From: Salipiger bermudensis HTCC2601
GTDB taxonomy: Bacteria; Pseudomonadota; Alphaproteobacteria; Rhodobacterales; Rhodobacteraceae
Reading direction: 5' to 3'
Length of the DNA stretch: 64,000 nt
NCBI RefSeq assembly: GCF_000153725.1
Contig: NZ_DS022276.1
Span: 2,105,442 to 2,169,441, forward strand
Part shown: positions 1 to 64,000 of the stretch, in pieces
How positions within the stretch are numbered: the first letter of the stretch is position 1
How the letters are laid out: every line of letters starts with the position of its first letter
Notes under the pieces: generated by a model
Database searches by the model: none
Told to the model about the DNA's origin: nothing
What the model saw: only the letters and a program-made list of their open reading frames with translations
Program-made: the position numbers and the translations under genes

Positions 1-399
1 CAATATTTTCTGCACGTAGGTGAGTATATCGGAACAGCATTCTCGGGTCTCGGTGCCCACTTATAAGTGCAACTTCGGGGACCGACAAACCCATCTCAAA
101 GAAGCGGCTGACTGCTTCATGCCGAAGATCATGAAAACGTAGGGCTCTCAATTTGCTTATAGTCTTCGGCTACTTTGCCCTTAACAGCGCTGCCAGCATT
201 GCTTAAATGCGTTCGCTGAAACAGGGAATATTCTAACCGAACTGTCATCACAGACCTCCAAACATATCTCGCAAACACATCAACTGCAACGGCGGGTCAG
301 TGGGATACGCCTAGCATGGCCGTCCTTTGTCTCTCGGATCGTCAAAGTGGATGTATCCATTGAAACATCACACCACCTCGCGCCCCGTTTGGTTGCGGT
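1..399 (-). pseudogene. Degenerate tyrosine recombinase (phage-type integrase), cut by the left edge
   Basis: The reverse strand reads as the C-terminal half of a tyrosine recombinase, in pieces. The piece 399-283 contains TLTIRETKDGHARRIPLT, the strand pair carrying the conserved Lys. The piece 279-184 ends in IFPVSANAFKQCWQRC. The piece from about 169 to 1, in another frame, contains [19 protein letters not shown] and LFRYTHL, which supply the HxxR pair, the second His and the Tyr nucleophile. The reading is broken by TGA at 282-280, TAA at 183-181 and a frame change between about 181 and 160; TAG at 402-400 closes the upstream end. The N-terminal half was not found upstream. The last residues lie beyond base 1. 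It is a dead integrase, the trace of a prophage or genomic island insertion. The call rests on motif recognition and is firm for family, less so for exact limits. Confidence 0.85.
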
Positions 400-441
400 C
401 TATGGTCTGCCGGCAGTGGGGGCTTGTGGCGAGGGCCGTTT

Positions 442-491
442 CGGGGGCGCTGCCCCCGTCCGCGCGAGGCGCGGACTCCCCCGGAGTATTT
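442..491 (+). repeat. GC-rich palindromic intergenic element, copy 1
   Basis: The element has three blocks: GGGGGCGCTGCCCCC (a hairpin), then the inverted repeat GTCCGCGC/GCGCGGAC with loop GAG, then TCCCCCGGAGTATTT. A related block in reverse orientation lies at 40758-40800, with the same GGGGGCGCTGCCCC core and a CCCCCGG-ATATTTT end. Both are intergenic. The type resembles dispersed intergenic repeats of Rhodobacterales; a REP-like or terminator role is inference. Confidence 0.6.
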
Positions 492-555
492 GTCGACGTA
501 GAGAAGGGGCGGGGCCGGGCCTGTGGCGGGCGGGCGGGCGCTCAGGCCGGCGGTG

Positions 556-1158
556 TCATTCGCCGGGACGTCTGAGCTCGAAGACCTCGCGGATCACCGA
601 GTAGTCGCGGTAGCCAAGCCGGGTCAGCGGCTGGAAGGTGGTCACGTCGAAGCGCCCGTCGACGAGGCAATCGTCGCGGAGATGCACGCCGGTGACCTCT
701 CCGAAGGTGACGAAATTGGCCGCGCCCGGCAGCTTGACGATCTCCACGACCCTGCATTCCAGCGCCGCCGGTGCCGCGGCCACGCGCGGGCAGTCGATGG
801 TCTCGCATTCGGCCTTCTCGAGCCCGGCCAGTTCGAACTCGTCCTTGCCCGCCTCCCAGGGACCGGAGGTCAGGTTCATCGCGTCGCGCATGGCGAACTC
901 GACGATGTTGACGCAGAACGTGCCGGTCTCGCGCAGCTGGGCGACGCTGTCCTTGGTGTCGCCGCGATCGTCCTTGGTGGAGGTCGAGGAGAACATCACC
1001 TGCGGCGGCACATAGGCCACTGCATTGAAGAAGCTGTAGGGCGCGAGATTGTCGCCCATCGCGCCACGGGTCGAGATCCAGCCGATCGGGCGTGGCGTGA
1101 CGATGGCGTTGAACGGGTTGTGGGGCAGGCCGTGGCCATCCTCTGGGCGGTAGAACAT
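556..1158 (-). CDS. Flavin reductase family protein (FMN-binding split barrel)
   Basis: A 200-residue protein with the flavin reductase-like FMN-binding split-barrel fold. The N-terminal half shows NAIVTPRPIGWISTRG, followed by LAPYSFFNAVAYVPPQVMFSS, the two strands that form the FMN phosphate and isoalloxazine site in this family. Members reduce or bind FMN and often serve two-component oxygenases, but many of these alphaproteobacterial proteins have no assigned partner. The ATG start is preceded by GAGAGGA at good spacing. The divergent GNAT gene begins only 28 bp away, so the two promoters must overlap or sit inside each other's 5' ends. No oxygenase is adjacent, so the specific reaction is not known. 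Confidence 0.85.
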   Translation of the reverse strand: MFYRPEDGHGLPHNPFNAIVTPRPIGWISTRGAMGDNLAPYSFFNAVAYVPPQVMFSSTSTKDDRGDTKDSVAQLRETGTFCVNIVEFAMRDAMNLTSGPWEAGKDEFELAGLEKAECETIDCPRVAAAPAALECRVVEIVKLPGAANFVTFGEVTGVHLRDDCLVDGRFDVTTFQPLTRLGYRDYSVIREVFELRRPGE

Positions 1159-1186
1159 TGCTGTCCTCTCAACTGTTTGCAGCTAT

Positions 1187-1723
1187 ATGCTGAAACAGAT
1201 AGGCCGGATCGCGGATGAATGCACGGGAGAAGCGGCGCTGTTCACGCTGTCACAGGAAAAGCCGGGGGACTGGTGGGAGGTCGAGGCGCTCTACGACCTG
1301 AGCTTTGCCCCCGGGCGGACGCTGCTCTCGTCCTACCGCCTGCGCGACGACGTGCCGCCGGTGGCCGAGCTGTGCCGGGTGGCGCGCGATGAGAGCGGCA
1401 TCCTCGGCGGTGCGATCCGCTACTGGCCGGTGCGCATCGGGCACTGGCACGCGCTGCTGCTGGGGCCGGTGGCGGTGCACCCCACGGCGCAGGGCGAGGG
1501 GCTGGGCGCGGCGCTGATCCGCGACACCGTCGAACGCGCCCGGGCGCTGGAATGGTCGCGGGTGCTTCTGGTGGGCGACGAGCCCTATTACAGGCGCTTC
1601 GGATTCGGGCATCTGAGCGGAGTCGAGATGCCGCCGCCCACCAATCCCGAGCGGATCCTCGGGCTCGAGCTGGTGCCCGGCGCCTGGCAGGGCGTGGCCG
1701 GTGAGGTCACCCGTTACGCTTGA
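1187..1723 (+). CDS. GNAT family N-acetyltransferase
   Basis: A 178-residue GNAT acetyltransferase resembling the YhbS branch. The acetyl-CoA binding signature is AVHPTAQGEGLGAALIRDTV (motif A, Q/R-x-x-G-x-G/A form) near residues 95-115, followed by VLLVGDEPYYRRFGFGH, the motif B region typical of YhbS-like proteins. The acceptor is unknown. The ATG has no visible Shine-Dalgarno sequence and lies 28 bp from the start of the divergent flavin reductase, so a leaderless transcript or a slightly later start is possible. The gene ends shortly before the EcsC gene and may be co-transcribed with it. Confidence 0.85.
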   Translation: MLKQIGRIADECTGEAALFTLSQEKPGDWWEVEALYDLSFAPGRTLLSSYRLRDDVPPVAELCRVARDESGILGGAIRYWPVRIGHWHALLLGPVAVHPTAQGEGLGAALIRDTVERARALEWSRVLLVGDEPYYRRFGFGHLSGVEMPPPTNPERILGLELVPGAWQGVAGEVTRYA

Positions 1724-1773
1724 TTTCCGGCGCCGAGCACCGATCTTCTCTTGGAAGAGAAGGAAGGGCCGCC

Positions 1774-2523
1774 ATGACCGGAACGGAGCTTGTCGCCGTG
1801 GACACCAGCAAGGAGATCGCCGCGCTCGCGCGCCGCTACCGCTCGGCGGGGGGCGTGGGGTTGCAGGTGCTCAACATCATCGGCGGGCAGGCCGAGAACC
1901 TGCTCGAGCGGTTGCCCGACAAGGTCAAGGACCGGCTCGAGACCGCCACCGAACGAGCGCTCGAGACGGCGATGCGCGCCGCCGCCGGGTCGCGCGGGGT
2001 GGTGCCGGACCAGAAGAGCTGGCTCAACACCGCGCTGACCACTGCCATGGGCGCGGCTGGCGGCGCCGGGGGGCTGCCGACGGCGCTGGCCGAGCTGCCG
2101 GTGACCACGACGGTGCTGCTGCGCGCCATCCAAGGCATCGCCGCAGAGCACGGCTTTGATCCGAACGATCCCGAGATCCGGCGCGAGTGCCTGGTGGTGT
2201 TCGGCGCGGCGGGCCCGCTCGAGCATGACGATGGCGCCGACATGGGGTTCCTGTCGGCACGGGTCACGCTGACCGGCACCACGGTGCACGGGCTGATCCG
2301 GAGCGTCTCGCCGAAGCTGGCGGCGGTGATGGGCCAGAAGCTCGCGGCGCAGACCGTGCCGGTGCTCGGGGCGGCGGCAGGGGCGGCGACGAATTTCGCC
2401 TATACCAGCTACTACCAGCAGATGGCCTTCGTGCATTTCGGCCTGCTGAAGCTGGCGCGCGACAGCGGTCAGGAACGCGCCGCGCTGGTCGATGCGCTGC
2501 GCGCCGAGATGCGCCGGGGTTAA
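1774..2523 (+). CDS. EcsC family protein
   Basis: A 249-residue protein recognised as EcsC family, named after the third gene of the Bacillus ecs locus; the biochemical role of this family is unknown. The middle is glycine- and alanine-rich and hydrophobic (for example TTAMGAAGGAGGLPTALAEL), followed by TTVLLRAIQGIAAEHGFDP, typical of the family, and a C-terminal hydrophobic stretch GAAAGAATNFAYTSYYQQMA. I chose the ATG at 1774 because AGAAGGAAGG lies just upstream; an in-frame opening from 1720 would overlap the previous gene and has no ribosome binding site. Confidence 0.8.
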   Translation: MTGTELVAVDTSKEIAALARRYRSAGGVGLQVLNIIGGQAENLLERLPDKVKDRLETATERALETAMRAAAGSRGVVPDQKSWLNTALTTAMGAAGGAGGLPTALAELPVTTTVLLRAIQGIAAEHGFDPNDPEIRRECLVVFGAAGPLEHDDGADMGFLSARVTLTGTTVHGLIRSVSPKLAAVMGQKLAAQTVPVLGAAAGAATNFAYTSYYQQMAFVHFGLLKLARDSGQERAALVDALRAEMRRG

Positions 2524-2871
2524 CCACTTTTTCGGGTTTCGGCGCTAGTTAGGGCAGGCGGGTCGGCAAAGCCGGTCCGCTCGGCGCTCTGGCGAAGGTG
2601 CGGGCTGCGGGATGTTCAGCTGGTGCCGGCGGTCTTGTGGACCCTGCTCGCCTTGGGGCCGGTCCCGCGCAGAATGTGCGGGAAGTGTCTGTGGCCAGAA
2701 CGGCGCACGGCGCGTCCATGATCGAGGGGGCGTCCGACCAGAGCGATCATCTGGTTGGGCGCTTTTCCAAAGCCCGGCGGCGACGGGGATGAACGGGGCA
2801 CGGCCTGCGCACGGGGTGAACGGCCCGGGCAAACGGCGCGGGGAGGGCGCGACCGGGGCTGGCGGCCCGGC
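2524..2871. other. Intergenic region between convergent genes, nothing recognised
   Basis: This 348-bp stretch lies between the 3' ends of the EcsC gene and ptsP. Several short open frames cross it on both strands, but none has a recognisable domain, a convincing ribosome binding site or a match to its neighbours. No T-tailed hairpin was found. Confidence 0.5.
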
Positions 2872-5106
2872 TCAGCCGTTCCAGCGCAGGTATTCGAGAA
2901 CCGACTCGCGGACCGATTGCTCACCGCGCTCGCGCGCGTCACAGATCACGTCATAGAGCGCATCGAGATCGGTGCGCATGATCAGGCTCTTCACCGGCCC
3001 GATGGAGGCCGGGCGCATCGACAGGCGGTGCAGGCCGATGGCGGCGAGGCAGACCGCCTCGATGGGCCGGCCGGCATCTTCGCCGCAGAAGCTCAGCGGC
3101 GTACCGGTCTCCGAGCAGCGCTGCACGATCTGCTCGAGGAAGGTCAGGAAGCTGACATTGAGCGTGTCGTAGCGCCGCCGCACACGCTCGTTCTCGCGGT
3201 CGGCGGCGAAGAAGAACTGCTTGAGGTCGTTGCCACCGATCGAGATGAACTCGACATCCTCGAAGAATTTCTTCGAGGCATAGGCGAGGCTCGGGGTCTC
3301 GAGCATGGTGCCGATGGTGACCTTCTCGGGGACCGCGTGGCCGAGCTTGCGTTCGATGGCGAGGGCCTTCTCGACCTCGGCGCGCGCGGCTCGGAATTCC
3401 TCGTATTGCGCGACGAAGGGGAACATCACCGACAGCGGTCGCCCGCCGGAGGCGCGCAGCAGGGCCTGAATCTGCATCCGCATGACGCCGGGCTTGTCGA
3501 GCCCGACGCGGATCGCCCGCCAACCGAGCGCCGGGTTCGGCTCGTCGGTGGGCTTCATGTAGGGCAGCACCTTGTCCGAGCCGATGTCGAGCGTGCGGAA
3601 CACCACCGGCTTGTCACCGGCGGAATCCATCACCCGCTTGTAGACCTCGACGAGCTCGGTGCGGCGCGGCATCTGGTTGCGGATCAGGAACTGCAGCTCG
3701 GTGCGGAACAGCCCCACGCCTTCTGCGCCGGAGGTCGGCAGCGAGGGCAGGTCGGCCAGCAGCCCGGCATTCATCAGCAGGTGCACACGCCTGCCGCAGA
3801 GCGAGATCGCCGGCTTCTTGCGGATCGAGGCGTAGCGTTCCTGCGCCTGCGCCTGCATCGCGATCTTGTCGCGGAACGCGGTGACCACGCTGTCATCGGG
3901 GCGCAGGTGGACCAGCCCCTGATCGCCATCGACCATGATGTGATCCCCGTTCAGCGCCTCGTTGGTGACGCGACCGGCATGGATCACCAGAGGGATCGCC
4001 AGCGCCCGCGCCACGATTGCCGCATGGCTGCCGACGGAGCCCTCCTCGAGCACCAGGCCCTTCAGGCTGCGACCGTAGTCCAGCAGCTCGCCGGGGCCGA
4101 TGTTGCGGGCCACCAGGATCGGATCGGCGGGCATCTCGGCGCCGGTCTCGCGGCCCTGACCGGTGAGGATTCGCAGCAGCCGGTTCGACAGGTCGTCGAG
4201 ATCGTGCAGCCGCTCGCGCAGGTAGGGATCGGCGACCTGGCTCATGCGGGCGCGGGCCACGGATTGCTCCTTCTCGACCGCCGCCTCGGCAGAGAGGCCG
4301 CGGTCGATGTCCTCCTCCATGCGGGCGCGCCAGCCCTTGGAATTGGCGAACATGCGATACGCTTCGAGCACCTCGAGCTGCTCGCCGCTGGCGCCCTCGA
4401 GCATCTCGTCGACGCTGACGCGCAACTCCTCGACGGCGGCTTCGAGCCGGTCGCGCTCGCGCTGGGGATCGTCGGTGACGAGGTTGGTGACCACGACGCG
4501 CGGCTCGTGCAGCCAGACATGGCCCTCGGCGGTGCCTTCCTGCCCGGTGATGCCGCGGATCATCGCTGGCTGGGTGTGGCGCGCCTTGAGCGCCGCGCCT
4601 TCGCCGATGAAGGCACCGAGCTCGGCCATCTCGGCCAGCACCATCGCCACCACTTCCAGCGCATAGATCTCGTCGGAGGTGAACTCGCGCTTGTCCTTGG
4701 TCTGCACCACCAGCACGCCGAGCTTCTCTCCGAGGCGCTGGATCGGCAGGCCGAGGAAGCTCGAATAGATCTCCTCGCCGGTCTCGGGCATGTAACGGAA
4801 GCCACGCTCCGAGGGCGCGTCAGCGGTGTTGACCATCTGCCCGGTGCGCGCGACGCGGCCCACAAGGCCCTCGCCGAGCTTCATCCGGGTGTGGTGCACC
4901 GCTTCCTGCTTCAGGCCCTCGGTGGCGCACAGCTCGAGCGTCTGCTCGTCACGGAACAGATAGATGGAGCACACTTCGGTGCCCATCGAATCCGCCGTCA
5001 GATGCGTGATCTTGTCCAGCCGCTCCTGCCCGGCCGCTTCTTCGGCCATGGTGTCGCGGAGCCGGCCAAGCAGCTTGCGGCTTTCGCTTTCCGTGCCGTC
5101 CGGCAT
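2872..5106 (-). CDS. ptsP: Phosphoenolpyruvate-protein phosphotransferase PtsP (EI-Ntr)
   Basis: EI-Ntr, the first enzyme of the nitrogen-type phosphotransferase system; it autophosphorylates from PEP and passes the phosphate to NPr. It is 744 residues. A GAF domain occupies about residues 20-165 (MGTEVCSIYLF, LGEGLVGRVARTG). The EI core follows, with the phospho-His in GSVGSHAAIVARALAIP (His361), and the PEP-binding barrel carries the catalytic Cys in CGEDAGRP (Cys674). I chose the ATG at 5106; the frame stays open further upstream but that extension lacks family similarity. It follows lysC by 49 bp on the same strand, so the two are probably one transcript. No other PTS gene is in the window. 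Confidence 0.95.
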   Translation of the reverse strand: MPDGTESESRKLLGRLRDTMAEEAAGQERLDKITHLTADSMGTEVCSIYLFRDEQTLELCATEGLKQEAVHHTRMKLGEGLVGRVARTGQMVNTADAPSERGFRYMPETGEEIYSSFLGLPIQRLGEKLGVLVVQTKDKREFTSDEIYALEVVAMVLAEMAELGAFIGEGAALKARHTQPAMIRGITGQEGTAEGHVWLHEPRVVVTNLVTDDPQRERDRLEAAVEELRVSVDEMLEGASGEQLEVLEAYRMFANSKGWRARMEEDIDRGLSAEAAVEKEQSVARARMSQVADPYLRERLHDLDDLSNRLLRILTGQGRETGAEMPADPILVARNIGPGELLDYGRSLKGLVLEEGSVGSHAAIVARALAIPLVIHAGRVTNEALNGDHIMVDGDQGLVHLRPDDSVVTAFRDKIAMQAQAQERYASIRKKPAISLCGRRVHLLMNAGLLADLPSLPTSGAEGVGLFRTELQFLIRNQMPRRTELVEVYKRVMDSAGDKPVVFRTLDIGSDKVLPYMKPTDEPNPALGWRAIRVGLDKPGVMRMQIQALLRASGGRPLSVMFPFVAQYEEFRAARAEVEKALAIERKLGHAVPEKVTIGTMLETPSLAYASKKFFEDVEFISIGGNDLKQFFFAADRENERVRRRYDTLNVSFLTFLEQIVQRCSETGTPLSFCGEDAGRPIEAVCLAAIGLHRLSMRPASIGPVKSLIMRTDLDALYDVICDARERGEQSVRESVLEYLRWNG

Positions 5107-5155
5107 GGTGATCAGACCTGTCCCCGTCGCAATATCAGGACGACCCGGGATATTC

Positions 5156-6394
5156 TCAGGCCGCCTTCTCCAGTTCGAAGGCATCATGCAGTGCCTGAAC
5201 AGCGAGTTCCATGTATTTCCGGTCGATTAGGACAGAAATCTTGATCTCGGAAGTTGTAATGACGCGGATGTTGATGCCCTCGTCGGACAGCACCTTGAAC
5301 ATCTTCGCGGCGACGCCGGTATGCGAGCGCATCCCGATGCCAACCACCGAGATCTTGCAGACGTCGGTGTCGGCCACGAGGTCGTGGAAATTGATGTCGC
5401 CGGCGTCCTTGGACTTCTTCAGCGCCTCTTCCGCGCGCGCCACCTGGTTGGTGGGGCAGGAGAAGGTCATGTCGGTGCGGCCATCTTCGGAGATGTTCTG
5501 CACGATCATGTCGACATTCACGCCGGCCTCGGAGAGCGGGGTGAAGATGGCGGCGGCGATGCCCGGACGGTCGGCGACCGAGATCAGGGTCATCTTGGCT
5601 TCGTCGCGGGAATGGGCGACCCCGGAGACAACGTTCAGTTCCATGATTTCCTCCTCGTCGCAGACCAGCGTGCCGGCCTCGTCGGATTGTTCCTCGAAGC
5701 TCGAGAGCACCCGCAGCTTCACATTGTAGCGCATCGCCAGCTCGACCGAGCGGGTTTGCAGAACCTTGGCCCCGAGAGAGGCCAACTCGAGCATCTCCTC
5801 GAACGCGATGCGGTCGAGCTTGCGGGCCTTGTCGCAGATCCGCGGGTCTGTGGTGTAGACCCCGTCGACATCGGTGTAGATGTCGCAGCGCTCGGCCTCG
5901 AAGGCGGCGGCGAAGGCGACGGCGGTGGTGTCCGAGCCGCCACGGCCCAGCGTGGTGATGCGGCCCTCGGGCGAGATGCCCTGGAAACCCGCGACCACGG
6001 CCACCCGCATGCCCTCGCCGAACTTGCGGGTGATGTTGTCGGTGGGGATGTCGACGATGCGGGCCGCGCTGTGGGCGCTGGTGGTGTTGAGCGGCACCTG
6101 CCAGCCCTGCCAGCTGCGCGCGGGGACGTCCATTTCCTGAAGAGTCATGGCCATCAGGCCGGCGGTGACATTCTCGCCCGAGCTTACCACGGCGTCATAT
6201 TCGCGCGCGTCGAACAGCGGCGATGTCTCTTCGACATAGCCCACGAGCTTGTTGGTCTCGCCGGACATGGCCGAGACGATCACGATCACGTCGTAGCCCT
6301 TGGCCACCTCGACGCCGACGCGTTTGGCAGCGCGGCGGATACGATCGAGCGTTGCCACGGACGTGCCGCCGAATTTCATCACGAGAACGGGCAT
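5156..6394 (-). CDS. lysC: Aspartokinase
   Basis: Aspartate kinase (EC 2.7.2.4), the entry step to lysine, threonine, methionine and diaminopimelate. The 412-residue protein begins MPVLVMKFGGTSV, the amino-acid kinase ATP-binding signature, and has TTLGRGGSDTTAVAFAAA and the DVDGVYTTDPR loop. The C-terminal third holds two ACT domains (VSGVAHSRDEAKMTLISVAD; VCKISVVGIGMRSHTGVAAK), so feedback control by lysine and/or threonine is expected. The length fits the class with tandem ACT domains and no fused homoserine dehydrogenase. It heads the lysC-ptsP pair. The 110-bp gap upstream should hold its promoter; I saw no riboswitch. Confidence 0.97.
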   Translation of the reverse strand: MPVLVMKFGGTSVATLDRIRRAAKRVGVEVAKGYDVIVIVSAMSGETNKLVGYVEETSPLFDAREYDAVVSSGENVTAGLMAMTLQEMDVPARSWQGWQVPLNTTSAHSAARIVDIPTDNITRKFGEGMRVAVVAGFQGISPEGRITTLGRGGSDTTAVAFAAAFEAERCDIYTDVDGVYTTDPRICDKARKLDRIAFEEMLELASLGAKVLQTRSVELAMRYNVKLRVLSSFEEQSDEAGTLVCDEEEIMELNVVSGVAHSRDEAKMTLISVADRPGIAAAIFTPLSEAGVNVDMIVQNISEDGRTDMTFSCPTNQVARAEEALKKSKDAGDINFHDLVADTDVCKISVVGIGMRSHTGVAAKMFKVLSDEGINIRVITTSEIKISVLIDRKYMELAVQALHDAFELEKAA

Positions 6395-6504
6395 GGGAGT
6401 TTCCCCGGATGGCCTTGAATCAGGCGCGGTTTACGCGCAGGCAGCGTTTCGCGCAAGAGGCTCAAGCGCTTGGGGCTGGGGTGCCGGGGCACCGCGCGCG
6501 TCGC

Positions 6505-6963
6505 TCACCGGCGGCGATAGTCCACCGCCTGCAGCCCGCCGTCGTTGACATGGGTCTCCTTGCCCTGGACGACGTCGGTGTTCTGCGCCGTCACCGCGCG
6601 CCAGCCCTCGGCCCCACGTTGCAGGACGAAGACGAGGATGGTCTGGCGCGGCCCGGCTGTGCCGCCATCGGGCGGGCGCTGGCCGCTGAGGGTGAAGCGG
6701 CAGCGCACCACCGCGTGGTCGGGGCCGAGCCGCCGGGTCTCGATGCGGCCCGGGCGCAGCTCGGTGTCGCTGAAGAAGCTCTTGAGCGCGTAATCGTGGG
6801 GCTTGGCGATGGCGTCGCGCCCGGTCCACCAGAGCCCGGTGACGTTGACGAAATCGGCATCCTCGGTGAAAAGCGCCGCGATCTGTGCGCCCTCGCGGCT
6901 GGCCCAGGCGCGGGCGAACGCCGCGGGGAAGTCCTGCGGCTCAGTAGGGATGGGCGCGGCCAT
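6505..6963 (-). CDS. SgcJ/EcaC-type NTF2-like protein
   Basis: A 152-residue NTF2/SnoaL-fold protein of the SgcJ/EcaC (DUF4440-like) kind. Visible family features are FARAWASREGAQIAALFTED near the N-terminus, DFVNVTGLWWTGRDAI, and the strand-rich end with TILVFVLQRGAEGWRAVTAQ and NTDV. These small alpha+beta-barrel proteins have no agreed function; some are dehydratases or isomerases. The start overlaps the end of the upstream SDR gene by 23 bp, so it is translated in the same operon as the SDR, DUF1178 and probably NUDIX genes. Confidence 0.8.
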   Translation of the reverse strand: MAAPIPTEPQDFPAAFARAWASREGAQIAALFTEDADFVNVTGLWWTGRDAIAKPHDYALKSFFSDTELRPGRIETRRLGPDHAVVRCRFTLSGQRPPDGGTAGPRQTILVFVLQRGAEGWRAVTAQNTDVVQGKETHVNDGGLQAVDYRRR

Positions 6964-7585
6964 CCCAGGTCTCGAAGCAGCCGGTGGTCTCGAGGCTCAG
7001 CGCCTGCAGCCGGTCGGCAAGGCCGGTGGCGGCTTCCGCGGGGGTGATCTCGGCGGCGGTGCCGCCCATGTCGGTCTGCACCCAGCCGGGATGGTAGATG
7101 CCCACCGCGATGCCCTCGGGCTTGAGGTCGACGGCGAGGTTGCGGCCGAGATTCAGTGCCGCGGCCTTTGAGGCGCGGTAGATGTAGCTGCCGCCCGGCG
7201 CGCGGGTGTGCGAGGCCATCTGCGACGAGATGATCATGATGCGCGGCGTGGCGCCCCGGCGCAGATGCGGCAGCAGCGCCTGAACGGTCAGGAACACGCC
7301 GGTGACGTTGGCGGCGAAACTCTCGGCCCACATCGCGGCGGGGTAGCCGCCCTCGAGCGGCTGGCCCTTGTCGAGATAGACGCCCGCGTTGCAGACCAGC
7401 GCCTCGAGCGCGACACCGTCGAGGCGCTCGGCCAGGGCGGCGACCGAGGCCGGATCGGTCACGTCGAGGGTCTCGAGCCCATCGCCGCTGCGGGCAGTGC
7501 CGATGACATCGCAGCCCCGCGAGGCCAGCTCGAAGGAGAGCGCCGCGCCGATGCCGCGGTTGGCGCCGGTGATCAGGGCGCGCAT
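6941..7585 (-). CDS. SDR family NAD(P)-dependent oxidoreductase
   Basis: A 214-residue short-chain dehydrogenase. The cofactor motif is TGANRGIG (residues 6-13), followed by the NAG motif in VCNAGVY, the catalytic Ser in IISSQMASH (about 119-120) and Tyr136-x3-Lys140 in YIYRASK. The C-terminal GIYHPGWVQTDMGG is typical of small SDRs of the CsgA/sniffer type. I chose the start at 7585 because the ATG overlaps the stop of the upstream DUF1178 gene as TGATG, a translational-coupling arrangement. The substrate is unknown. Confidence 0.88.
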   Translation of the reverse strand: MRALITGANRGIGAALSFELASRGCDVIGTARSGDGLETLDVTDPASVAALAERLDGVALEALVCNAGVYLDKGQPLEGGYPAAMWAESFAANVTGVFLTVQALLPHLRRGATPRIMIISSQMASHTRAPGGSYIYRASKAAALNLGRNLAVDLKPEGIAVGIYHPGWVQTDMGGTAAEITPAEAATGLADRLQALSLETTGCFETWDGRAHPY

Positions 7586-8019
7586 CAGTTCGATTTCCGC
7601 GTCGGCAGGAAGGGCAGGGGGGCGACGGGGACGCCCTCTTCGATCAGCTTCTTGGCTTCGTCTCCACGGGTCTCGCCCCAGATCGAGCGCGCCGGGGCGT
7701 CGCCGGAATGCATGGCGCGGGCCTCGCGGGCAAAGTCGCGACCGACGTAGTCGGAGCTCTTCTCGATCTCCTTGCGCAGCTCCTTCAGGGCCTGTTCGGC
7801 CGGATTGGCCGGGGCAGAGAGCGGCGCCTCTGGCGCGGTCCTCGCCTTCTCGCTGCCCACGTTGACGCGCGGCGCCATGAGCTCCTTCTCGACCTCTGTG
7901 GAGCCGCAGACGGCACAGCTCACCATGCCGGCGGCGTGCAGCTTGTCGAAGGCGCTCGCGGACTGGAACCAGCTGTCGAAGCGATGGTCCTGCGCGCATC
8001 TGAGAGAATACTGGATCAT
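7585..8019 (-). CDS. DUF1178 family protein
   Basis: A 144-residue DUF1178 protein, a family common in alpha- and betaproteobacteria with no known function. The N-terminus MIQYSLRCAQDHRFDSWFQS and the following CAVCGS give a small zinc-ribbon-like arrangement (Cys8, His12, then C-x2-C). A basic/acidic helical middle and the C-terminal SDYVGRDFAREARAMH and IWGETRGDEAKKLIEEGVP are family signatures. It sits directly upstream of, and overlaps by 1 bp, the SDR gene. Confidence 0.88.
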   Translation of the reverse strand: MIQYSLRCAQDHRFDSWFQSASAFDKLHAAGMVSCAVCGSTEVEKELMAPRVNVGSEKARTAPEAPLSAPANPAEQALKELRKEIEKSSDYVGRDFAREARAMHSGDAPARSIWGETRGDEAKKLIEEGVPVAPLPFLPTRKSN

Positions 8020-8079
8020 CTTATTTTTCCGGGATTACACTGTAATACCTAGTCGTTCGGGCAGGAATATCAAGCCGAA

Positions 8080-8541
8080 CTACCGTCCAAGCGCGGCGGG
8101 GTCGAAGCGCTCCAGAAGCTTTGCGAGCTCCTTTTCCTTGACCATCGAGGCGGCTTTTCTGCGGCTCACCCAGCGGCGCTTGCGCTCGCCGCGCTCGGGA
8201 AAGCGCTTTTCGAGCTTGCGCACCTTGACCGGAAAGACCAGCGCGAAATGCGGCTGCGGGTTCGAGCGTTTGCGATAGGCAAAGCCGCCGATGCAGTTGT
8301 CGGTGGCCTTGCCCTTGACGCCGGCCTCTTCCCAAGCCTCGCGGGCGGCGGTCTCCTCTGGCTTGCGGCCGCTCATCGGCCAGCCCTTTGGGATCGTCCA
8401 GCGATGCCCGCTATGGCTGGTGATCATCAGGATCTGCACCTTGCCGCCGTTCAGCCGGTAGCACAGCGCCGCATATTGCAGGCGGCGGATCTTCTTGATG
8501 CGGGGGGTCTTCAGGACCTTGCGGACCGAGGCGTTGGGCAT
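8080..8541 (-). CDS. NUDIX hydrolase
   Basis: A 153-residue NUDIX pyrophosphohydrolase. The Nudix box reads GWPMSGRKPEETAAREAWEE followed by AGV, matching Gx5Ex7REUxEExGU fully, so the metal-binding Glu residues are intact. The flanking RWTIPKGWPM and RWVSRRKAASMV, with a basic N-terminus (KTPRIKKIRR), resemble the small diphosphoinositol/polyphosphate-type bacterial NUDIX proteins; substrate is not determined. I chose the ATG at 8541; a long extension open upstream is a frame artefact covering the Kdo transferase. It lies 38 bp downstream of the Kdo transferase gene and is probably co-transcribed. Confidence 0.9.
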   Translation of the reverse strand: MPNASVRKVLKTPRIKKIRRLQYAALCYRLNGGKVQILMITSHSGHRWTIPKGWPMSGRKPEETAAREAWEEAGVKGKATDNCIGGFAYRKRSNPQPHFALVFPVKVRKLEKRFPERGERKRRWVSRRKAASMVKEKELAKLLERFDPAALGR

Positions 8542-8579
8542 GATGTCGCTTCTTCTGAGTCTCAGCGACCATGCATCCG

Positions 8580-9791
8580 CTACTCGGGCGGGTCCAGCCG
8601 TTGCGTGATCGCAGCGACGAGTTGCGCCATGTCGGTCGCCGGCTGGAGGGTTTCCTGAGCAGCCCGCCCAAGTGCGTCCTGCCGCTCGGACGCGGCGAGC
8701 CGGGTGAGGGCCTCGGCCAGCGCCGTTGCATCGGTCACCTCGATTGCGGCGTGGGCGGCAGCCAGCCGGGCAAACGGCGCGGCGTGGTTGGCCACGTCGG
8801 GCCCGTGCAGCAGGGCGGTGGCATAGGCTGCGGGTTCGAACGGCGTGTGCCCGCCGCGATCCGTCAGCGTGCCGCCGATGAACAGCCGTCCCGCAAGAGG
8901 GTAGAGCAGCCCCATCTCGCCCAGCGTGTCGGCAAGGTAGACCTCGCAACCCTCCGGCGCCTCTCCCTTGCTGCGGCGCGCGCAGCTCAGCCCGGCCTCG
9001 CGGATCAGCCGCTCGACCGCATCGCCGCGCTTGGGGTGACGCGGCGCGAGGATCAACCGCAGCTCGGGTTCACGCGCCTGCGCCAGCTTGTGCGCCGCCA
9101 GCACGATCTCTTCCTCGCCCTCGTGGGTCGAGGCGGCAAGCCACGTGTGTGTCCGATCGAAACCGGCGGTCAGCGCGGCATCTCGGCGTGGATCGGGGGC
9201 ATAGAACTCCTTGAGGTTCAGCACCGGTCCGGCGGCCGCCAGCGGCAACCCGGCGGCCAGGTAACGCTCCAGCGAGCCGGCATCCTGCGCCGAGACATAG
9301 CTCAGCCGGCGCAGCACGCCCGGCAGCAGCCCGCCGAACAGGCGCCAGCCCTTCGCGGTGCCCTCGCTCAGTCGGCCGCCGATCACGAAGACCGGGCCGG
9401 GGCAGGTGTGGATGCGATTGGGCCAGAGCTCGGATTCCAGCGTGACATGCGCCCGCACGTCCCAGTCGCGATGCATCCGCCGGGCCACCCATCCAAGATC
9501 CAGCGGCGCCAGCCGCGCGGGCAGGCCCCAGCTTTCGGCCAGCGCCACGCCGCCCTCGGAATTGCAGGTCACGAGCAGCGGCAGGTCGGGCCGGGCCTCC
9601 TGCAGCGCGGCGATCAGCGGCTTGGCAGAGGCCAGTTCACCGTTCGAGGCGGCGTGCAGCCAGAGATGCGGTCCGGGCCGGGCGGGGCTTCGGGCCAGCC
9701 GCTGGCGCAGGGCGGTCCAGTCGCGCCGCAGCACGAGACGCGCCAGCACGAACGTGGCAAAGATCGAGACGATCAGGCGGTAGAGCAGCAT
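8580..9791 (-). CDS. waaA: 3-deoxy-D-manno-octulosonic acid transferase
   Basis: Kdo transferase (KdtA/WaaA), which adds Kdo to lipid A precursors at the inner face of the cytoplasmic membrane. The 403-residue protein starts with a membrane anchor (YRLIVSIFATFVLARLVLRR). HAASNGELASAKPLI carries the catalytic Glu of the N-terminal domain, VTLESELWPN is a family hallmark, and the C-terminal GT-B half has LAASTHEGEEEIVLAAH and the FEPAAYATALLHGPDVANH donor site. Length is normal. It heads a short minus-strand operon with the NUDIX gene. Confidence 0.94.
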   Translation of the reverse strand: MLLYRLIVSIFATFVLARLVLRRDWTALRQRLARSPARPGPHLWLHAASNGELASAKPLIAALQEARPDLPLLVTCNSEGGVALAESWGLPARLAPLDLGWVARRMHRDWDVRAHVTLESELWPNRIHTCPGPVFVIGGRLSEGTAKGWRLFGGLLPGVLRRLSYVSAQDAGSLERYLAAGLPLAAAGPVLNLKEFYAPDPRRDAALTAGFDRTHTWLAASTHEGEEEIVLAAHKLAQAREPELRLILAPRHPKRGDAVERLIREAGLSCARRSKGEAPEGCEVYLADTLGEMGLLYPLAGRLFIGGTLTDRGGHTPFEPAAYATALLHGPDVANHAAPFARLAAAHAAIEVTDATALAEALTRLAASERQDALGRAAQETLQPATDMAQLVAAITQRLDPPE

Positions 9792-9878
9792 GGCACCCCT
9801 TTCCGACGCCCGGCGGCGCCCGCGCGGGGCTTAGGACGGGCCGCGCCGCGAGGCAAGCGGCAGAGGTTTGCGGGGCGC

Positions 9879-10463
9879 TCAGGCCTCGAGCTCGGCGTCC
9901 CAGTAGAGAAAGTCGATCCAGCTGTCATGCAGGTGATTGGGCGGGAACTTGCGCCCGACATTCATCAGCTCGGAGGCGCCGGGCTGGCGCGGGATCTTGC
10001 GCAGCGACATGTTGGCCTTGCGCAGCGATTTCGAGCCCTTGCGGAGGTTGCAGGGCGCGCAGGCGGCGACCACGTTCTCCCAGCTGGTGACGCCCCCGGC
10101 GGCGCGTGGCACCACGTGGTCGAAGGTCAGTTCGCCCTTCGATCCGCAATACTGGCAGCAGAATTCGTCCCTCAAAAAAAGATTAAAGCGCGTGAAGGCC
10201 ACGCGCTTTCTCGGTTTTACGTAATCTTTCAGCACCACGACGCTCGGGATCCTGAGCGTCATCGAGGGGCTTCGGACCTCCTCGTCGTATTCGGCGATGA
10301 TGTCGACCCTGTCGAGGAAGGCCGCCTTCACCGCTTCCTGCCAGGGCCAGAGCGATAGCGGGTAATAGGAAAGAGGCCTGTAATCCGCGTTGAGCACCAG
10401 CGCCGGATGCTGCTTCAGCGCCGATGGTTCCCTGACGAAATGCGTTCTGAAATTGCCGTCCAT
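9879..10463 (-). CDS. HNH endonuclease family protein
   Basis: A 194-residue HNH nuclease-fold protein. The zinc/HNH module spans about residues 100-145: FCCQYCGSKG, LTFDHVVPRAAGG, SWENVVAACAPCNLRKGSKS, giving Cys103/Cys106, catalytic His116, Asn130 and Cys135/Cys138. The N-terminal VLNADYRPLSYYPLSLWPWQ is typical of a widely conserved alphaproteobacterial chromosomal HNH protein, usually a single copy outside phages or restriction systems, whose target is unknown. No methylase or phage gene is adjacent. Confidence 0.9.
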   Translation of the reverse strand: MDGNFRTHFVREPSALKQHPALVLNADYRPLSYYPLSLWPWQEAVKAAFLDRVDIIAEYDEEVRSPSMTLRIPSVVVLKDYVKPRKRVAFTRFNLFLRDEFCCQYCGSKGELTFDHVVPRAAGGVTSWENVVAACAPCNLRKGSKSLRKANMSLRKIPRQPGASELMNVGRKFPPNHLHDSWIDFLYWDAELEA

Positions 10464-10870
10464 GGAGTGACTCGTTCCCTGCCCTGACTGCCCGTTCGAA
10501 GCACCAGAGCGGGACAGCCCGCCCCAGTCTTAAACCACTATATCTCGCGTTTGCCCTCTGGCAAGCCTCGCAATATGCGGTGTCGGGCTCTTGGCTACCC
10601 TGTTTTCGTAAAGCTCATATGACAGGCAGTTGCGGGCGGTAAGCGCCGCCGGTGCGGGGGCATCGCTCGACTGGGGCAGAGGGCTGGCTTGCGCGCATGG
10701 ACCTTGGGGGCCGTCTCTCGGCGCTGCGGTGTCATCCGAAGCTGCCGTTTGGGCTGCGCGCGGTGATCGGCTGTCTCGAGCCCTCTACGGACACCGGGTG
10801 GACAGGCCGATCACGGCGCATCATCGACTGCAGTGCTTGTCCATCAGGTCACGCCGCGTTCCGATGAGGA
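10464..10870. other. Intergenic region, no gene recognised
   Basis: These 407 bp separate the start of the HNH gene from the 3' end of a secreted hydrolase. The stretch at about 10530-10620 is less GC-rich than its surroundings and should contain the HNH promoter. Open frames crossing 10630-10870 have no recognisable domain. No tRNA cloverleaf or T-tailed terminator was found. Confidence 0.45.
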
Positions 10871-11926
10871 TCAGCCCTCGCCGCCCAATGACTTGCGAAA
10901 CGCTGCAATGGTCATGTCGATCAGCTGTCGATGGATTGCCGCCCGAGAGGCGCCCTCGCCATCGGTGCAGATCGGATCCTCGATGCCTTCCTCCAGCGCA
11001 ATCTCGGCAGCGTTCGGCTTGCATTCCGCAAACATCGACGCATGGCTGGCGTCTTCGACCACTTGGTAGTCCGCGAGAGGCATTGCCTTCGCGATACCCG
11101 ATGCCCGAAGGGTCTCCGGGAGCTCGGAAGGGGGGCCGAGGTTCACGATGGACACAGGGACCGAGATGTCGGCAAGCGATGACAGGGCGAAGATATCAGC
11201 CGGCGCGGGGTCGATGGCCATGGCGAAACGCACCCGGGGGTCGCTGTTGTCGCGCCCGACGAGCGATTTGTCCATCGCATGGAGATCGACCCCGCTCTGC
11301 TGCACCCAGCTGCACAGGGAGGGATTGCTTTCGCCGGTGTCGCAATAGCCGGCAAAAAGCTCGGGATCGAGCCTAGCCCCGACCGTGGACAGGGCGCTGT
11401 TGCCACCCATCGACAGGCCCAGAACCCCGATCCGATCGCTTGCAACATGCGGATGGAAGGTTGGGTCCTTCCCGATCGCGTCAAGCGCTTGCGAAAGGTC
11501 GGATGGCCGGAGCCAGAGCTTCATGGTCTCTTCTGCAGACCGATCCCTGCCGGTGTTTCCGGGATGCGTCGGGGCGACGACGATAAAGCCGTCCTCGGCC
11601 AGTGGCACCGCGATCCAGCTCATCGCCTCGGCCCGGCCCGCCAGGCCCGCTCCGTGGGACAACAGGACGATGGGGAATGTGCCGTCGCGTATCGGCGCCC
11701 CCTGTCTCGCCTCGGTTCCCTCGAAGAAAATGTTCTCACCCAGCGTCACGGTCTCGCCAGCCTCGGCGGCAGGATACCAGATCGTCACATCCAGATCGGT
11801 CTCGCGTTCATCAGACACGACCGAACGTTTCTCTATGCCAGCGAGGCCGTCGGCCGCGAGCAACTGGCCGCACGATGCGATGACAATCATACCGCCGAGG
11901 CCAATCAATCGTGTCATCGAGGTCAT
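10871..11926 (-). CDS. Exported alpha/beta hydrolase (dienelactone hydrolase-like)
   Basis: A 351-residue alpha/beta hydrolase of the predicted dienelactone hydrolase/PAF-acetylhydrolase-like group. The N-terminal stretch MTRLIGLGGMIVIASCG is a signal sequence; IASC fits a lipobox, so it may be a lipoprotein, although a later signal peptidase I site at LLAADG is also possible. The oxyanion strand is FPIVLLSHGAGLAGRAEAM, the nucleophile elbow GLSMGGNSAL, and VEDASHASMF supplies the likely catalytic His. The ATG at 11926 has GGAG 9 bp upstream. The natural substrate is unknown, probably an ester. Confidence 0.82.
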   Translation of the reverse strand: MTSMTRLIGLGGMIVIASCGQLLAADGLAGIEKRSVVSDERETDLDVTIWYPAAEAGETVTLGENIFFEGTEARQGAPIRDGTFPIVLLSHGAGLAGRAEAMSWIAVPLAEDGFIVVAPTHPGNTGRDRSAEETMKLWLRPSDLSQALDAIGKDPTFHPHVASDRIGVLGLSMGGNSALSTVGARLDPELFAGYCDTGESNPSLCSWVQQSGVDLHAMDKSLVGRDNSDPRVRFAMAIDPAPADIFALSSLADISVPVSIVNLGPPSELPETLRASGIAKAMPLADYQVVEDASHASMFAECKPNAAEIALEEGIEDPICTDGEGASRAAIHRQLIDMTIAAFRKSLGGEG

Positions 11927-12233
11927 GCTGAGGCTCCAAGGGACTGGCGAGTAATCTGTTCTTGGACAACCGGTAGTGTATGTGACGGCATCCGCCAAGT
12001 CCGACAGCGGCGCTCTCTGCAAAACAGCCACTCGCGCGAGCCCCGATGGATGGCCGCGTCGCGTTGGCCAGCCCGATCACGGACACCGCCCCTGATACGC
12101 AGGGCAGGGCGATGTGGGGGTCTCCAGATGCGGGTTTGGTGGCGCCTGGAGGGCCGGCCCTGATATTGTCAGCGTGAACGACGCACGCTCCCGGTTGAGC
12201 CTGGGCCCCGTGATCCCCGGTATGGCGCCGAGG
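11927..12233. other. Intergenic region, nothing recognised
   Basis: These 307 bp lie between the start of the exported hydrolase and the end of the lipoprotein gene, both on the minus strand. I saw no domain-bearing open frame, RNA gene or strong terminator. The hydrolase promoter should be at its left end. Confidence 0.4.
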
Positions 12234-12629
12234 TCAGCCCGGTGGGGTGGCCTCTTCGGGATAGGTGGCCTGACATTGTGCCACGTCGGTCTCGGCGGCC
12301 TTGCGCAGGGCGGGGATGGCCTTGGCAAGTTCGGCATCGCGCGCCTGCAGCGCCTCGGCATCGACCGGGATGCGGCGTGTCACCGGCTGGGTGTCGGTGG
12401 TCCAGCAGGGATAGATTCCGCCGCCGCTGCGGCACCATCTCTGTCGTTCGACCTGCCGAAACTCGGTCTTGTAGGTGTAGCCCCGGGCAAGATCCTGCGC
12501 GATCCTGCTGCGTTCGGACACGGCAGAGCGCCACGGCGCGGCGGCGTCGCGGATGCAGGCTTCGCGCGGGGTGGCGCAGGCGGAGAGGGCAAGCAGCCCG
12601 ATCAGGGGAATGGCAGCAGTGAGTCTCAT
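12234..12629 (-). CDS. Small lipoprotein of unknown function
   Basis: A 131-residue protein with a clear lipoprotein signal: MRLTAAIPLIGLLALSAC, lipobox LSAC with lipidated Cys18. The mature part has four further Cys residues (CIRDAA, RWCRSG, YPCWTT, AQCQAT), suggesting two disulfides in the periplasm. A central tract ARGYTYKTEFRQVERQRWC and a predicted helix DAEALQARDAELAKAIPALR follow. I do not recognise a family with an assigned role. It stands alone on the minus strand. Confidence 0.72.
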   Translation of the reverse strand: MRLTAAIPLIGLLALSACATPREACIRDAAAPWRSAVSERSRIAQDLARGYTYKTEFRQVERQRWCRSGGGIYPCWTTDTQPVTRRIPVDAEALQARDAELAKAIPALRKAAETDVAQCQATYPEEATPPG

Positions 12630-13011
12630 GGCACCACCATATACCGGAAGGCGAGCGCGTCGATTGTCTCATATCAAACAGGTGACTATCAAACTGGCCA
12701 CGATCGCCGTCCGCCACGCCGAAAGCTGTCGCGAGCAGGCGTCGGGTCATTGGCCCCCGCCATGCCGCGTCATGGTCTGCGCGCCATTGGGAAGGGCCGC
12801 GACGGAAGCGCCAACTGTCTGCGTTTCATCCTCGACGCGGCGACGCGCGCCGGGATAGTCATGAGCCGAGGGGCCGAACCGCTCGTTCATCGGTCAGAGC
12901 GGAACCGGCGGTCCGAGATCAACCGGAGCCCGTGCGCCAGGCCGCGTACTCGGCAGCCCGGAGGCAGGATGCTCAATAGGGGGCGCGGCCCTCGCAGAAG
13001 GAGAAATGACG
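12630..13011. other. Divergent intergenic region, nothing recognised
   Basis: About 380 bp between the divergent lipoprotein and I78 inhibitor genes. The stretch should contain both promoters. Open frames within it lack family similarity and ribosome binding sites. The short AT-richer part at 12660-12700 (TCTCATATCAAACAGG) is the most promoter-like piece, but no confident -35/-10 pair can be set. Confidence 0.4.
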
Positions 13012-13284
13012 ATGAAATACATCGCCCTCATGGCGCTGGCAGCGCTTCCGCTTTCGGCCTGCATGGCAGAAGAGACCCCGGCCACAGGCGATCCTACGGA
13101 CACCTGCGGCATGTCCGGGTACAGCAGCCTGGTCGGCACGAACGTGGCCGCCGTGACCCTGCCCGCGGACAAGGTCGTGCGGGTGCTCAAGGAGGGCCAG
13201 CCGGCGACGATGGATTTCCTCGAGGATCGCCTCAACATCGAGACCGACGACGACGGCATCATCCTGCGCCTCTACTGCGGCTGA
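13012..13284 (+). CDS. I78 family peptidase inhibitor lipoprotein
   Basis: A 90-residue protein of the I78 peptidase inhibitor family (potato-inhibitor-I-like fold). A lipoprotein signal MKYIALMALAALPLSAC precedes the domain. The domain shows CGMSGYSSLVGTNVAAV, then VVRVLKEGQPATMDFLEDRL and the C-terminal GIILRLYCG, the usual I78 pattern where the last strand carries the R-x-x-C-G ending. I chose the ATG at 13012 because AAGGAG lies 8 bp upstream; the ATG at 13006 is only 2 bp from it. It probably protects the envelope against serine proteases; the target is unknown. Confidence 0.85.
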   Translation: MKYIALMALAALPLSACMAEETPATGDPTDTCGMSGYSSLVGTNVAAVTLPADKVVRVLKEGQPATMDFLEDRLNIETDDDGIILRLYCG

Positions 13285-13434
13285 GCGGCTTCATATCGCG
13301 CGCGTGACCCGGCGCCAATCCGCCGGTTCGTGCCGCCAGGCGGCGGAACCAAACGCTGTCACGGTGGGTTGTCTGGTCAATAACGGGGACGTGAGCGCCC
13401 CGCGGAACAGAGACCAGACAGAAGGATATCCGAT

Positions 13435-13722
13435 ATGAAAACCGGACCCGTTATCGCCGTTGCCGCCGTTGCCGTCGCCGTGATCGCCATCGGCTCCTAC
13501 ATGATCGATTTCGACGTGACCGACGAGGGCGCGCTGCCCGATGTGGACGTCTCGGTCGAGGGCGGTGAGTTGCCCGAGGTCGACGCCGAGGTCGGCTCGA
13601 TCGAGACCGGCACCACCACCGAGACCGTGGAAGTTCCGGATGTCGACGTCGATGTCGACACCGAGGAAGCCCAGATCGAACTGCCGACCGTCGAGGTGAA
13701 CCCGCCGTCGGACGACAGCTGA
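13435..13722 (+). CDS. Small membrane-anchored acidic repeat protein
   Basis: A 95-residue protein: a short basic start (MKTGP), one membrane segment (VIAVAAVAVAVIAIGSYMI), then a strongly acidic tail with almost no basic residues. The tail repeats a P-[DET]-V-[DE] unit: LPDVDVSV, LPEVDAEV, VPDVDVDV, LPTVEVNP. AGAAGGA precedes the ATG and a strong terminator follows, so it is a real single-gene unit. I do not recognise a family. The tail should face the periplasm and could bind cations, which is inference from composition only. Confidence 0.75.
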   Translation: MKTGPVIAVAAVAVAVIAIGSYMIDFDVTDEGALPDVDVSVEGGELPEVDAEVGSIETGTTTETVEVPDVDVDVDTEEAQIELPTVEVNPPSDDS

Positions 13723-13751
13723 TCCCGCGTCCCCCGGACGTAAGGCACATC

Positions 13752-13788
13752 AAAGCCCCCTTCGCCCGCAGGCGGAGGGGGCTTTTTT
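13752..13788 (+). terminator. Rho-independent terminator after the acidic protein gene
   Basis: AAAGCCCCCT and AGGGGGCTTT form a 10-bp stem around a 14-nt loop, followed by TTT. It lies 30 bp after the acidic protein's stop codon. Confidence 0.9.
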
Positions 13789-13872
13789 CTGTCTGCCACG
13801 GCCCGGTATGGCGCGCGCTTTAATGGCCCGTTTACCAATCCCGGACCATTCTGCGGTCAGGAGGGCGAGACG

Positions 13873-14190
13873 ATGCACCCGGTCGACGAACTACATCACC
13901 TGCGCCGCGAGATGTCGAAGCTGATGACACGGGCCGACGCATTGCGGCATGCCCTGCTCGAACGCGGCGCGCCGCGCCGGAGCAACGCCTTCGAGGTCAG
14001 GATCACGACGACCCGGCGTCGGACGTTCCTGAAAGACCGGCTCCCGCCGGAGATCCTCGAAGATCCGCGCTACTGGTCTGTGCACTCCACGCAAACCCTG
14101 CAGGTGGTCGCCCTTGCGGACGAACCCGACCTTTTCGAGAAAGATGCCGACGACTTCGAAGTCATCGAGAGATGGAGTGCCGCCCCCTAG
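13873..14190 (+). CDS. Hypothetical protein
   Basis: A 105-residue soluble protein with no signal peptide or membrane segment. The first 35 residues look helical ([20 protein letters not shown]), followed by a basic strand-like part [17 protein letters not shown] and an acidic end [16 protein letters not shown] do not recognise the family. GGAGGG lies upstream of the ATG. Its TAG stop at 14188-14190 overlaps the stop codon of the convergent uvrB through a shared CTAG, so the 3' ends of the two transcripts are complementary. Confidence 0.6.
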
Positions 14191-16385
14191 CGCTTGCGCC
14201 GCTTCACGTTGCCGCCGCGCTGGCCAGGGCGGCCCGCGGTCGAGCGTCCTGCCGCCTTGGTTGCCTCTTCCGAGGCGCGGTCCACCGCCTGCTGGCGCGC
14301 CAGCGGATCGTCTGCCACCGCGAGGTCGACCGCCTCGAGCCGCTTGATCTCGTCCCGCAGACGGGCCGCCTCCTCGAACTCGAGGTTCTCGGCCGCCTTG
14401 CGCATGTCGGTCCGCAGCCCGTTGAGCACGGTCTCGAGATTGGCGCCCTGACGCTTGGGATCGACGGTCGCGGTGACGCGGTTCATGTCAACATCGCCCT
14501 GGTAGAGCCCGGCGAGAATGTCGTCGACATTCTTCTTCACGGTCTCGGGCGTGATGCCGTGCTCCTCGTTATAGGCGATCTGCTTCTGGCGGCGGCGGTC
14601 GGTCTCGGCCAGCGCCCGCTCCATCGAGCCGGTGATGCGGTCGGCATACATGATCACCCGGCCCTCGGCATTCCGCGCCGCGCGGCCGATGGTCTGGATC
14701 AGCGAGGTCTCGGAGCGCAGGAAGCCCTCCTTGTCGGCATCGAGGATGGCCACCAGACCGCATTCGGGGATGTCGAGGCCCTCACGCAGTAGGTTGATGC
14801 CGATCAGCACGTCGAACGCCCCGAGGCGCAGGTCGCGCAGGATCTCGATGCGCTCGATCGTGTCGATGTCCGAGTGCATGTAGCGCACCTTGATGCCCTG
14901 CTCGTGCAGGTACTCGGTCAGATCCTCGGCCATGCGCTTGGTCAGCACGGTGCAGAGCGTGCGGTAGCCGTCCTGTGTCACCTTGCGGATCTCGTCGAGC
15001 AGGTCGTCGACCTGCATCTCAACGGGGCGGATCTCGACCTGTGGGTCGAGCAGGCCGGTGGGGCGGATCACCTGTTCGGTGAAGACGCCGCCGGATTCCT
15101 CAAGCTCCCACGCCGCGGGGGTTGCCGAGACGAAGATCGACTGCGGGCGCATAGCGTCCCATTCCTCGAACTTGAGGGGGCGGTTGTCCATGCAGGACGG
15201 CAGGCGGAAGCCATGCTCGGCGAGGGTGAACTTGCGCCGGTAGTCGCCGCGATACATGCCGCCGATCTGCGGCACCGAGACGTGGCTCTCGTCGGCGAAG
15301 ACGATGGCGTTGTCGGGGATGAACTCGAACAGGGTGGGGGGCGGCTCGCCCGGCGCACGGCCGGTGAGATAGCGCGAGTAGTTCTCGATGCCGTTGCACA
15401 CGCCGGTGGCCTCGAGCATCTCGATATCGAAATTGGTCCGCTGCTCAAGGCGCTGGGCCTCCAGCAGCTTGCCCTCCGAGACCAGCTGGTCGAGTCGCTG
15501 CCGCAGCTCCTTCTTGATCTGGATGACGGCCTGATTCATCGTGGGCTTCGGCGTCACGTAGTGCGAGTTGGCGTAGACGCGAATGCGCTCGAAGCTGCCG
15601 GTCTTCTGCCCGGTGAGCGGGTCGAACTCGGTGATCGCCTCGAGCTCCTCGCCGAAGAACGACAGACGCCACGCCCGGTCCTCTAGGTGGGCGGGCCAGA
15701 TCTCGAGACTGTCGCCGCGCACCCGGAACGAGCCGCGCTGGAAGGCCTGATCGTTGCGGCGGTACTGCTGCGTGACCAGATCCGCCATCACCTTGCGCAT
15801 TTCGTATTCGCTGCCGGCGTGCAGATCCTGCGTCATGGCGCCGTAGGTCTCGACCGAGCCGATGCCGTAGATGCAAGACACCGAGGCCACGATGATCACG
15901 TCGTCACGCTCGAGCAGGGAGCGGGTGGCCGAGTGGCGCATCCGGTCGATCTGCTCGTTGATCTGCGATTCCTTCTCGATATAGGTGTCCGAGCGCGCCA
16001 CGTAGGCCTCGGGTTGGTAGTAATCGTAATACGACACGAAATACTCGACCGAGTTGTCCGGGAAGAAGCCCTTGAACTCTCCGTAAAGTTGTGCGGCTAG
16101 CGTCTTGTTGGGGGCGAGGATGATCGCCGGGCGCTGCGTCTCTTCGATCACCTTGGCCATTGTGAAGGTCTTGCCGGTGCCGGTGGCACCGAGCAGCACC
16201 TGGTTGCGCTCGCCCTCGTCGATCCCCGAGGACAGCTCGGCGATCGCGGTCGGCTGGTCGCCGGCGGCGTTGAACTCCGTATGCATGACGAAGCGCTTGC
16301 CGCCTTCGAGCTTTTCGCGCTCGCGCACGTCCGGGGCAGGGGCGTGCAGGACGGGCTGGGACTTGTCGGAATGGGCATAGGGCAT
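14187..16385 (-). CDS. uvrB: Excinuclease ABC subunit B
   Basis: UvrB, the damage-verifying helicase-like subunit of nucleotide excision repair. It is 732 residues from the ATG at 16385; the open frame runs further upstream but that extension is not UvrB-like. The Walker A motif GATGTGKT is at residues 66-73. The damage-binding beta-hairpin region [20 protein letters not shown] follows, then helicase motifs including [18 protein letters not shown]. The C-terminal UVR motif that contacts UvrC and UvrA is [20 protein letters not shown]. The protein ends in a basic Gly/Arg-rich tail somewhat longer than in E. coli. I found no clear LexA site upstream. Confidence 0.97.
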
Positions 16386-16814
16386 CGGGCGCGGCTCCTC
16401 GGGCGGACGGAGAGAAGAATTGATGCCGCGGGGGCGAGATTCAAGGGGGTGGGGCAAGGTGCCGACAAAACGGGCAGACAGCCGGGGTCGGACGGCGCGT
16501 GCCCTAACGGGTTGAGCCGTCGGGATTTTGCTTCCATGCGCGCCGAAAAGCCCGGATTTGCGCGCGCCGCGACACACTTTTTCGTTGTAAAATCCGGGTT
16601 TCAAAATCTACCTTTTGAAGGCAAGCAGCCGGCCTGGGCCGCCAGAGGTCACGATACCCACCCCTCGCTCCCCCTGTGCCCTTCCGGTCGGACCGGCCGC
16701 TGTTTGCACCAGATTCGCCGCTATATGCCGATGATTTGACGACAAGGCGCCGCTGATCCCTTGCCCTGATCGGCCAAATTCCGGATAACGCTGGTGATCT
16801 TCAGGAGGGATTCC
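16386..16814. other. Divergent intergenic region with two inverted repeats
   Basis: This 429-bp region lies between uvrB and the NDUFS4-like gene, read divergently. It contains CCCGGATTT (16551-16559) and its complement AAATCCGGG (16590-16598), immediately followed by TTCAAAA (16600-16606) and TTTTGAA (16613-16619) with a 6-nt loop. The part 16575-16620 is AT-rich for this genome. No gene was recognised. These repeats may be operators or promoter-linked hairpins for uvrB, which is inference. Confidence 0.5.
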
Positions 16815-17126
16815 ATGCGTGCACGGATCTACCAGCCGGCCCGGACCGCGATGTCGTCGGGTCAGGGCAAGACGAAACACTGGGTGCTCGAATTCGCCGC
16901 AAGCGCGCCGCGCGAGGTCGATCCGCTGATGGGCTGGACGTCGTCCTCTGACACCCAGAGCCAGGTGCGGCTGCGCTTCGACAGCAAGGAAGCGGCGCTC
17001 GACTATGCCAAGGAGAATGGCATCGAGGCTACAGTCTCGGAGCCGAACAAGCGCAAGCCCAACGTGCGCGCCCGCGGCTATGCCGAGAACTTCGCGGTGG
17101 ATCGCCGGGGCGCCTGGACGCACTGA
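16815..17126 (+). CDS. NADH dehydrogenase accessory subunit (NDUFS4-like, ETC complex I subunit)
   Basis: A 103-residue homologue of the complex I accessory subunit NDUFS4 (ETC complex I subunit conserved region). Family marks are [20 protein letters not shown] at the start, [40 protein letters not shown] and the end [19 protein letters not shown]. In alphaproteobacteria it associates with the peripheral arm of the respiratory NADH:ubiquinone oxidoreductase. AGGAGGG sits 6 bp before the ATG, which fixes the start. The nuo operon itself is not in this window. A terminator follows. Confidence 0.92.
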
Positions 17127-17172
17127 GCGCCCGGAACAGTGCGATCGGGCCCGCGCGTGCGCAGGCAGACAA

Positions 17173-17195
17173 GGGCGCCCACCGGGCGCCTTTTC
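17173..17195 (+). terminator. Rho-independent terminator after the NDUFS4-like gene
   Basis: GGCGCCC and GGGCGCC form a 7-bp GC stem with loop ACC, followed by TTTT, 47 bp after the stop codon. Confidence 0.8.
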
Positions 17196-17212
17196 CATAT
17201 CCGGGAGGGGGC

Positions 17213-17845
17213 ATGGAGTTTCTTTTCGACGGCGATCCGGCCGCACGCGCGACCATCCTTCTGGCGCATGGCGCCGGGGCGGCGATGGACACGCCGTGGA
17301 TGGCTGCGGTGGCGGGAAAGCTCGCGGAGCGTGGTCTCCGGGTCGCAAGGTTCGAGTTCGCCTACATGGCCGGGCGCCGCAGCGGCGGCTCGAAGCGCCC
17401 GCCGCCAAAGGTCACGCTGCTGGCCGAGGAATACCGCGCCGCGATTGCGGCGCTGCCGGGAGATGGCCGGCTGATCATCGGCGGCAAGAGCATGGGCGGC
17501 CGCGTCGCCAGTCTGATCGCCGATGAGCTGTTCGCGGAGGGTCGGATCGCGGGGCTGCTCTGCCTCGGCTACCCGTTCCATCCAACCGGCAAGCCCGAGA
17601 CGCTGCGGACCGAGCATCTCGCTGCGCTGCGCCCGCCCACGCTGATCTGCCAGGGCACGCGCGACCCGTTCGGAACGCGGGAGGAGGTGGCGGGCTACGG
17701 CCTTTCGCGGGCCATTGCCCTGCACTGGCTGGAAGACGGCGATCACGATCTCAAGCCGCGCAAGCGCGAGACCGGGCTGACGCTCGACGATCACCTTTCC
17801 AGCACAGCCGATGCCATCGCGCGCTGGGCCCTGGACCTGGCCTGA
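17213..17845 (+). CDS. Alpha/beta hydrolase of the KANL3/Tex30 family
   Basis: A 210-residue alpha/beta hydrolase of the KANL3/Tex30 type. ATILLAHGAGAAMDTPWM carries the oxyanion strand, the nucleophile elbow is GGKSMGGRVASL (G-x-S-x-G), the acid is likely in LICQGTRDPFGTREEV and the His in WLEDGDHDLKPRK. No signal peptide, so it is cytoplasmic. GGGAGGGGGC precedes the ATG. Substrate is unknown for this family. It stands between a terminator and the FadJ-type gene. Confidence 0.87.
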   Translation: MEFLFDGDPAARATILLAHGAGAAMDTPWMAAVAGKLAERGLRVARFEFAYMAGRRSGGSKRPPPKVTLLAEEYRAAIAALPGDGRLIIGGKSMGGRVASLIADELFAEGRIAGLLCLGYPFHPTGKPETLRTEHLAALRPPTLICQGTRDPFGTREEVAGYGLSRAIALHWLEDGDHDLKPRKRETGLTLDDHLSSTADAIARWALDLA

Positions 17846-18012
17846 GCTCAGGGCGCGGAATACGCGCGCGCGCACATCCCGAATACGCAAAATCTTTTAC
17901 GGGACCGCGGCGAGAGGCCGCCGGACCGAGGGCGCAGAGCTTGCTCTTCGCACCTGAACGGGGTCAGTGTGCCGCAGGGGACGAGGCTGAGCCTCGGGAC
18001 GGAGGAAATCCT

Positions 18013-19935
18013 TTGAGCACAGAAAGAGATATGAGCGTGCCGCGCCAGATCGGCATCGAAACCCGTGGCGCGCTGGGGGTCATCTACCTTCGCAATGCGC
18101 CGGTGAACGCACTGGGGCATGCGCTGCGCACGGCGATCAGCGATGCGCATAGGGCCTTTTGCGCAGATCCGGAGATCAAGGCCATCGCATTGGTGGGGCT
18201 GCCGAAATTCTTCTCGGCCGGGGCCGATATCCGCGAGTTCGCGACCGGTCGCAAACCGCCTCTGCTGACCGAGGTGATCGCGCAGATCGAGGCGGCGCCC
18301 AAGCCGACGCTGGCGTTGATCGGCGGGGTCTGCTTCGGCGGCGGCTTCGAGCTGACGCTGGCTTGCGACATCCGGCTCGCGGCGCCGAACGCGCGCTTCA
18401 GCTTCCCCGAGATCCGGCTCGGCAACATTCCCGGCGCTGGCGGCACGCAGAAGCTGCCGCGTCTGGTGGGCGGGCCAGCTGCGCTCGACATCATCGTGAC
18501 GGCCCGCGAGGTGCGCGCAGAGGAGGCCGCGGCGCTCGGGCTCTGCGCCGAGGTGCTCCCGGATCTCGAGGCCGCCCTGCTGCGGGCCGAGGCGATGGCC
18601 GCTGCGGGGATCGAACGCCAGCCCATCGGGGCGCGCGCGGTGCCGGGCGATATTTCCGAGATGGACGCCGCCGCAGAGACTGCCCTGGGGGTGGCGCGTG
18701 GCGCACTGGCGGTGACGCGGGCGGTCGAAGGCGTGCGCATGGCCTATGACACGCCGCTGGAGCAGGGGCAGGCGTGGGAGCGCGAGACCTTCATCGAGCT
18801 CAACGCCTCGGACCAGTCGCGGGCGCAGCGGCACGTCTTCTTTGCCGAGCGCGAGGCGCGCAAGGTGCCGGATCTGCCACGCGACACCGCGCCGCGCGAG
18901 ATCACCCGCGCGGCGGTCGTGGGCGCGGACAGCGCGGGCGCCGGCATCGCCATGTGCTTCGCAAGGGCCGGGCTGCCGGTGGTGCTGATCGACACGGACG
19001 CGGCTCAGATCGAGCGGGCGCGGGCGCGCATCGCGGAGCTCTGGGATCAGGCGCGTGATGGCGGTGGGATCGACGGTCCCACGCTTGTGGCGCAGCGGGC
19101 GCGGCTGGAGCTGTCGACCGAACTGCACGCCGCGGCCTCGGCCGATGTGGTCGTGGCGGCTGTCTCGGAGGACATGACGCAGACGCAAGAGATCTTCTCG
19201 GCGCTCGACCGCATCTGCAAGCCGGGGGCGATCCTCGTCAACAATGGCGCGACCCTCGATCTGGACAGCATCGCGCAGGCGACCAGGCGGCCCGGCGATG
19301 TCATCGGGATGCATTTCTTGCAGCCCGATGGCGCGGTGCGCCTGCTCGAGGTCGTGCGCGGGGCACGGACTGCCCCAGAGGTCATCGCCACGGTGATGGC
19401 CCTGGCGCCACGGCTGGACAAGCAACCGGTGCTCGTCGGGGTCTGCGATGGGCTTGTGGGCAACCGCATGGTCCGCGCGTTCGGTCGCGAGGTGCAGATG
19501 CTCGTCGAGGAGGGCGCCACGCCCGATCAGGTCGATGCGGCGCTCGCCGGTTTCGGCGTCGACATCGGCCAGCAGCTCCGCGACGCTTGTGCCGGGGCGC
19601 AGGGCCAGCCGCCGCGCGCGCCGCTGACGGAGGACGAGATCCGCCGCCGCTGCCTGTGGCAGCTGGTCAACACGGGCTGCCGGCTCCTTGAGGAGGGCAT
19701 CGCCCTGCGCGCCAGCGACATCGACGTGATCTTCGTGCACGGCTACGGCTTCCCGCGCTTCAGGGGCGGGCCGATGCACCATGCGGAAGCCGTCGGGCTT
19801 TCGAAGGTGCTGGCGGACATCCGTCACTATCACGAGATGCTTGGACCGCGTTGGGCTCCCGCGCCACTGCTCGAACGGGCGGTCCGCGAAGGCCTGTCGC
19901 TCGATGCCGCGATGACGTCGGAGGCGGTGGCCTGA
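18013..19935 (+). CDS. Bifunctional enoyl-CoA hydratase / 3-hydroxyacyl-CoA dehydrogenase (FadJ/FadB type)
   Basis: A 640-residue beta-oxidation multifunctional enzyme. The N-terminal crotonase domain has GGGFELTLACDIRL and FSFPEIRLGNIPGAGGTQ, so both catalytic Glu residues are kept. The Rossmann domain begins near residue 295 and the dehydrogenase dyad is in GMHFLQPDGAVRLLEVV (His, Glu). The C-terminal part keeps GNRM and YGFPRFRGGP. An oddity is the nucleotide loop VVGADSAGAGIAM, where the usual G-x-G-x-x-G has Asp at the second Gly. I prefer the TTG at 18013, 6 bp after GGAGGA; the ATG at 18031 has only a weak site and is the alternative. No thiolase or acyl-CoA dehydrogenase is adjacent. 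Confidence 0.9.
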   Translation: MSTERDMSVPRQIGIETRGALGVIYLRNAPVNALGHALRTAISDAHRAFCADPEIKAIALVGLPKFFSAGADIREFATGRKPPLLTEVIAQIEAAPKPTLALIGGVCFGGGFELTLACDIRLAAPNARFSFPEIRLGNIPGAGGTQKLPRLVGGPAALDIIVTAREVRAEEAAALGLCAEVLPDLEAALLRAEAMAAAGIERQPIGARAVPGDISEMDAAAETALGVARGALAVTRAVEGVRMAYDTPLEQGQAWERETFIELNASDQSRAQRHVFFAEREARKVPDLPRDTAPREITRAAVVGADSAGAGIAMCFARAGLPVVLIDTDAAQIERARARIAELWDQARDGGGIDGPTLVAQRARLELSTELHAAASADVVVAAVSEDMTQTQEIFSALDRICKPGAILVNNGATLDLDSIAQATRRPGDVIGMHFLQPDGAVRLLEVVRGARTAPEVIATVMALAPRLDKQPVLVGVCDGLVGNRMVRAFGREVQMLVEEGATPDQVDAALAGFGVDIGQQLRDACAGAQGQPPRAPLTEDEIRRRCLWQLVNTGCRLLEEGIALRASDIDVIFVHGYGFPRFRGGPMHHAEAVGLSKVLADIRHYHEMLGPRWAPAPLLERAVREGLSLDAAMTSEAVA

Positions 19936-19995
19936 GCGGACATCCGGCCCGTGCCGGGCTCAGAGTGCCGGGGGCTCCTCTTGCGGCGGGCGGTT

Positions 19996-20841
19996 CTAGC
20001 TCCCTGCCGCGAGCGCCTGACGCATGTCGAAGACGGTGGCGCGCATCGGCATTTCGTCGACGCGCACCAGGCCCTCTTTCGCGCGTTGGGTGTCGACGAT
20101 GGTGAACATCACGATGAACAGGAAACCCGAGAACACGAACATCCGCCATGTCAGCCGGCGTCCCAGCAGTCCGGCGCGGTTGCCGAGCAGGAACAGCCCC
20201 ATCATCGCCGAGGCCAGCAGCACGAGGTGGGTGACCTCTGACATCGGACTGGTCGTCATCTGCAACCGGTAGAGATGCGCGTCGATGGCTTCGTTCACGG
20301 CACCGGCGACGAAGGCCTGTATCGGGGGCGGCACCGGGTCTGCGGTCGCCTCGAGAGTCAAAGGCCAGAGCCGGGCCTGCGCGGCGAGCGAGCGGTCTAG
20401 GAAGGCCTGTGCCTCCTCCTGAGAGGCCAGCGCGCCATTGCCCGGCAGAAGCCGGGTCTCGGTATAGTCGAGCAATGCCTGCTGCAGCGGCAGGCGTCCG
20501 GTTTCGGGCAGGTAATCGGCGCGGAGGAAGGCGGTGCCGAGCGCAGCCGCCTCGTTCACAGTGGCGGCCTTTCGCGCCTGCGCAAGGCTCAGCGCGTCGC
20601 CGAAGCTGAAGGCCAGCAGCAGGCCGAGCAGGGCAAGGATCGCGGCAAGGGTCGTCTCGCCAACGACCAGGTCGATCTCCTCACCGGCCCGAAGCAACAT
20701 CCTGCGGCGCGCCCGCCCGCCCCAGAAGCCGATCACGGCCATCGCTGGCAGGCAGATCAGCAGGATGACGGCGGTGCTGGTGAGTGACAGGAGCGGCAGC
20801 TCTATCTGCGTGTAGAGCGACGCGGCGGTGGTGGCGTCCAT
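19996..20841 (-). CDS. DUF4239-type integral membrane protein
   Basis: A 281-residue membrane protein resembling DUF4239 (bestrophin-like) proteins. Two membrane segments near the N-terminus (STAVILLICLPAMAVIGFW; TTLAAILALLGLLLAFSFG) and two near the C-terminus (VTHLVLLASAMMGLFLLG; MFVFSGFLFIVMFTIVD) flank a soluble middle of about 120 residues. ALAQARKAATVNEAAALGTAF-like sequence after segment two is a feature of this family. Function unknown; bestrophin-like channel activity is only a family-name inference. Confidence 0.72.
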   Translation of the reverse strand: MDATTAASLYTQIELPLLSLTSTAVILLICLPAMAVIGFWGGRARRRMLLRAGEEIDLVVGETTLAAILALLGLLLAFSFGDALSLAQARKAATVNEAAALGTAFLRADYLPETGRLPLQQALLDYTETRLLPGNGALASQEEAQAFLDRSLAAQARLWPLTLEATADPVPPPIQAFVAGAVNEAIDAHLYRLQMTTSPMSEVTHLVLLASAMMGLFLLGNRAGLLGRRLTWRMFVFSGFLFIVMFTIVDTQRAKEGLVRVDEMPMRATVFDMRQALAAGS

Positions 20842-20966
20842 GGTTCCATCCGGCTGAACAAGAAGTCCCGGAGAACGATGCTACACCGAACCTCCCGGAA
20901 AGCCACAAGCTTTGCGACATCGGCGCCAGTATTCGGTCGCGGCTGCGCCGCGCCCGCGCGCGTGCG

Positions 20967-22034
20967 CTACTGCGCCGGTTGCAGGCGCCAGAGGTTCGGG
21001 CCGTCCTGCACGAGGTTCCGCCTCTCGGCGGCGTGCAGCCCGTCCTTGAAAAGCTGCGCGAGATCGTCGCCCACCTCGGGGTTGTAGATATGGTAGAGAT
21101 GCCCCGACGAGCTGCGCACCTGCAGGTCGCTGAGATCGATGACCTCGACGCCGTCCAGCGCCTCGACCGGGTTGCCGGCCTCGCCGAGGCGGGGATAGCC
21201 GTGCAGCTGCGCCGAGAGCGCCAGCGGCCAGTCGCGCTCGGTGACGTAGACCGTGATGCTGGTCGCCAGTGGCCGGATCCGCGGCAACAGGCGCTCGAAG
21301 ATGCCGAAATCCATGTCCGGGGCCAGCAGCACGACCTCTCCAAGCTGTTCGCCGCTGTTCCGGCTCGCCAGTTCCGCCAGCGCCAGCGCCACGCCCCGCG
21401 CGCCGAGGCTGTGGCCCGCCATGTTGACCCGGCCCGGCCCGAAGCGGCCCTCGAGTTCGCTGATCGTATCCGCGAGGTTGGGCACGCTCCAGTAGAGATC
21501 TGCCTCGTCATGGGTGTAGTTCAGCGCGTCGCCGTTCGAGGGCCAGCTGAACCACAGGAACTGGCCCATGAGACCGGCATTCTCCTGCAGCGCGGTGGCG
21601 CGGCGACAGCCCTTTTCGAAATCGATGTAGAAGCCATGGGTGAAGAGCACTGGCGCGGCATCCTCAACGCCGGTCTCGAAGGCGTCGAGCAGGGCCGCGG
21701 GTGCGCTTTCGCGGATGCCGTCGACGCGCAGGATCTCTTCGGGGATGTAGAAGGGCGCGGCCTCTGCCACCGATGACAGCATCGGCAGACGGCGTTCGCC
21801 GATGTCGCACCATCCCGCCTTCAGGTCGCTGCGCTCGTCGCCGTAGAACTTGCGCGGATCGCCGAGCCCGGTGCGGTTGCGGATCGTGAGGTAGGGCACG
21901 CCGCGCGGGGCCGCTGCCTCTGCCACTGCCTCTGCCGCGACCGTCTCGGCCCGAACCGCGGGCGATGGCCAGAGAGCTGCGGATAGCGCGGCGGCAAGCA
22001 CGAGGAACCGCAGGCCGCTGGGACAGGTCGTCAT
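20967..22034 (-). CDS. Secreted alpha/beta hydrolase, DUF900 type
   Basis: A 355-residue exported alpha/beta hydrolase of the DUF900 type. A signal peptide (hydrophobic core RFLVLAAALSAALW, likely cleavage near VRA-ET) is followed by an Ala/Glu-rich linker. The hydrolase core shows APVLFTHGFYIDFEKGCRRA, FLWFSWPSNGDALNY and the nucleophile elbow MAGHSLGARGVALAL. RSSSGHLYHIYN supplies the probable His. I took the ATG at 22034, which has GGGAGA upstream, rather than an upstream frame opening. Probable periplasmic lipase or esterase; substrate unknown. Confidence 0.83.
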   Translation of the reverse strand: MTTCPSGLRFLVLAAALSAALWPSPAVRAETVAAEAVAEAAAPRGVPYLTIRNRTGLGDPRKFYGDERSDLKAGWCDIGERRLPMLSSVAEAAPFYIPEEILRVDGIRESAPAALLDAFETGVEDAAPVLFTHGFYIDFEKGCRRATALQENAGLMGQFLWFSWPSNGDALNYTHDEADLYWSVPNLADTISELEGRFGPGRVNMAGHSLGARGVALALAELASRNSGEQLGEVVLLAPDMDFGIFERLLPRIRPLATSITVYVTERDWPLALSAQLHGYPRLGEAGNPVEALDGVEVIDLSDLQVRSSSGHLYHIYNPEVGDDLAQLFKDGLHAAERRNLVQDGPNLWRLQPAQ

Positions 22035-22119
22035 CGCGGATCTCCCTTCTCCGTGTGGGCTCGGTCGTGGATGCTGCACGGGGCAGAGCGCCCGTGCAGC
22101 CGCGTCAGTCCGGGCCGGG

Positions 22120-23664
22120 TCAGAGCATCCATTCCACGGGCAGCCAGCTGATGAAGCGCACCACCAGCATCTTGAACCAGCCGGTCTCGGGCTCTTGGGT
22201 CAGCACCGTGCGGTCACCGTCCTCGGCGGTTTCGATCCAGACCAGATCGCCGCTCTCGCCGCGCTCCACGTGGTAATATCGCGCCGGGTCGTCCAGCGCC
22301 TCGGCCAGTCCGGCGGCCATCTCCGGGCTCGGGATCAGCAGGCCCATCTCGGTGTTGAGGCGGGCCGAGCGCGGATCGAAGTTGAACGAGCCCACGAAGA
22401 TCCGTTCGCCGTCGACGGTGAAGGTCTTGGCGTGCAGGCTCGAGGCCGAGCCCGCGATCATCTGCGACAGCTGGAGCTCCCGCTTGCGCTCGGCGGCGGG
22501 GCGCAATTCGAGAATGGTGACGCCACCGTCGAGCAGCTCATCGCGATAGGTCATGTAGGCGCTGTGCACCGGCGCCACGTCGGTGGCGGCAAGCGCGTTG
22601 GTCAGCACCCGGGTCTCGACCCCGGCCTCGGCAAAGCCGGTGAGCACCTCGGTGCCGCTGTCGCCGGGGATGAAATAGGCCGAGACAAGGTCGAAGGAGC
22701 TTTGCGGGTCGGCGATCTCGAGGATGCGGGTCAGCAGCAACTGATCCTCGGTCGCCTCGCCGAGCCCTTTTGCCGGATCGTCGCTGAAGAAGTCGACCTC
22801 GCCCCATTCCAGAGCGAGCGTGCCGGCCTCGATTTCCTGCACCAGTGGCGTGTCGGTGATGGCGTCGTCGTATTGCGCGGCTTCGGCGCCACTGCGGGCG
22901 CTCTCGGCGTGGGCCATGAGGCTGTCGAGCCCATCGGGCGCATCGGGCAGGATCAACTCGGCGGGATAGGCCGACCTGCTGGCCCAGTAGGCATCGAAAT
23001 TCTCCGAGACCTCTCCGACGACCGGGCCGGCGGCCAGCACGTCGGCGTCGAAGTAGTGCACGCCGGTGCCGTAGTCGAAATAGATGTCGCCGATGTTGCG
23101 GCCGCCGAGCACCGTGGCGGCCCCGTCGACGATCATCGCCTTGTTGTGCATCCGCCGGTTCAGACGCGGAAAGTCGAACACATAGGACAACAGCTTCGGG
23201 TCGCGCAGGGTGAACGGGTTGAACAGCCGCACCTCGACATTGGGCATCGCGTTGAGCGCGGCGAGCTCGGCATCGAGCCCGGGAACGCCGTTGTCATCGA
23301 GCAGCAGCCGCACCCGGACGCCGCGTTCCGCCGCCTTGCGCATCTCGTCGAGCAGGATCCAGCCCGTCGTGTCGGTCTGCCAGATGTAATACTGCATATC
23401 GATGCTCTGCTCGGCGTTGCGGGCAAGCAGGATGCGGGCGGCATAGGCCTCGCGCCCGTCCGCCAGCGGCCAGATGCCGCTCTTCCCGGGCTGCGCTTCG
23501 GTCGCGGTCATCAACGCGCTGCCGAGCGTGGTCTCGGCGGAGACGGGAATATGAGTGCTGTTGCTGCGGCCTTCGAGATCGGGCAGCGGGTTGAGCAGCC
23601 GGAGCACGACGATGGCGATCGCGAGGACGATCACGAGGACAAGAAGAAACCTCAGGAAACGCAT
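22120..23664 (-). CDS. Phospholipase D family protein
   Basis: A 514-residue phospholipase D superfamily protein with an N-terminal membrane anchor (MRFLRFLLVLVIVLAIAIVV). Two HKD motifs are complete: HNKAMIVDGAATVLGGRNIG in the first half and HAKTFTVDGERIFVGSFNFD in the second. The pair of domains and overall length fit cardiolipin synthase-like or phosphatidyltransferase proteins (ClsC-like) facing the periplasm. The actual reaction (hydrolysis or transphosphatidylation) cannot be told from sequence. It lies 85 bp upstream of the DUF900 hydrolase on the same strand and may share its transcript. Confidence 0.9.
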   Translation of the reverse strand: MRFLRFLLVLVIVLAIAIVVLRLLNPLPDLEGRSNSTHIPVSAETTLGSALMTATEAQPGKSGIWPLADGREAYAARILLARNAEQSIDMQYYIWQTDTTGWILLDEMRKAAERGVRVRLLLDDNGVPGLDAELAALNAMPNVEVRLFNPFTLRDPKLLSYVFDFPRLNRRMHNKAMIVDGAATVLGGRNIGDIYFDYGTGVHYFDADVLAAGPVVGEVSENFDAYWASRSAYPAELILPDAPDGLDSLMAHAESARSGAEAAQYDDAITDTPLVQEIEAGTLALEWGEVDFFSDDPAKGLGEATEDQLLLTRILEIADPQSSFDLVSAYFIPGDSGTEVLTGFAEAGVETRVLTNALAATDVAPVHSAYMTYRDELLDGGVTILELRPAAERKRELQLSQMIAGSASSLHAKTFTVDGERIFVGSFNFDPRSARLNTEMGLLIPSPEMAAGLAEALDDPARYYHVERGESGDLVWIETAEDGDRTVLTQEPETGWFKMLVVRFISWLPVEWML

Positions 23665-24051
23665 GATACACCCCGGCAATTGACCTGTTTTCAATAGGCT
23701 AGAACCGGGAACGGAAAGGGTCAACGCTTTCGGGGTGTCGTCGCCGTGGCACTTTTGCCTTTTTAAGGAATATTTCGAATATATCTTTTATCGGCGGCCA
23801 CGAAGGCACTCGCCGCGCCGCTCCGATCTTTCGCGGCGCAATTCCGGGCGATGGCCTTTCGTATTTCCTCGGTCGCAATCCTGTCATTGCGCGACGCTAC
23901 CAATCCGGCCGGGCGCAGGCACACTGTGACGAAGGCGCCCCGCAAGGCAGCTATTCGATCGCCGAGTCGCTTTTCGATAGGACGCGCACGGATTTCATTG
24001 AATAGTCAGGGTATTGAAGATGGGGCAACGCCCCAGTCAGGAGGAAATGCG
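23665..24051. other. Divergent intergenic region, AT-rich for this genome
   Basis: These 387 bp separate the divergent PLD-family and hdeD genes. The part 23750-23800 is conspicuously AT-rich (AAGGAATATTTCGAATATAT) and probably promoter DNA. A hairpin TGGGGC-AAC-GCCCCA at 24021-24035 ends just before the hdeD ribosome binding site. No gene was recognised. Confidence 0.5.
24021..24035 (+). promoter_or_regulatory. 5' leader hairpin next to the hdeD ribosome binding site
   Basis: TGGGGC and GCCCCA form a 6-bp stem with loop AAC, ending 6 bp before the GGAGGA Shine-Dalgarno sequence of hdeD. It may stabilise the leader or modulate translation; no T tract follows, so it is unlikely to be a terminator. 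Confidence 0.4.
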
Positions 24052-24582
24052 ATGAAGAATTCAGTCCTTTGGATCATATTTGGTGTGTTGCTCATCATTG
24101 GCGGCTTTTTCGCGCTGATGAACCCGTTCGTGGCGACCGTCGCAGCCGAACAGATGGCGGCGTGGATCTTCATCTTCGGCGGGGTGCTGCAGTTCTTCGC
24201 AGCGTTCAAGGCCGGCGGTTGGGGGGCGCGCCTCTTCGGGCTCTTGCTCGGCGTGGCCTATGTCGTGCTGGGCTTCAGCCTGCTGTACCACCCGCTTGCG
24301 GGCATCGTCACGCTGACCGTGATGGCGGCGATCATGTTCCTCGTGAACGGCGTGCTGAAGATCGTCTTCGCCTTCAGCCTGCGCGGCTCGGGCTTCTTCT
24401 GGCTGTCGCTGCTGTCGGGCGTGATCTCGGTGGTGCTGGCGGTGATGGTGTTCGGCAACTTCCTTGCCGCATCGGTCTCGCTTCTGGGCATCCTGCTCGC
24501 CATCGAGCTGATCTCGAGCGGCATGACGATGCTGTCCTACGGGTTCTACGTGCGCAAGCACCCCGAGGCGGATGCCGCCTGA
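24052..24582 (+). CDS. hdeD: HdeD family acid-resistance membrane protein (DUF308)
   Basis: A 176-residue protein with six membrane segments of the HdeD/DUF308 family. It begins MKNSVLWIIFGVLLIIGGFF, has a repeated GxL..G/GG.L pattern through the segments (WIFIFGGVLQFFAAFKAGGW, LFGLLLGVAYVVLGFSLLY), and ends in a short cytoplasmic YVRKHPEADAA. In E. coli HdeD is an inner-membrane protein of acid resistance at high cell density; its mechanism is unknown. GGAGGA lies upstream and a hairpin sits in the leader. A terminator follows, then an HdeA-like exported protein. Confidence 0.88.
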   Translation: MKNSVLWIIFGVLLIIGGFFALMNPFVATVAAEQMAAWIFIFGGVLQFFAAFKAGGWGARLFGLLLGVAYVVLGFSLLYHPLAGIVTLTVMAAIMFLVNGVLKIVFAFSLRGSGFFWLSLLSGVISVVLAVMVFGNFLAASVSLLGILLAIELISSGMTMLSYGFYVRKHPEADAA

Positions 24583-24593
24583 TCCAGTCACCG

Positions 24594-24622
24594 GACGTCC
24601 CGCACAGGCTGCGGGGCGTCTT
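24594..24622 (+). terminator. Hairpin terminator after hdeD
   Basis: GACGTCCCGCA and TGCGGGGCGTC pair over 11 bp (one G-U) around CAGGC, followed by a short pyrimidine-rich tail TTCTC. It is 11 bp after the hdeD stop codon. The T tract is weak. Confidence 0.6.
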
Positions 24623-24706
24623 CTCACTTTCCCGGCGGGCGGGTTCCGGCATACGCTCGTGCGGGCGCACCGTCGCGCCGGGATGCTTCAGAGGAGTTCG
24701 GGGCAA

Positions 24707-25024
24707 GTGAAGAGAGTGTTGCTAGCGGTGCTGCTGGCGGTTCCCGGCTTTGCCAGCGCCGGGGTCGAGACGCTTCAGGTCGTCGATCAGGCCGAAGAGT
24801 GGGCGATGACCAAGGCGACCTGCGCCGAGGCACGGGGGCTGTTCCTCGTCGATCCGGCCAAGGCCGCCGACATGACGGAACATGACGTCATCGCGATGCA
24901 GTTCATCTTCGCGTACATGCGCGGCTACGCTGCCGCCAAGGGCGTGAGCTACGGCGCCGTCCTCGCGGAGTTCGGCGCCTTTTGCAAATCCCACCCCGAC
25001 AGCTTCTGGCTCGCGGACCACTAG
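24707..25024 (+). CDS. Small exported protein, HdeA/HdeB-like (tentative)
   Basis: A 105-residue protein starting at GTG 24707 with GAGGAG 10 bp upstream. The signal peptide (VLLAVLLAVPGFASA, cleavage after Ala) leaves a mature helical protein of about 87 residues with exactly two Cys, in KATCAEARGLFLVD and FGAFCKSHPDSF, about 52 residues apart. Size, export, helical content, the single possible disulfide and the AYMRGYAAAKG segment resemble the HdeA/HdeB periplasmic acid chaperones, and hdeD is next door. The resemblance is by pattern only; it could be an unrelated small periplasmic protein. Confidence 0.6.
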   Translation: MKRVLLAVLLAVPGFASAGVETLQVVDQAEEWAMTKATCAEARGLFLVDPAKAADMTEHDVIAMQFIFAYMRGYAAAKGVSYGAVLAEFGAFCKSHPDSFWLADH

Positions 25025-25067
25025 GGCAGGGCACGGCCGGCACCATCGCCCGCCGCGCCCGGTCTCA

Positions 25068-25835
25068 TCACTCGGGCCGTTCGTTCAGCCGCAGCACCGT
25101 CACGCCGGCCTCATTCGTCAGGCTCAGCAGGCTGCCGTTGCGCACGTAGCCGGTTGCGGCGCCGACGGCGTCGACCATGTCCTGCTCGAGCTTCATGCGC
25201 GGCTCGGGGCACATGCGGCGGGTGCCAGCGAATGCCTCGGGGAAAGAAATCGTGCCCGCGACGATCTCGGCGGTGCCGGTGAAGCGATTGCAGCCGCCAT
25301 ACATGGCAAAATTGCCCTCTGCATCGAAGGCGAGGGTCGGCGCATCCTCGACCACCAGAAGGCGGCCGCCGATCTCGGAGACCTGCCACGGAATGCCTGC
25401 GATGCCCGGCATGTCAGCCTCCATTGCGATGGGAGCGATCTGCTCCAGGACGATCTCGGGGCGCTCAGGGGCGTTGCGGGTCAGTGCAGGGAACGAGGTG
25501 GTGGTGCGCAGCACCGTCGTGCCGTCCTTCGCGACGGTGGCCGCGACCGCGTAGCTCATGCGCGCATCCACATCGTCGGTCTCGTAGGGCAGGCGGATCT
25601 CGGCGGGCAGGCTGTCGATCCGGTAGCTGCGCGCGGCCAGCGTCGTCGATGCGGCATCGGCGCGCGAAACGTCGAGCAGTTCGACCTGCATCATCGCTTC
25701 GGGTGGCAGGGTCGCGCCATCGGCAAGCCGCACCACGACGTTGAGGTCGGCCGGCTCGGCAAGTGCCGGCGCGGCGACGCAGGCCGCGATGAAGGTGGCC
25801 GCGAGGCCGCGGCGCAGGGTTTGGGTTGGTGACAT
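25068..25835 (-). CDS. Exported YbaY-META two-domain protein
   Basis: A 255-residue exported protein. After a signal peptide (GLAATFIAACVAAPALA), residues about 27-135 form a YbaY-type beta domain (LNVVVRLADGATLPPEAMMQ, VELLDVSRADAAS, MSYAVAATVAKDG). A META/HslJ domain follows at about 150-250: IPWQVSEIGGRLLVVEDAPT, FAMYGGCNRFTGTAEI, FAGTRRMCPEPRMKLEQ. The pair of Cys in GGCNRF and RMCPEP is conserved in META domains. Such fusions are linked to envelope or heat-shock functions without a known reaction. GGGAGAG precedes the ATG at 25835. Confidence 0.85.
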   Translation of the reverse strand: MSPTQTLRRGLAATFIAACVAAPALAEPADLNVVVRLADGATLPPEAMMQVELLDVSRADAASTTLAARSYRIDSLPAEIRLPYETDDVDARMSYAVAATVAKDGTTVLRTTTSFPALTRNAPERPEIVLEQIAPIAMEADMPGIAGIPWQVSEIGGRLLVVEDAPTLAFDAEGNFAMYGGCNRFTGTAEIVAGTISFPEAFAGTRRMCPEPRMKLEQDMVDAVGAATGYVRNGSLLSLTNEAGVTVLRLNERPE

Positions 25836-26053
25836 CTGAACTCTCCCACTCTTCCGGTCGTTACAGAGATGGGGACGCGCATCGCCGTTTTCTCGGGTCG
25901 CGGCCCCATGACCTTGCGTGACGGGAAGGTCTGCGACGCAGCCGCCGGGTCGACCCGCTTGCACTGTTCGAGGCGAGCGATGTCCGTCACTTTCTTGCCA
26001 AAACTGTATCCGCGCGCCTTGCACCTGTCCACGGCGATTGCCTGCGGCCGCGG

Positions 26054-26725
26054 TCAGCCGGGCTTTCTTCCCACCGCGAAGGCGCTGAGCGCGGCAACAT
26101 CCCGCACCGCGATCTTGGCATAGCCGGGCTCTACCATTCCCCTCTCGGCCAGCTCTCCAAGCGTGCGGTTCACCACTTTTCGCGAGGCGTTGGCGCTGCG
26201 CCCGAGCGCGGTCTGCGACATCGTGATGCGTGGTGCATCGCTCTCGGCAAGGCAGCGCAGGAGGGTGGCGGCGATCCGCCGCTTGGGATCCGCGATCAGC
26301 AGCGTGTCGATGGCCTGCAGGCAGAGGTCGATGTTGTGCAGCGCGATGCAGCCGAAGCGTCGCATGTTCTCGGGATCGGCTGCGGCGAGCCGCTCCATCG
26401 CGTCGAGCGGCAGGTGAAGGACGGTGCTGTCGACGGTGGCCTCGAGCGTCAGGCGTCGGGGGCCGCCGGTAAAGAAGCCGCCTTCGCCGAACCAGCATCC
26501 CGGCGACGCGAGATGAGCGAAATGCGGGCCGGTGTCGCCCGGCGCGATGAACACCGCCAGCGCGCCCTCTGCCAGCCCGAAGAGGCCGCCCGGAGGATCC
26601 CCGATCGACACGATCGTGGCGCCGCGCGCGTGCCGCCGCAGGCGGCCGTGACGCCGGACCTCGTTTTGGAAGGAGACCGGCTGGGAGGACAGCCAGCCGG
26701 TTTTCCGAAGGGCTTCGAATGACAT
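26054..26725 (-). CDS. Crp/Fnr family transcriptional regulator
   Basis: A 223-residue Crp/Fnr-type regulator. The N-terminal cyclic-nucleotide-binding-like barrel spans about residues 30-125 (GDPPGGLFGLAEGALAVFI, ASPGCWFGEGGFFTGGPR) and a dimer helix plus winged helix follow, with recognition helix region TALGRSANASRKVVNRTLGE. It lacks the N-terminal Cys cluster of FNR, so no iron-sulfur oxygen sensing is expected; the ligand is unknown. I used the ATG at 26725; a TTG 15 bp earlier is possible. It is divergent from the interrupted sulfatase gene 134 bp away and may have controlled it. Confidence 0.88.
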   Translation of the reverse strand: MSFEALRKTGWLSSQPVSFQNEVRRHGRLRRHARGATIVSIGDPPGGLFGLAEGALAVFIAPGDTGPHFAHLASPGCWFGEGGFFTGGPRRLTLEATVDSTVLHLPLDAMERLAAADPENMRRFGCIALHNIDLCLQAIDTLLIADPKRRIAATLLRCLAESDAPRITMSQTALGRSANASRKVVNRTLGELAERGMVEPGYAKIAVRDVAALSAFAVGRKPG

Positions 26726-26891
26726 CTGAAATATTCCCAACTTTGTCCCGAAGGATACAATCCGGACTGTTGCGCGGTGCTAGGCTTTTTGCAACCGCAG
26801 TGTGTTTCGCGCGGCCAATTTCGCGCCAATGAATTCAATACGATAAAGGAGTGTTTCACATGGTTTCGAAAAGGATGCTGCTGTCTTTGCC

Positions 26892-26900
26892 GGTCGCATT
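26892..26900 (+). repeat. Left copy of the 9-bp target site duplication
   Basis: GGTCGCATT directly abuts the left IS end and is repeated exactly at 27948-27956. Nine base pairs is the duplication length of the IS903 group. Confidence 0.93.
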
Positions 26901-27947
26901 GGCGTTGTTGCGCAAATCTAGGGGATTCATCTCGTGAATCCAGCATGCTAGCCGGGCAGCATGAGCAGACCTCCGAAGCCGACCTACAAGACCACCAACT
27001 GGCGCAGCTACAATCAGGCGCTGAGGCGGCGCGGATCGCTGACCGTCTGGTTCGATCCCTTGATGCAATGGAAAGCGGCGCCGTCCGGGCGGCGCGGTCG
27101 CCAGCAAACCTATAGCGACGCCGCAATCCAGGCCTGTCTCACCCTCAAGGTCCTCCTCGGGCTGCCGCTCCGCCAGACGACGGGGTTCGTGGCGAGCCTG
27201 CTGGAACTGTCCGGGCTGGGGTGGTCCGTTCCTGACTTCAGCACGCTGTCACGTCGTCAGAAGACCTTGGACGTCAGCATCCCGTATCGCGGCTCCAAGG
27301 GGGCGCTTCACCTGCTAGTAGACAGCACCGGCATCAAGGTGGAGGGCGAAGGCGAGTGGCACACGCGCAAGCATGGCGGCTCGAAACGGCGTGTGTGGCG
27401 CAAGATCCACCTCGGGATCGACGAGCAAACATTGGAGATCCGGGCCATCGAGGTCACGTCCAGCAATGTCGGCGATGCGCCGATGCTGCCAGATCTGCTC
27501 GCCCAGATTCCGGCGGAGGAGGAGATCGCCACGGTGACGGCCGACGGCGCCTACGACACGCGCGCCTGCCACGATGCCATCGCCGCCCGTGACGCGGCAG
27601 CGGTCATTCCGCCGAGGCGGACCGCGAGGCCATGGGAGCCGGACACTGCCGGAGCCCGGGCGCGCAACGAAATCCTGCGGGCGTCAAAGCACCTGGGCAG
27701 GGCGCTCTGGCGGAATTGGAGCGGGTACCACCGCCGCAGCCGGGTCGAAACGAAAATGAACTGCGTGAAGCAGCTCGGCCAGCGGCTGATGTCACGGGAC
27801 TTCGACCGCCAAGTGGCAGAGGTCCAGATCCGCGCGGCGGTCATGAACCGCTTCACGGCTCTCGGCATCCCGATGACCGTGGCCGCAGGATAGGTGTGTC
27901 TGGGGAAAGGGGGACTGCGGTCACCAGCTGATTTGTCCAACAACGCC
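26901..27947 (+). mobile_element. IS5-family insertion sequence, IS903 group (1047 bp)
   Basis: The ends are inverted repeats: GGCGTTGTTGCGCAAATC at 26901-26918 and the complement of GGCGTTGTTGGACAAATC at 27930-27947, 16 of 18 identical and very close to the IS903 terminal repeat. Perfect 9-bp duplications flank it. It carries one full-length transposase gene in the same orientation as the sulfatase it interrupts. Length and single reading frame fit the group. With intact ends and gene it may still be mobile. Confidence 0.95.
26961..27893 (+). CDS. IS5-family (IS903 group) DDE transposase
   Basis: A 310-residue transposase. It begins with a basic DNA-binding stretch ([20 protein letters not shown]) and the group motif [11 protein letters not shown]. 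The catalytic triad is visible as Asp121 ([11 protein letters not shown]), Asp195 ([11 protein letters not shown]) and Glu263 ([18 protein letters not shown], the Y-x2-R-x3-E-x6-K-like signature region). The gene fills the element, starting 60 bp from the left end. No frameshift or internal stop. Confidence 0.96.
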
Positions 27948-27956
27948 GGTCGCATT
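27948..27956 (+). repeat. Right copy of the 9-bp target site duplication
   Basis: GGTCGCATT directly follows the right IS end, identical to 26892-26900. Confidence 0.93.
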
Positions 27957-29757
27957 GTCGCTGTCCTGTTCAGCGGTTTTCGCGCAGGAGACTCAGCCGA
28001 ATATTCTGGTGATCTGGGGGGACGATATCGGTTGGACGAACCTGTCTTCCTACGGCATGGGCACGATGGGCTACACCACCCCGAATATCGACCGGATCGC
28101 CAATGAGGGCATCCGCTTCACCGACCACTATGCCCAGCCAAGCTGCACCGCCGGCCGGGCCGCCTTCATCACCGGCCAGTACCCGATTCGCTCGGGCATG
28201 ACGACGGTCGGCCAGCCCGGCTCGGCGCTCGGGCTGCAGGACGGATCGCCGACCCTGGCCGAAGAACTCAAGCAGGTCGGCTACCGGACCGGCCAGTTCG
28301 GCAAGAACCACCTCGGCGACCGCAACGAGCACCTGCCCACGGTGCACGGCTTCGACGAGTTCTTCGGCAACCTCTACCACCTGAACACGCAGGAAGAGGC
28401 CGAGCAGCGCGATTATCAGAACTTCGGCGAGAAGTTCTCGGGGTCTCTGGAGGCCTATGAGGAGCGGTTCGGCACCCGGGGCGTGCTGCATACCTTTGCC
28501 ACAGAGACCGAGGACACCACCGAGATGCCGCGCTTCGGCGTGGTCGGCAAGCAGACCATCGAGGACACCGGGCCGCTCACGCAGGAGCGCATGAAGAATT
28601 TCGACATGGCCGAGGTGATCCCCAAGGCGATCGACTTCATGTCGTCGGCCAACGAGGCGGGCGAGCCTTTCTTCGTCTGGCTCAACACCAGCCGGATGCA
28701 CCTTTATACGCGCCTCGACGAGGAATGGCGCTATGCGGCGGAGCAATACACCTCCGAGGCCGATCTCTACGGCTCGGGGATGCTGCAGCACGACCACGAT
28801 ATCGGCTACGTGCTCGACTGGCTCGACGAGCAGGGGCTGAGTGACAACACCATCGTCTGGTACTCGACCGACAACGGCCCGGAGCACAATTCGTGGCCGC
28901 ATGGGGGCACCTCGCCGTTCCGGGGCGAGAAGATGACCACCTACGAGGGGGGCGTCCGGGTTCCCTCGATGATCCGCTGGCCCGGTCAGTTCGAGCCGAG
29001 ATCGGTGATGAACGGCATCCAGGGCCACCAGGACATGTTCACGTCGCTGGCCGCCGCCGCCGGGATCGAGGACGTGGCCGCCGAGGTCATGGAGGAGAAG
29101 CAGCAGTATATCGATGGTGTGAACAACCTGCCGTACTGGACCGGCGAGGAAGACGCGTCCCGCCGCGATCACATCTTCCACTACTACGAGAGCAAGCTCA
29201 CCGCCGTGCGCATGGGCCCGTGGAAGTTCCACTTCGCCACCAAGGAAGATTATTACGACAGCCTCTATGCGCGCACCGCGCCGCTGGTCTTCAACATCCG
29301 CATGGACCCGTTCGAGAGCTACTCGAGCACCGATGCCTATGGTCACCTGATGCAGAAGGTGTCGTGGCTGATGCAGCCGGTGAACGTGCTGATGCAGCAG
29401 CACCTGCAGACGCTGGCGGACTACCCTCCTGTGCAGGGCGGCGCCTCCTTCGACATGTCCAACGTGGCCGAGGACTTCATCAGCAAGTCGATGCAGTAAG
29501 GCCTGCGGGTGCGTCGTGCGGCCTGTCGGCGCCCGCACGGCGGCATCCTTGCCCGTCAGATTTCACGACACCAGGAGTCGCGCCACGGGCGCGGCTCCTT
29601 GCTGTGTGCCATGCGGTGCGGACCCGTGACCCGCTCGGGACAGCCTGACGACACGTATCCTGGTTCTGGGACATCTTCGGGACCTGCGGGCGATGAAGGT
29701 CGGCTGGGCGGATGGAGCTGTCGTGCTTTGCAGGTCCTTCAGGGCCGACGAGCCTTG

Positions 29758-30369
29758 TCAGCGACCGACCGACTTCGTCATCTGCGTGGCGGAGGAAAAA
29801 CCGAAGATCGGGTTCAACGGACCAAGCGACAGGACAGACTGCGGCGCAAAGCCCTCACGCTCATAGAGCGCGCGGGCACGCGAATTGGTATCTATGACGT
29901 CCAGCCTGATACTCTTCAGCCCCATGGAGGCCGCGTGCCTTTCCACGGCATGGAGAAGCGCTGTTCCGACGCCCCGGCCTCTGGCCTCCGGCTCGACGAA
30001 TATTCCGTCCATCAGCAGTGACCCGTCGCTGCAGTCTCGCTCCAGCATGTGCAGCAAGAGACCGCGCCACGCGGCACCGATCCATCCGTAGGTGCGCGCA
30101 AGATCGCCAAGACCGCCACCGACGAGCGCCCCATTCGGCGTCTTGAAGCCGGCCATCCCGAGAAACTGCCCTTCGTTCGAGACGGCAGAAATGGCGTGGG
30201 TCGGGTCCAGTGTGCCTTCGATGAAGGACACGGCCTTGCCTTTCGGTCCAAGCGGATACCGGAGCTTGCGCGAAAAGGCGCGCCAGTATCCACGGGCAGC
30301 CTGCAGTCGATGTTCTGCCCGGAAGCCGTCTTCGATGAGAAATGTCTCGCTTGAGTAGATTGTTTTCAC
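29758..30369 (-). CDS. GNAT family N-acetyltransferase
   Basis: A 203-residue GNAT protein. The acetyl-CoA motif A is VEPEARGRGVGTALLHAVE (R-x-x-G-x-G form) and the following IRLDVIDTNSRARALYEREG with FAPQ is the classical motif B. The N-terminal 90 residues carry an acceptor-binding part unlike the GNAT at 1187. I chose GTG 30369, which has GGAGAG upstream; a TTG at 30423 in the same frame has no ribosome binding site and would abut the divergent hydrolase. Acceptor unknown. Confidence 0.82.
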   Translation of the reverse strand: MKTIYSSETFLIEDGFRAEHRLQAARGYWRAFSRKLRYPLGPKGKAVSFIEGTLDPTHAISAVSNEGQFLGMAGFKTPNGALVGGGLGDLARTYGWIGAAWRGLLLHMLERDCSDGSLLMDGIFVEPEARGRGVGTALLHAVERHAASMGLKSIRLDVIDTNSRARALYEREGFAPQSVLSLGPLNPIFGFSSATQMTKSVGR

Positions 30370-30423
30370 GTTAAGATCTCTCCATAATTGAGTGGAGGTG
30401 GGTACGAAGACGTCTGATTTCAA

Positions 30424-31434
30424 ATGAATTTACGGGTTGTTCTGTTCGCTGGGAGTGTTCTGGCGTTGACGGCGGGTGCCTTGTTTTGGCGCATGACTGA
30501 TCATGATGTGGATCGCAGAGTGCGCGAGCCGTTCGATGTCACGGTCTCTGGCATCAAGATTTCGGGCACGATCTGGCTTCCGGACGAAGCGGTGATCGCA
30601 GCCGTTGCGATGGTTCACGGGGACGGCGCGCAAGATCGAACGATGGCGGGCGGCTATGCCCCGATGATCAACACTCTTCTGGATCACGGGATCGCTGTTG
30701 CCTCCTGGGACAAGCCCGGCGTCGGATTGTCGGAAGGGAACTGGTTGCGTCAGACGATGATGGATCGGGCCGTCGAAGCGCGCCGCGTTCTTCAGCTCCT
30801 GGACGAGCGTTTCGTGGACAAGGAAATCGGCGTGCTTGGGTTTTCGCAGGCCGGCTGGGTTCTGCCGTCACTGACACGTGCCGATGCCGACTTTCTGATC
30901 CTGATCGGCGCTGCGGTGTCCTGGCAGGATCAGGGAGATTACTTCACCCGGGTCCGGTTGCGCCGCGCGGGCCTTGACGCGCAGGAGATCGAGACCGCCC
31001 TTGCCGAGCAGGCCAGCGACGACGACAGAGTGTTTGGCAAAGATGCAACGGTCGCTGATGCACCGCCGGGCATGTCGCCTGATCGTTGGCGGTTCATCCG
31101 CCAGAACCGGGGCGCCGATGCGCGGCAGGCCTTGTCTGTGCTGGATCTTCCTGTCCTTGCGCTCTGGGGATCAGAGGACCTCAACGTCGACCCGCAACGA
31201 AACGCGGCCGCGTTCCAGGACATGCTCGGCTCGCGAGATGCACCGACCCGCATCCGGATCGTGCCGGATGCGACGCATGGGCTTCTGAAGGCGCGTGCTT
31301 ACAACTGGCAGCTTTCTGAAGACTGGTCGCCCTATGCGATCGGGAGGTTCCTTGTGGAGGGGCGCCATGCCTTCGCGCCTGGCGCACTGGATCAGATTTC
31401 AGACTGGATCGGAGAAAGGGCGGGGATGCAGTAG
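30424..31434 (+). CDS. Membrane-anchored alpha/beta hydrolase
   Basis: A 336-residue alpha/beta hydrolase with an N-terminal signal or anchor (LRVVLFAGSVLALTAGALFW). The core has VAMVHGDGAQDRTMAGGYA (oxyanion region), SWDKPGVGLSEGNW, the nucleophile elbow LGFSQAGWVLPSL (G-x-S-x-G), acid in LALWGSEDLNVDPQRN and His in VPDATHGLLK. It resembles exported peptidase-like or acyl hydrolases of the S9/DLH clan; substrate unknown. No Shine-Dalgarno is evident before the ATG. The divergent GNAT starts 54 bp away. Base use here is somewhat less GC-skewed than in neighbouring genes. Confidence 0.82.
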   Translation: MNLRVVLFAGSVLALTAGALFWRMTDHDVDRRVREPFDVTVSGIKISGTIWLPDEAVIAAVAMVHGDGAQDRTMAGGYAPMINTLLDHGIAVASWDKPGVGLSEGNWLRQTMMDRAVEARRVLQLLDERFVDKEIGVLGFSQAGWVLPSLTRADADFLILIGAAVSWQDQGDYFTRVRLRRAGLDAQEIETALAEQASDDDRVFGKDATVADAPPGMSPDRWRFIRQNRGADARQALSVLDLPVLALWGSEDLNVDPQRNAAAFQDMLGSRDAPTRIRIVPDATHGLLKARAYNWQLSEDWSPYAIGRFLVEGRHAFAPGALDQISDWIGERAGMQ

Positions 31435-31727
31435 CAGAGGTTCGTTCAGCGCGCCGCGCCCGCTTCACGCAGCCAACCGGGCGCCGATCCGATGCCGGGA
31501 CGACCGGTCGGAACCTCTCCCTTCGCAGCGTGTCAGGGGCGCGCGCTTGACGATGACAGCCCCGGGTCGGTGAAATCTCCGCATGTCATGGAACGATCAT
31601 CTCGCAATGCCGGAAAATTCTTGACCCAAGGGGCGTTGCGGCGAAAGATCAACCTGCAATTGTCGCAGTCCGGCAGGCCCAGAGGCGCGTGCGACCTCGG
31701 CCCCGGTCCCATCGGGAGATTTTCATC

Positions 31728-32129
31728 TTGGTCAAGCTCGCTCTTTCCGCCGCCGCCTATCTCATCGCCAATGCCGTCGGGCTACTGCTCGCCGCCGTGC
31801 TGCTTGCGGGATTCGAGATCGACCCGCTCTCCTTCGTCATCGTCGTGGTGGCCTTCTCGATCATTCAGGCGGTGCTCGGGCCGATGATCACCAAGATCTC
31901 GCTCAAGCAGCTGCCGCAGTTGATGGGCGGTGTGGCGCTTGTGACGGTCTCCATCGGGCTGCTGATCACCGACCTGCTGCTTGCCGGCATGTCGATCGGT
32001 GGCGTGGCCAACTGGCTGGCGGCGACGCTGCTGGTCTGGCTCGGAAGCCTGATCGCGACCATCCTGATCCCGGTCTACGTGTTCAAGCAGCTGGCCGAAG
32101 AGGCCAAGAGCAAGAAGAAGACGGCCTGA
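31728..32129 (+). CDS. Holin superfamily IV-like membrane protein
   Basis: A 133-residue protein with four membrane segments, resembling the phage holin superfamily IV / YvlD group: LALSAAAYLIANAVGLLLAA, FVIVVVAFSIIQAVLGPMIT, GGVALVTVSIGLLITDLLLA, LAATLLVWLGSLIATILIPV, then a Lys-rich end. Most bacterial members are chromosomal and not linked to lysis. The start is taken as TTG 31728 with GGGAGA 9 bp upstream; a GTG 39 bp earlier has no site. It is followed closely by a second small membrane protein and could form an operon with it. Confidence 0.72.
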   Translation: MVKLALSAAAYLIANAVGLLLAAVLLAGFEIDPLSFVIVVVAFSIIQAVLGPMITKISLKQLPQLMGGVALVTVSIGLLITDLLLAGMSIGGVANWLAATLLVWLGSLIATILIPVYVFKQLAEEAKSKKKTA

Positions 32130-32157
32130 GACAGGGCCCGGCAAGGGAGCGGGAGCG

Positions 32158-32619
32158 ATGGCGGAGCGCAGTCTCGGGCGGACCCTGTGGACCCTCGTCC
32201 TCGCGCTTCTGAACGCCACGCTGATTCTGCTGGCGCTATGCCTCTGGCTGGGCTGGAGCCTGTTCTCGACCGTCGAGCACATCACCGATGACGTGGCCGA
32301 GATCACCGGAACCATCCGCCCGTTGCGGGCCGAAATTCGCGACCTGACCAGCCAGATCGGCGAGACCCGCAGCAACCTTGCAGCCCTGCGCGAGGGCGGC
32401 GCGGATCTGCAGCTGTGCTCGGCGCTCGAGACGCAACTGGCCAGCGCGGAGGCCCGAGTCGCCGAGCTGACCGATACGCTGAAGGGCATCGAGGACGACC
32501 TCTATCCGGCCATCGAGCAGGCGGCGGGCACCGCCTTCGGCAATCTCGGCAGCGCCTTCGCGACGACCTTGCTCGAGGCGGTCGGGCTCGGCCCCGACAG
32601 CGCGCTGGTGACCGAGTAG
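32158..32619 (+). CDS. Membrane protein with coiled-coil domain, function unknown
   Basis: A 153-residue protein with one N-terminal membrane segment (LVLALLNATLILLALCLWLG) followed by a long helical, probably coiled-coil region (ITDDVAEITGTIRPLRAEIR, LETQLASAEARVAELTDTLK) and an Ala/Gly-rich end. One Cys (LQLCSAL) lies in the middle. GGGAGCGGGAGCG precedes the ATG. I do not recognise a family. It follows the holin-like gene by 28 bp and lies upstream of the N-ATPase operon, from which it is separated by 368 bp. Confidence 0.68.
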   Translation: MAERSLGRTLWTLVLALLNATLILLALCLWLGWSLFSTVEHITDDVAEITGTIRPLRAEIRDLTSQIGETRSNLAALREGGADLQLCSALETQLASAEARVAELTDTLKGIEDDLYPAIEQAAGTAFGNLGSAFATTLLEAVGLGPDSALVTE

Positions 32620-34875
<2,256 letters not shown>

Positions 34876-34879
<4 letters not shown>

Positions 34880-35154
34880 CCCGGCAGGAGAAAGACGCCG
34901 TCGAACACGCCGCGCGCAAGGCCGCAAATCTGGAGCGGATGAAGCAGAGCGATCCCGAGCCCTCGCTCGGCTCGCGGCTCGGCCAGATCGGCATTCTCGG
35001 CTGGGCGGTGCTGGTGCCGATGCTGCTGGGCGTGGTGCTGGGCCGGTTTCTCGACCGGGTCGCCGACACCGGCATCATGTTCACCGCCGCCGGGATCTTC
35101 CTCGGTGCCGCCATCGGCATGCACGCGGTCTGGAGATGGATGCACAGGCAATGA
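34876..35154 (+). CDS. atpQ: N-ATPase accessory protein AtpQ (AtpI/AtpZ-like)
   Basis: A 92-residue membrane protein with a charged N-terminus and two membrane segments (ILGWAVLVPMLLGVVLGRFL; IMFTAAGIFLGAAIGMHAVW). It belongs to the AtpI/AtpZ-like family and holds the Q position in N-ATPase operons. AtpI-type proteins help assemble the c ring and/or handle Mg2+; for AtpQ this is inference. Both ends overlap neighbours as ATGA. Confidence 0.88.
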
Positions 35155-35423
35155 CACCGGATCTCGCATATGCCGCCCTTGGCCTCGTCTCGGGCTTCCT
35201 CGTCGGGCTGGCGCATTTCGCCAGCCTGCGCCGGCTCACAGCGCTCTATCTCGAGGGGCGCGCGCCGAAGAAAGCCGTGGTGCTGCAACTTCTGCGACTC
35301 GCGCTCGTGGCGCTGGTGCTCTTCGGGCTGGTGCAACTCGGCGCGTTGCCGCTGCTTGCGGGCGCGCTGGGGCTGGTGTTGGGCCGCGAGGTGGTGGTCC
35401 GCCGCGCCCGGAGGGAGAGCTGA
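35151..35423 (+). CDS. atpR: N-ATPase accessory protein AtpR
   Basis: A 90-residue protein with three predicted membrane segments (LAYAALGLVSGFLVGLAHFA; LRLALVALVLFGLVQLGAL; LLAGALGLVLG). Family marks are HFASLRRLTALYL, the Arg in QLLRLAL at the start of segment two and GREVVVRRARR at the end. AtpR is found only in N-ATPase operons and was proposed to pair its membrane Arg with the c-subunit carboxylates during assembly. It overlaps atpQ as ATGA and atpB as TGATG. Confidence 0.9.
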   Translation: MTPDLAYAALGLVSGFLVGLAHFASLRRLTALYLEGRAPKKAVVLQLLRLALVALVLFGLVQLGALPLLAGALGLVLGREVVVRRARRES

Positions 35424-36115
35424 TGCAAAGCCCGCTCGAACATGTTGTCCTGTTCCATGTCGGGCCGGTGCCGATCTCCGAGCCGGTGGTCGTCACCTGG
35501 CTGATCATGGCGGGGCTGGGCCTTTTCGCCTTCCTGTCCGCCCGCAAGCTCGCCATCCTGCCCAGCAGGACACAGACCGTGCTCGAGCTCTTCGTCACCG
35601 TGCTCGACGACCAGATACGCGAGACGATGCGCCGCGATCCAGCGCCGTTCCGGCCGCTGATCGGCACGCTGCTGCTCTTTGTACTGTTCGCCAACTGGAT
35701 GTCGCTGATCCCCGGCATCGAGCCGCCCACCGCCCATATCGAGACCGACGCGGCGCTGGCGCTCTGGGTTTTCGTGGCGACCATCGCCTTCGGCATCTCC
35801 GGGCGCGGGCTCAGGGGCTATCTCGACACCTTCGTGGAGCCCAGCTGGGTGATGATGCCGCTTAACCTCATCGAGCAGATCACGCGCACCTTCTCGCTCA
35901 TCATCCGCCTGTTCGGCAACGTCATGTCGGGCGTCTTCGTCGTCGGCATCGTGCTGTCTCTGGCCGGGCTCTTCGTGCCCATCCCGCTGATGGCGCTCGA
36001 GCTGCTGACCGGCGCCGTGCAGGCCTACATCTTCGCGATCCTCGCAACCGTCTTCATCGGCGCCGCCGCTGGAGAGAGCGAGGAGATCCCTCTCACCGCC
36101 AAGGAGTCTGAGTGA
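35423..36115 (+). CDS. atpB: N-ATPase subunit a (Fo)
   Basis: A 230-residue subunit a, the static half of the ion channel. The key Arg is in FSLIIRLFGNVMSGVFVVG (R-L-F-G-N), contacting the c ring. FANWMSLIPGIEPPTAHIET is the conserved membrane-entry motif and ELLTGAVQAYIFAILATVFI the last helix. The N-terminus is shorter than in the E. coli subunit, as usual for N-ATPases. The ATG overlaps the atpR stop by 1 bp. Confidence 0.95.
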   Translation: MQSPLEHVVLFHVGPVPISEPVVVTWLIMAGLGLFAFLSARKLAILPSRTQTVLELFVTVLDDQIRETMRRDPAPFRPLIGTLLLFVLFANWMSLIPGIEPPTAHIETDAALALWVFVATIAFGISGRGLRGYLDTFVEPSWVMMPLNLIEQITRTFSLIIRLFGNVMSGVFVVGIVLSLAGLFVPIPLMALELLTGAVQAYIFAILATVFIGAAAGESEEIPLTAKESE

Positions 36116-36366
36116 CCATGGAAGGCAATCTTGTTGAAATCGTCTCGGTGCTGTCCGCCGCCATCGCAGTGAGCTTCGGCGCCATCGGCCCGGCGCTGGG
36201 CGAGGGCCGTGCCGTTGCCGCCGCGATGGACGCCATCGCGCGCCAGCCCGAAGCCGCCGGCACCCTCAGCCGCACCCTGTTCGTGGGCCTCGCCATGATC
36301 GAGACCATGGCCATCTACACCCTCGTCATCGCGCTGCTGGTGCTTTTCGCCAACCCTTTCGTCTGA
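36112..36366 (+). CDS. atpE: N-ATPase subunit c (Fo rotor ring)
   Basis: An 84-residue c subunit with two membrane helices. The first helix contains AIGPALGEGRAV with Glu31 where H+-type rings have a small residue and Ilyobacter has Gln; the second contains MIETMAIY with Glu64, Thr65 and Tyr69. E31 plus E64-T65-x3-Y69 is a complete Na+ ligand set of the two-carboxylate kind. The polar loop is ARQPEA. I chose GTG 36112, which overlaps the atpB stop and has GGAG 5 bp upstream; ATG 36118 (82 residues) is the alternative. Confidence 0.95.
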   Translation: MTMEGNLVEIVSVLSAAIAVSFGAIGPALGEGRAVAAAMDAIARQPEAAGTLSRTLFVGLAMIETMAIYTLVIALLVLFANPFV

Positions 36367-36379
36367 TCGGCATATCGCC

Positions 36380-37114
36380 ATGACCATCGACTGGTGGACA
36401 CTCGGTCTCCAGACCGTCAACGCGGCTATCCTGATCTGGCTGCTCGCCCGGTTCCTGTTCCGCCCGGTGTCCGAAATCATCGCCAAGCGGCAGGCGCTCG
36501 CCCATGCGGATCTCGACGCGGCGGAGGCCGCGAAGCAGGCCGCCGAGGCCGAGCGCGAGGCGGCGGTTGCCGCGCGGGCGGAGATCTCGGCCCGCCGCGC
36601 TGCCCTGCTCGACGCCGCGCAGGCGGATGCCGAGCGCGAGAAGGCGCGCCTCAAGGAGCAGGCGCAGGCCGAGATCGCCGAGGACCGCCGCCGCGCCGAG
36701 GCGGCGCAGGCGCGGGCCGAGGCCGACCGCCGCAAGGAGCTTGACGAACAGGCTGGCTACCTCGCCGCCGACATCGCCGAGCGGCTGCTGCGCCGGCTGC
36801 CCGATGCCGCGCGAACCGTGGGCTTCATCGACGGTCTGGTGGTGGCTGTGTCCGAGCTGCCTGCCGCGGTGCGCGATCGTCTGGGCAGCGACGGCCCGGT
36901 GCCGGTGCGCGCCGCGCGCATGCTGCTGCCCGAGGAGCGCGCCACGCTCGAGGCCCGCCTCGCCGAGGCGCTGGGCCGCACGCTTACGCTCGAGATCCGC
37001 GAGGATCCGGAGCTCATCGCAGGGCTCGAGCTCGACGCCACCAACGCCATCGTGCGCAACCATTTCCGGGCCGACCTGTCCCGGATCACAGCGGAGCTGA
37101 CACGTCATGACTGA
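36380..37114 (+). CDS. atpF: N-ATPase subunit b with delta-like C-terminus
   Basis: A 244-residue peripheral-stalk subunit, much longer than the usual 155-185 residues. One membrane helix ([20 protein letters not shown]) is followed by a long Ala/Glu/Arg coiled coil to about residue 140. The end, about residues 174-244, reads like the C-terminus of subunit delta: [20 protein letters not shown], then [20 protein letters not shown] and [12 protein letters not shown]. There is no atpH in the operon, so this protein probably supplies the delta contact with F1. The stop overlaps atpA by 8 bp. Confidence 0.92.
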
Positions 37115-38639
37115 TCGCAGCACCGACACCGACTGGCTCGCCCGCAGCCGCGCGCAGCTCGACCGGACCGATCTCGGGGCCGAGGCCAGGGCGGTGGGCC
37201 GCGTGGTCCAGCTGGCCGATGGCATCGCCCATGTCTCTGGCCTGCCCTCGGTGAGCCTCGGCGCGCTGCTGAGCGTCGAGAGCGGCGCCTTCGCCTTCGC
37301 CCACAGCCTCGGCGCCGAGGAGATCAACGCGGTGTTGCTCGACGAGACCGCGAGCGTGGCGGTGGGCGATCAGGTCAGCGACACCGGCGAGGTGCTGCGG
37401 GTGCCGGTGGGCGCCGGCTTTCTCGGCCGCATCGTCGACCCGCTTGGCCGTCCTCTCGACGGCGGCGCGGCCCCTGCGCCGGAGGACTGGCTGCCGGTGG
37501 AGCGCCCGGCGCCCGGGATCATCGAGCGCGGCCTCGTCTCCGAGCCGCTCGAGACCGGCGTGCTGGTGGTCGACAGTCTTTTCGCACTGGGCCGCGGGCA
37601 GCGCGAGCTGATCGTCGGCGACCGCGCCACCGGAAAGACCGCACTGGCGGTGGACGCGATCATCCACCAGAAGCACAGCGACGTGGTCTGCGTCTATGTC
37701 GCCGTCGGCCAGCGCGCCACGGCGATCGAGCGCGTGGTCGCGGCAGTGCGCGAGCACGGCGCCATCGAGCGCTGTATCTTCGTCGTCGGCAGCGCCTCGG
37801 CGGCGCCCGGCCTGCAATGGATCGCACCCTTCGCCGGCATGTCGATGGCCGAGCATTTTCGCGACAAGGGGCAGGACGCGCTGATCGTCATCGACGACCT
37901 GACCCAGCACGCTGCCACCCACCGCGAGCTGGCGCTGCTGACCCGCGAGCCGCCGGGCCGCGAGGCCTATCCCGGCGACGTGTTCTACCTCCATGCCCGC
38001 CTGCTCGAACGCGCGGCCAAGCTCTCGCCCGAGCTCGGTGGCGGCTCGCTCACCGCGCTGCCGCTGGCCGAGACCGATGCCGGCAACCTCTCGGCCTATA
38101 TTCCGACCAACCTGATCTCGATCACTGACGGCCAGATTGTGCTCAACACGCATCTGTTCTCCACCAACCTGCGCCCGGCGGTCGACGTGGGCCTGTCGGT
38201 GAGCCGGGTCGGCGGCAAGGCGCAGGCCCCGGCGCTGCGCAAGGTCTCGGGCCGCGTGCGGCTCGATTACGCGCAGTTCCAGGAGCTCGAGATGTTCACC
38301 CGTTTCGGCGGCATCCAGAATGCCCGGGTGAAGGGGCAGATCGCCCGCGGCGAGCGCATCCGCGGGCTGCTCACCCAGCCGCGCTTCTCTGGCCTGCGGC
38401 TGGTCGACCAGGTGGCGCTGCTGGCGGCGCTGGCAGACGGCGTGTTCGACACGGTCCCGGTCGGGCGCATGGCCGAACTGCGCCGCAGGCTGCCCGCCAG
38501 GCTCGACTCCGAGGCCGCCGACGCGGTCGCCGCGCTTGCCAAGAGCCGTGCGCTCACCGATGAGGCCCGCGCTGCGTTGGTCGCGGTGGTGTCGCGACTG
38601 GCGGAGGAGGGGCGCGAGAGGGAGGCCGTGGCGACATGA
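37107..38639 (+). CDS. atpA: N-ATPase subunit alpha (F1)
   Basis: A 510-residue alpha subunit. The P-loop is GDRATGKT (171-178), with Ala in place of the Gln of housekeeping enzymes. [40 protein letters not shown] and the Arg-finger region [15 protein letters not shown] with [18 protein letters not shown] are all present. The C-terminal helical domain is shorter in similarity but complete. The start overlaps atpF by 8 bp and the stop overlaps atpG as ATGA. Confidence 0.96.
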
Positions 38640-39481
38640 GCAGCCGGCTCTCGGAGGTCGAGAAGCGCATCGTCACGGTGCACAAGCTCGACGCGGTGAT
38701 CTCTGCCATGCGCGGCCTCGCGGCGGCGCGGGTGCAGGAGGCCAATCGCCATCTCGAGAGCATCCGTGCCTATGCCACCACCATCGGCGATGCCATCGGC
38801 GAGGCGCTGGCCTACGCCACGGGTCTCGGCCTCGACGCGCCGTTGCATGGCGGCGAGGGCAGCCGTCTGGTGGTGCTGTTCGCCGCCGAGCAGGGCTTTG
38901 CCGGCACCTATTCCGACAAGGTGTTCCAGGCCATCGAACCGCTCTGGGACGAGACCTGCGAGCTGGTGGTGATCGGCGACCGGGGACATGTCGTTGCCGA
39001 GGAGCGCAGGCTCGCCATCGCGTGGTCCGCCCCGATGATCGCGCATCCCTCGCAGGCCCCGGAACTGGCCACTCGGATGACCGACGCGCTGTTCCGGCGC
39101 ATCACGCTGGAGCCGGTGACCCGCGTCACGCTGGTCCATGCCGATCCCGGCGCCGGCGGGGCGATGATGATCCGCATCAAGGAGCTGGTGCCCTTCGACT
39201 ATGCCCGGTTTCGACCGTCTGAGCGCCGCCTGCCGCCGCTGGTGACCCTGCCGCCCGAGCGGCTGCTGGCGCAGCTTGTCGAGGAGCACATCTTTGCCGA
39301 GCTGATCGAGGCTGTGATGCTGTCCTTCGCTGCCGAGAACGAGGCAAGGATGCGCGCCATGGTGGCCGCCAAGGACAACGTCTCGGAAAGCCTTCAAGCG
39401 ATGATCGGCGAGGCCCGCCGCCTGCGGCAGGAGGACATCACGCAGGAAATCACCGAGCTGGCGACCAGCAGCCTGGTCTGA
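38636..39481 (+). CDS. atpG: N-ATPase subunit gamma (F1)
   Basis: A 281-residue gamma subunit, the rotor shaft. The N-terminal helix [20 protein letters not shown] with [13 protein letters not shown] and the C-terminal helix [20 protein letters not shown] match the coiled-coil that penetrates the alpha/beta ring. The middle Rossmann-like part ([20 protein letters not shown]) is conserved. It ends the operon; a GC hairpin follows the stop directly. Confidence 0.94.
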
Positions 39482-39498
39482 GGCCCCATCGCGGGGCC
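39482..39498 (+). terminator. GC hairpin after the N-ATPase operon
   Basis: GGCCCC and GGGGCC pair over 6 bp with loop ATCGC, immediately after the atpG stop. No T tract follows, so it may protect the 3' end or act only as a weak terminator. Confidence 0.45.
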
Positions 39499-39559
39499 CA
39501 TTGCAGCCTGTGCACGGGTTTCCTAGGGTCGCGCCGAACCTGTGCCGAGGCGGATGACC

Positions 39560-40693
39560 ATGACAGAGACCACCTATCACGGCGGCCCGATCTTCGACGG
39601 GCAGCGCCTGCTGCACGGCCATGCGCTGCGGATCGAGGCCGGCCGCGTGACGGCGCTGGCGCCCGAGGCGGAGCTTGCGGCGGCGGGCGAGGTCGTCGAT
39701 CTCGGGGGCGATCTGCTGGCGCCGGGCTATGTCGATCTGCAGGTCAATGGCGGCGGCGGGGTGATGGTCAATGACGGCCCCACGGTGTCCGGCCTGGCGA
39801 CCATCGCCGAAGCTCATCGCAGGCTCGGCAGCACCACGATCCTGCCCACCCTGATCACCGACACGCCCGAGCGTAGCCGCGCCGCGATCGAGGCCGTGGC
39901 GCAGGCCATCGCCGAGGGTGTGCCCGGCATCGGCGGGCTGCATCTGGAGGGGCCGCATCTGGCGCTCTCCCGCAAGGGGGCCCATGACGGCGCGCTGATC
40001 CGCCCGATGACGGAGGCCGACCTCTCGATGCTCCGCGACGCCGCCCGCCGCCTGCCGGTGCTCAAGGTCACGATCGCCCCCGAGAACACCACTCAAGCGC
40101 AGGTGGCCGCACTGGCCGAGGCCGGCGCGCTGGTCTCGCTCGGCCATACCGATGCAAGCTACGACACCTGCCTTGCCTATGCGCGGGCTGGCGCAAGCTG
40201 CGTGACGCATCTCTTCAACGCCATGCGCGGCCTCGACAAGCGCGAGCCCGGCGTGGTCGGCGCCGCCCTCGCCAGCCAAGCGCTCGCGGCGGGCCTGATC
40301 GCCGACGGCGTGCATGTGCACCCGGCCGCGATGCGCATCGCGCTGGCCGCCCGGCCGGAGGGCATCTTCCTTGTCACCGACGCCATGGCCGTGGCCGGCA
40401 CCGAGGCGAAAGGTTTCCGCCTCAACGGGCGCGAGATCACCCGCGCCGATGGCCGGCTGGTCCTGCAGGACGGCACGCTGGCCGGGGCCGATCTCGATCT
40501 CACCCGTGCCATCAACCTTCTGGTTTCGGATCTGGGCCTGCCGCTCGAACCGGCCCTCGCCATGGCGACCTCGATCCCGGCGCGCCTCGCGAACCTGGGG
40601 CAGGGTATCGGAACCCTTGCCGCCGGCGCCCCGGCCCGCGCCATCCGCCTCCGGCACCGCGCTCAGGGGCTCGCCCTCATCGCCCCGCTCTGA
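39560..40693 (+). CDS. nagA: N-acetylglucosamine-6-phosphate deacetylase
   Basis: NagA (EC 3.5.1.25) converts GlcNAc-6-P to glucosamine-6-P in amino-sugar and peptidoglycan recycling. The 377-residue amidohydrolase has DLQVNGGGGVMVNDGPTV, the metal-ligand Glu in GLHLEGPHLALSRKGAHD, the His ligands in SLGHTDASYDTCLAYA and VTHLFNAMRGLDKREPGVVG, and the catalytic Asp in LVTDAMAVAGTEAKGF. I chose ATG 39560 with GAGG 9 bp upstream; ATG 39554 is possible. No nagB, kinase or transporter is adjacent, so it is an orphan here, downstream of the N-ATPase operon. Confidence 0.95.
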   Translation: MTETTYHGGPIFDGQRLLHGHALRIEAGRVTALAPEAELAAAGEVVDLGGDLLAPGYVDLQVNGGGGVMVNDGPTVSGLATIAEAHRRLGSTTILPTLITDTPERSRAAIEAVAQAIAEGVPGIGGLHLEGPHLALSRKGAHDGALIRPMTEADLSMLRDAARRLPVLKVTIAPENTTQAQVAALAEAGALVSLGHTDASYDTCLAYARAGASCVTHLFNAMRGLDKREPGVVGAALASQALAAGLIADGVHVHPAAMRIALAARPEGIFLVTDAMAVAGTEAKGFRLNGREITRADGRLVLQDGTLAGADLDLTRAINLLVSDLGLPLEPALAMATSIPARLANLGQGIGTLAAGAPARAIRLRHRAQGLALIAPL

Positions 40694-40708
40694 TCACCCC
40701 AAAGAGAA

Positions 40709-40750
40709 AGGGCGCCGAGCGCACCGCGCGCTCAACGCCCCTGTCTTCTT
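40709..40750 (+). terminator. Terminator after nagA
   Basis: GGGCG/CGCCC and inner GAGCGC/GCGCTC pair around ACCGC, followed by CTGTCTTCTT. It lies 16 bp after nagA and before the GC-rich repeat. Confidence 0.6.
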
Positions 40751-40757
40751 CTGGCCG

Positions 40758-40800
40758 AAAATATCCCGGGGGTCCCAGGGGCAGCGCCCCCGGGTCCGGC
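40758..40800 (-). repeat. GC-rich palindromic intergenic element, copy 2
   Basis: Read on the minus strand it is CCGGACCCGGGGGCGCTG, CCCCTGGGACCCCCGGG, ATATTTTC. The GGGGGCGCTGCCCC core and the CCCCCGG-ATATTTT end match the element at 442-491; the middle hairpin is shorter. It lies between the 3' ends of nagA and the aminotransferase. Confidence 0.6.
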
Positions 40801-40829
40801 GTTATCAGCCTGCAGCCATCTCAGGCAAC

Positions 40830-42212
40830 TCAGACCATGCCTTCCGATTTTGCCCAGTCGAGCGCCCGGTCGAGCGCCCGGCCAAAGCGGGCGAGGATCT
40901 CGGTCAGGTCGTCTTCGGTGACGATCAGCGGCGGGCAGAAGGCGACGGTCTCGTAGACGTTGCGCACGATCAGCCCTTCCTCGGCGCAGAGCGCCACGAC
41001 CTTGGCCGCCATCGAGCCCGCCGGCTCGAAGGCCTCGCGGGTGTCGCGGTTCTTGGCCAGCTCGACGCCCGCGATCAGGCCCACGCCGCGCACTTCGCCG
41101 ACCAGCGGGTGATCGGCGAACTTGCGCAGACCGTCCTGGAACATCGGCTCGAGGCGCTCGGCATTGCCCATCAGATCCTTCTCTTCGATGATCTTCAGGT
41201 TCTCGAGGCCCACGGCGCAGGCGACCGGGTGGCCCGAACCGGTGAAGCCGTGGCCGAAGGTGCCGAGCTTGGCGGTGTTGTCGGCAATGGCGTCATAGAC
41301 CTTGTCGTTCACCACGATCGCGGCGAGCGGCATGTAGGACGAGGTCAGCTGCTTCGAGGTCACAAGGATGTCCGGGGTGAAGCCGAAACGCTCGCAGCCG
41401 AAGGGTTTGCCGGTGCGGCCGAAGCCGTTGATGACCTCGTCGGCCACCAGCAGGATGTCGTATTTCTTGCAGATCTCGGCAACGCCGGGCCAGTAGCCCT
41501 CGGGCGGCACCATGACGCCGCCGGCGCCCATCACCGGCTCGCCGATGAAGGCGCCGATGGTCTCGGGGCCCTCGGCAAGGATCGTGTCCTCGAGCTCCTT
41601 GAGCAGGCGCGCGGTGAACTGCTCCTCGGTCTCGCCCTCTTCGGCGAACTTCCAGTAATGCGGCGTGGTCAGGTGGGTGACCGGAATCGCGGGAAGGTCG
41701 AAATCCTTCTGGTTCGCCGGCAGCCCGGTGAGCGAGCCCGACGCGATGGTGATGCCGTGATAGGCCTTGTTGCGCGACAGGAACTTCTTCTTCTCCGGGC
41801 GGCCGAGGCCGTTGTTGAGGAACCAGACCATCTTGACGACGGTGTCGTTGGCCTCGGAGCCGGAGTTGGTGAAGAACACCTTGTTGAGCCCTTCCGGGGT
41901 CATCTCGACCAGCTTCTCGGCGAGGCGGATCGACGGCTCGTGCGACTTGTGCGCGAAGGTGTGGTAGTAGGGCAGCTTCTTGAGCTGCTCGTAGGCCACG
42001 TCGGCGAGGCGGTTTTCGGAGAAGCCCACGGCGACCGACCACAGGCCTGCCAGCGCCTCGTAATATTCCTTGCCCTCGGTGTCATAGACCTTGGCGCCGT
42101 CGCCATGGCTCATGATCATCGGACCCTTTTCCTCGTGCAGGCGCATGTTGGTGTAGGGGTGCATCGTGTAGGCGATGTCGGCGGCGTGAAGCGAGTTCGG
42201 ACGCTGGTTCAT
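40830..42212 (-). CDS. Class III (omega) aminotransferase, putrescine aminotransferase-like
   Basis: A 460-residue PLP-dependent class III aminotransferase. Family marks: LHEEKGPMIMSHGDGAKVYD, VFFTNSGSEANDTVVKMVWF (PLP phosphate site), NKAYHGITIASGSLTG, LLVADEVINGFGRTGKPFG (Asp to the PLP ring), and SKQLTSSYMPLAAIVVND with the Schiff-base Lys. It resembles the SpuC/omega-amine:pyruvate group, which transfer amino groups from diamines or beta-amino acids. GGAG precedes the ATG at 42212. It is the last gene of the minus-strand arm of the GntR locus, 132 bp after the M20 gene. Substrate is inferred from context only. Confidence 0.88.
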   Translation of the reverse strand: MNQRPNSLHAADIAYTMHPYTNMRLHEEKGPMIMSHGDGAKVYDTEGKEYYEALAGLWSVAVGFSENRLADVAYEQLKKLPYYHTFAHKSHEPSIRLAEKLVEMTPEGLNKVFFTNSGSEANDTVVKMVWFLNNGLGRPEKKKFLSRNKAYHGITIASGSLTGLPANQKDFDLPAIPVTHLTTPHYWKFAEEGETEEQFTARLLKELEDTILAEGPETIGAFIGEPVMGAGGVMVPPEGYWPGVAEICKKYDILLVADEVINGFGRTGKPFGCERFGFTPDILVTSKQLTSSYMPLAAIVVNDKVYDAIADNTAKLGTFGHGFTGSGHPVACAVGLENLKIIEEKDLMGNAERLEPMFQDGLRKFADHPLVGEVRGVGLIAGVELAKNRDTREAFEPAGSMAAKVVALCAEEGLIVRNVYETVAFCPPLIVTEDDLTEILARFGRALDRALDWAKSEGMV

Positions 42213-42344
42213 GTTGGTCTCCGTATTGGCAGTGGCCCCCGCAGGGCCTGAGGTTTCGGTTGGGGAGAAGGCCGCGGGAGACTCAGGTCCCCGTTGGCGC
42301 ACAGTTAAGATGACTTTGGGTCAAAGGTCACGGGGAGAATTTGA

Positions 42345-43628
42345 TCAAATCTTTTCCAGTCCGCACCATTCCGCGATGAACAGAGCGATCGTGCCGGTCA
42401 CGCGCTTCACCGAGGACAGTTTGACGCGCTCGTCGAAGCCGTGGATGGCTTCGGAATAGGGCCCGTAGACAAGGCACGGGGTCTCGCCGTAGATCACGAA
42501 GACCCGCCCGTCGAGATAGCCCGGCGTCACGAAGCTCTCGAGCGGCTTGGCGTAGCTCGACATGTGGGCGCGGGCGAGCGTGTCCTCGGCCTCGGTGCCT
42601 TCCTCGAGCACGTAGCCCTCCGCGAAGAAGCCGTTGAAGATCACCTCGGGCGGGTTGTTGGCGAGGAACGGGATGCGGTCTGAGACCCGGCGCAGGTGGT
42701 CCTCGATCTCGCGCGCGGCGTCCGCGGCCTTGATGCCGGGATAGAGCGCGATACGGCAGTCGAATTCGCACCAGGCCGGCACCGAGGAGGCCCAGTCGCC
42801 GCCGGCGATCTTGCCGACGTTGAAGTTGATCGGGTGCTCGAGCTCTTCGAAATACCGGTGCTCGCCCTTCTGGGCGTTCCACGCCTCCTCGAGCTCGCGC
42901 AGCCCCTTGATCAGGTCGTAGGCGGCCTCGATGGCGTTGGCCCCGGAGCCGGCCTCGCGCACGTGCACCGGTGCGCCCTGCACCCGGACGCGGAACCACA
43001 GCACGCCGGTGTTGGCGCGCACCAGCATGTCATCCTCGGGCTCGGGGATGATCGCGGCATCGGCATTGTAGCCGCGCAGAAGCGCCGCGAGCGCGCCGTT
43101 GCCGGTGCATTCCTCTTCGACCACCGATTGCTGGTAGAGCGTGGCGGCGGGTCGGTAGCCGAGGCGCTTGAGCGCATCCACGGCAAAGATATTGGCGGCG
43201 ATCCCGGCCTTCATGTCTGCGATGCCGCGACCGTAGAGCCAGTCGCCGTCGCGCTTCGGCTCGAAGGGCGGGTGGCTCCACATATCAAGCGGCCCCGTGG
43301 GGACAACGTCGACATGGCCGTTGAGCACCAGCGACTTCCCCGTCTCCTCGCGCGGACGTATGGTGCCCACCACGTTGATCGCGTTGGAGTAATCGACCTC
43401 GACCGGCGAGAAGCCGGGGTGATGCTTGATGTCGTCCACCTCGATGGTCCAGCGGTCCATCGCGTAGCCGCGGGCCTTCAGCGCGTCATGCAGGAAATCC
43501 TGTGCGGTCGCCTCCTGTCCCCGCAGGGACGGATGCCGCCCGAGCGCCTCGGTGAAGGCGATCTGTTCCTCGAAGCCCTCTTCGACGGCGGCGAGGATCT
43601 TTTCGGTCAGCTCGGCAGAGAGGGTCAT
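42345..43628 (-). CDS. M20 family deacylase (ArgE/DapE type)
   Basis: A 427-residue M20 metallopeptidase-fold amidohydrolase. The di-zinc site appears in KSLVLNGHVDVVPTGPLDMW (His and catalytic Asp), LYGRGIADMKAG (bridging Asp), SVVEEECTGNGALAAL (general base Glu and ligand Glu), AIIPEPEDD and the late His in YSEAIHGFDERV. The lid/dimer domain includes GAPVHVREAGSGANAIEAAY. ArgE/DapE-type members remove acyl groups from amino acids or diamines. Its ATG overlaps the stop of the HDAC-like gene by 4 bp. Confidence 0.92.
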   Translation of the reverse strand: MTLSAELTEKILAAVEEGFEEQIAFTEALGRHPSLRGQEATAQDFLHDALKARGYAMDRWTIEVDDIKHHPGFSPVEVDYSNAINVVGTIRPREETGKSLVLNGHVDVVPTGPLDMWSHPPFEPKRDGDWLYGRGIADMKAGIAANIFAVDALKRLGYRPAATLYQQSVVEEECTGNGALAALLRGYNADAAIIPEPEDDMLVRANTGVLWFRVRVQGAPVHVREAGSGANAIEAAYDLIKGLRELEEAWNAQKGEHRYFEELEHPINFNVGKIAGGDWASSVPAWCEFDCRIALYPGIKAADAAREIEDHLRRVSDRIPFLANNPPEVIFNGFFAEGYVLEEGTEAEDTLARAHMSSYAKPLESFVTPGYLDGRVFVIYGETPCLVYGPYSEAIHGFDERVKLSSVKRVTGTIALFIAEWCGLEKI

Positions 43629-44653
43629 GTCCCGCGCCCCATGAAGCCTTCCATGAAGGAGACCAGCGAAGTGGTGAGGTCCTCGGAGAGGTAGCCGCCT
43701 TCCTGCACGATCACCGTGGGGTAGCCGGCGGCGGCGATCATCTCGCCGGCGCGCCGGAAGCCGTCCCAGCTGATCTGCATGCCGAGCAGCGGATCGTTCT
43801 CGTGCGCATCGAGCCCGAGGCTCAGCATCAGCGCGCCCGGCTGGTAGGCGGCGATCTTCTCCAGCGCGTCAGCGATGGTCTTCAGCCAGGCCTCGTCGGT
43901 GGTGGTGCGGGGCAGGGGGTAGTTGGTGTTGAAGCCCGCGCCCGCGCCGGCGCCGGTCTCGTGGGCGTAGCCGACGAAGAACGGGTAGTAGGTCTCGGGA
44001 TCGGCGTGGATCGAGATCGTCATCACGTCGTCGCGCTCGTAGAAGATCGCCTGTGTGCCGTTGCCGTGATGCACGTCGATATCCAGCGTCGCGACCTTGT
44101 CGTGCTGGCTGCGCAGCCGCGCGGCGGCGACGGCGGAGTTGTTCATCATGCAGTGCCCGGCGGCCATGTCGGCCGAGCTGTGGTGCCCGGCGGGGCGGCA
44201 GAGCGCATAGGCGGCGCGATCTCCGGCCAGCACCGCGTCTGCGGCAGCGACGGCGCAGTCGGCGGCCCGGCGCGATGCGGTCCAGGTGTGCTCGCCGATC
44301 GGGGCCGAGGTGTCGCCCATGTGCCAGCCGGCGCGCCCGACGATGCTGGCCGGATAGGTCGCGAAGCCGCGCTGCGCAAAGACGTTCGGCACCACCTCGG
44401 GGCCGGCATTCGGCAGCGCCTGCCACTGCTCCCAAGCGGTCTCGAGGAAGGTGAGGAAGTCTTCCGTGTGGACCTCCGCGAGCGCATCGCGCGAGGCTTC
44501 CGCCGGTTCGATGGCGTCGAGGCCGAGCTGATCGAGCCCCGCCTTCAGCAGCTTTGCGCGCTCGGCCTGCTCGGCGTTGCGCAGGATCTTGCCGTGGGTC
44601 AGGCGAAAGACCGGATCGTGGAGGTCGGTCTCGGGGGCATAGAAACACTTCAT
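43625..44653 (-). CDS. Histone deacetylase-fold amidohydrolase, acetylpolyamine type
   Basis: A 342-residue arginase/deacetylase-fold Zn enzyme. The active site is complete: CRPAGHHSSADMAAGHCMMN with His157/His158, TLDIDVHHGNGTQAIF with zinc ligands Asp193 and His195, LSLGLDAHENDPL with the third Asp, and VQEGGY with the transition-state Tyr. The FYAPETDLHDPVFRLTHGKI start and the RPxGHHS..A..GHCxxNN form match bacterial acetylpolyamine amidohydrolases rather than AcuC. It probably removes acetyl from an amine such as N-acetylputrescine; the exact substrate is unknown. It overlaps the regulator gene (TGATG) and the M20 gene. Confidence 0.92.
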   Translation of the reverse strand: MKCFYAPETDLHDPVFRLTHGKILRNAEQAERAKLLKAGLDQLGLDAIEPAEASRDALAEVHTEDFLTFLETAWEQWQALPNAGPEVVPNVFAQRGFATYPASIVGRAGWHMGDTSAPIGEHTWTASRRAADCAVAAADAVLAGDRAAYALCRPAGHHSSADMAAGHCMMNNSAVAAARLRSQHDKVATLDIDVHHGNGTQAIFYERDDVMTISIHADPETYYPFFVGYAHETGAGAGAGFNTNYPLPRTTTDEAWLKTIADALEKIAAYQPGALMLSLGLDAHENDPLLGMQISWDGFRRAGEMIAAAGYPTVIVQEGGYLSEDLTTSLVSFMEGFMGRGT

Positions 44654-45351
44654 CAGTCTGGCTTCTCTTCCATGTTGCGGAATTGCTCGACAACGAGGTC
44701 GCGGGCGACCTCGATATGGTAGCGCAGCGCCTCGACGGCCTCGGGCTCGTCGTGGCGCAGCATCGCGTCGAGGATGGGTTGGTGGGTGTCGGCCAGCTTC
44801 TGGGCGTCATCGTAGAGCCGGCCGATCATCATGATCGTCAGTTCCGACTCCATCGCGATCTGGTCGAACGTGGCGAGGAACTTCGGGTTGCCGGAGCCGG
44901 CGCAGATCAGCCGGTGGAATTCCATGTCGGCCTCGACCTGCGTCAGCATGTCGAAGCCGGGGCCGGCGACGCGGCGCATCTCTTCTATCTGCTGAACAAG
45001 GCGGGGGCCGCTCTCGCCCATCCCGTCGCGGATCAGACGGCGTACCGCCGCGGTCTCGATCACCAGCCGGAATTCGTAGAGATCGGCCAGTTCGCGCGCC
45101 GTGATCGAGCGCACGAAGAAGCCGCGATTGGGCAGGTAGGTCACCAAGCCAGAGTTCTCGAGCAGCCGCGCCGCCTCGCGCACCGGGGCGCGGCTCACAC
45201 CGAGCTGGCGGGCCACCACCGATTCGGAGAGCCGTTCGCCCTGCGACAGCTGACCGGTCACGATCGCCTTGCTGAGCAGGCGCGCGACGCGCTGAACGAG
45301 TCCCTCGCGGTCGAGAGGCTGAAAGCCGTCGTTGTCCTGTTTTGGGTCCAT
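44653..45351 (-). CDS. GntR family regulator, FCD (FadR/VanR) subfamily
   Basis: A 232-residue regulator. The winged helix is RLSESVVARQLGVSRAPVRE followed by AARLLENSGLV; the helical FCD ligand domain has DMEFHRLICAGSGNPKFLAT and later His residues (ADTHQPILDAML, RYHIEVARDLV) that usually bind a metal and a carboxylate effector. I chose ATG 45351; a GTG at 45372 is also open, and neither has a strong ribosome binding site. It is first in the minus-strand arm and faces the aldolase gene across a 128-bp gap with a palindrome, so it likely controls both arms. Confidence 0.9.
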   Translation of the reverse strand: MDPKQDNDGFQPLDREGLVQRVARLLSKAIVTGQLSQGERLSESVVARQLGVSRAPVREAARLLENSGLVTYLPNRGFFVRSITARELADLYEFRLVIETAAVRRLIRDGMGESGPRLVQQIEEMRRVAGPGFDMLTQVEADMEFHRLICAGSGNPKFLATFDQIAMESELTIMMIGRLYDDAQKLADTHQPILDAMLRHDEPEAVEALRYHIEVARDLVVEQFRNMEEKPD

Positions 45352-45404
45352 GAAATCGAAACCGAAATGCACAAGTTGCGATCACGCTAATTGTAGGTTT
45401 GCCG

Positions 45405-45416
45405 ATTGTCGACAAT
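45405..45416. promoter_or_regulatory. Probable GntR/FCD operator
   Basis: ATTGTCGACAAT is a perfect 12-bp palindrome in the divergent gap; its core TTGTCGACAA fits the TNGTNNACNA pattern of FCD-type GntR operators. It is placed to repress both arms. Binding is inference. Confidence 0.6.
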
Positions 45417-45479
45417 TTCCTTGACCAAAGATGCGTTCTCGGCCTTTCTTTACGGCAAGCGATGAAAAGGACGACTTTG

Positions 45480-46250
45480 ATGCCCGATGGAGCACCCGCC
45501 GACACCGTCACCCAGCTGCGCCGCGATCTGGCTGCCGCCTACCGGCTGATCGCGCATTTCGGAATGGATGACGGCATCTACACCCATATCTCCGCGCGTC
45601 TGCCGGATGGTCCGGGTGGCGAGAAGCGCTTCCTTCTGAACCCTTACGGCCTGCGCTTTGACGAGGTGACGGCGGCGAATCTCGTCACCGTGGACGAGAC
45701 CGGCGCGGTGGTCGACGATCCCTATGGCGCTGGCGTCAACGCGGCCGGCTTCACCATTCACTCGGCCGTGCACATGGCGCGGCACGACGCGGTCTGCGTG
45801 CTGCACACCCACACCGTCGCCGGTGTCGCGGTGTCCTCGATCAAGGAGGGGCTGCTGCCGCTGAACCAGTGGTCGGCGCAGTTCTTCAACCGAATCGCCT
45901 TCCACGACTACGAAGGCATCGCGCTGAACCTCGAGGAGCGCGAGCGCATCGTGGCCGATCTCGGTGAGAAGCAGGTCATGCTGCTGCGCAACCATGGCAC
46001 GCTGCTGCTGGGCCGCTCGGTTGCCGAGGCGGTGAAACTGGCGCTGAACCTCGAGCGGTCCTGCAAGGCGCAGGTGGCGGCTCTGGGCATGGGGCAGACG
46101 CCGATCGTGCTGCCCGACGATGTCGCCGAGCACACGGCCGGCCAATATCAGAAAATGTATGACAAGATGGAAGGCGCCGGCGGCAAGGATCCCGAGTGGG
46201 ATGCCTTCCTGCGGATGCTGGAAACCGCCGCTCCCGGCTACAAGGGCTGA
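45480..46250 (+). CDS. Class II aldolase/adducin family protein
   Basis: A 256-residue class II aldolase/adducin domain protein. The metal site is visible as VCVLHTHTVAGVAVSS (two His) and LLRNHGTLLLGRSVAEA (third His). LRRDLAAAYRLIAHFGMDDG and IYTHISARLPDG are the usual N-terminal marks. Members cleave or decarboxylate hydroxy-acid or sugar-phosphate substrates; many catabolic-operon members are not sugar-phosphate aldolases. I chose ATG 45480, with AAGGA 8 bp upstream; ATG 45462 is possible. It opens the plus-strand arm next to the operator. Confidence 0.88.
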   Translation: MPDGAPADTVTQLRRDLAAAYRLIAHFGMDDGIYTHISARLPDGPGGEKRFLLNPYGLRFDEVTAANLVTVDETGAVVDDPYGAGVNAAGFTIHSAVHMARHDAVCVLHTHTVAGVAVSSIKEGLLPLNQWSAQFFNRIAFHDYEGIALNLEERERIVADLGEKQVMLLRNHGTLLLGRSVAEAVKLALNLERSCKAQVAALGMGQTPIVLPDDVAEHTAGQYQKMYDKMEGAGGKDPEWDAFLRMLETAAPGYKG

Positions 46251-46329
46251 GTGGCGACCCGAGAGATAACCAATGCGGCCCGGCGCAGAACCGGGCCCGA
46301 CACCCCGAAACCAAACTGACAGGGAAAAC

Positions 46330-47877
46330 ATGAAACATCTCAAAGCGACGACCTTCCTGATCGCCGCCGCCCTCGCGGCGCCGCTTGCAGCCCAGGAGGC
46401 CGGTGGCCGGCTCGACATCGTGGTTCAGCCCGAACCGCCCTCGCTGATGCTGGGCCTGGTGCAGAACGGCCCGACGCAGCTTGTTGCCGGCGACATCTAC
46501 GAGGGCCTGCTGCGCTACGGCACCGACCTGCAGCCGCAGCCGCTGCTGGCGAAAAGCTGGGAGATCTCGGACGACGGCCTGACCTACACCTTCACGCTCA
46601 ACGAAGGTGTGAAGTGGCACGACGGCGAGGATTTCACCGCCGAGGACGTGGTGTTCTCTGCCGATGTCTTCCTGCGCGAGACCCACGCCCGCCTGCGCGC
46701 CTCGCTGGCCTATGTCGAGAGCATCACCGCGCCGGACGACACCACCGTGGTGTTCCAGCTGAAAGAGCCCTTCGGCCCGTTCATCAGCGTCTTCGAGACC
46801 GGCACCATGCCCATCGTGCCCAAGCACATCTATGAAGGCACCGATTTCGCCAACAACGAGATGAACGCCACGCCGATCGGCACCGGCCCGTTCAAGTTCG
46901 AGGCCTGGGAAAAGGGCAGCTACATCCACCTCGTGAAGAACGAGGACTACTATGTCGACGGTCTGCCCTATCTCGACGAGGTCTATTACCGCGTGATCCC
47001 GGATGCCGCCGCCCGCGCCGTGGCCTTCGAGACCGGCGAAGTGGACGTGCTGCCCGGCGGCTCGGTCGAGAACTGGGACGTGCCGCGTCTGACCGAGATG
47101 GACAATGTCTGCTCGACCGGCTCGGGCTGGGAGTTCTTCGCGCCGCACGCATGGATGTGGCTCAACAACCGCGAAGGTCCGACCAGCGACGTGCGCTTCC
47201 GCCAGGCGGTGATGTACGCGATGGACCGCGACTTCCAGCGCGACGTGGTGTGGAACGGCTTCGGCAACGTCGCCACCGGCCCGGTCTCGTCGAAGACCAA
47301 CTTCTACTCGGACGACGTGACGATCTACGATCACAACCCCGAGAAGGCCGAGGAGCTGCTGGCCGAGATGGGCTATGACGGTGAAGAGGTCCGCCTGCTG
47401 CCGCTGCCCTATGGCGAAACCTGGCAGCGCTGGGCCGAGGCCATCCGCCAGAACCTGAGCGAGGTCGGCATCAACGTGTCGATCGACAGCACCGACGTCG
47501 CGGGCTGGAACGAGAAGACGTCCCAGTGGGACTACGACATGGCCTTCACCTATCTCTACCAGTACGGCGATCCCGCGCTGGGCGTGTCGCGCAACTACAC
47601 CGCCGACCGCATCCAGAAGGGCAGCCCGTGGAACAATGTCGAAGGCTACGACAACCCCGAGCTCGACGAGAAGTGGTTCGCCGCCGCGACCATGATCTCG
47701 CCGGAAGAGCGTCAGGCCGCCTATAACGAGATCCAGCAGGAGATCGTCGACGACGTGCCCGTGGCGTGGCTTCTCGAGCTCGAGTTCCCGACCATCTACC
47801 GTTGCGACATCAAGGACCTCGTGACCACCGGCATCGGTGTCAATGACGGCCCGCGCAACGCCTGGATCGAGCAGTAA
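46330..47877 (+). CDS. ABC transporter substrate-binding protein, family 5 (Dpp/Opp type)
   Basis: A 515-residue periplasmic solute-binding protein of family 5. A signal peptide (FLIAAALAAPLAA-QE) precedes the SBP_5 domain: GDIYEGLLRYGTDLQPQPLL, YTFTLNEGVKWHDGEDFTAE, VRFRQAVMYAMDRDFQRDVV and WNNVEGYDNPELDEKWFAAA. The family carries oligopeptides, nickel, opines, acylated amines and glycosides, so the name does not fix the ligand. The gene is followed by two stem-loops and the permease genes, which fits higher expression of the binding protein. Confidence 0.93.
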   Translation: MKHLKATTFLIAAALAAPLAAQEAGGRLDIVVQPEPPSLMLGLVQNGPTQLVAGDIYEGLLRYGTDLQPQPLLAKSWEISDDGLTYTFTLNEGVKWHDGEDFTAEDVVFSADVFLRETHARLRASLAYVESITAPDDTTVVFQLKEPFGPFISVFETGTMPIVPKHIYEGTDFANNEMNATPIGTGPFKFEAWEKGSYIHLVKNEDYYVDGLPYLDEVYYRVIPDAAARAVAFETGEVDVLPGGSVENWDVPRLTEMDNVCSTGSGWEFFAPHAWMWLNNREGPTSDVRFRQAVMYAMDRDFQRDVVWNGFGNVATGPVSSKTNFYSDDVTIYDHNPEKAEELLAEMGYDGEEVRLLPLPYGETWQRWAEAIRQNLSEVGINVSIDSTDVAGWNEKTSQWDYDMAFTYLYQYGDPALGVSRNYTADRIQKGSPWNNVEGYDNPELDEKWFAAATMISPEERQAAYNEIQQEIVDDVPVAWLLELEFPTIYRCDIKDLVTTGIGVNDGPRNAWIEQ

Positions 47878-47890
47878 CCCAACCGGTTCG

Positions 47891-47914
47891 GGCCGGACTG
47901 TCCCTTGTCCGGCC
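47891..47914 (+). promoter_or_regulatory. Intercistronic stem-loop 1 after the binding-protein gene
   Basis: GGCCGGAC and GTCCGGCC form an 8-bp stem with loop TGTCCCTT, 14 bp after the binding-protein stop. No T tract. Such hairpins commonly protect the upstream message and lower permease expression. Confidence 0.6.
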
Positions 47915-47920
47915 TGACCT

Positions 47921-47955
47921 CGAGGCGCCGCCCCTTCCCCGTGGACGGCGCCTCG
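47921..47955 (+). promoter_or_regulatory. Intercistronic stem-loop 2 after the binding-protein gene
   Basis: CGAGGCGCCG and CGGCGCCTCG form a perfect 10-bp stem around a 15-nt loop, 26 bp before the permease ATG. It follows stem-loop 1 directly. Confidence 0.6.
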
Positions 47956-47981
47956 GGAAACAGATTCCCCTCCGAGGACGC

Positions 47982-48959
47982 ATGACCATTCTCATCGCAA
48001 TCCTCTCGCGGCTCGCGAAGGCGGCACTCACGCTGCTTGCCATCGCTGTCCTGAACTTCTGTCTGCTGCACGCAGCGCCGGGTGACCCGGCGGTGGTGCT
48101 GGCAGGCGAGGCGGGCGCGGCCGACGAGCAGATGATCGCGCAGCTGCGCGAACGCTTCGGCCTTGACCAGCCGCTTTACGTGCAGCTCGGCAAGTATATC
48201 GCCGGCATCGTGCAGCTGGATCTTGGCTATTCCTTCCGCCAGAGCGCCCCGGTGATCGACCTGATCGCCGAGCGGCTGCCGGCAACGCTGTTGCTGACCC
48301 TGACCGCCTTCGTGATCTCGCTGACCTGCGGCATCGCGCTGGGCGTCGCCGCCGCCGCCCGCGTCGGCAAGGTCTCGGATTCGCTCCTGACCACGCTGGC
48401 GCTGCTGTTCTACGCCACGCCGCTCTACTGGCTGGCGCTGATGGCGGTGCTGGTGTTCTCGGTCTGGCTCGGCTGGCTGCCCGGCTTCGGCTACGAGACC
48501 GTGGGCTCCGATTTCTCGGGCTTTGCCCGTGCCATCGACATCCTCAAGCACCTGATCCTGCCGGCGCTGACGCTGGGGCTGTTCTTCATGGCGGTCTACA
48601 TGCGCATGACGCGGGCCTCGATGCTCGAGGTCTCGACCGCGGACTTCGTCAAGACCGCCAAGGCCAAGGGCCTGTCGGGCCCGGTGATCCGCCGCCGCCA
48701 CATCCTGCGCAACGCCATCCTGCCGGTGGTCACGCTGGCGGGCCTGCAGGCGGGGCAACTCGTCGGCGGCGCGGTTCTGACCGAGACCGTCTTCGCATGG
48801 CCCGGCATCGGCCGGCTGATGTTCGAAAGCCTCGCCGCGCGCGACTACAACACCATTCTCGGGGTATTCCTCGTGTCCGCCGCCATGGTCATCCTGTTCA
48901 ACATCGTGACCGACATCGTCTACCGGATCGTCGATCCCCGGATCGGAGCGAGGGCCTGA
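47982..48959 (+). CDS. ABC transporter permease, DppB type
   Basis: A 325-residue inner-membrane permease. The start FCLLHAAPGDPAVVLAGEAG and LDLGYSFRQSAPVIDLIAER are typical of DppB-type subunits, and six membrane segments are visible. The EAA-type loop that docks the ATPase reads DFVKTAKAKGLSGPVIRRRH. It pairs with the next gene as a heterodimer. The stop is 3 bp before the next ATG. Confidence 0.94.
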   Translation: MTILIAILSRLAKAALTLLAIAVLNFCLLHAAPGDPAVVLAGEAGAADEQMIAQLRERFGLDQPLYVQLGKYIAGIVQLDLGYSFRQSAPVIDLIAERLPATLLLTLTAFVISLTCGIALGVAAAARVGKVSDSLLTTLALLFYATPLYWLALMAVLVFSVWLGWLPGFGYETVGSDFSGFARAIDILKHLILPALTLGLFFMAVYMRMTRASMLEVSTADFVKTAKAKGLSGPVIRRRHILRNAILPVVTLAGLQAGQLVGGAVLTETVFAWPGIGRLMFESLAARDYNTILGVFLVSAAMVILFNIVTDIVYRIVDPRIGARA

Positions 48960-48962
48960 GCC

Positions 48963-49796
48963 ATGTGGAAACGTTTCAGAAGCAATATCGGTGCCATGGT
49001 CGGGGTCGTCCTGCTTGTCGCCGTCATCTTCATCGCCATCTTCGCGCCGCTGATCTTCGCCAACACGCCCTGGCAGATGGTGCAGCGCCCGTTCCTCGCG
49101 CCGTTTGCGATGGAGAGCCTGCCGCTCGGCACCGACACGCTGGGCCGCGACGTGGCTGCCCAGCTGGCCTATGGCGCACGGGTCTCGCTGCTGGTCGGGC
49201 TGGTCTCGACGCTGGTGGCGCTGCTCATCGGGGTACCGCTTGGCGCGCTGGCCGGGTTCTATGGCGGATATGTCGATGAAGGCGCCATGCGCTTCACCGA
49301 GTTCTTCCAGACCATCCCGAACTTCGCGCTGGCCATCGTGCTGGTGGCGATCTTCGAGCCGACGCTGGCCTCGATCACGCTCGCCATCGCCATTGTCTCC
49401 TGGCCGCCGGTGGCGCGCCTGGTGCGGGCCGAGGTGATGTCGGTGCGCAAGCGCGAGTTCGTCGATGCCGCGACGCTGGCGGGCCTGTCGAAGCCGCGCA
49501 TCCTGGTGCGGCAGGTGCTGCCCAACACGGTCTCGCCGATCATCGTCATGGCCTCGCTGATGGTCGCCACCGCGATCCTGCTGGAGAGCTCGCTCTCCTT
49601 CCTCGGCCTCGGCGATCCCAATGCCATGAGCTGGGGCTACATGATCGGTGCCGCGCGCACGGTGATCCGCTCGGCCTGGTGGCTGAGCTTCTTCCCCGGC
49701 ATCGCCATCGTCATCACGGTGCTGGCGCTGAACCTCATCGGCGAAGGTCTCAACGACGCGCTGAACCCGCACCTCTCCCGGAAGGGCAAGGCATGA
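48963..49796 (+). CDS. ABC transporter permease, DppC type
   Basis: A 277-residue permease of the DppC type. LPLGTDTLGRDVAAQLAYGA is the family signature after the first membrane segment; the EAA loop is EFVDAATLAGLSKPRILVRQ followed by VLPNTVSPIIV. ESSLSFLGLGDPNAMSWGYM near the end is nearly invariant in DppC proteins. It overlaps the ATPase gene as ATGA. Confidence 0.95.
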   Translation: MWKRFRSNIGAMVGVVLLVAVIFIAIFAPLIFANTPWQMVQRPFLAPFAMESLPLGTDTLGRDVAAQLAYGARVSLLVGLVSTLVALLIGVPLGALAGFYGGYVDEGAMRFTEFFQTIPNFALAIVLVAIFEPTLASITLAIAIVSWPPVARLVRAEVMSVRKREFVDAATLAGLSKPRILVRQVLPNTVSPIIVMASLMVATAILLESSLSFLGLGDPNAMSWGYMIGAARTVIRSAWWLSFFPGIAIVITVLALNLIGEGLNDALNPHLSRKGKA

Positions 49797-51406
49797 GCAC
49801 GACACTTTCCATCGAACACCTCACCATCGGCCTGCCGGAGGGCGCGGATCGCCCCTTCGCGGTCGAGGACGTGAGCATGGCCATCGAGAAGGGCGAGATC
49901 CTCTGCGTGGTCGGTGAATCCGGCTCTGGCAAGTCGATGACCGCCAACGCGCTGATGGGGCTGTTGCCGCCGGGCGTGAACGTGAAAGCGGGGCGCGCCA
50001 TGTTCGAGGCCCGCGACGTGCTGCGTCTGCCCGAGGGTGAGAAGCAGGCGCTGCGCGGCGCCAGCATGGCGATGATCTTCCAGGAACCGATGACGGCGCT
50101 GAACCCGCTGATGCGCATCGGTGACCAGATCGTCGAGGTGTTCGCCGCGCATGACCGCTACACCCAGTCCGAGCGCCGCGAGAAGGCGCTCGCACTGATC
50201 CGCGAAGTGCAGCTGCCCGATCCGGAAAAGATCATCCGCGCCTATCCGTTCCAGCTCTCCGGCGGACAGCGGCAGCGGGCGATGATCGCCATGGCACTGG
50301 CGCTCGAGCCGAAGCTGCTGATCGCCGACGAGCCCACGACGGCGCTCGACGTGACGACGCAGGCGCAGATCCTCAAGCTGATCCTCGACCTGCGCGAGAA
50401 GCGCGGCATGGCGGTGATGTTCATCACCCATGACTTCGGCGTGGTGGCCGAGATCGCCGACCAGGTGATCGTCATGCGCATGGGCAAGGTGGTCGAGCGC
50501 GGCTCTGCCACCGAGGTGCTGGAGAACCCGCAGCACGACTATACCAAGCGTCTGCTCGAGGCGATCCCGACCGGCAAGCTGCCGGAGGCACGGCAGCTCT
50601 CGGAGACGCCGGCGCTCGAGATCAAGGGGCTGCGCAAGATCTACCGCACTGGCGGCGGCATGTTCAAACCGGTGCGCGAGGTGCGCGCGGTGGACGATGT
50701 CTCGCTCACCGTGGCGCGCGGCGAGGTGCTCGGGCTCGTCGGCGAATCGGGCTCCGGTAAGTCGACGCTCGGGCGCACCGCGGTGCGGCTCGTCACCCCC
50801 GATGGCGGGCAGGTGATGGTCGGCGGCACCGATCTTGCGGCGCTGTCCGACGAGGAGCTGCGCAAGCAGCGCCACAAGGTCCAGATGGTGTTCCAGGATC
50901 CCTATGCCTCGCTCAACCCGCGCCAGCGCATCATGGGCGCGATCACCGACGGGCCGATCACCCGCGGCATTCCGCGCAAAGAGGCCGAGGCCCGCGCCCG
51001 CGAGCTGCTCGAGATCGTGGGGCTGGGGGCGGATGCCGCCAGCCGCTTCCCGCACGAGTTCTCCGGCGGCCAGCGTCAGCGCATCGGCATCGCCCGGGCG
51101 CTTGCGATGGACCCCGAGCTGATCATCGCCGACGAGGCGGTCTCGGCGCTCGACGTGTCGATCCAGGCGCAGGTGCTCGACCTGCTGCGGGAGCTGCGCG
51201 AGAAGCTCGAGCTGTCGATTCTGTTCATCACCCACGACCTGCGGGTCGCGGCGCAGCTCTGCGACCGCATCGCGGTGATGCAGAAGGGCAAGCTGGTCGA
51301 GATCGGGACGGTGCACGACATCTTCCTGAACCCGCAGCAGGAGTACACCCGCAAGCTGCTCGCCGCCGTGCCCGGTGCCGACTGGGACCAGCAGGGAGCG
51401 GCCTGA
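49793..51406 (+). CDS. Fused ABC ATPase (DppD-DppF type, two nucleotide-binding domains)
   Basis: A 537-residue protein with both ATPase domains of a Dpp-type importer in one chain. Domain one: Walker A GESGSGKS (41-48), LSGGQRQR signature, Walker [13 protein letters not shown], switch FITHDFG. Domain two: Walker A GESGSGKS (about 317-324), [29 protein letters not shown]. The C-terminal oligopeptide-transporter extension [20 protein letters not shown] is present. In the second Walker B the usual DEP-T/V-SALD has Ala for Pro (DEAVSALD), seen in some homologues. One chain serves both permeases. The start overlaps the permease stop. Confidence 0.95.
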
Positions 51407-51408
51407 GC

Positions 51409-52308
51409 ATGATCGGGGTCGTCACCAACACCGCGTTCGAGATGTTCGACCGCTTCAGCCCGATCTTCGCAGCCGAGGCGCCGGAGATCACCATCCTGCG
51501 CCCCGAGGATGTCGAGCGCCCCGAGGAGGTGTCCTTCGTGTTCACCTTCCGCCCGGCCGACGATGCCTTCGCGCCCTATCCCAATCTGCAGGCGGTGTTC
51601 TCCGCCGGGGCCGGGACCGACGCCATCGACGCCTGTCCGTCGCTGCCCGAGGGCGTGCCGGTCTACCGTGTCGAGGATGCCGACCAGGCGCTGCAGATGG
51701 CGGGCTATGCGGCCTTTCACGTGCACTGGCATCACCGCCACATGGCGCAATACGTCGCCCAGCAGCGCGACGCCGTGTGGGAGCGTGTGCTGACGGGGCT
51801 GTCGCCGACCCACAAGCGGGTTGGCGTGCTGGGCTTCGGGCACATGGGCCGCGCCATTGCCAAGGGCCTCATGGCGCTGGGCTACCCGGTCTCGGCCTAT
51901 GCGCGCTCGCAGCCCAATCCGCCCGAGCCGGGCGTGCGCCATTTCACCGATGGCCAGATGGACGCTTTCCTCGCCGAGAGCGACATGCTGGTGAACGTGC
52001 TGCCTTTGACCGAGCAGACCAAGGGCCTGATCGACGCCGCCTTCCTGCGCAAGCTCCCCGAGGGGGCGGCGCTGATCCACATGGGGCGCGGCGGGCAGGT
52101 CGACGAGGCGCAACTGCTCGAGGTGCTCGACGCGGGTCACCTCTGCGGCGCGTCGCTGGATGTCTTCGACACCGAGCCGCTGCCGGCAGAGAGCCCGCTC
52201 TGGGGCCATCCCAAGGTGCTCATCACCCCGCATGTGGCGTCGATCCCCGAGGCCACCTTTGTCGTGCGCGGCATCCGCGACCGGATGCGCGCGCTCGTTC
52301 CCGCCTGA
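51409..52308 (+). CDS. 2-hydroxyacid dehydrogenase, glyoxylate/hydroxypyruvate reductase A-like
   Basis: A 299-residue D-2-hydroxyacid dehydrogenase of the GhrA branch. The NAD(P) loop is GVLGFGHMGRAIAKGL (G-x-G-x-x-G). The catalytic Arg is in HMGRGGQVDEAQLL, Glu in LDVFDTEPLPAESPL and His in LITPHVASIP. GhrA-type enzymes reduce glyoxylate, hydroxypyruvate and related 2-oxo acids; the substrate in this operon is unknown. It begins 2 bp after the ATPase stop. Confidence 0.92.
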   Translation: MIGVVTNTAFEMFDRFSPIFAAEAPEITILRPEDVERPEEVSFVFTFRPADDAFAPYPNLQAVFSAGAGTDAIDACPSLPEGVPVYRVEDADQALQMAGYAAFHVHWHHRHMAQYVAQQRDAVWERVLTGLSPTHKRVGVLGFGHMGRAIAKGLMALGYPVSAYARSQPNPPEPGVRHFTDGQMDAFLAESDMLVNVLPLTEQTKGLIDAAFLRKLPEGAALIHMGRGGQVDEAQLLEVLDAGHLCGASLDVFDTEPLPAESPLWGHPKVLITPHVASIPEATFVVRGIRDRMRALVPA

Positions 52309-52336
52309 TCCTCTCCTCTTCTCCCCGCAGGACGCC

Positions 52337-53731
52337 ATGACCACCGATCCCAACGACCTCTCCGCCCGCGAACTCGCGGCCCGCGTCCGCTCGGGCGCGC
52401 TCTCTGCCAGCTCCGTCATCCGCGATACGCTTGACCGCGTCGCCAAAATGAACCCGCTGGTGAACGCGATCATCCAGGACTGCGGCGCCGACGCCATGGC
52501 CGAGGCCGAGGCGCTTGACGCGCGCATCGCCAAGGGCGAGGCGGTGGGGGCGCTGGCGGGCGTGCCGGTGACCATCAAGGTGCTCTCGGATCAGGCGGGC
52601 TATGCCTCGACCAACAGCTGCCGCATCTTCAAGGACGTGATGGCGACCGAGGACGCGCCCTTCCTGCGCCACCTGCGCGAGAAGGACGCCATCGTCATCG
52701 GGCGGACCAACACGCCGGCCTTCTCTTATCGCTGGTTCTCCACCAACAACTTCTACGGCGACACCAAGAACCCCCACAATGACACGCTGACCGCCGGCGG
52801 CTCGTCGGGCGGGGCAGGGGCTGCGGTGGCGACCGGCATGGGCCATATCGGCCACGGCACCGACATCGCGGGCTCGATCCGCTATCCGGCTTATGCCTGC
52901 GGCGTGCAGGGGCTGCGCCCGACGCTGGGCCGCGTGCCGATGTTCAACGCCTCTTCCGGCGATCGCGGCGTGGGGCCGCAGCTGATGGCGGTTTCGGGCC
53001 CGCTGGCGCGCCGGGTCGACGACCTGCGGCTGGGGCTCGAGGGCATGGCGGGCTACGCGCCCGAGGATGTCTGGAGCGCCCCGGTGCCGCTGGTCGGCCC
53101 GACCTACCGCCGCCGCGTGGCGCTGGTGAAGCGCCCGGGCGGCATCGACACCGATCCGCGCATCCTAGAGGATCTCGACCGCGCCGCGGCGATCTTTCGC
53201 GCCGCCGGCTGGCAGGTCGACGAGCCTGCCGAGGTTCCGGAAATCCGCGAGGCGGTGGAACTGCAGATCGACCTGTGGCTCTCGGACGATCACGCAACCA
53301 AGCTGCGCATGGCGCATGAAGAGGGCGATCCCGGCGCCATCGCGCTGCTCGAGCACTACGCGCCCCGCGCCGAGGCCATCGACGCCAAGCGTTTTGGCGA
53401 GGTGTTCCAGCGCCGCGCCACGTTGGCCCGGCACTGGCGCCACTTCCTGCAGGACTACCCGGTGGTGCTGATGCCGGTTTCGGCGGAGCTGCCGTTCAAG
53501 CAGGATGCCGACCTTGAAGGTGGCGACGCGGTGGCGCGGCTCTGGGAGGCGCAGCTGCCCCAGATCGCCTTCCCGGCGCTGGGCCTGCCGGGCATCGCCG
53601 TGGCCTCGGGGGTGGTCGACACCGTGCCCTCTGGCGTGCACCTGATCGGCGCACCGTGGCGCGAGGACGTGCTCTGCGACGCGGGTGAGGTTCTCGAGCG
53701 CGGGTTCGGCTTTCCCGGCCTCGTGTCCTGA
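52337..53731 (+). CDS. Amidase signature family protein
   Basis: A 464-residue amidase signature enzyme. The Ser-cisSer-Lys triad is visible: Lys81 in GVPVTIKVLSDQ, Ser156/157 in LTAGGSSGGAGAAVATGM, and the nucleophile Ser180 in GHGTDIAGSIRYPAYACGV. The N-terminal SARELAARVRSGALSASSVI is usual for the family. It is not GatA in context: the gatB gene lies elsewhere in the window, without gatA or gatC. It ends the plus-strand arm of the GntR locus and probably releases an amine or ammonia from an acyl amide. Confidence 0.92.
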   Translation: MTTDPNDLSARELAARVRSGALSASSVIRDTLDRVAKMNPLVNAIIQDCGADAMAEAEALDARIAKGEAVGALAGVPVTIKVLSDQAGYASTNSCRIFKDVMATEDAPFLRHLREKDAIVIGRTNTPAFSYRWFSTNNFYGDTKNPHNDTLTAGGSSGGAGAAVATGMGHIGHGTDIAGSIRYPAYACGVQGLRPTLGRVPMFNASSGDRGVGPQLMAVSGPLARRVDDLRLGLEGMAGYAPEDVWSAPVPLVGPTYRRRVALVKRPGGIDTDPRILEDLDRAAAIFRAAGWQVDEPAEVPEIREAVELQIDLWLSDDHATKLRMAHEEGDPGAIALLEHYAPRAEAIDAKRFGEVFQRRATLARHWRHFLQDYPVVLMPVSAELPFKQDADLEGGDAVARLWEAQLPQIAFPALGLPGIAVASGVVDTVPSGVHLIGAPWREDVLCDAGEVLERGFGFPGLVS

Positions 53732-53744
53732 CAAAGCTTGACAG

Positions 53745-53763
53745 ATGGGGCGCAAAGCCCCAT
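53745..53763 (+). terminator. Hairpin after the amidase gene
   Basis: ATGGGGC and GCCCCAT form a 7-bp stem with loop GCAAA, 13 bp after the amidase stop. The tail TTGGG is short in T, so termination may be weak or Rho-assisted. Confidence 0.55.
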
Positions 53764-54024
53764 TTGGGACGGTAACGCTGCGCTGCCGCGTGAGCTAGCC
53801 GCGCCATTGGGCGGGAGGATCCCTCCCTGTCGGGCGCATCAGCGTTGCCAATACCGATTTCCCCATCACGCAGGGTTCTCGATGCGACGGCCGGATGGCG
53901 CGGGATACGCCCGCCTGTCCCGAGGCCGCGCCGCACCCTGACCATGTCGCCCTTCCCGGGCGGCAGGTTCGTACGCCGTATCCGTGCCCGAGGAAGGGTC
54001 GTGCGGCCCGACAAAGGATATCTC
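53764..54024. other. Leader region of the RNA helicase gene
   Basis: About 260 bp with no recognised gene. It should contain the helicase promoter and 5' leader. Open frames here extend the helicase frame upstream but lack family similarity and a ribosome binding site. Confidence 0.4.
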
Positions 54025-55317
54025 TTGTTCGATTTCGACATGCTCGGCCTTGCGCCGACCCTCTCCGAAGCCCTGAAGCGCAATGGCTTTTCCGAGCCGA
54101 CCCCGATCCAGAACCAAGCCATTCCGCTGGCGCTCGAGGGGCACGACGTGCTCGGCCTCGCCCAGACCGGCACCGGCAAGACGCTGGCCTTCGGCCTACC
54201 GCTGATCGATGGCCTGCTGGCCCAGCCCGGCAAGCCGGCGCCCAAGACCGTCAAGGCGCTTGTGCTGGCGCCGACCCGCGAGCTGGTCAACCAGATCGCC
54301 GACAGCCTGCGTCAGCTCACCGACGGCACCAAGCTGCGCGTCGGCACCGTGGTCGGCGGCCAGTCGATCAACCGCCAGATCAACTTCCTCAGCCGCGGCA
54401 CCGACATCCTTGTCGCCACGCCGGGCCGTCTCATCGACCTGATGGACCGCAAGGCGGTGGACCTGTCCACCGTGCGCCAGCTGGTGCTCGACGAGGCCGA
54501 CCAGATGCTCGACATGGGCTTCATCCACGCCCTGCGCCGCATCGCGCCGCAGCTTGGTACCCCGCGCCAGACCATGCTGTTCTCGGCCACCATGCCGAAG
54601 CAGATGGAAGAGCTCTCCTCCGCCTACCTGACCAACCCGCGCCGGGTGCAGGTCTCGCCCCCGGGCAAGGCCGCCGACAAGATCACCCAGTCGGTGCATT
54701 TCGTCGACAAGGCCGGCAAGCCGTCGAAGCTGCGCGAGCTTCTGGGCCGCGATGACGAGTCGCTGACGCTGGTCTTCGCCCGCACCAAGCACGGTGCCGA
54801 GCGGCTGATGAAGGGGCTGGTGGCCGATGGCTACAACGCCGCCTCGATCCACGGCAACAAGAGCCAGGGTCAGCGCGACCGCGCCATCAAGGCGTTCCGC
54901 GACGGCGACATCAACGTGCTCGTCGCCACCGACGTGGCGGCCCGCGGCATCGATATCCCCGGCGTGGCCTACGTGGTCAATTACGACCTGCCGGAAGTGC
55001 CGGACAACTACGTGCACCGCATCGGCCGCACCGCGCGGGCGGGCCGCGAAGGGGAGGCCATCGCCTTCTGCGCGCCTGACGAGGCCGATCTGCTGCGCCA
55101 GATCCAGAAGCTGATGAAGATCGACATCCCCGTCGCTTCCGGTGACGCGCCGACCGAGCTGACCGAGGGCGGCCCGCGCCGTCGTCGCGGTGGCGGCGGC
55201 GGTGGCGGCGGCGGCCGGGGCCGTGGTGGCTTTGGCGGTGGCAAGCCGCAGGGCGCCGGCAAGCCCGGCGGTGGCCAGGGCCAGCGGCGTCGTCGTCCGC
55301 GCCGTCGCGCGGCCTGA
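54025..55317 (+). CDS. DEAD-box RNA helicase, RhlE type
   Basis: A 430-residue DEAD-box helicase. In order: Q motif (FSEPTPIQNQAIPLAL), motif I AQTGTGKT, Ia PTRELVNQ, II DEADQMLDMGF, III SATMPKQM, IV LVFARTKHGAERL, V ATDVAARGIDIPGV and VI HRIGRTARAGR. The tail is low-complexity Arg/Gly-rich (RRRRGGGGGGGGG, then GRGRGGFGGGKPQG), an RNA-binding RGG-like extension. I chose TTG 54025 because AAGGA lies 6 bp upstream and the product then begins FDFDMLGLAP after the initiator, as in relatives; ATG 54040 is the alternative. It probably acts in ribosome assembly or mRNA decay, possibly cold-induced. Confidence 0.93.
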   Translation: MFDFDMLGLAPTLSEALKRNGFSEPTPIQNQAIPLALEGHDVLGLAQTGTGKTLAFGLPLIDGLLAQPGKPAPKTVKALVLAPTRELVNQIADSLRQLTDGTKLRVGTVVGGQSINRQINFLSRGTDILVATPGRLIDLMDRKAVDLSTVRQLVLDEADQMLDMGFIHALRRIAPQLGTPRQTMLFSATMPKQMEELSSAYLTNPRRVQVSPPGKAADKITQSVHFVDKAGKPSKLRELLGRDDESLTLVFARTKHGAERLMKGLVADGYNAASIHGNKSQGQRDRAIKAFRDGDINVLVATDVAARGIDIPGVAYVVNYDLPEVPDNYVHRIGRTARAGREGEAIAFCAPDEADLLRQIQKLMKIDIPVASGDAPTELTEGGPRRRRGGGGGGGGGRGRGGFGGGKPQGAGKPGGGQGQRRRRPRRRAA

Positions 55318-55336
55318 GCGCCAGGGACAGGGACGG

Positions 55337-55364
55337 GCCAAGATTTTTAGCTAAAAATCTTGGC
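55337..55364. repeat. Perfect 28-bp palindrome with AT-rich core
   Basis: GCCAAGATTTTTAG is followed directly by its exact complement, giving a perfect 28-bp palindrome without a spacer. It lies 19 bp after the helicase stop and 12 bp before a second strong hairpin. Its AT-rich centre stands out in this GC-rich genome. It may be part of the terminator system or a protein-binding site. Confidence 0.85.
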
Positions 55365-55376
55365 GCCGGTGAAGAC

Positions 55377-55412
55377 AAAACGCCCGGACGGGGATCTCCG
55401 TCCGGGCGTTTT
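55377..55412. terminator. Bidirectional terminator between the helicase gene and gatB
   Basis: AAAACGCCCGGACGG and CCGTCCGGGCGTTTT form a perfect 15-bp stem with loop GGATCT. T runs on both strands make it work for the convergent helicase and gatB transcripts. Confidence 0.92.
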
Positions 55413-55435
55413 CTGTTCTGAGCGGAAGGTGGCGC

Positions 55436-56950
55436 CTACTGGGCCAGCTTCTTCGCGACGATCTCGTTCACCGCTTTGGGGTTGGCCTTGCCGCCGGTGG
55501 CCTTCATCACCTGGCCCACGAACCAGCCCGCGAGCTTGGGGTTCTGCTTGGCCTTCTCGACCTGCGCCGGGTTGGCGGCGATGATCTCGTCGACCGCTGT
55601 CTCGATGGCGCCGGTGTCGGTCACCTGCTTCATGCCGCGCTCTTCGACGATCTGCTCCGGGTCGCCGCCTTCGGTGTAGACGATCTCGAACAGGTCCTTG
55701 GCGATCTTGCCCGAGATCGCATCCGACTTGATCAGACGCACGATGCCGGCGAGCTGCGCCGGGGAGACCGGGCTCTCGGTGATCTCGTGGCCTTCCTTCT
55801 TGAGCCGGCCGAAGAGCTCGTTGATCACCCAGTTGGCGGCGAGCTTGCCGTCGCCGGCGTCGCCCGCGACCTTCTCGAAGAAGGCGGCGTTGGCGACCTC
55901 GGCGGTCAGCACGCTGGCGTCATACTCGGACAGGCCGAACTCCTTGACGAAGCGCGCCTTCTTCTCGTCGGGCAGTTCGGGCAGGGAGGCGGCGATGTCA
56001 TCGACCCAGGCCTGCTCGATCTCGAGCGGCAGCAGGTCGGGATCGGGGAAGTAACGGTAATCATGCGCTTCTTCCTTGGAGCGCATCGAGCGCGTCTCGC
56101 CCTTGTCCGGATCGTAGAGACGGGTTTCCTGGTCGATCGAGCCGCCGGCCTCGAGGATGGCGATCTGGCGCTTCGCCTCGTAGTCGATGGCCTGCTGGAT
56201 GAAGCGCATGGAGTTCATGTTCTTGATCTCGCAGCGGGTGCCGAGATGCGAGAAGTCCTGCGTTTCCTGGTATTTCTCGTACTGGCCCGGGCGGCAGACC
56301 GAGACGTTCACGTCGGCGCGCAGGTTGCCGTTCTGCATGTTGCCGTCGCAGGTGCCGAGATAGCGCAGGATCTGGCGCAGCTTCGACACGTAGGCCGCCG
56401 CTTCCTCGGGGCCGCGGATGTCGGGGCGCGAGACGATCTCCATCAGTGCCACGCCGGTGCGGTTGAGGTCGACGAAGGACATATTGGGGTCCATGTCGTG
56501 GATCGACTTGCCGGCGTCCTGTTCGATGTGGATGCGCTCGATCCGCACGAGGCGGGCGATGCCCGGCTCCATGTCGACGATCACCTCGCCCTCGCCCACG
56601 ATCGGGTGGTAGAGCTGGCTGATCTGGTAGCCCTGCGGCAGGTCCGGGTAGAAGTAGTTCTTGCGGTCGAAGGCGGATTTCAGGTTGATTTCGGCCTTCA
56701 GGCCGAGCCCGGTGCGCACCGCCTGCTCGACGCAGTATTCGTTGATCACCGGCAGCATGCCCGGCATCGCCGCGTCCACGAAGGCCACGTTCGAGTTCGG
56801 CTCGGCGCCGAACTTGGTGGAGGCCCCCGAGAACAGCTTGGCCTCGGAAGAGACCTGCGCATGGACCTCCATGCCGATCACCAGTTCCCAGTCGTATTTC
56901 GCCCCGGCGATGACCTTGGGTTTGGGGGGCTCGAAGCTCAGGTCAAGCAT
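55436..56950 (-). CDS. gatB: Asp-tRNA(Asn)/Glu-tRNA(Gln) amidotransferase subunit B
   Basis: GatB, the tRNA-binding and ATP-dependent kinase subunit of the GatCAB amidotransferase that makes Gln-tRNA(Gln) (and Asn-tRNA(Asn)) from misacylated tRNA. The 504-residue protein has [40 protein letters not shown] and [18 protein letters not shown], the GatB signatures, then the helical and YqeY-like tail domain ending [18 protein letters not shown]. gatA and gatC are not adjacent, as is common in this group. Its start overlaps the end of the next minus-strand gene by 13 bp. Confidence 0.97.
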
Positions 56951-58281
56951 GGCGTATCCTCGTCTCGCAATTCGCGATGGGGATACGCCAGAGCGGCAGA
57001 GGGAGCAAGAGCGCTGGCGGCGCAGGGCGACGGAGACAGTGTGACACCGGCCTCGGTGAAGCGGACCTCGCGCCCGAGGCGCAATTGATGGGCGAAATGC
57101 TCAGCCAGTGCCGAGCGCGCGCGGCTCTCGCCGAGGCGCAGGCGATCGCTGGCGTCGGTCTTGCCGGCGAAGGCCCGGGCGTTGGCCCAGAGCGCGGGAT
57201 GGATCTCGCGCAGGTGGTCCTCGACGATCCAGCCGAAGCAGCCGCTGATCCGGGCCCGGGCGCTGCTGGGCTCCGACGCACCCGAGAGGCTCATGCCGCA
57301 GAAGGCCGCAAGAAGATTGGCGGTGTGCTGGTCGGGACGGCGGGTGAGGATGTCGTGCAGGCCCTCGGTGAAGAGTTCCGCATCGACATGGGCGAAGCCG
57401 CGCAGCTGGCCGCTTGCGAGCGCGTCGAACCAGACCCAGACATAGCCGCCGGCCCCCCAGATATCGGCGGTGCGCCCGGCGGTGCGTCGGGCCTCGAGTT
57501 CGAGCCGGTCCCAGTTTCCGAAACGGGTCGGCATCAGGTCCCGGCCGAGCGCGCGCATGTGGGCGGGGCAGGCGGGATCGAGGTCGATCAGGTCCTCGTA
57601 CTCGTCGATCACCCGGCGGCTCGGGCGCGGATCGAGTTCGAGCAGGGCGCAGCGCAGCGCGGCGATGGCCGGCGAATCGAACTCCAGCGGATGAAACGGC
57701 GCGATCAGTCGCGCCGCGGTCTCGAGGTGCTGCGAGCGGGCGTCGCGGCGCAGTGTCAGGGCGTCGTCGCTCGCCGGGACGGCCTCCCACGCCTCGGCCA
57801 CGGTCAGATGGGCTTGTGCGACGGCATAGGAGAGCCACGCGGACTCTGCCAGCCCGTCGACGGCGTCATGCAGGCAGTACAGCGTCTGCCGCGCCGTCGT
57901 GGCATCGTTTCCCGTGACGGCGGCGAGCGCGGTCTCGACGACGTCCGAGCAGGCCCCCTCGGCGAGCAGCCGGGCGACGGGCATGCCGCCGCACGTCGCC
58001 GCGCGGCCAGTATCGGCCTCGCGCAGCCGTTCGGCCAATGTCTCCCAGTCTTCCTGCCGCGCGAGGTAGCGCCCGGCCAGGCGCAGGCTCTCGCAATCCG
58101 AAGCGTCGGGCGAGCTTTCGCGCAGGGGGATGTGGATCTTCGCGGGTTCGACGGTGGCAGGGCGCTCGGTCTCACCGGCAGGCGCCACCGTGGCGCCGAC
58201 AGGACGCGGCCGGAGCCGCTTCCGTGACAGCACGGCGCGGGCAAACCGGAGGAGCGATGCGGGGCGGGCGATGTCTGACAT
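56938..58281 (-). CDS. Hypothetical protein overlapping gatB
   Basis: A 447-residue soluble protein without signal peptide or membrane segment. The first 60 residues are basic and Pro-rich ([16 protein letters not shown]) and probably disordered. The rest is Ala/Leu/Arg-rich and helical, with possible helical-repeat character ([40 protein letters not shown]). The motif [14 protein letters not shown] is distinctive. I do not recognise a family with known function. Its 3' end overlaps the gatB start by 13 bp, so gatB translation may be coupled to it. Confidence 0.78.
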
Positions 58282-58482
58282 GCGCGCAACATGTTTGGGG
58301 AATCGGGCACATTGAGGGCAGGAGCGGGTTGAAGCGGCGGCATTCCGCCGACGTTTCTTCGTCCGCTACCACGTTCACTCCCAAAGGGTTAACGGGGCCT
58401 TCGACGGTTTGGGTGCGACCGCCTGCAGCCTTGGGGCGAGCCGCGCTTTACCGAACCCACACCCTGTGGCAATTCTCCGGTC

Positions 58483-59301
58483 ATGCTGCCACGTCTTCTC
58501 ACAGTTCTGTCGGCCCTGTTCTTCGCAAGCGCCGTCTGGTCAGAACCCGCCCCGATGCCGCCCGGATACTCTCTCCAGGCCGTCGTCCACTCCGTACGCC
58601 CGCAAGAGCGGACCATGACGATCCCCGAAGCGCGCTGGGGCACCTCCGGCGAGCGCGGCACCTGGTCGCTGGCGGCGCTGTCGGCGCTGCGCGGACCGGC
58701 GAGCAACCTGCCCGGGATCGTCCCCGAGGACATCGCCACCTGGTGCCCGGCCTATCCGAGCGCCGGCCGCGAGGATCGCGAGGCGTTCTGGATCGGGCTG
58801 GTTTCGGCGCTGGCCAAGCACGAGAGCACCTATCGTCCGACCGCCGTCGGTGGCGGCGGCTTGTGGTACGGCCTGCTGCAGATCCTGCCCTCGACGGCGC
58901 GGCTCTACGATTGCCAGGCCGGAAGCGGGGCCGAGCTCAAGGACCCGCATCTCAACCTCACCTGCGGCCTGCGCATCATGGCCAAGACCGTGAAGCGCGA
59001 CGGCGTGGTGAGCCAGAACATGCGCGGCGTCGCCGCCGACTGGGGCCCGTTCCATTCGCGCAAGAAGCGCGAGGACATGATCGCATGGACCCGTGCGCAG
59101 CCCTATTGCGCCGGCCTGCCGCGCTCGCTGAAGCCGGTGGCGCGCCCGGACAGCTGGGGTGAGGACGAGATCATGGCGAAGCTGCCCGCAAATGACGGCG
59201 TGATCGCCCTGAGCGTGGACGGCGCCATCCTGCGCCCGACGCAGGATCCGATCATCGCAACCTCGGGGATGTCCCCGGCACAGGAAGCTGTGGTGCAATA
59301 A
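58483..59301 (+). CDS. Exported lytic transglycosylase (SLT domain)
   Basis: A 272-residue exported protein with a signal peptide (LLTVLSALFFASAVWS). The SLT-type domain at about residues 100-200 has the catalytic Glu in SALAKHESTYRP, followed by GLLQILPSTARLYDC and LNLTCGLRIMAKTV; GLWYGLLQ replaces the usual xSxGLMQ. Cys residues (TWCPAYP, YDCQAG, LTCGL, PYCAGL) suggest periplasmic disulfides. It would cleave peptidoglycan glycan strands to anhydro-muropeptides. It is divergent from the hypothetical gene and followed by a strong terminator. Confidence 0.87.
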   Translation: MLPRLLTVLSALFFASAVWSEPAPMPPGYSLQAVVHSVRPQERTMTIPEARWGTSGERGTWSLAALSALRGPASNLPGIVPEDIATWCPAYPSAGREDREAFWIGLVSALAKHESTYRPTAVGGGGLWYGLLQILPSTARLYDCQAGSGAELKDPHLNLTCGLRIMAKTVKRDGVVSQNMRGVAADWGPFHSRKKREDMIAWTRAQPYCAGLPRSLKPVARPDSWGEDEIMAKLPANDGVIALSVDGAILRPTQDPIIATSGMSPAQEAVVQ

Positions 59302-59354
59302 TCAAGACAACCAGCGCTGCGGCGCGAACCTGTCGAGCGCGCAGCGATGCGCAG

Positions 59355-59385
59355 AAAAAGGGGGCCAAGTGGCCCCCTTTTTTTT
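59355..59385. terminator. Bidirectional terminator between the transglycosylase and pepN
   Basis: AAAAAGGGGGCC and GGCCCCCTTTTT form a 12-bp stem with loop AAGT, followed by more T; the A run serves the opposite strand. It separates the convergent transglycosylase and pepN. Confidence 0.94.
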
Positions 59386-59405
59386 GGTCGCGTGCCGGTC
59401 CTCGT

Positions 59406-61955
59406 TCAGGACAGCAGGCGGCCCACCATCTCCGACACGTCGCGCGACAGGTCGGGCTTGGCGGCGATGCGCTCGAGCTCGGCCTTCATCAGCGCCTGTC
59501 GCCCGGCGTCGTAGCGTGTCCAGGTCTGGAACACCGAGCACATGCGCGCCGCCGTCTGCGGGTTCTTGCCGTCGAGCTTGATCAGCCACTCGGCCAGCAG
59601 CCGGTAGCCGCTGCCGTCCTTGGCGTGGAAACCAGCGTGGTTCATCGCCAGCGAGCCCATCACCGCGCGGAAGCGGTTGGGGTTCTTCCAGTCGAAATCG
59701 GGCCGCTTGGTCAGCGCCTCTGCGCGGGGCGCGGCGCTCTCGGGCTTGGTGGCGGCGACCTGCAGCGCGAACCACTTGTCCATCACCAGCCGGTCGTCCT
59801 TCCACTGCCGCTCGAAGGCTGCGAGCGCCGCGTCCTCGGCGCCGGCTGAGATCAGGCAGGACAGCGCGCTCAGCTGCATGGTCATGTTGTCCGCGGCGTC
59901 GAACTGCGCCTGTGCGGCCTTGCCGCCATCGAGACGGGTCTGCAGCGACAGGACCGCATTGCCGAGCGCCCGCTTGCCGGACTGCTTGGCGTCGGGGCTG
60001 TAGCCTTCGGTCACGCGGGTGGCGGCCATCAGCTCGGGCAGCAGCGACGACCAGCGCTCGGCCATGGCGTTGCGCAGGGTCTCGGCGGCGGCATGGATCG
60101 CGTCGGGGTCGGGAGTGACGCCCTTGGCGTGCAGCATCTGCGCCAGCTCCGACTGGGTCGGCAGCGCCAGCATCAGCGCCCGGAAGGCCGGATCGAGGTC
60201 GCCGTCGCGGATCACTTGTTCAAGCGCGTCGATCCAAGCCATGTCGGGGCCGGCGCCCTCGGTCACCATGTCGAAGAGGCAGCCCCGGGCAAGATCGCGG
60301 CTCGCCTCCCAGCGGTTGAAGGCATCGGTGTCATGCGCCAGCAGGAAGCGCTTCTCCTCCGCCAAGGTCTCGCGGTCGAGCACCACTGGCGCCGAGAAGC
60401 CGCGCAGGATCGAGGCCACGGGCTTTGCGCTCAGCCCCTCGAAACTGAAGCTCTGCTCGGCGTCTGTCATCTCGAGCACGGTGGTCGGCACCACCTCGTC
60501 GCCATTGGGGTTGAGCAGACCCACGGCGATGGGCAGCACCTGCGGCGCCTTGTCGGACTGGCCCGGGGTGGGGGGCGTCTCCTGTTTGAAGGTCAGGGTG
60601 AAGGTGCCGTCGGCATAGTCCTCGGAGATGCTCAGATGCGGCGTGCCCGATTGCGAATACCAGCGCTTGAACTGCGACAGGTCGCGCCCGGTGGAATCTT
60701 CGAACACCCTGAGCCAGTCCTCGATGGTGGCGGCATCGCCGTCGTGACGCTCGAAATACAGATCCAGCGCCTTGCCGTAGGCCTCGTCGCCGACCAGCCG
60801 CTTGAGCATCCCGATCACCTCGGCACCCTTCTCGTAGACCGTGGCGGTGTAGAAGTTGTTGATCTCCTGGAAGCTCTCGGGGCGCACCGGGTGCGACAGC
60901 GGGCCCTGATCCTCGGGGAACTGGCGGGCGCGCAGGTCGATCACGTCGGAGATCCGCTTGACCTCGGCGGAGCGCATGTCGGAGGTGAACTGGCTGTCGC
61001 GATAGACCGTCAGCCCTTCCTTCAGGCAAAGCTGGAACCAGTCGCGGCAGGTGATGCGGTTGCCGGTCCAGTTGTGGAAATACTCATGCGCGATGATCGC
61101 CTCGATGCGCTCGAAATTGGCGTCGGTCGAGGTTTCCGGCGAGGCCAAGACGCAGGAGGAGTTGAAGATGTTCAGGCCCTTGTTCTCCATCGCGCCCATG
61201 TTGAAATCGTCGACCGCAACGATGTTGAAGATGTCGAGATCGTATTCCCGGCCATAGACCTCTTCATCCCACGTCATCGAGGCCTTGAGTGCCTCCATCC
61301 CGAAGGCGCATTTGCCCTCGTCGCCGGGGCGCACCCAGATGTTGAGCTCGACCTCCTTGCCCGACATCGTGGTGAACGCGCCTGGGTGGTTGACCAGATC
61401 GCCGGCGACCAGCGCGAAGAGATAGGCGGGCTTGGGCCACGGGTCATGCCACTCGGCCCAGCCTTCGCCGCTGTCGGTGGGGTTGCCGTTCGAGAGCTTG
61501 ACCGGCGTGTCCCCCTCAATGCGGACGGTGAAGGTCGCCATCACGTCGGGGCGGTCGGGGTAGTAGGTGATCTTGCGGAAGCCCTCGGCCTCGCACTGGG
61601 TGCAATACATGCCGTTCGACATGTAGAGCCCCTCGAGCGCGGTATTCTCGGCCGGGGCGATCTCGACCTCGGTCTCCCACAGGAAGGGGCCGGAAGGCAC
61701 GTCGCAGCGCAGGCCCTGAGGCGTCAGCTCGGGGTTGACCTCGGTGCCGTCGATGGCGGCGCGGATCAGCTTGAGCTCTTCGCCGTGCAGGAAGAAGTCC
61801 TGCGCGGGGGCGTTCGGATTGGGCTGGAAATGGATGCGCGAGACCACCCGCGTGGCTTTCGGGGCGAGCTTCACGGTCAGGTGAACATCCGCGACCTGCC
61901 AGCCGAAGGGCGTGTAATCGCTAAGGTAAGTCGTCTGCGGGCTTGCGTCTTTCAT
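59406..61955 (-). CDS. pepN: Aminopeptidase N (M1 family)
   Basis: PepN (EC 3.4.11.2), the main broad-specificity cytoplasmic aminopeptidase. The 849-residue protein has the exopeptidase motif GAMEN (254-258), the zinc site HEYFH (290-294) with the third ligand Glu313 (His-Glu-x2-His-x18-Glu), and the catalytic-Tyr region NFYTATVYEKGAEVIGMLKR. The N-terminal LSDYTPFGWQVADVHLTVKL and C-terminal armadillo-like helical domain are those of the gammaproteobacterial/alphaproteobacterial PepN type. Length is normal. Monocistronic, with a terminator at its 3' end. Confidence 0.97.
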   Translation of the reverse strand: MKDASPQTTYLSDYTPFGWQVADVHLTVKLAPKATRVVSRIHFQPNPNAPAQDFFLHGEELKLIRAAIDGTEVNPELTPQGLRCDVPSGPFLWETEVEIAPAENTALEGLYMSNGMYCTQCEAEGFRKITYYPDRPDVMATFTVRIEGDTPVKLSNGNPTDSGEGWAEWHDPWPKPAYLFALVAGDLVNHPGAFTTMSGKEVELNIWVRPGDEGKCAFGMEALKASMTWDEEVYGREYDLDIFNIVAVDDFNMGAMENKGLNIFNSSCVLASPETSTDANFERIEAIIAHEYFHNWTGNRITCRDWFQLCLKEGLTVYRDSQFTSDMRSAEVKRISDVIDLRARQFPEDQGPLSHPVRPESFQEINNFYTATVYEKGAEVIGMLKRLVGDEAYGKALDLYFERHDGDAATIEDWLRVFEDSTGRDLSQFKRWYSQSGTPHLSISEDYADGTFTLTFKQETPPTPGQSDKAPQVLPIAVGLLNPNGDEVVPTTVLEMTDAEQSFSFEGLSAKPVASILRGFSAPVVLDRETLAEEKRFLLAHDTDAFNRWEASRDLARGCLFDMVTEGAGPDMAWIDALEQVIRDGDLDPAFRALMLALPTQSELAQMLHAKGVTPDPDAIHAAAETLRNAMAERWSSLLPELMAATRVTEGYSPDAKQSGKRALGNAVLSLQTRLDGGKAAQAQFDAADNMTMQLSALSCLISAGAEDAALAAFERQWKDDRLVMDKWFALQVAATKPESAAPRAEALTKRPDFDWKNPNRFRAVMGSLAMNHAGFHAKDGSGYRLLAEWLIKLDGKNPQTAARMCSVFQTWTRYDAGRQALMKAELERIAAKPDLSRDVSEMVGRLLS

Positions 61956-62074
61956 GCGGTCTCATCCTGTCGGCAGGGGTGGCGCAGGAACTGCGCCCGA
62001 TGGAAAAGTGTTAGGTCCGCAAGTCAGGCGCCACAACCGTGTGGCACGAAAATTTGCAAGTGAGGAGCTTTGTC

Positions 62075-62308
62075 ATGTCGGCACCCGACACCAACATCAA
62101 GACGCAGAAGAAACAGCACAAGGGCCCGCTCGGGGGCATCTGGTTCGGGCTCGGGTTCGTGGCGCTGCTCCTGATCGTCTGGCTGGCATGGGTCTTTGCC
62201 TCGGCAGACGAGAGCGATCCCGCCGCCGCGACGACCGAGCCCGCCGCCGCCACCGAGACCGAGGCCGGCACGACGCAGATGGAAACGGCCCCCGCCGCCA
62301 ACGACTGA
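62075..62308 (+). CDS. Small single-pass membrane protein
   Basis: A 77-residue protein with a hydrophilic basic N-terminus (NIKTQKKQHKGPLGG), one membrane segment (IWFGLGFVALLLIVWLAWVF) and a Thr/Ala/Glu-rich acidic tail (SADESDPAAATTEPAAATET). By the positive-inside rule the tail is periplasmic. GAGGAG lies 8 bp before the ATG. No family with known function is recognised. It sits between divergent pepN and the MFS gene on the plus strand. Confidence 0.72.
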   Translation: MSAPDTNIKTQKKQHKGPLGGIWFGLGFVALLLIVWLAWVFASADESDPAAATTEPAAATETEAGTTQMETAPAAND

Positions 62309-62442
62309 CGCCTTTCGCCAACCCCTCGCCAAGGCCTGCTCTGACGCTCGGCCGAGGTGTTCTCACGTGGGCCACGGATCGGAACCGATCCGGGGCCTTC
62401 CGCGTTGTTCCGCGACCCAGCGGGATGCAAGGTGAGGGACAG

Positions 62443-63705
62443 ATGGACGGGAAACTGGCGGGCCGCGCCTTCGCGGCGCTGAGCGAAGCCGATGGCGATG
62501 TGCCGGCGGAAGAGGCGCGCAACGGTCTGCGGCACGTGGTGTCGCTGTCGATGACCAAGCTCGCCGATGGTCTGATCAATCCCAAACTCGTGCTGACATG
62601 GCTGGCGCAGGCGCTGGGCGCGCCGCCGGTCCTCGTGGGGCTGCTGGTGCCGATCCGCGAGGCCGGGGCGCTGCTGCCGCAAATGCTGCTGGCGCACCGT
62701 GTCGAGGCGCTGCGACACCGCAAATGGGCGTGGGTCTTCGGCTCGCTGGGGCAGGGGATCGCCGCCGCCGGCATGGTCGCGGTGGCCTTCACGCTGCAGG
62801 GCTGGGCCGCGGGGCTGGCGCTTTGCAGTCTGCTGGCCGTCCTCGCGCTGGCGCGCGCGGCCTGTTCGGTGAGCTTCAAGGACATTCTCGGAAAGACCGT
62901 CGAGAAGACCCGGCGCGGCTCGGTGACCGGAACCGCCGCCTCGGTCGCTTCGGCGGGGGTGATCCTTTTCGCGCTGCTGCTGATGACCGGACTGTTGCGG
63001 GACGTGACGCCGTTGGCACTCGCGGTGGGGCTTGCGGCGCTGCTGTGGTTCGCCGCCGCGGCCCTGTTCTCGACGCTCGAGGAAGCGCCCTCGGAGGCGG
63101 AGGGCGACGCCCCGGCGATCGATCTGTCTCCGTTCCGAAAGGACGGTCAGTTCCGCCGCTTCGTTTATGCACGCGGGGCGCTCACCGCGACGGCGCTCGC
63201 ACCACCCTATATCGTGCTGCTCGACACCGGCGAGGGGGCACTGCAAAAGCTGGGCGCACTGGTGCTCGCCTCGGCGGCGGCCTCCTTCGTCAGTTCCTAC
63301 GTCTGGGGGCGGCTCTCGGACCGCTCGTCGCGGCGGGTGCTGACGTATTCCGGCTTTGCCGGTGCGGCGGCGATGGGGCTGGCTGTGCTGGCGGGGCTGA
63401 CCGGTGTGGCGGGCGCGGCAATCTGGGTGACGCCTCTGCTGCTCTTTGCCCTGATGATCGCCTATCACGGCGTGCGTCAGGGGCGCTCGACCTACCTTGT
63501 CGACATGGCCCCCGAGGAGGCCCGCGCGCGATACGCGGCACTGGCCAACACCCTGATCGGCGGGCTGCTGCTGCTATCGGGGGCCTTCGGCGGCGCGCTG
63601 GCGTGGATCGGTCCGATCGCGGCGCTGGCGGGTTTTGCGGCACTGAGTGCCCTTGGCGGGGTCATCGCGATGGGGCTGGACGAGGTCGAGAAGGCTGCCG
63701 ACTAG
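62443..63705 (+). CDS. MFS transporter
   Basis: A 420-residue permease with about ten to twelve membrane segments of the major facilitator type. Visible features are LVGLLVPIREAGALLPQMLL, the loop after SYVWGRLSDRSSRRVLTYSG (G-x-L-S-D-R-x-x-R-R, the signature loop between helices, in the second half) and RQGRSTYLVDMAPEEARARY. The N-terminal 40 residues are acidic and cytoplasmic. Substrate unknown. GAGGGA precedes the ATG. Its TAG stop shares CTAG with the stop of the convergent LysR gene. Confidence 0.85.
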   Translation: MDGKLAGRAFAALSEADGDVPAEEARNGLRHVVSLSMTKLADGLINPKLVLTWLAQALGAPPVLVGLLVPIREAGALLPQMLLAHRVEALRHRKWAWVFGSLGQGIAAAGMVAVAFTLQGWAAGLALCSLLAVLALARAACSVSFKDILGKTVEKTRRGSVTGTAASVASAGVILFALLLMTGLLRDVTPLALAVGLAALLWFAAAALFSTLEEAPSEAEGDAPAIDLSPFRKDGQFRRFVYARGALTATALAPPYIVLLDTGEGALQKLGALVLASAAASFVSSYVWGRLSDRSSRRVLTYSGFAGAAAMGLAVLAGLTGVAGAAIWVTPLLLFALMIAYHGVRQGRSTYLVDMAPEEARARYAALANTLIGGLLLLSGAFGGALAWIGPIAALAGFAALSALGGVIAMGLDEVEKAAD

Positions 63706-64000
63706 ACCGGCACAAGCGCGGTGCTGGCGGCACGGCGCACGGCGGCGGTGAGCCCGGTGACCGCACCCGCCACCAGCCGGTTGACCTGCCAGTGCAGCGC
63801 CACCTCCTGCGGTTGGTCCGGGCGCAGCGCGACCAGTCTCCCCTGCGCCAGATCCTCGCGCACCATGGGCTCGGGGTTGAGCCCCCAGCCCAGCCCGAGC
63901 CTCGCGGCATCGACGAAGCCTTGCGACGAGGGCAACCGGTGCAGCGGCGGGGTCGGGGCCTGCCCGGTGATCCGGCGCAGCCAGTCGTGCTGCAGCGCAT
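63702..64000 (-). CDS. LysR family regulator, ArgP/LysG type (partial, 5' end beyond the window)
   Basis: The last 98 residues of a LysR-type regulator, from the effector-binding domain. HRLPSSQGFVDAARLGLGWG, NPEPMVREDLAQGRLVALRP and VALHWQVNRLVAGAVTGLTA match the C-terminus of ArgP (IciA)/LysG, regulators that sense lysine or arginine and activate LysE/ArgO-type exporters. The open frame runs through base 64000, so the DNA-binding half and start lie outside. A divergent lysE/argO gene would be expected beyond the edge. The stop overlaps the MFS stop by 3 bp. Confidence 0.85.
   Translation of the reverse strand, partial: ALQHDWLRRITGQAPTPPLHRLPSSQGFVDAARLGLGWGLNPEPMVREDLAQGRLVALRPDQPQEVALHWQVNRLVAGAVTGLTAAVRRAASTALVPV

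Follow-up and report, generated by a model that had tools for sequence, protein, structure and literature searches.

A conserved gene block in Salipiger bermudensis that probably serves the import and deacylation of N-acylated amino compounds

The best described counterparts of the gene block analysed here belong to separate systems. The PDB entries closest to its HDAC-fold enzyme are 3men, 6phr, 9gkz and 3q9b, three of which are acetylpolyamine amidohydrolases (3Q9B, presumably from M. ramosa, 6PHR, presumably from M. subterrani, and 3MEN). The aminotransferase is closest to 9j4y and 6g4b, the latter presumably the omega-transaminase of the P. jessenii caprolactam pathway, and the transporter resembles DppABCDF, in which the DppA positions Asp408 and Arg355 are taken here to anchor the two ends of the dipeptide. 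Also among the closest known systems to the HDAC-fold enzyme are the P. aeruginosa APAHs PA0321/PA1409, which according to PMC4784309 support growth on acetylputrescine and acetylcadaverine. PMC11532494 describes Glu106 of MrApaH as contacting the polyamine, and PsApaH as still active on acetylpolyamines with His at that position. For the class II aldolase fold, the reference enzyme FucA is joined by pyruvic oxime dioxygenase (POD), which, according to PMC11841055, likewise does without Glu73, Tyr113 and the phosphate-binding residues of FucA.

In the window, a stretch of 64,000 nucleotides from S. bermudensis HTCC2601, domain and family profiles placed every gene named in the original prediction where it had been put, or nearly so (Table 1). 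The gene order bears out the claim of one regulator between two arms, with the minus-strand arm running from the aminotransferase to the regulator and the plus-strand arm from the aldolase-fold protein to the amidase. Uptake followed by deacylation, the route first suggested for these genes, is supported as the most economical reading: the locus would be a self-contained catabolic unit, with the single GntR/FCD regulator in charge, for the import and subsequent deacylation of N-acylated amino compounds, the substrate probably bearing a carboxylate. I put the probability of this explanation as a whole at roughly 0.55.

Table 1. Features of the locus, in window coordinates. The starts at 42212, 45480, 46330, 49793 and 52337 are likely starts inside the longest ORFs, set by alignment, with start codons checked.
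Feature	Coordinates	Strand	Evidence
Class III omega-aminotransferase, PRK06105 subfamily; likely start gives 460 aa	40830..42212	-	Pfam Aminotran_3; NCBIfam NF004767 746.5 bits, cut-off 517; ATG at 42212
M20 ArgE/DapE-family deacylase (PRK06837), accessory	42345..43628	-	profile matches; closest PDB 3pfo
HDAC-fold amidohydrolase, nearest acetylpolyamine amidohydrolases	43625..44653	-	PF00850 248 bits; Arg at position 17
GntR/FCD-family regulator	44653..45372	-	Pfam GntR + FCD
Predicted operator, palindrome ATTGTCGACAAT	45405..45416	.	only perfect copy in genome
Class II aldolase/adducin-fold metalloenzyme (PRK07044)	45480..46250	+	PF00596 163.8 bits; NF005451 315.6 bits, cut-off 207; likely start within 45399 ORF
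SBP_bac_5 periplasmic binding protein	46330..47877	+	profile match; likely start within 46273 ORF
DppB/OppB-type permease	47982..48959	+	profile match
DppC/OppC-type permease	48963..49796	+	profile match
Fused DppD-DppF-type ATPase	49793..51406	+	two ABC_tran stretches; ATG at 49793 overlaps DppC end
GhrA-type D-2-hydroxyacid dehydrogenase	51409..52308	+	PF02826 164.5 bits
Amidase-signature hydrolase (PRK07487), accessory	52337..53731	+	PF01425 251 bits; NF005687 585 bits, cut-off 428; ATG at 52337

The gene block is a conserved unit that turns up in many bacteria of marine and soil origin. Linkage was counted over the 62 transporter relatives, out of 80 loci, that had flanks of at least 8 kb and 9 kb: the GntR gene was found in 56/62, the aldolase-like gene in 52/62, the HDAC-fold hydrolase in 51/62 and the GhrA-type dehydrogenase in 49/62, while the PRK06105 aminotransferase was detected in only 35/62. 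M20 (23/62) and amidase (24/62) genes are optional, so that the three different amide-cleaving enzymes of the original prediction are a local feature rather than one of the block at large. Of the 11 well-flanked loci in which HDAC was undetected, 7 had another amide hydrolase and 4 had none detected. The arrangement recurs in Rhodobacterales, Thalassospira, Hyphomicrobiales, Azospirillum, Tistrella and Comamonadaceae, whereas in the S. bermudensis genome itself just one of the 20 SBP_bac_5 genes has any of the 4 HDAC genes within 12 kb, which argues that the arrangement goes beyond chance. The co-occurrence that had been proposed as a check within Rhodobacterales thus extends well beyond that order. 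A phylum-wide draw gave the same picture: HDAC was nearby in 8/11 close binding-protein relatives against 0/5 regions with lower-scoring ones (Fisher p 0.026), and an aldolase-fold gene in 7/11 against 0/5 (p 0.034); after removal of two genomes that the 80 loci had already included, the counts became 6/9 (p 0.031) and 5/9 (p 0.086), respectively. Some exceptions count against the explanation: no HDAC was detected at the draw loci L193, L194 and L195, and the annotated plasmid relatives L086 and L088 carry the binding protein with no annotated HDAC; conversely, in the stretches examined of L043 (67% HDAC), L046 (56%) and L006 (64%) the HDAC is present but the locus is not. Clustering of unassigned ORFs over 96 loci yielded one family present in 12 loci and no other in more than 6; the L007 member of that family overlaps an annotated ABC ATPase. 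Among the matches listed from the open-licence literature in searches aimed at the locus or its HDAC, none described this gene set or a pathway built from it, in line with the earlier suggestion that the pathway may be undescribed.

The palindrome ATTGTCGACAAT lies between the two arms and has a single perfect copy in the 5.48 Mb genome. Its core TGTCGACA occurs in 78/81 related intergenic segments (some from one genome counted twice), and within 1.59 Mb of related loci 50 of the 52 occurrences of TTGTCGACAA fall within 1.8 kb upstream of a binding-protein gene. Other counts weigh against the explanation: of the 11 close loci in the phylum draw, 10 had no TTGTNNACAA. Among 198 genomes of the family the dodecamer was present in 49 and was seen within this locus in 5 of them, and with two mismatches allowed the window holds 3 matches, a number that 5/100 shuffles reached. 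The palindrome is a predicted operator of the regulator. None of the 14 NCBIfam models listed for the GntR/FCD protein reached its cut-off.

The importer shares with DppABCDF the SBP_bac_5 protein, two permeases and two ATPase domains, but DppD and DppF are fused in the window, and neither Asp408 nor Arg355 of DppA is conserved, which counts in favour of the main explanation. Asp408 is replaced by Gln430 (46273 ORF numbering), which was invariant in 10/10 and 21/21 rows of two alignments, while the Arg355 position lies next to a gap in the rows shown. A structure model of the binding protein reached pLDDT 60.7 and was set aside. The aminotransferase matched 6g4b with 608 bits over nearly its full length; no caprolactamase was recognised in the window locus. 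The best NCBIfam score of the dehydrogenase was to the GhrA model NF012013 (177.7 bits, below the cut-off of 403).

GhrA enzymes are known for glyoxylate and hydroxypyruvate, as the NCBIfam name also has it, and this counts in favour of a different role for the aldolase-fold protein, in which it would cleave a hydroxylated substrate as a genuine retro-aldolase or decarboxylase, and GhrA would reduce the glyoxylate or hydroxypyruvate set free. The AlphaFold2 model of the protein (pLDDT 76.3) had as its best PDB match 3ocr, named an aldolase II superfamily protein, and pyridine-dicarboxylate decarboxylase (2z7b) has the same fold; genes for an APH kinase and a PRK06148-type aminotransferase in some relatives hint at hydroxylated amines. 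The protein shares with FucA the PF00596 fold and the metal-binding His triad (136/138/199, 45399 ORF numbering), kept in 68/68 rows, but the catalytic Glu73 is Gly117 and Tyr113 is Gln in all 68, and the phosphate-binding residues are replaced as well: Asn29 by His (68), Thr43 by Tyr (35) or Phe (33), Ser71 by Ala (42), Lys (19) and others, and Ser72 by Ala (68). Retro-aldol cleavage is doubtful because the catalytic glutamate and the phosphate-binding residues are missing, as they are in POD, which also casts doubt on the originally predicted class II aldolase step that would cut the carbon skeleton; I regard the retro-aldolase or decarboxylase role as less likely than not. Three non-haem iron enzymes that share the aldolase fold, POD, NovR and TqaM, were all among the Foldseek matches of the window protein, at 24-29% identity in the Foldseek rows. 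POD, according to PMC11841055, shares the His triad together with the absence of Glu73 and Tyr113, but differs in that its Phe103 aligns, via FucA, with Ile120 of the window protein; TqaM has Gly at the Glu73 position too, judged from the alignment around that position only.

The nearest solved relatives of the HDAC-fold enzyme being acetylpolyamine amidohydrolases, the locus could instead be an operon for acetylpolyamine utilisation: the importer would take up acetylputrescine, acetylcadaverine or acetylspermidine, an APAH-type enzyme would remove the acetyl group, and transamination would follow as it does in known diamine catabolism. The growth supported by the P. aeruginosa APAHs and the relation of the aminotransferase subfamily to omega-aminotransferases favour this operon. 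The window enzyme has the fold and catalytic residues of MrApaH (H157, H158, D193, H195, D282 and Y321, kept in all 124 aligned rows) and aligns with it gap-free over the first ~40 residues. It differs in having Arg, Val and Ser for Glu17, Glu106 and Glu117, and PLL for the PIS motif. The Glu17 position is Arg in 44/44 close HDAC rows, window included, and H167 is likewise kept in all 44 (one of 115 HDAC matches had been left out of this comparison for an in-frame stop); the Glu106 position is V in 28, L in 12, I in 3 and T in 1, so that the polyamine-contacting acidic residue is absent, and the Glu117 position is S or A. These changes lower the acetylpolyamine reading and weaken the acetylpolyamine label first given to the enzyme, although loss of Glu106 alone does not exclude membership, since PsApaH, according to PMC11532494, is active with His there and the feature is not universal. 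Arg17 is confined to the HDAC clade of the window, most other transporter-linked HDACs having Tyr or Phe, which counts against the main explanation. In its favour, the importer-linked HDACs group into clades of their own: importer linkage as a label takes 7 changes, where shuffled labels averaged 32. No aldehyde dehydrogenase domain had a Pfam match among the ORFs of the locus, and GhrA-type and aldolase-fold genes have no known role in diamine catabolism, both of which count against the acetylpolyamine operon. I consider it unlikely; an N-acyl compound with a carboxylate is the likelier substrate to judge from these residues.

Breakdown of a hydroxamate siderophore or metallophore, with the HDAC-fold enzyme opening an N-acetyl-N-hydroxylysine-like unit, is very improbable: the L005 locus adjoins a hydroxamate-type biosynthesis cluster (lysine/ornithine N-oxygenase, GNAT), iron-siderophore ABC genes adjoin L007, and the binding protein scores 179.9 bits against the NikA model (below the cut-off of 393), but such neighbours were annotated in these two relatives only and in none of the other annotated stretches examined, and PMC11532494 states that hydroxamates coordinate zinc and inhibit HDAC-fold enzymes. 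A '2-dehydropantoate 2-reductase' in place of GhrA in Azospirillum relatives, and a 48% aldolase relative near panC in Paraburkholderia, brought up a pantothenate/pantoate route through hydroxyacid dehydrogenase and ketopantoate aldolase. It was set aside, as such a route offers no evident task for HDAC or M20 and the aldolase-fold protein lacks Glu73. A hydroxylysine-type substrate is unlikely as the core chemistry, since APH was detected in 2/80 and the PRK06148-type aminotransferase in 4/80 loci; among the hydroxylysine literature matches listed, none dealt with this locus.

Under the preferred reading of import followed by deacylation, the SBP_bac_5 protein would capture, outside the cell, N-acylated amino compounds lacking a free alpha-amino group and pass them to the DppBCDF-type importer. 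Once in the cytoplasm, they would lose the acyl group, most likely acetyl, to the HDAC-fold hydrolase. The substrate most likely has a carboxylate where an acetylpolyamine has its amine, and in S. bermudensis M20 and the amidase may broaden the range of amides opened. The omega-aminotransferase would turn the freed amine into an aldehyde or oxo acid. Exchange between a 2-oxo acid and a D-2-hydroxy acid would fall to the GhrA-type dehydrogenase, and the aldolase-fold metalloenzyme would send the oxo or hydroxy acid onward to central metabolism. Of all this, the analysis directly shows the genes present, their conserved linkage, the palindrome and the lost residues; the substrate class, the sequence of steps, the role of the operator and the reaction of the aldolase-fold protein are inferred. 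A bolder version, which I think rather improbable as a whole, would make the block an undescribed catabolic regulon for N-acetylated carboxylate-bearing amino compounds. In it the HDAC fold would have been taken up repeatedly next to the same importer as a metabolic amidohydrolase, and the 'aldolase', as a non-haem Fe(II) oxygenase, would shorten by oxidation the 2-oxo acid coming from the aminotransferase and the GhrA-type dehydrogenase.

If the import-then-deacylation reading is true, many marine and rhizosphere Proteobacteria would have access to a nitrogen and carbon source for which no pathway has been assigned. A group of bacterial HDAC-fold enzymes whose annotation now goes no further than histone deacetylase family or acetylpolyamine amidohydrolase would gain a natural role in metabolism, and the 'class II aldolases' of the PRK07044 branch, in which the aldolase glutamate is missing, would be placed in a genetic context.

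The locus consists of two divergent gene sets that flank a single GntR/FCD regulator, as judged from the open reading frames of the window and their Pfam and NCBIfam domain matches. Probable gene starts were placed by alignment, and start codons were then checked. Over its best segment the binding protein shares 97% identity with that of Salipiger bermudensis, which puts the window in a relative of this species. The ATP synthase genes to the left, which I take to be possibly an N-type ATPase operon, include an open reading frame (36380-37114) with Pfam matches to both the b-subunit and OSCP/delta.

Features of the locus and its surroundings (positions in the window)
Feature	Position	Content
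ATP synthase genes, left of locus	35105-39481	
nagA-like gene, left of locus	39542-40693	TIGR00221, 259.9 bits (cut-off 225.65)
Minus-strand arm, outward from regulator		HDAC-fold hydrolase, M20 ArgE/DapE-family deacylase, PRK06105 aminotransferase
Palindrome	45405-45416	ATTGTCGACAAT, between gntR start and likely aldolase start
Plus-strand arm		class II aldolase-fold protein, SBP_bac_5 binding protein, two permeases, fused DppDF ATPase, GhrA-type dehydrogenase, amidase
Right of locus		DEAD-box helicase and GatB-type gene

The two-armed locus is a conserved unit. A binding-protein alignment was scanned over the genome collection. Genes of the window (13) and of annotated relatives (19) were then located in the best 80 of 541 loci, a selection that makes the sample favour near kin. 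HDAC was counted 63 times across all 80; all other counts refer to the 62 loci in which the binding protein is flanked by 8 kb or more on the left and 9 kb or more on the right, with the 18 shorter-flanked loci left out. GntR (56/62), the aldolase-fold protein (52/62), HDAC (51/62), and the GhrA-type dehydrogenase (49/62) were the most frequent, followed by the PRK06105 aminotransferase (35/62), amidase (24/62), and M20 (23/62). HDAC and the aldolase-fold gene occurred together in 47 loci, and 45 also had the GhrA-type gene. HDAC was not detected in 11 of the 62 (L092, L094, L097, L102, L115, L116, L117, L121, L123, L129, and L132), seven of which carried another amide hydrolase.

Searching 299 genomes drawn from the phylum with the binding-protein profile found 15, including the organism's own genome, and 16 regions were fetched. 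With the own genome excluded, HDAC lay beside 8/11 and the aldolase-fold gene beside 7/11 relatives scoring >780 bits, and each was found in 0/5 regions whose binding protein scored lower (Fisher p = 0.026 and 0.034). Genomes already among the 80 loci account for two of these 11 relatives, L188 and L189; without them the values were 6/9 (p = 0.031) and 5/9 (p = 0.086). Six regions (L188, L189, L190, L191, L192, and L197) retained the divergent order of aldolase-fold gene, GntR gene, and HDAC, while L193, L194, and L195 had the importer and neither HDAC nor aldolase-fold gene detected. The own genome has 20 SBP_bac_5 and 4 HDAC genes, and their sole pair within 12 kb is this locus.

Linkage was not strict. 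An HDAC relative at E <= 1e-60 occurred in 72 of 198 genomes drawn from the family, with identity above 52% in just 9 of the matches listed. Among 40 regions fetched around such matches, the GntR-HDAC-aminotransferase core was present in L039, L040, L041, L042, L044, and L045; in L042 and L045, this importer was not found in the 20 kb fetched. In L045 (genome G092) the upstream binding protein is instead of the Peripla_BP_6 type, and L042 (G127) retains the aldolase-fold gene, GhrA, and the palindrome. L054 carries importer, GntR, M20, and HDAC without the aminotransferase of the core, and the HDACs of L043 (67%) and L046 (56%) have neither the rest of the core nor the importer alongside in the stretch fetched. 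On plasmids, the annotated relatives L086 and L088 show the binding protein but no HDAC annotation.

I infer that the GntR protein binds the palindrome, a predicted operator. Its core TGTCGACA recurred in 78/81 related intergenic segments (duplicates counted), and in 49/80 loci (best 80 of 541) the decamer TTGTCGACAA lay upstream of the binding-protein gene at a distance of up to 1.8 kb. Of the 52 occurrences of the decamer in 1.59 Mb, 50 fall in these upstream stretches. The single perfect copy of the palindrome in the own genome is the one in this locus. In the family draw, 49/198 genomes had a copy. It was single and located in this locus in G000, G088, G052, G067, and G127, and absent from G107, G092, and G002, so the motif alone is no marker of the locus. 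The decamer was found in the phylum draw only in L188 and the lower-scoring L202; more distant regulators must therefore read another site.

The HDAC catalytic set was intact in 124/124 aligned rows. In a phmmer alignment with MrApaH, the acetylpolyamine amidohydrolase of M. ramosa (PDB 3q9b), Glu17, Glu106, and Glu117, the first and last presumably with functional roles, are replaced by Arg17, Val105, and Ser116. Across 44 close rows (at least 60% identity, window included), Arg17 was invariant, position 105 was V28 L12 I3 T1, position 116 was S43 A1, and His167 (44/44) stood in place of MrApaH Tyr168. According to PMC11532494, MrApaH Glu106 forms a salt bridge with the polyamine and Tyr168 touches its alkyl chain, while the related PsApaH, with His at 106, nonetheless accepts acetylpolyamines. 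The reversed charge in the N-terminal loop would suit a carboxylate-bearing substrate, a reading limited to the window's clade because Tyr or Phe occupies position 17 in most transporter-linked HDACs outside it. In a tree of 112 HDACs, which contains two long-branched rows and used at least three regions fetched twice from one genome, the importer-linked proteins did not form one group (7 label changes; 32 on average after shuffling). A 26-member clade, all importer-linked, was separated by a long branch from the clade of the window's HDAC; that HDAC served as query for the unlinked rows, which leaves unlinked relatives of the far clade outside the sample. I read this tree pattern as repeated recruitment of a deacylase next to this importer.

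For the importer, E. coli DppA Asp408 and Arg355 presumably anchor the dipeptide ends. Asp408 corresponds to Gln430, conserved in 10/10 and 21/21 rows of two binding-protein alignments (A1 and A4), and Arg355 adjoins an alignment gap in the printed rows. With neither residue matched, a free dipeptide is unlikely as ligand, in keeping with a capped amine.

The aldolase-fold protein retained metal-binding histidines 136, 138, and 199 in 68/68 rows, while FucA Glu73 and Tyr113 were replaced by Gly and Gln in all 68, and the phosphate-binding residues were replaced as well. Its AlphaFold2 model (pLDDT 76.3) best matched 3ocr, followed by adducin, a yeast FucA-named protein, TqaM, pyruvic oxime dioxygenase, and NovR, with E. 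coli FucA lower. PDB titles name TqaM a non-haem iron enzyme and NovR a non-haem iron oxygenase, and PMC11841055 and PMC5216522 report that the Fe(II) enzyme pyruvic oxime dioxygenase has lost the equivalent residues. Retro-aldol cleavage is therefore doubtful and an oxidative reaction possible. Relatives at 51-53% in carnitine clusters of Palleronia, Alloyangia, and Thioclava (L170-L172) adjoin carnitine 3-dehydrogenase, with BKACE (3-keto-5-aminohexanoate cleavage family) nearby, which gives the aldolase-fold family more than one role. The pair with GhrA also appears in another amide context, L083:11084-22441, where a 60% relative accompanies GhrA- and formamide deformylase-annotated genes and an Opp-type importer, with no annotated HDAC.

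Elsewhere in the own genome (L078, C6:2628200-2648100), a separate second HDAC cluster has aminotransferase, BKACE, GNAT, and HDAC genes in succession. BKACE lay within about 2 kb of HDAC in 19/33 regions (L046-L078), and likewise in Phyllobacterium; the second cluster may represent another acetylated-amine pathway. In Pseudosulfitobacter, a hydroxamate-type biosynthesis cluster (L005:1030-6181; N-oxygenase, GNAT, alpha/beta hydrolase, and sigma factor, preceded by a MATE exporter) directly adjoins the related locus.

A description of the gene set was not found in the open-licence literature, among the titles and abstract beginnings of the matches listed. On gene linkage and residue comparisons, the best-supported order would be import, then deacylation, then transamination, and finally handling of the 2-oxo or 2-hydroxy acid.
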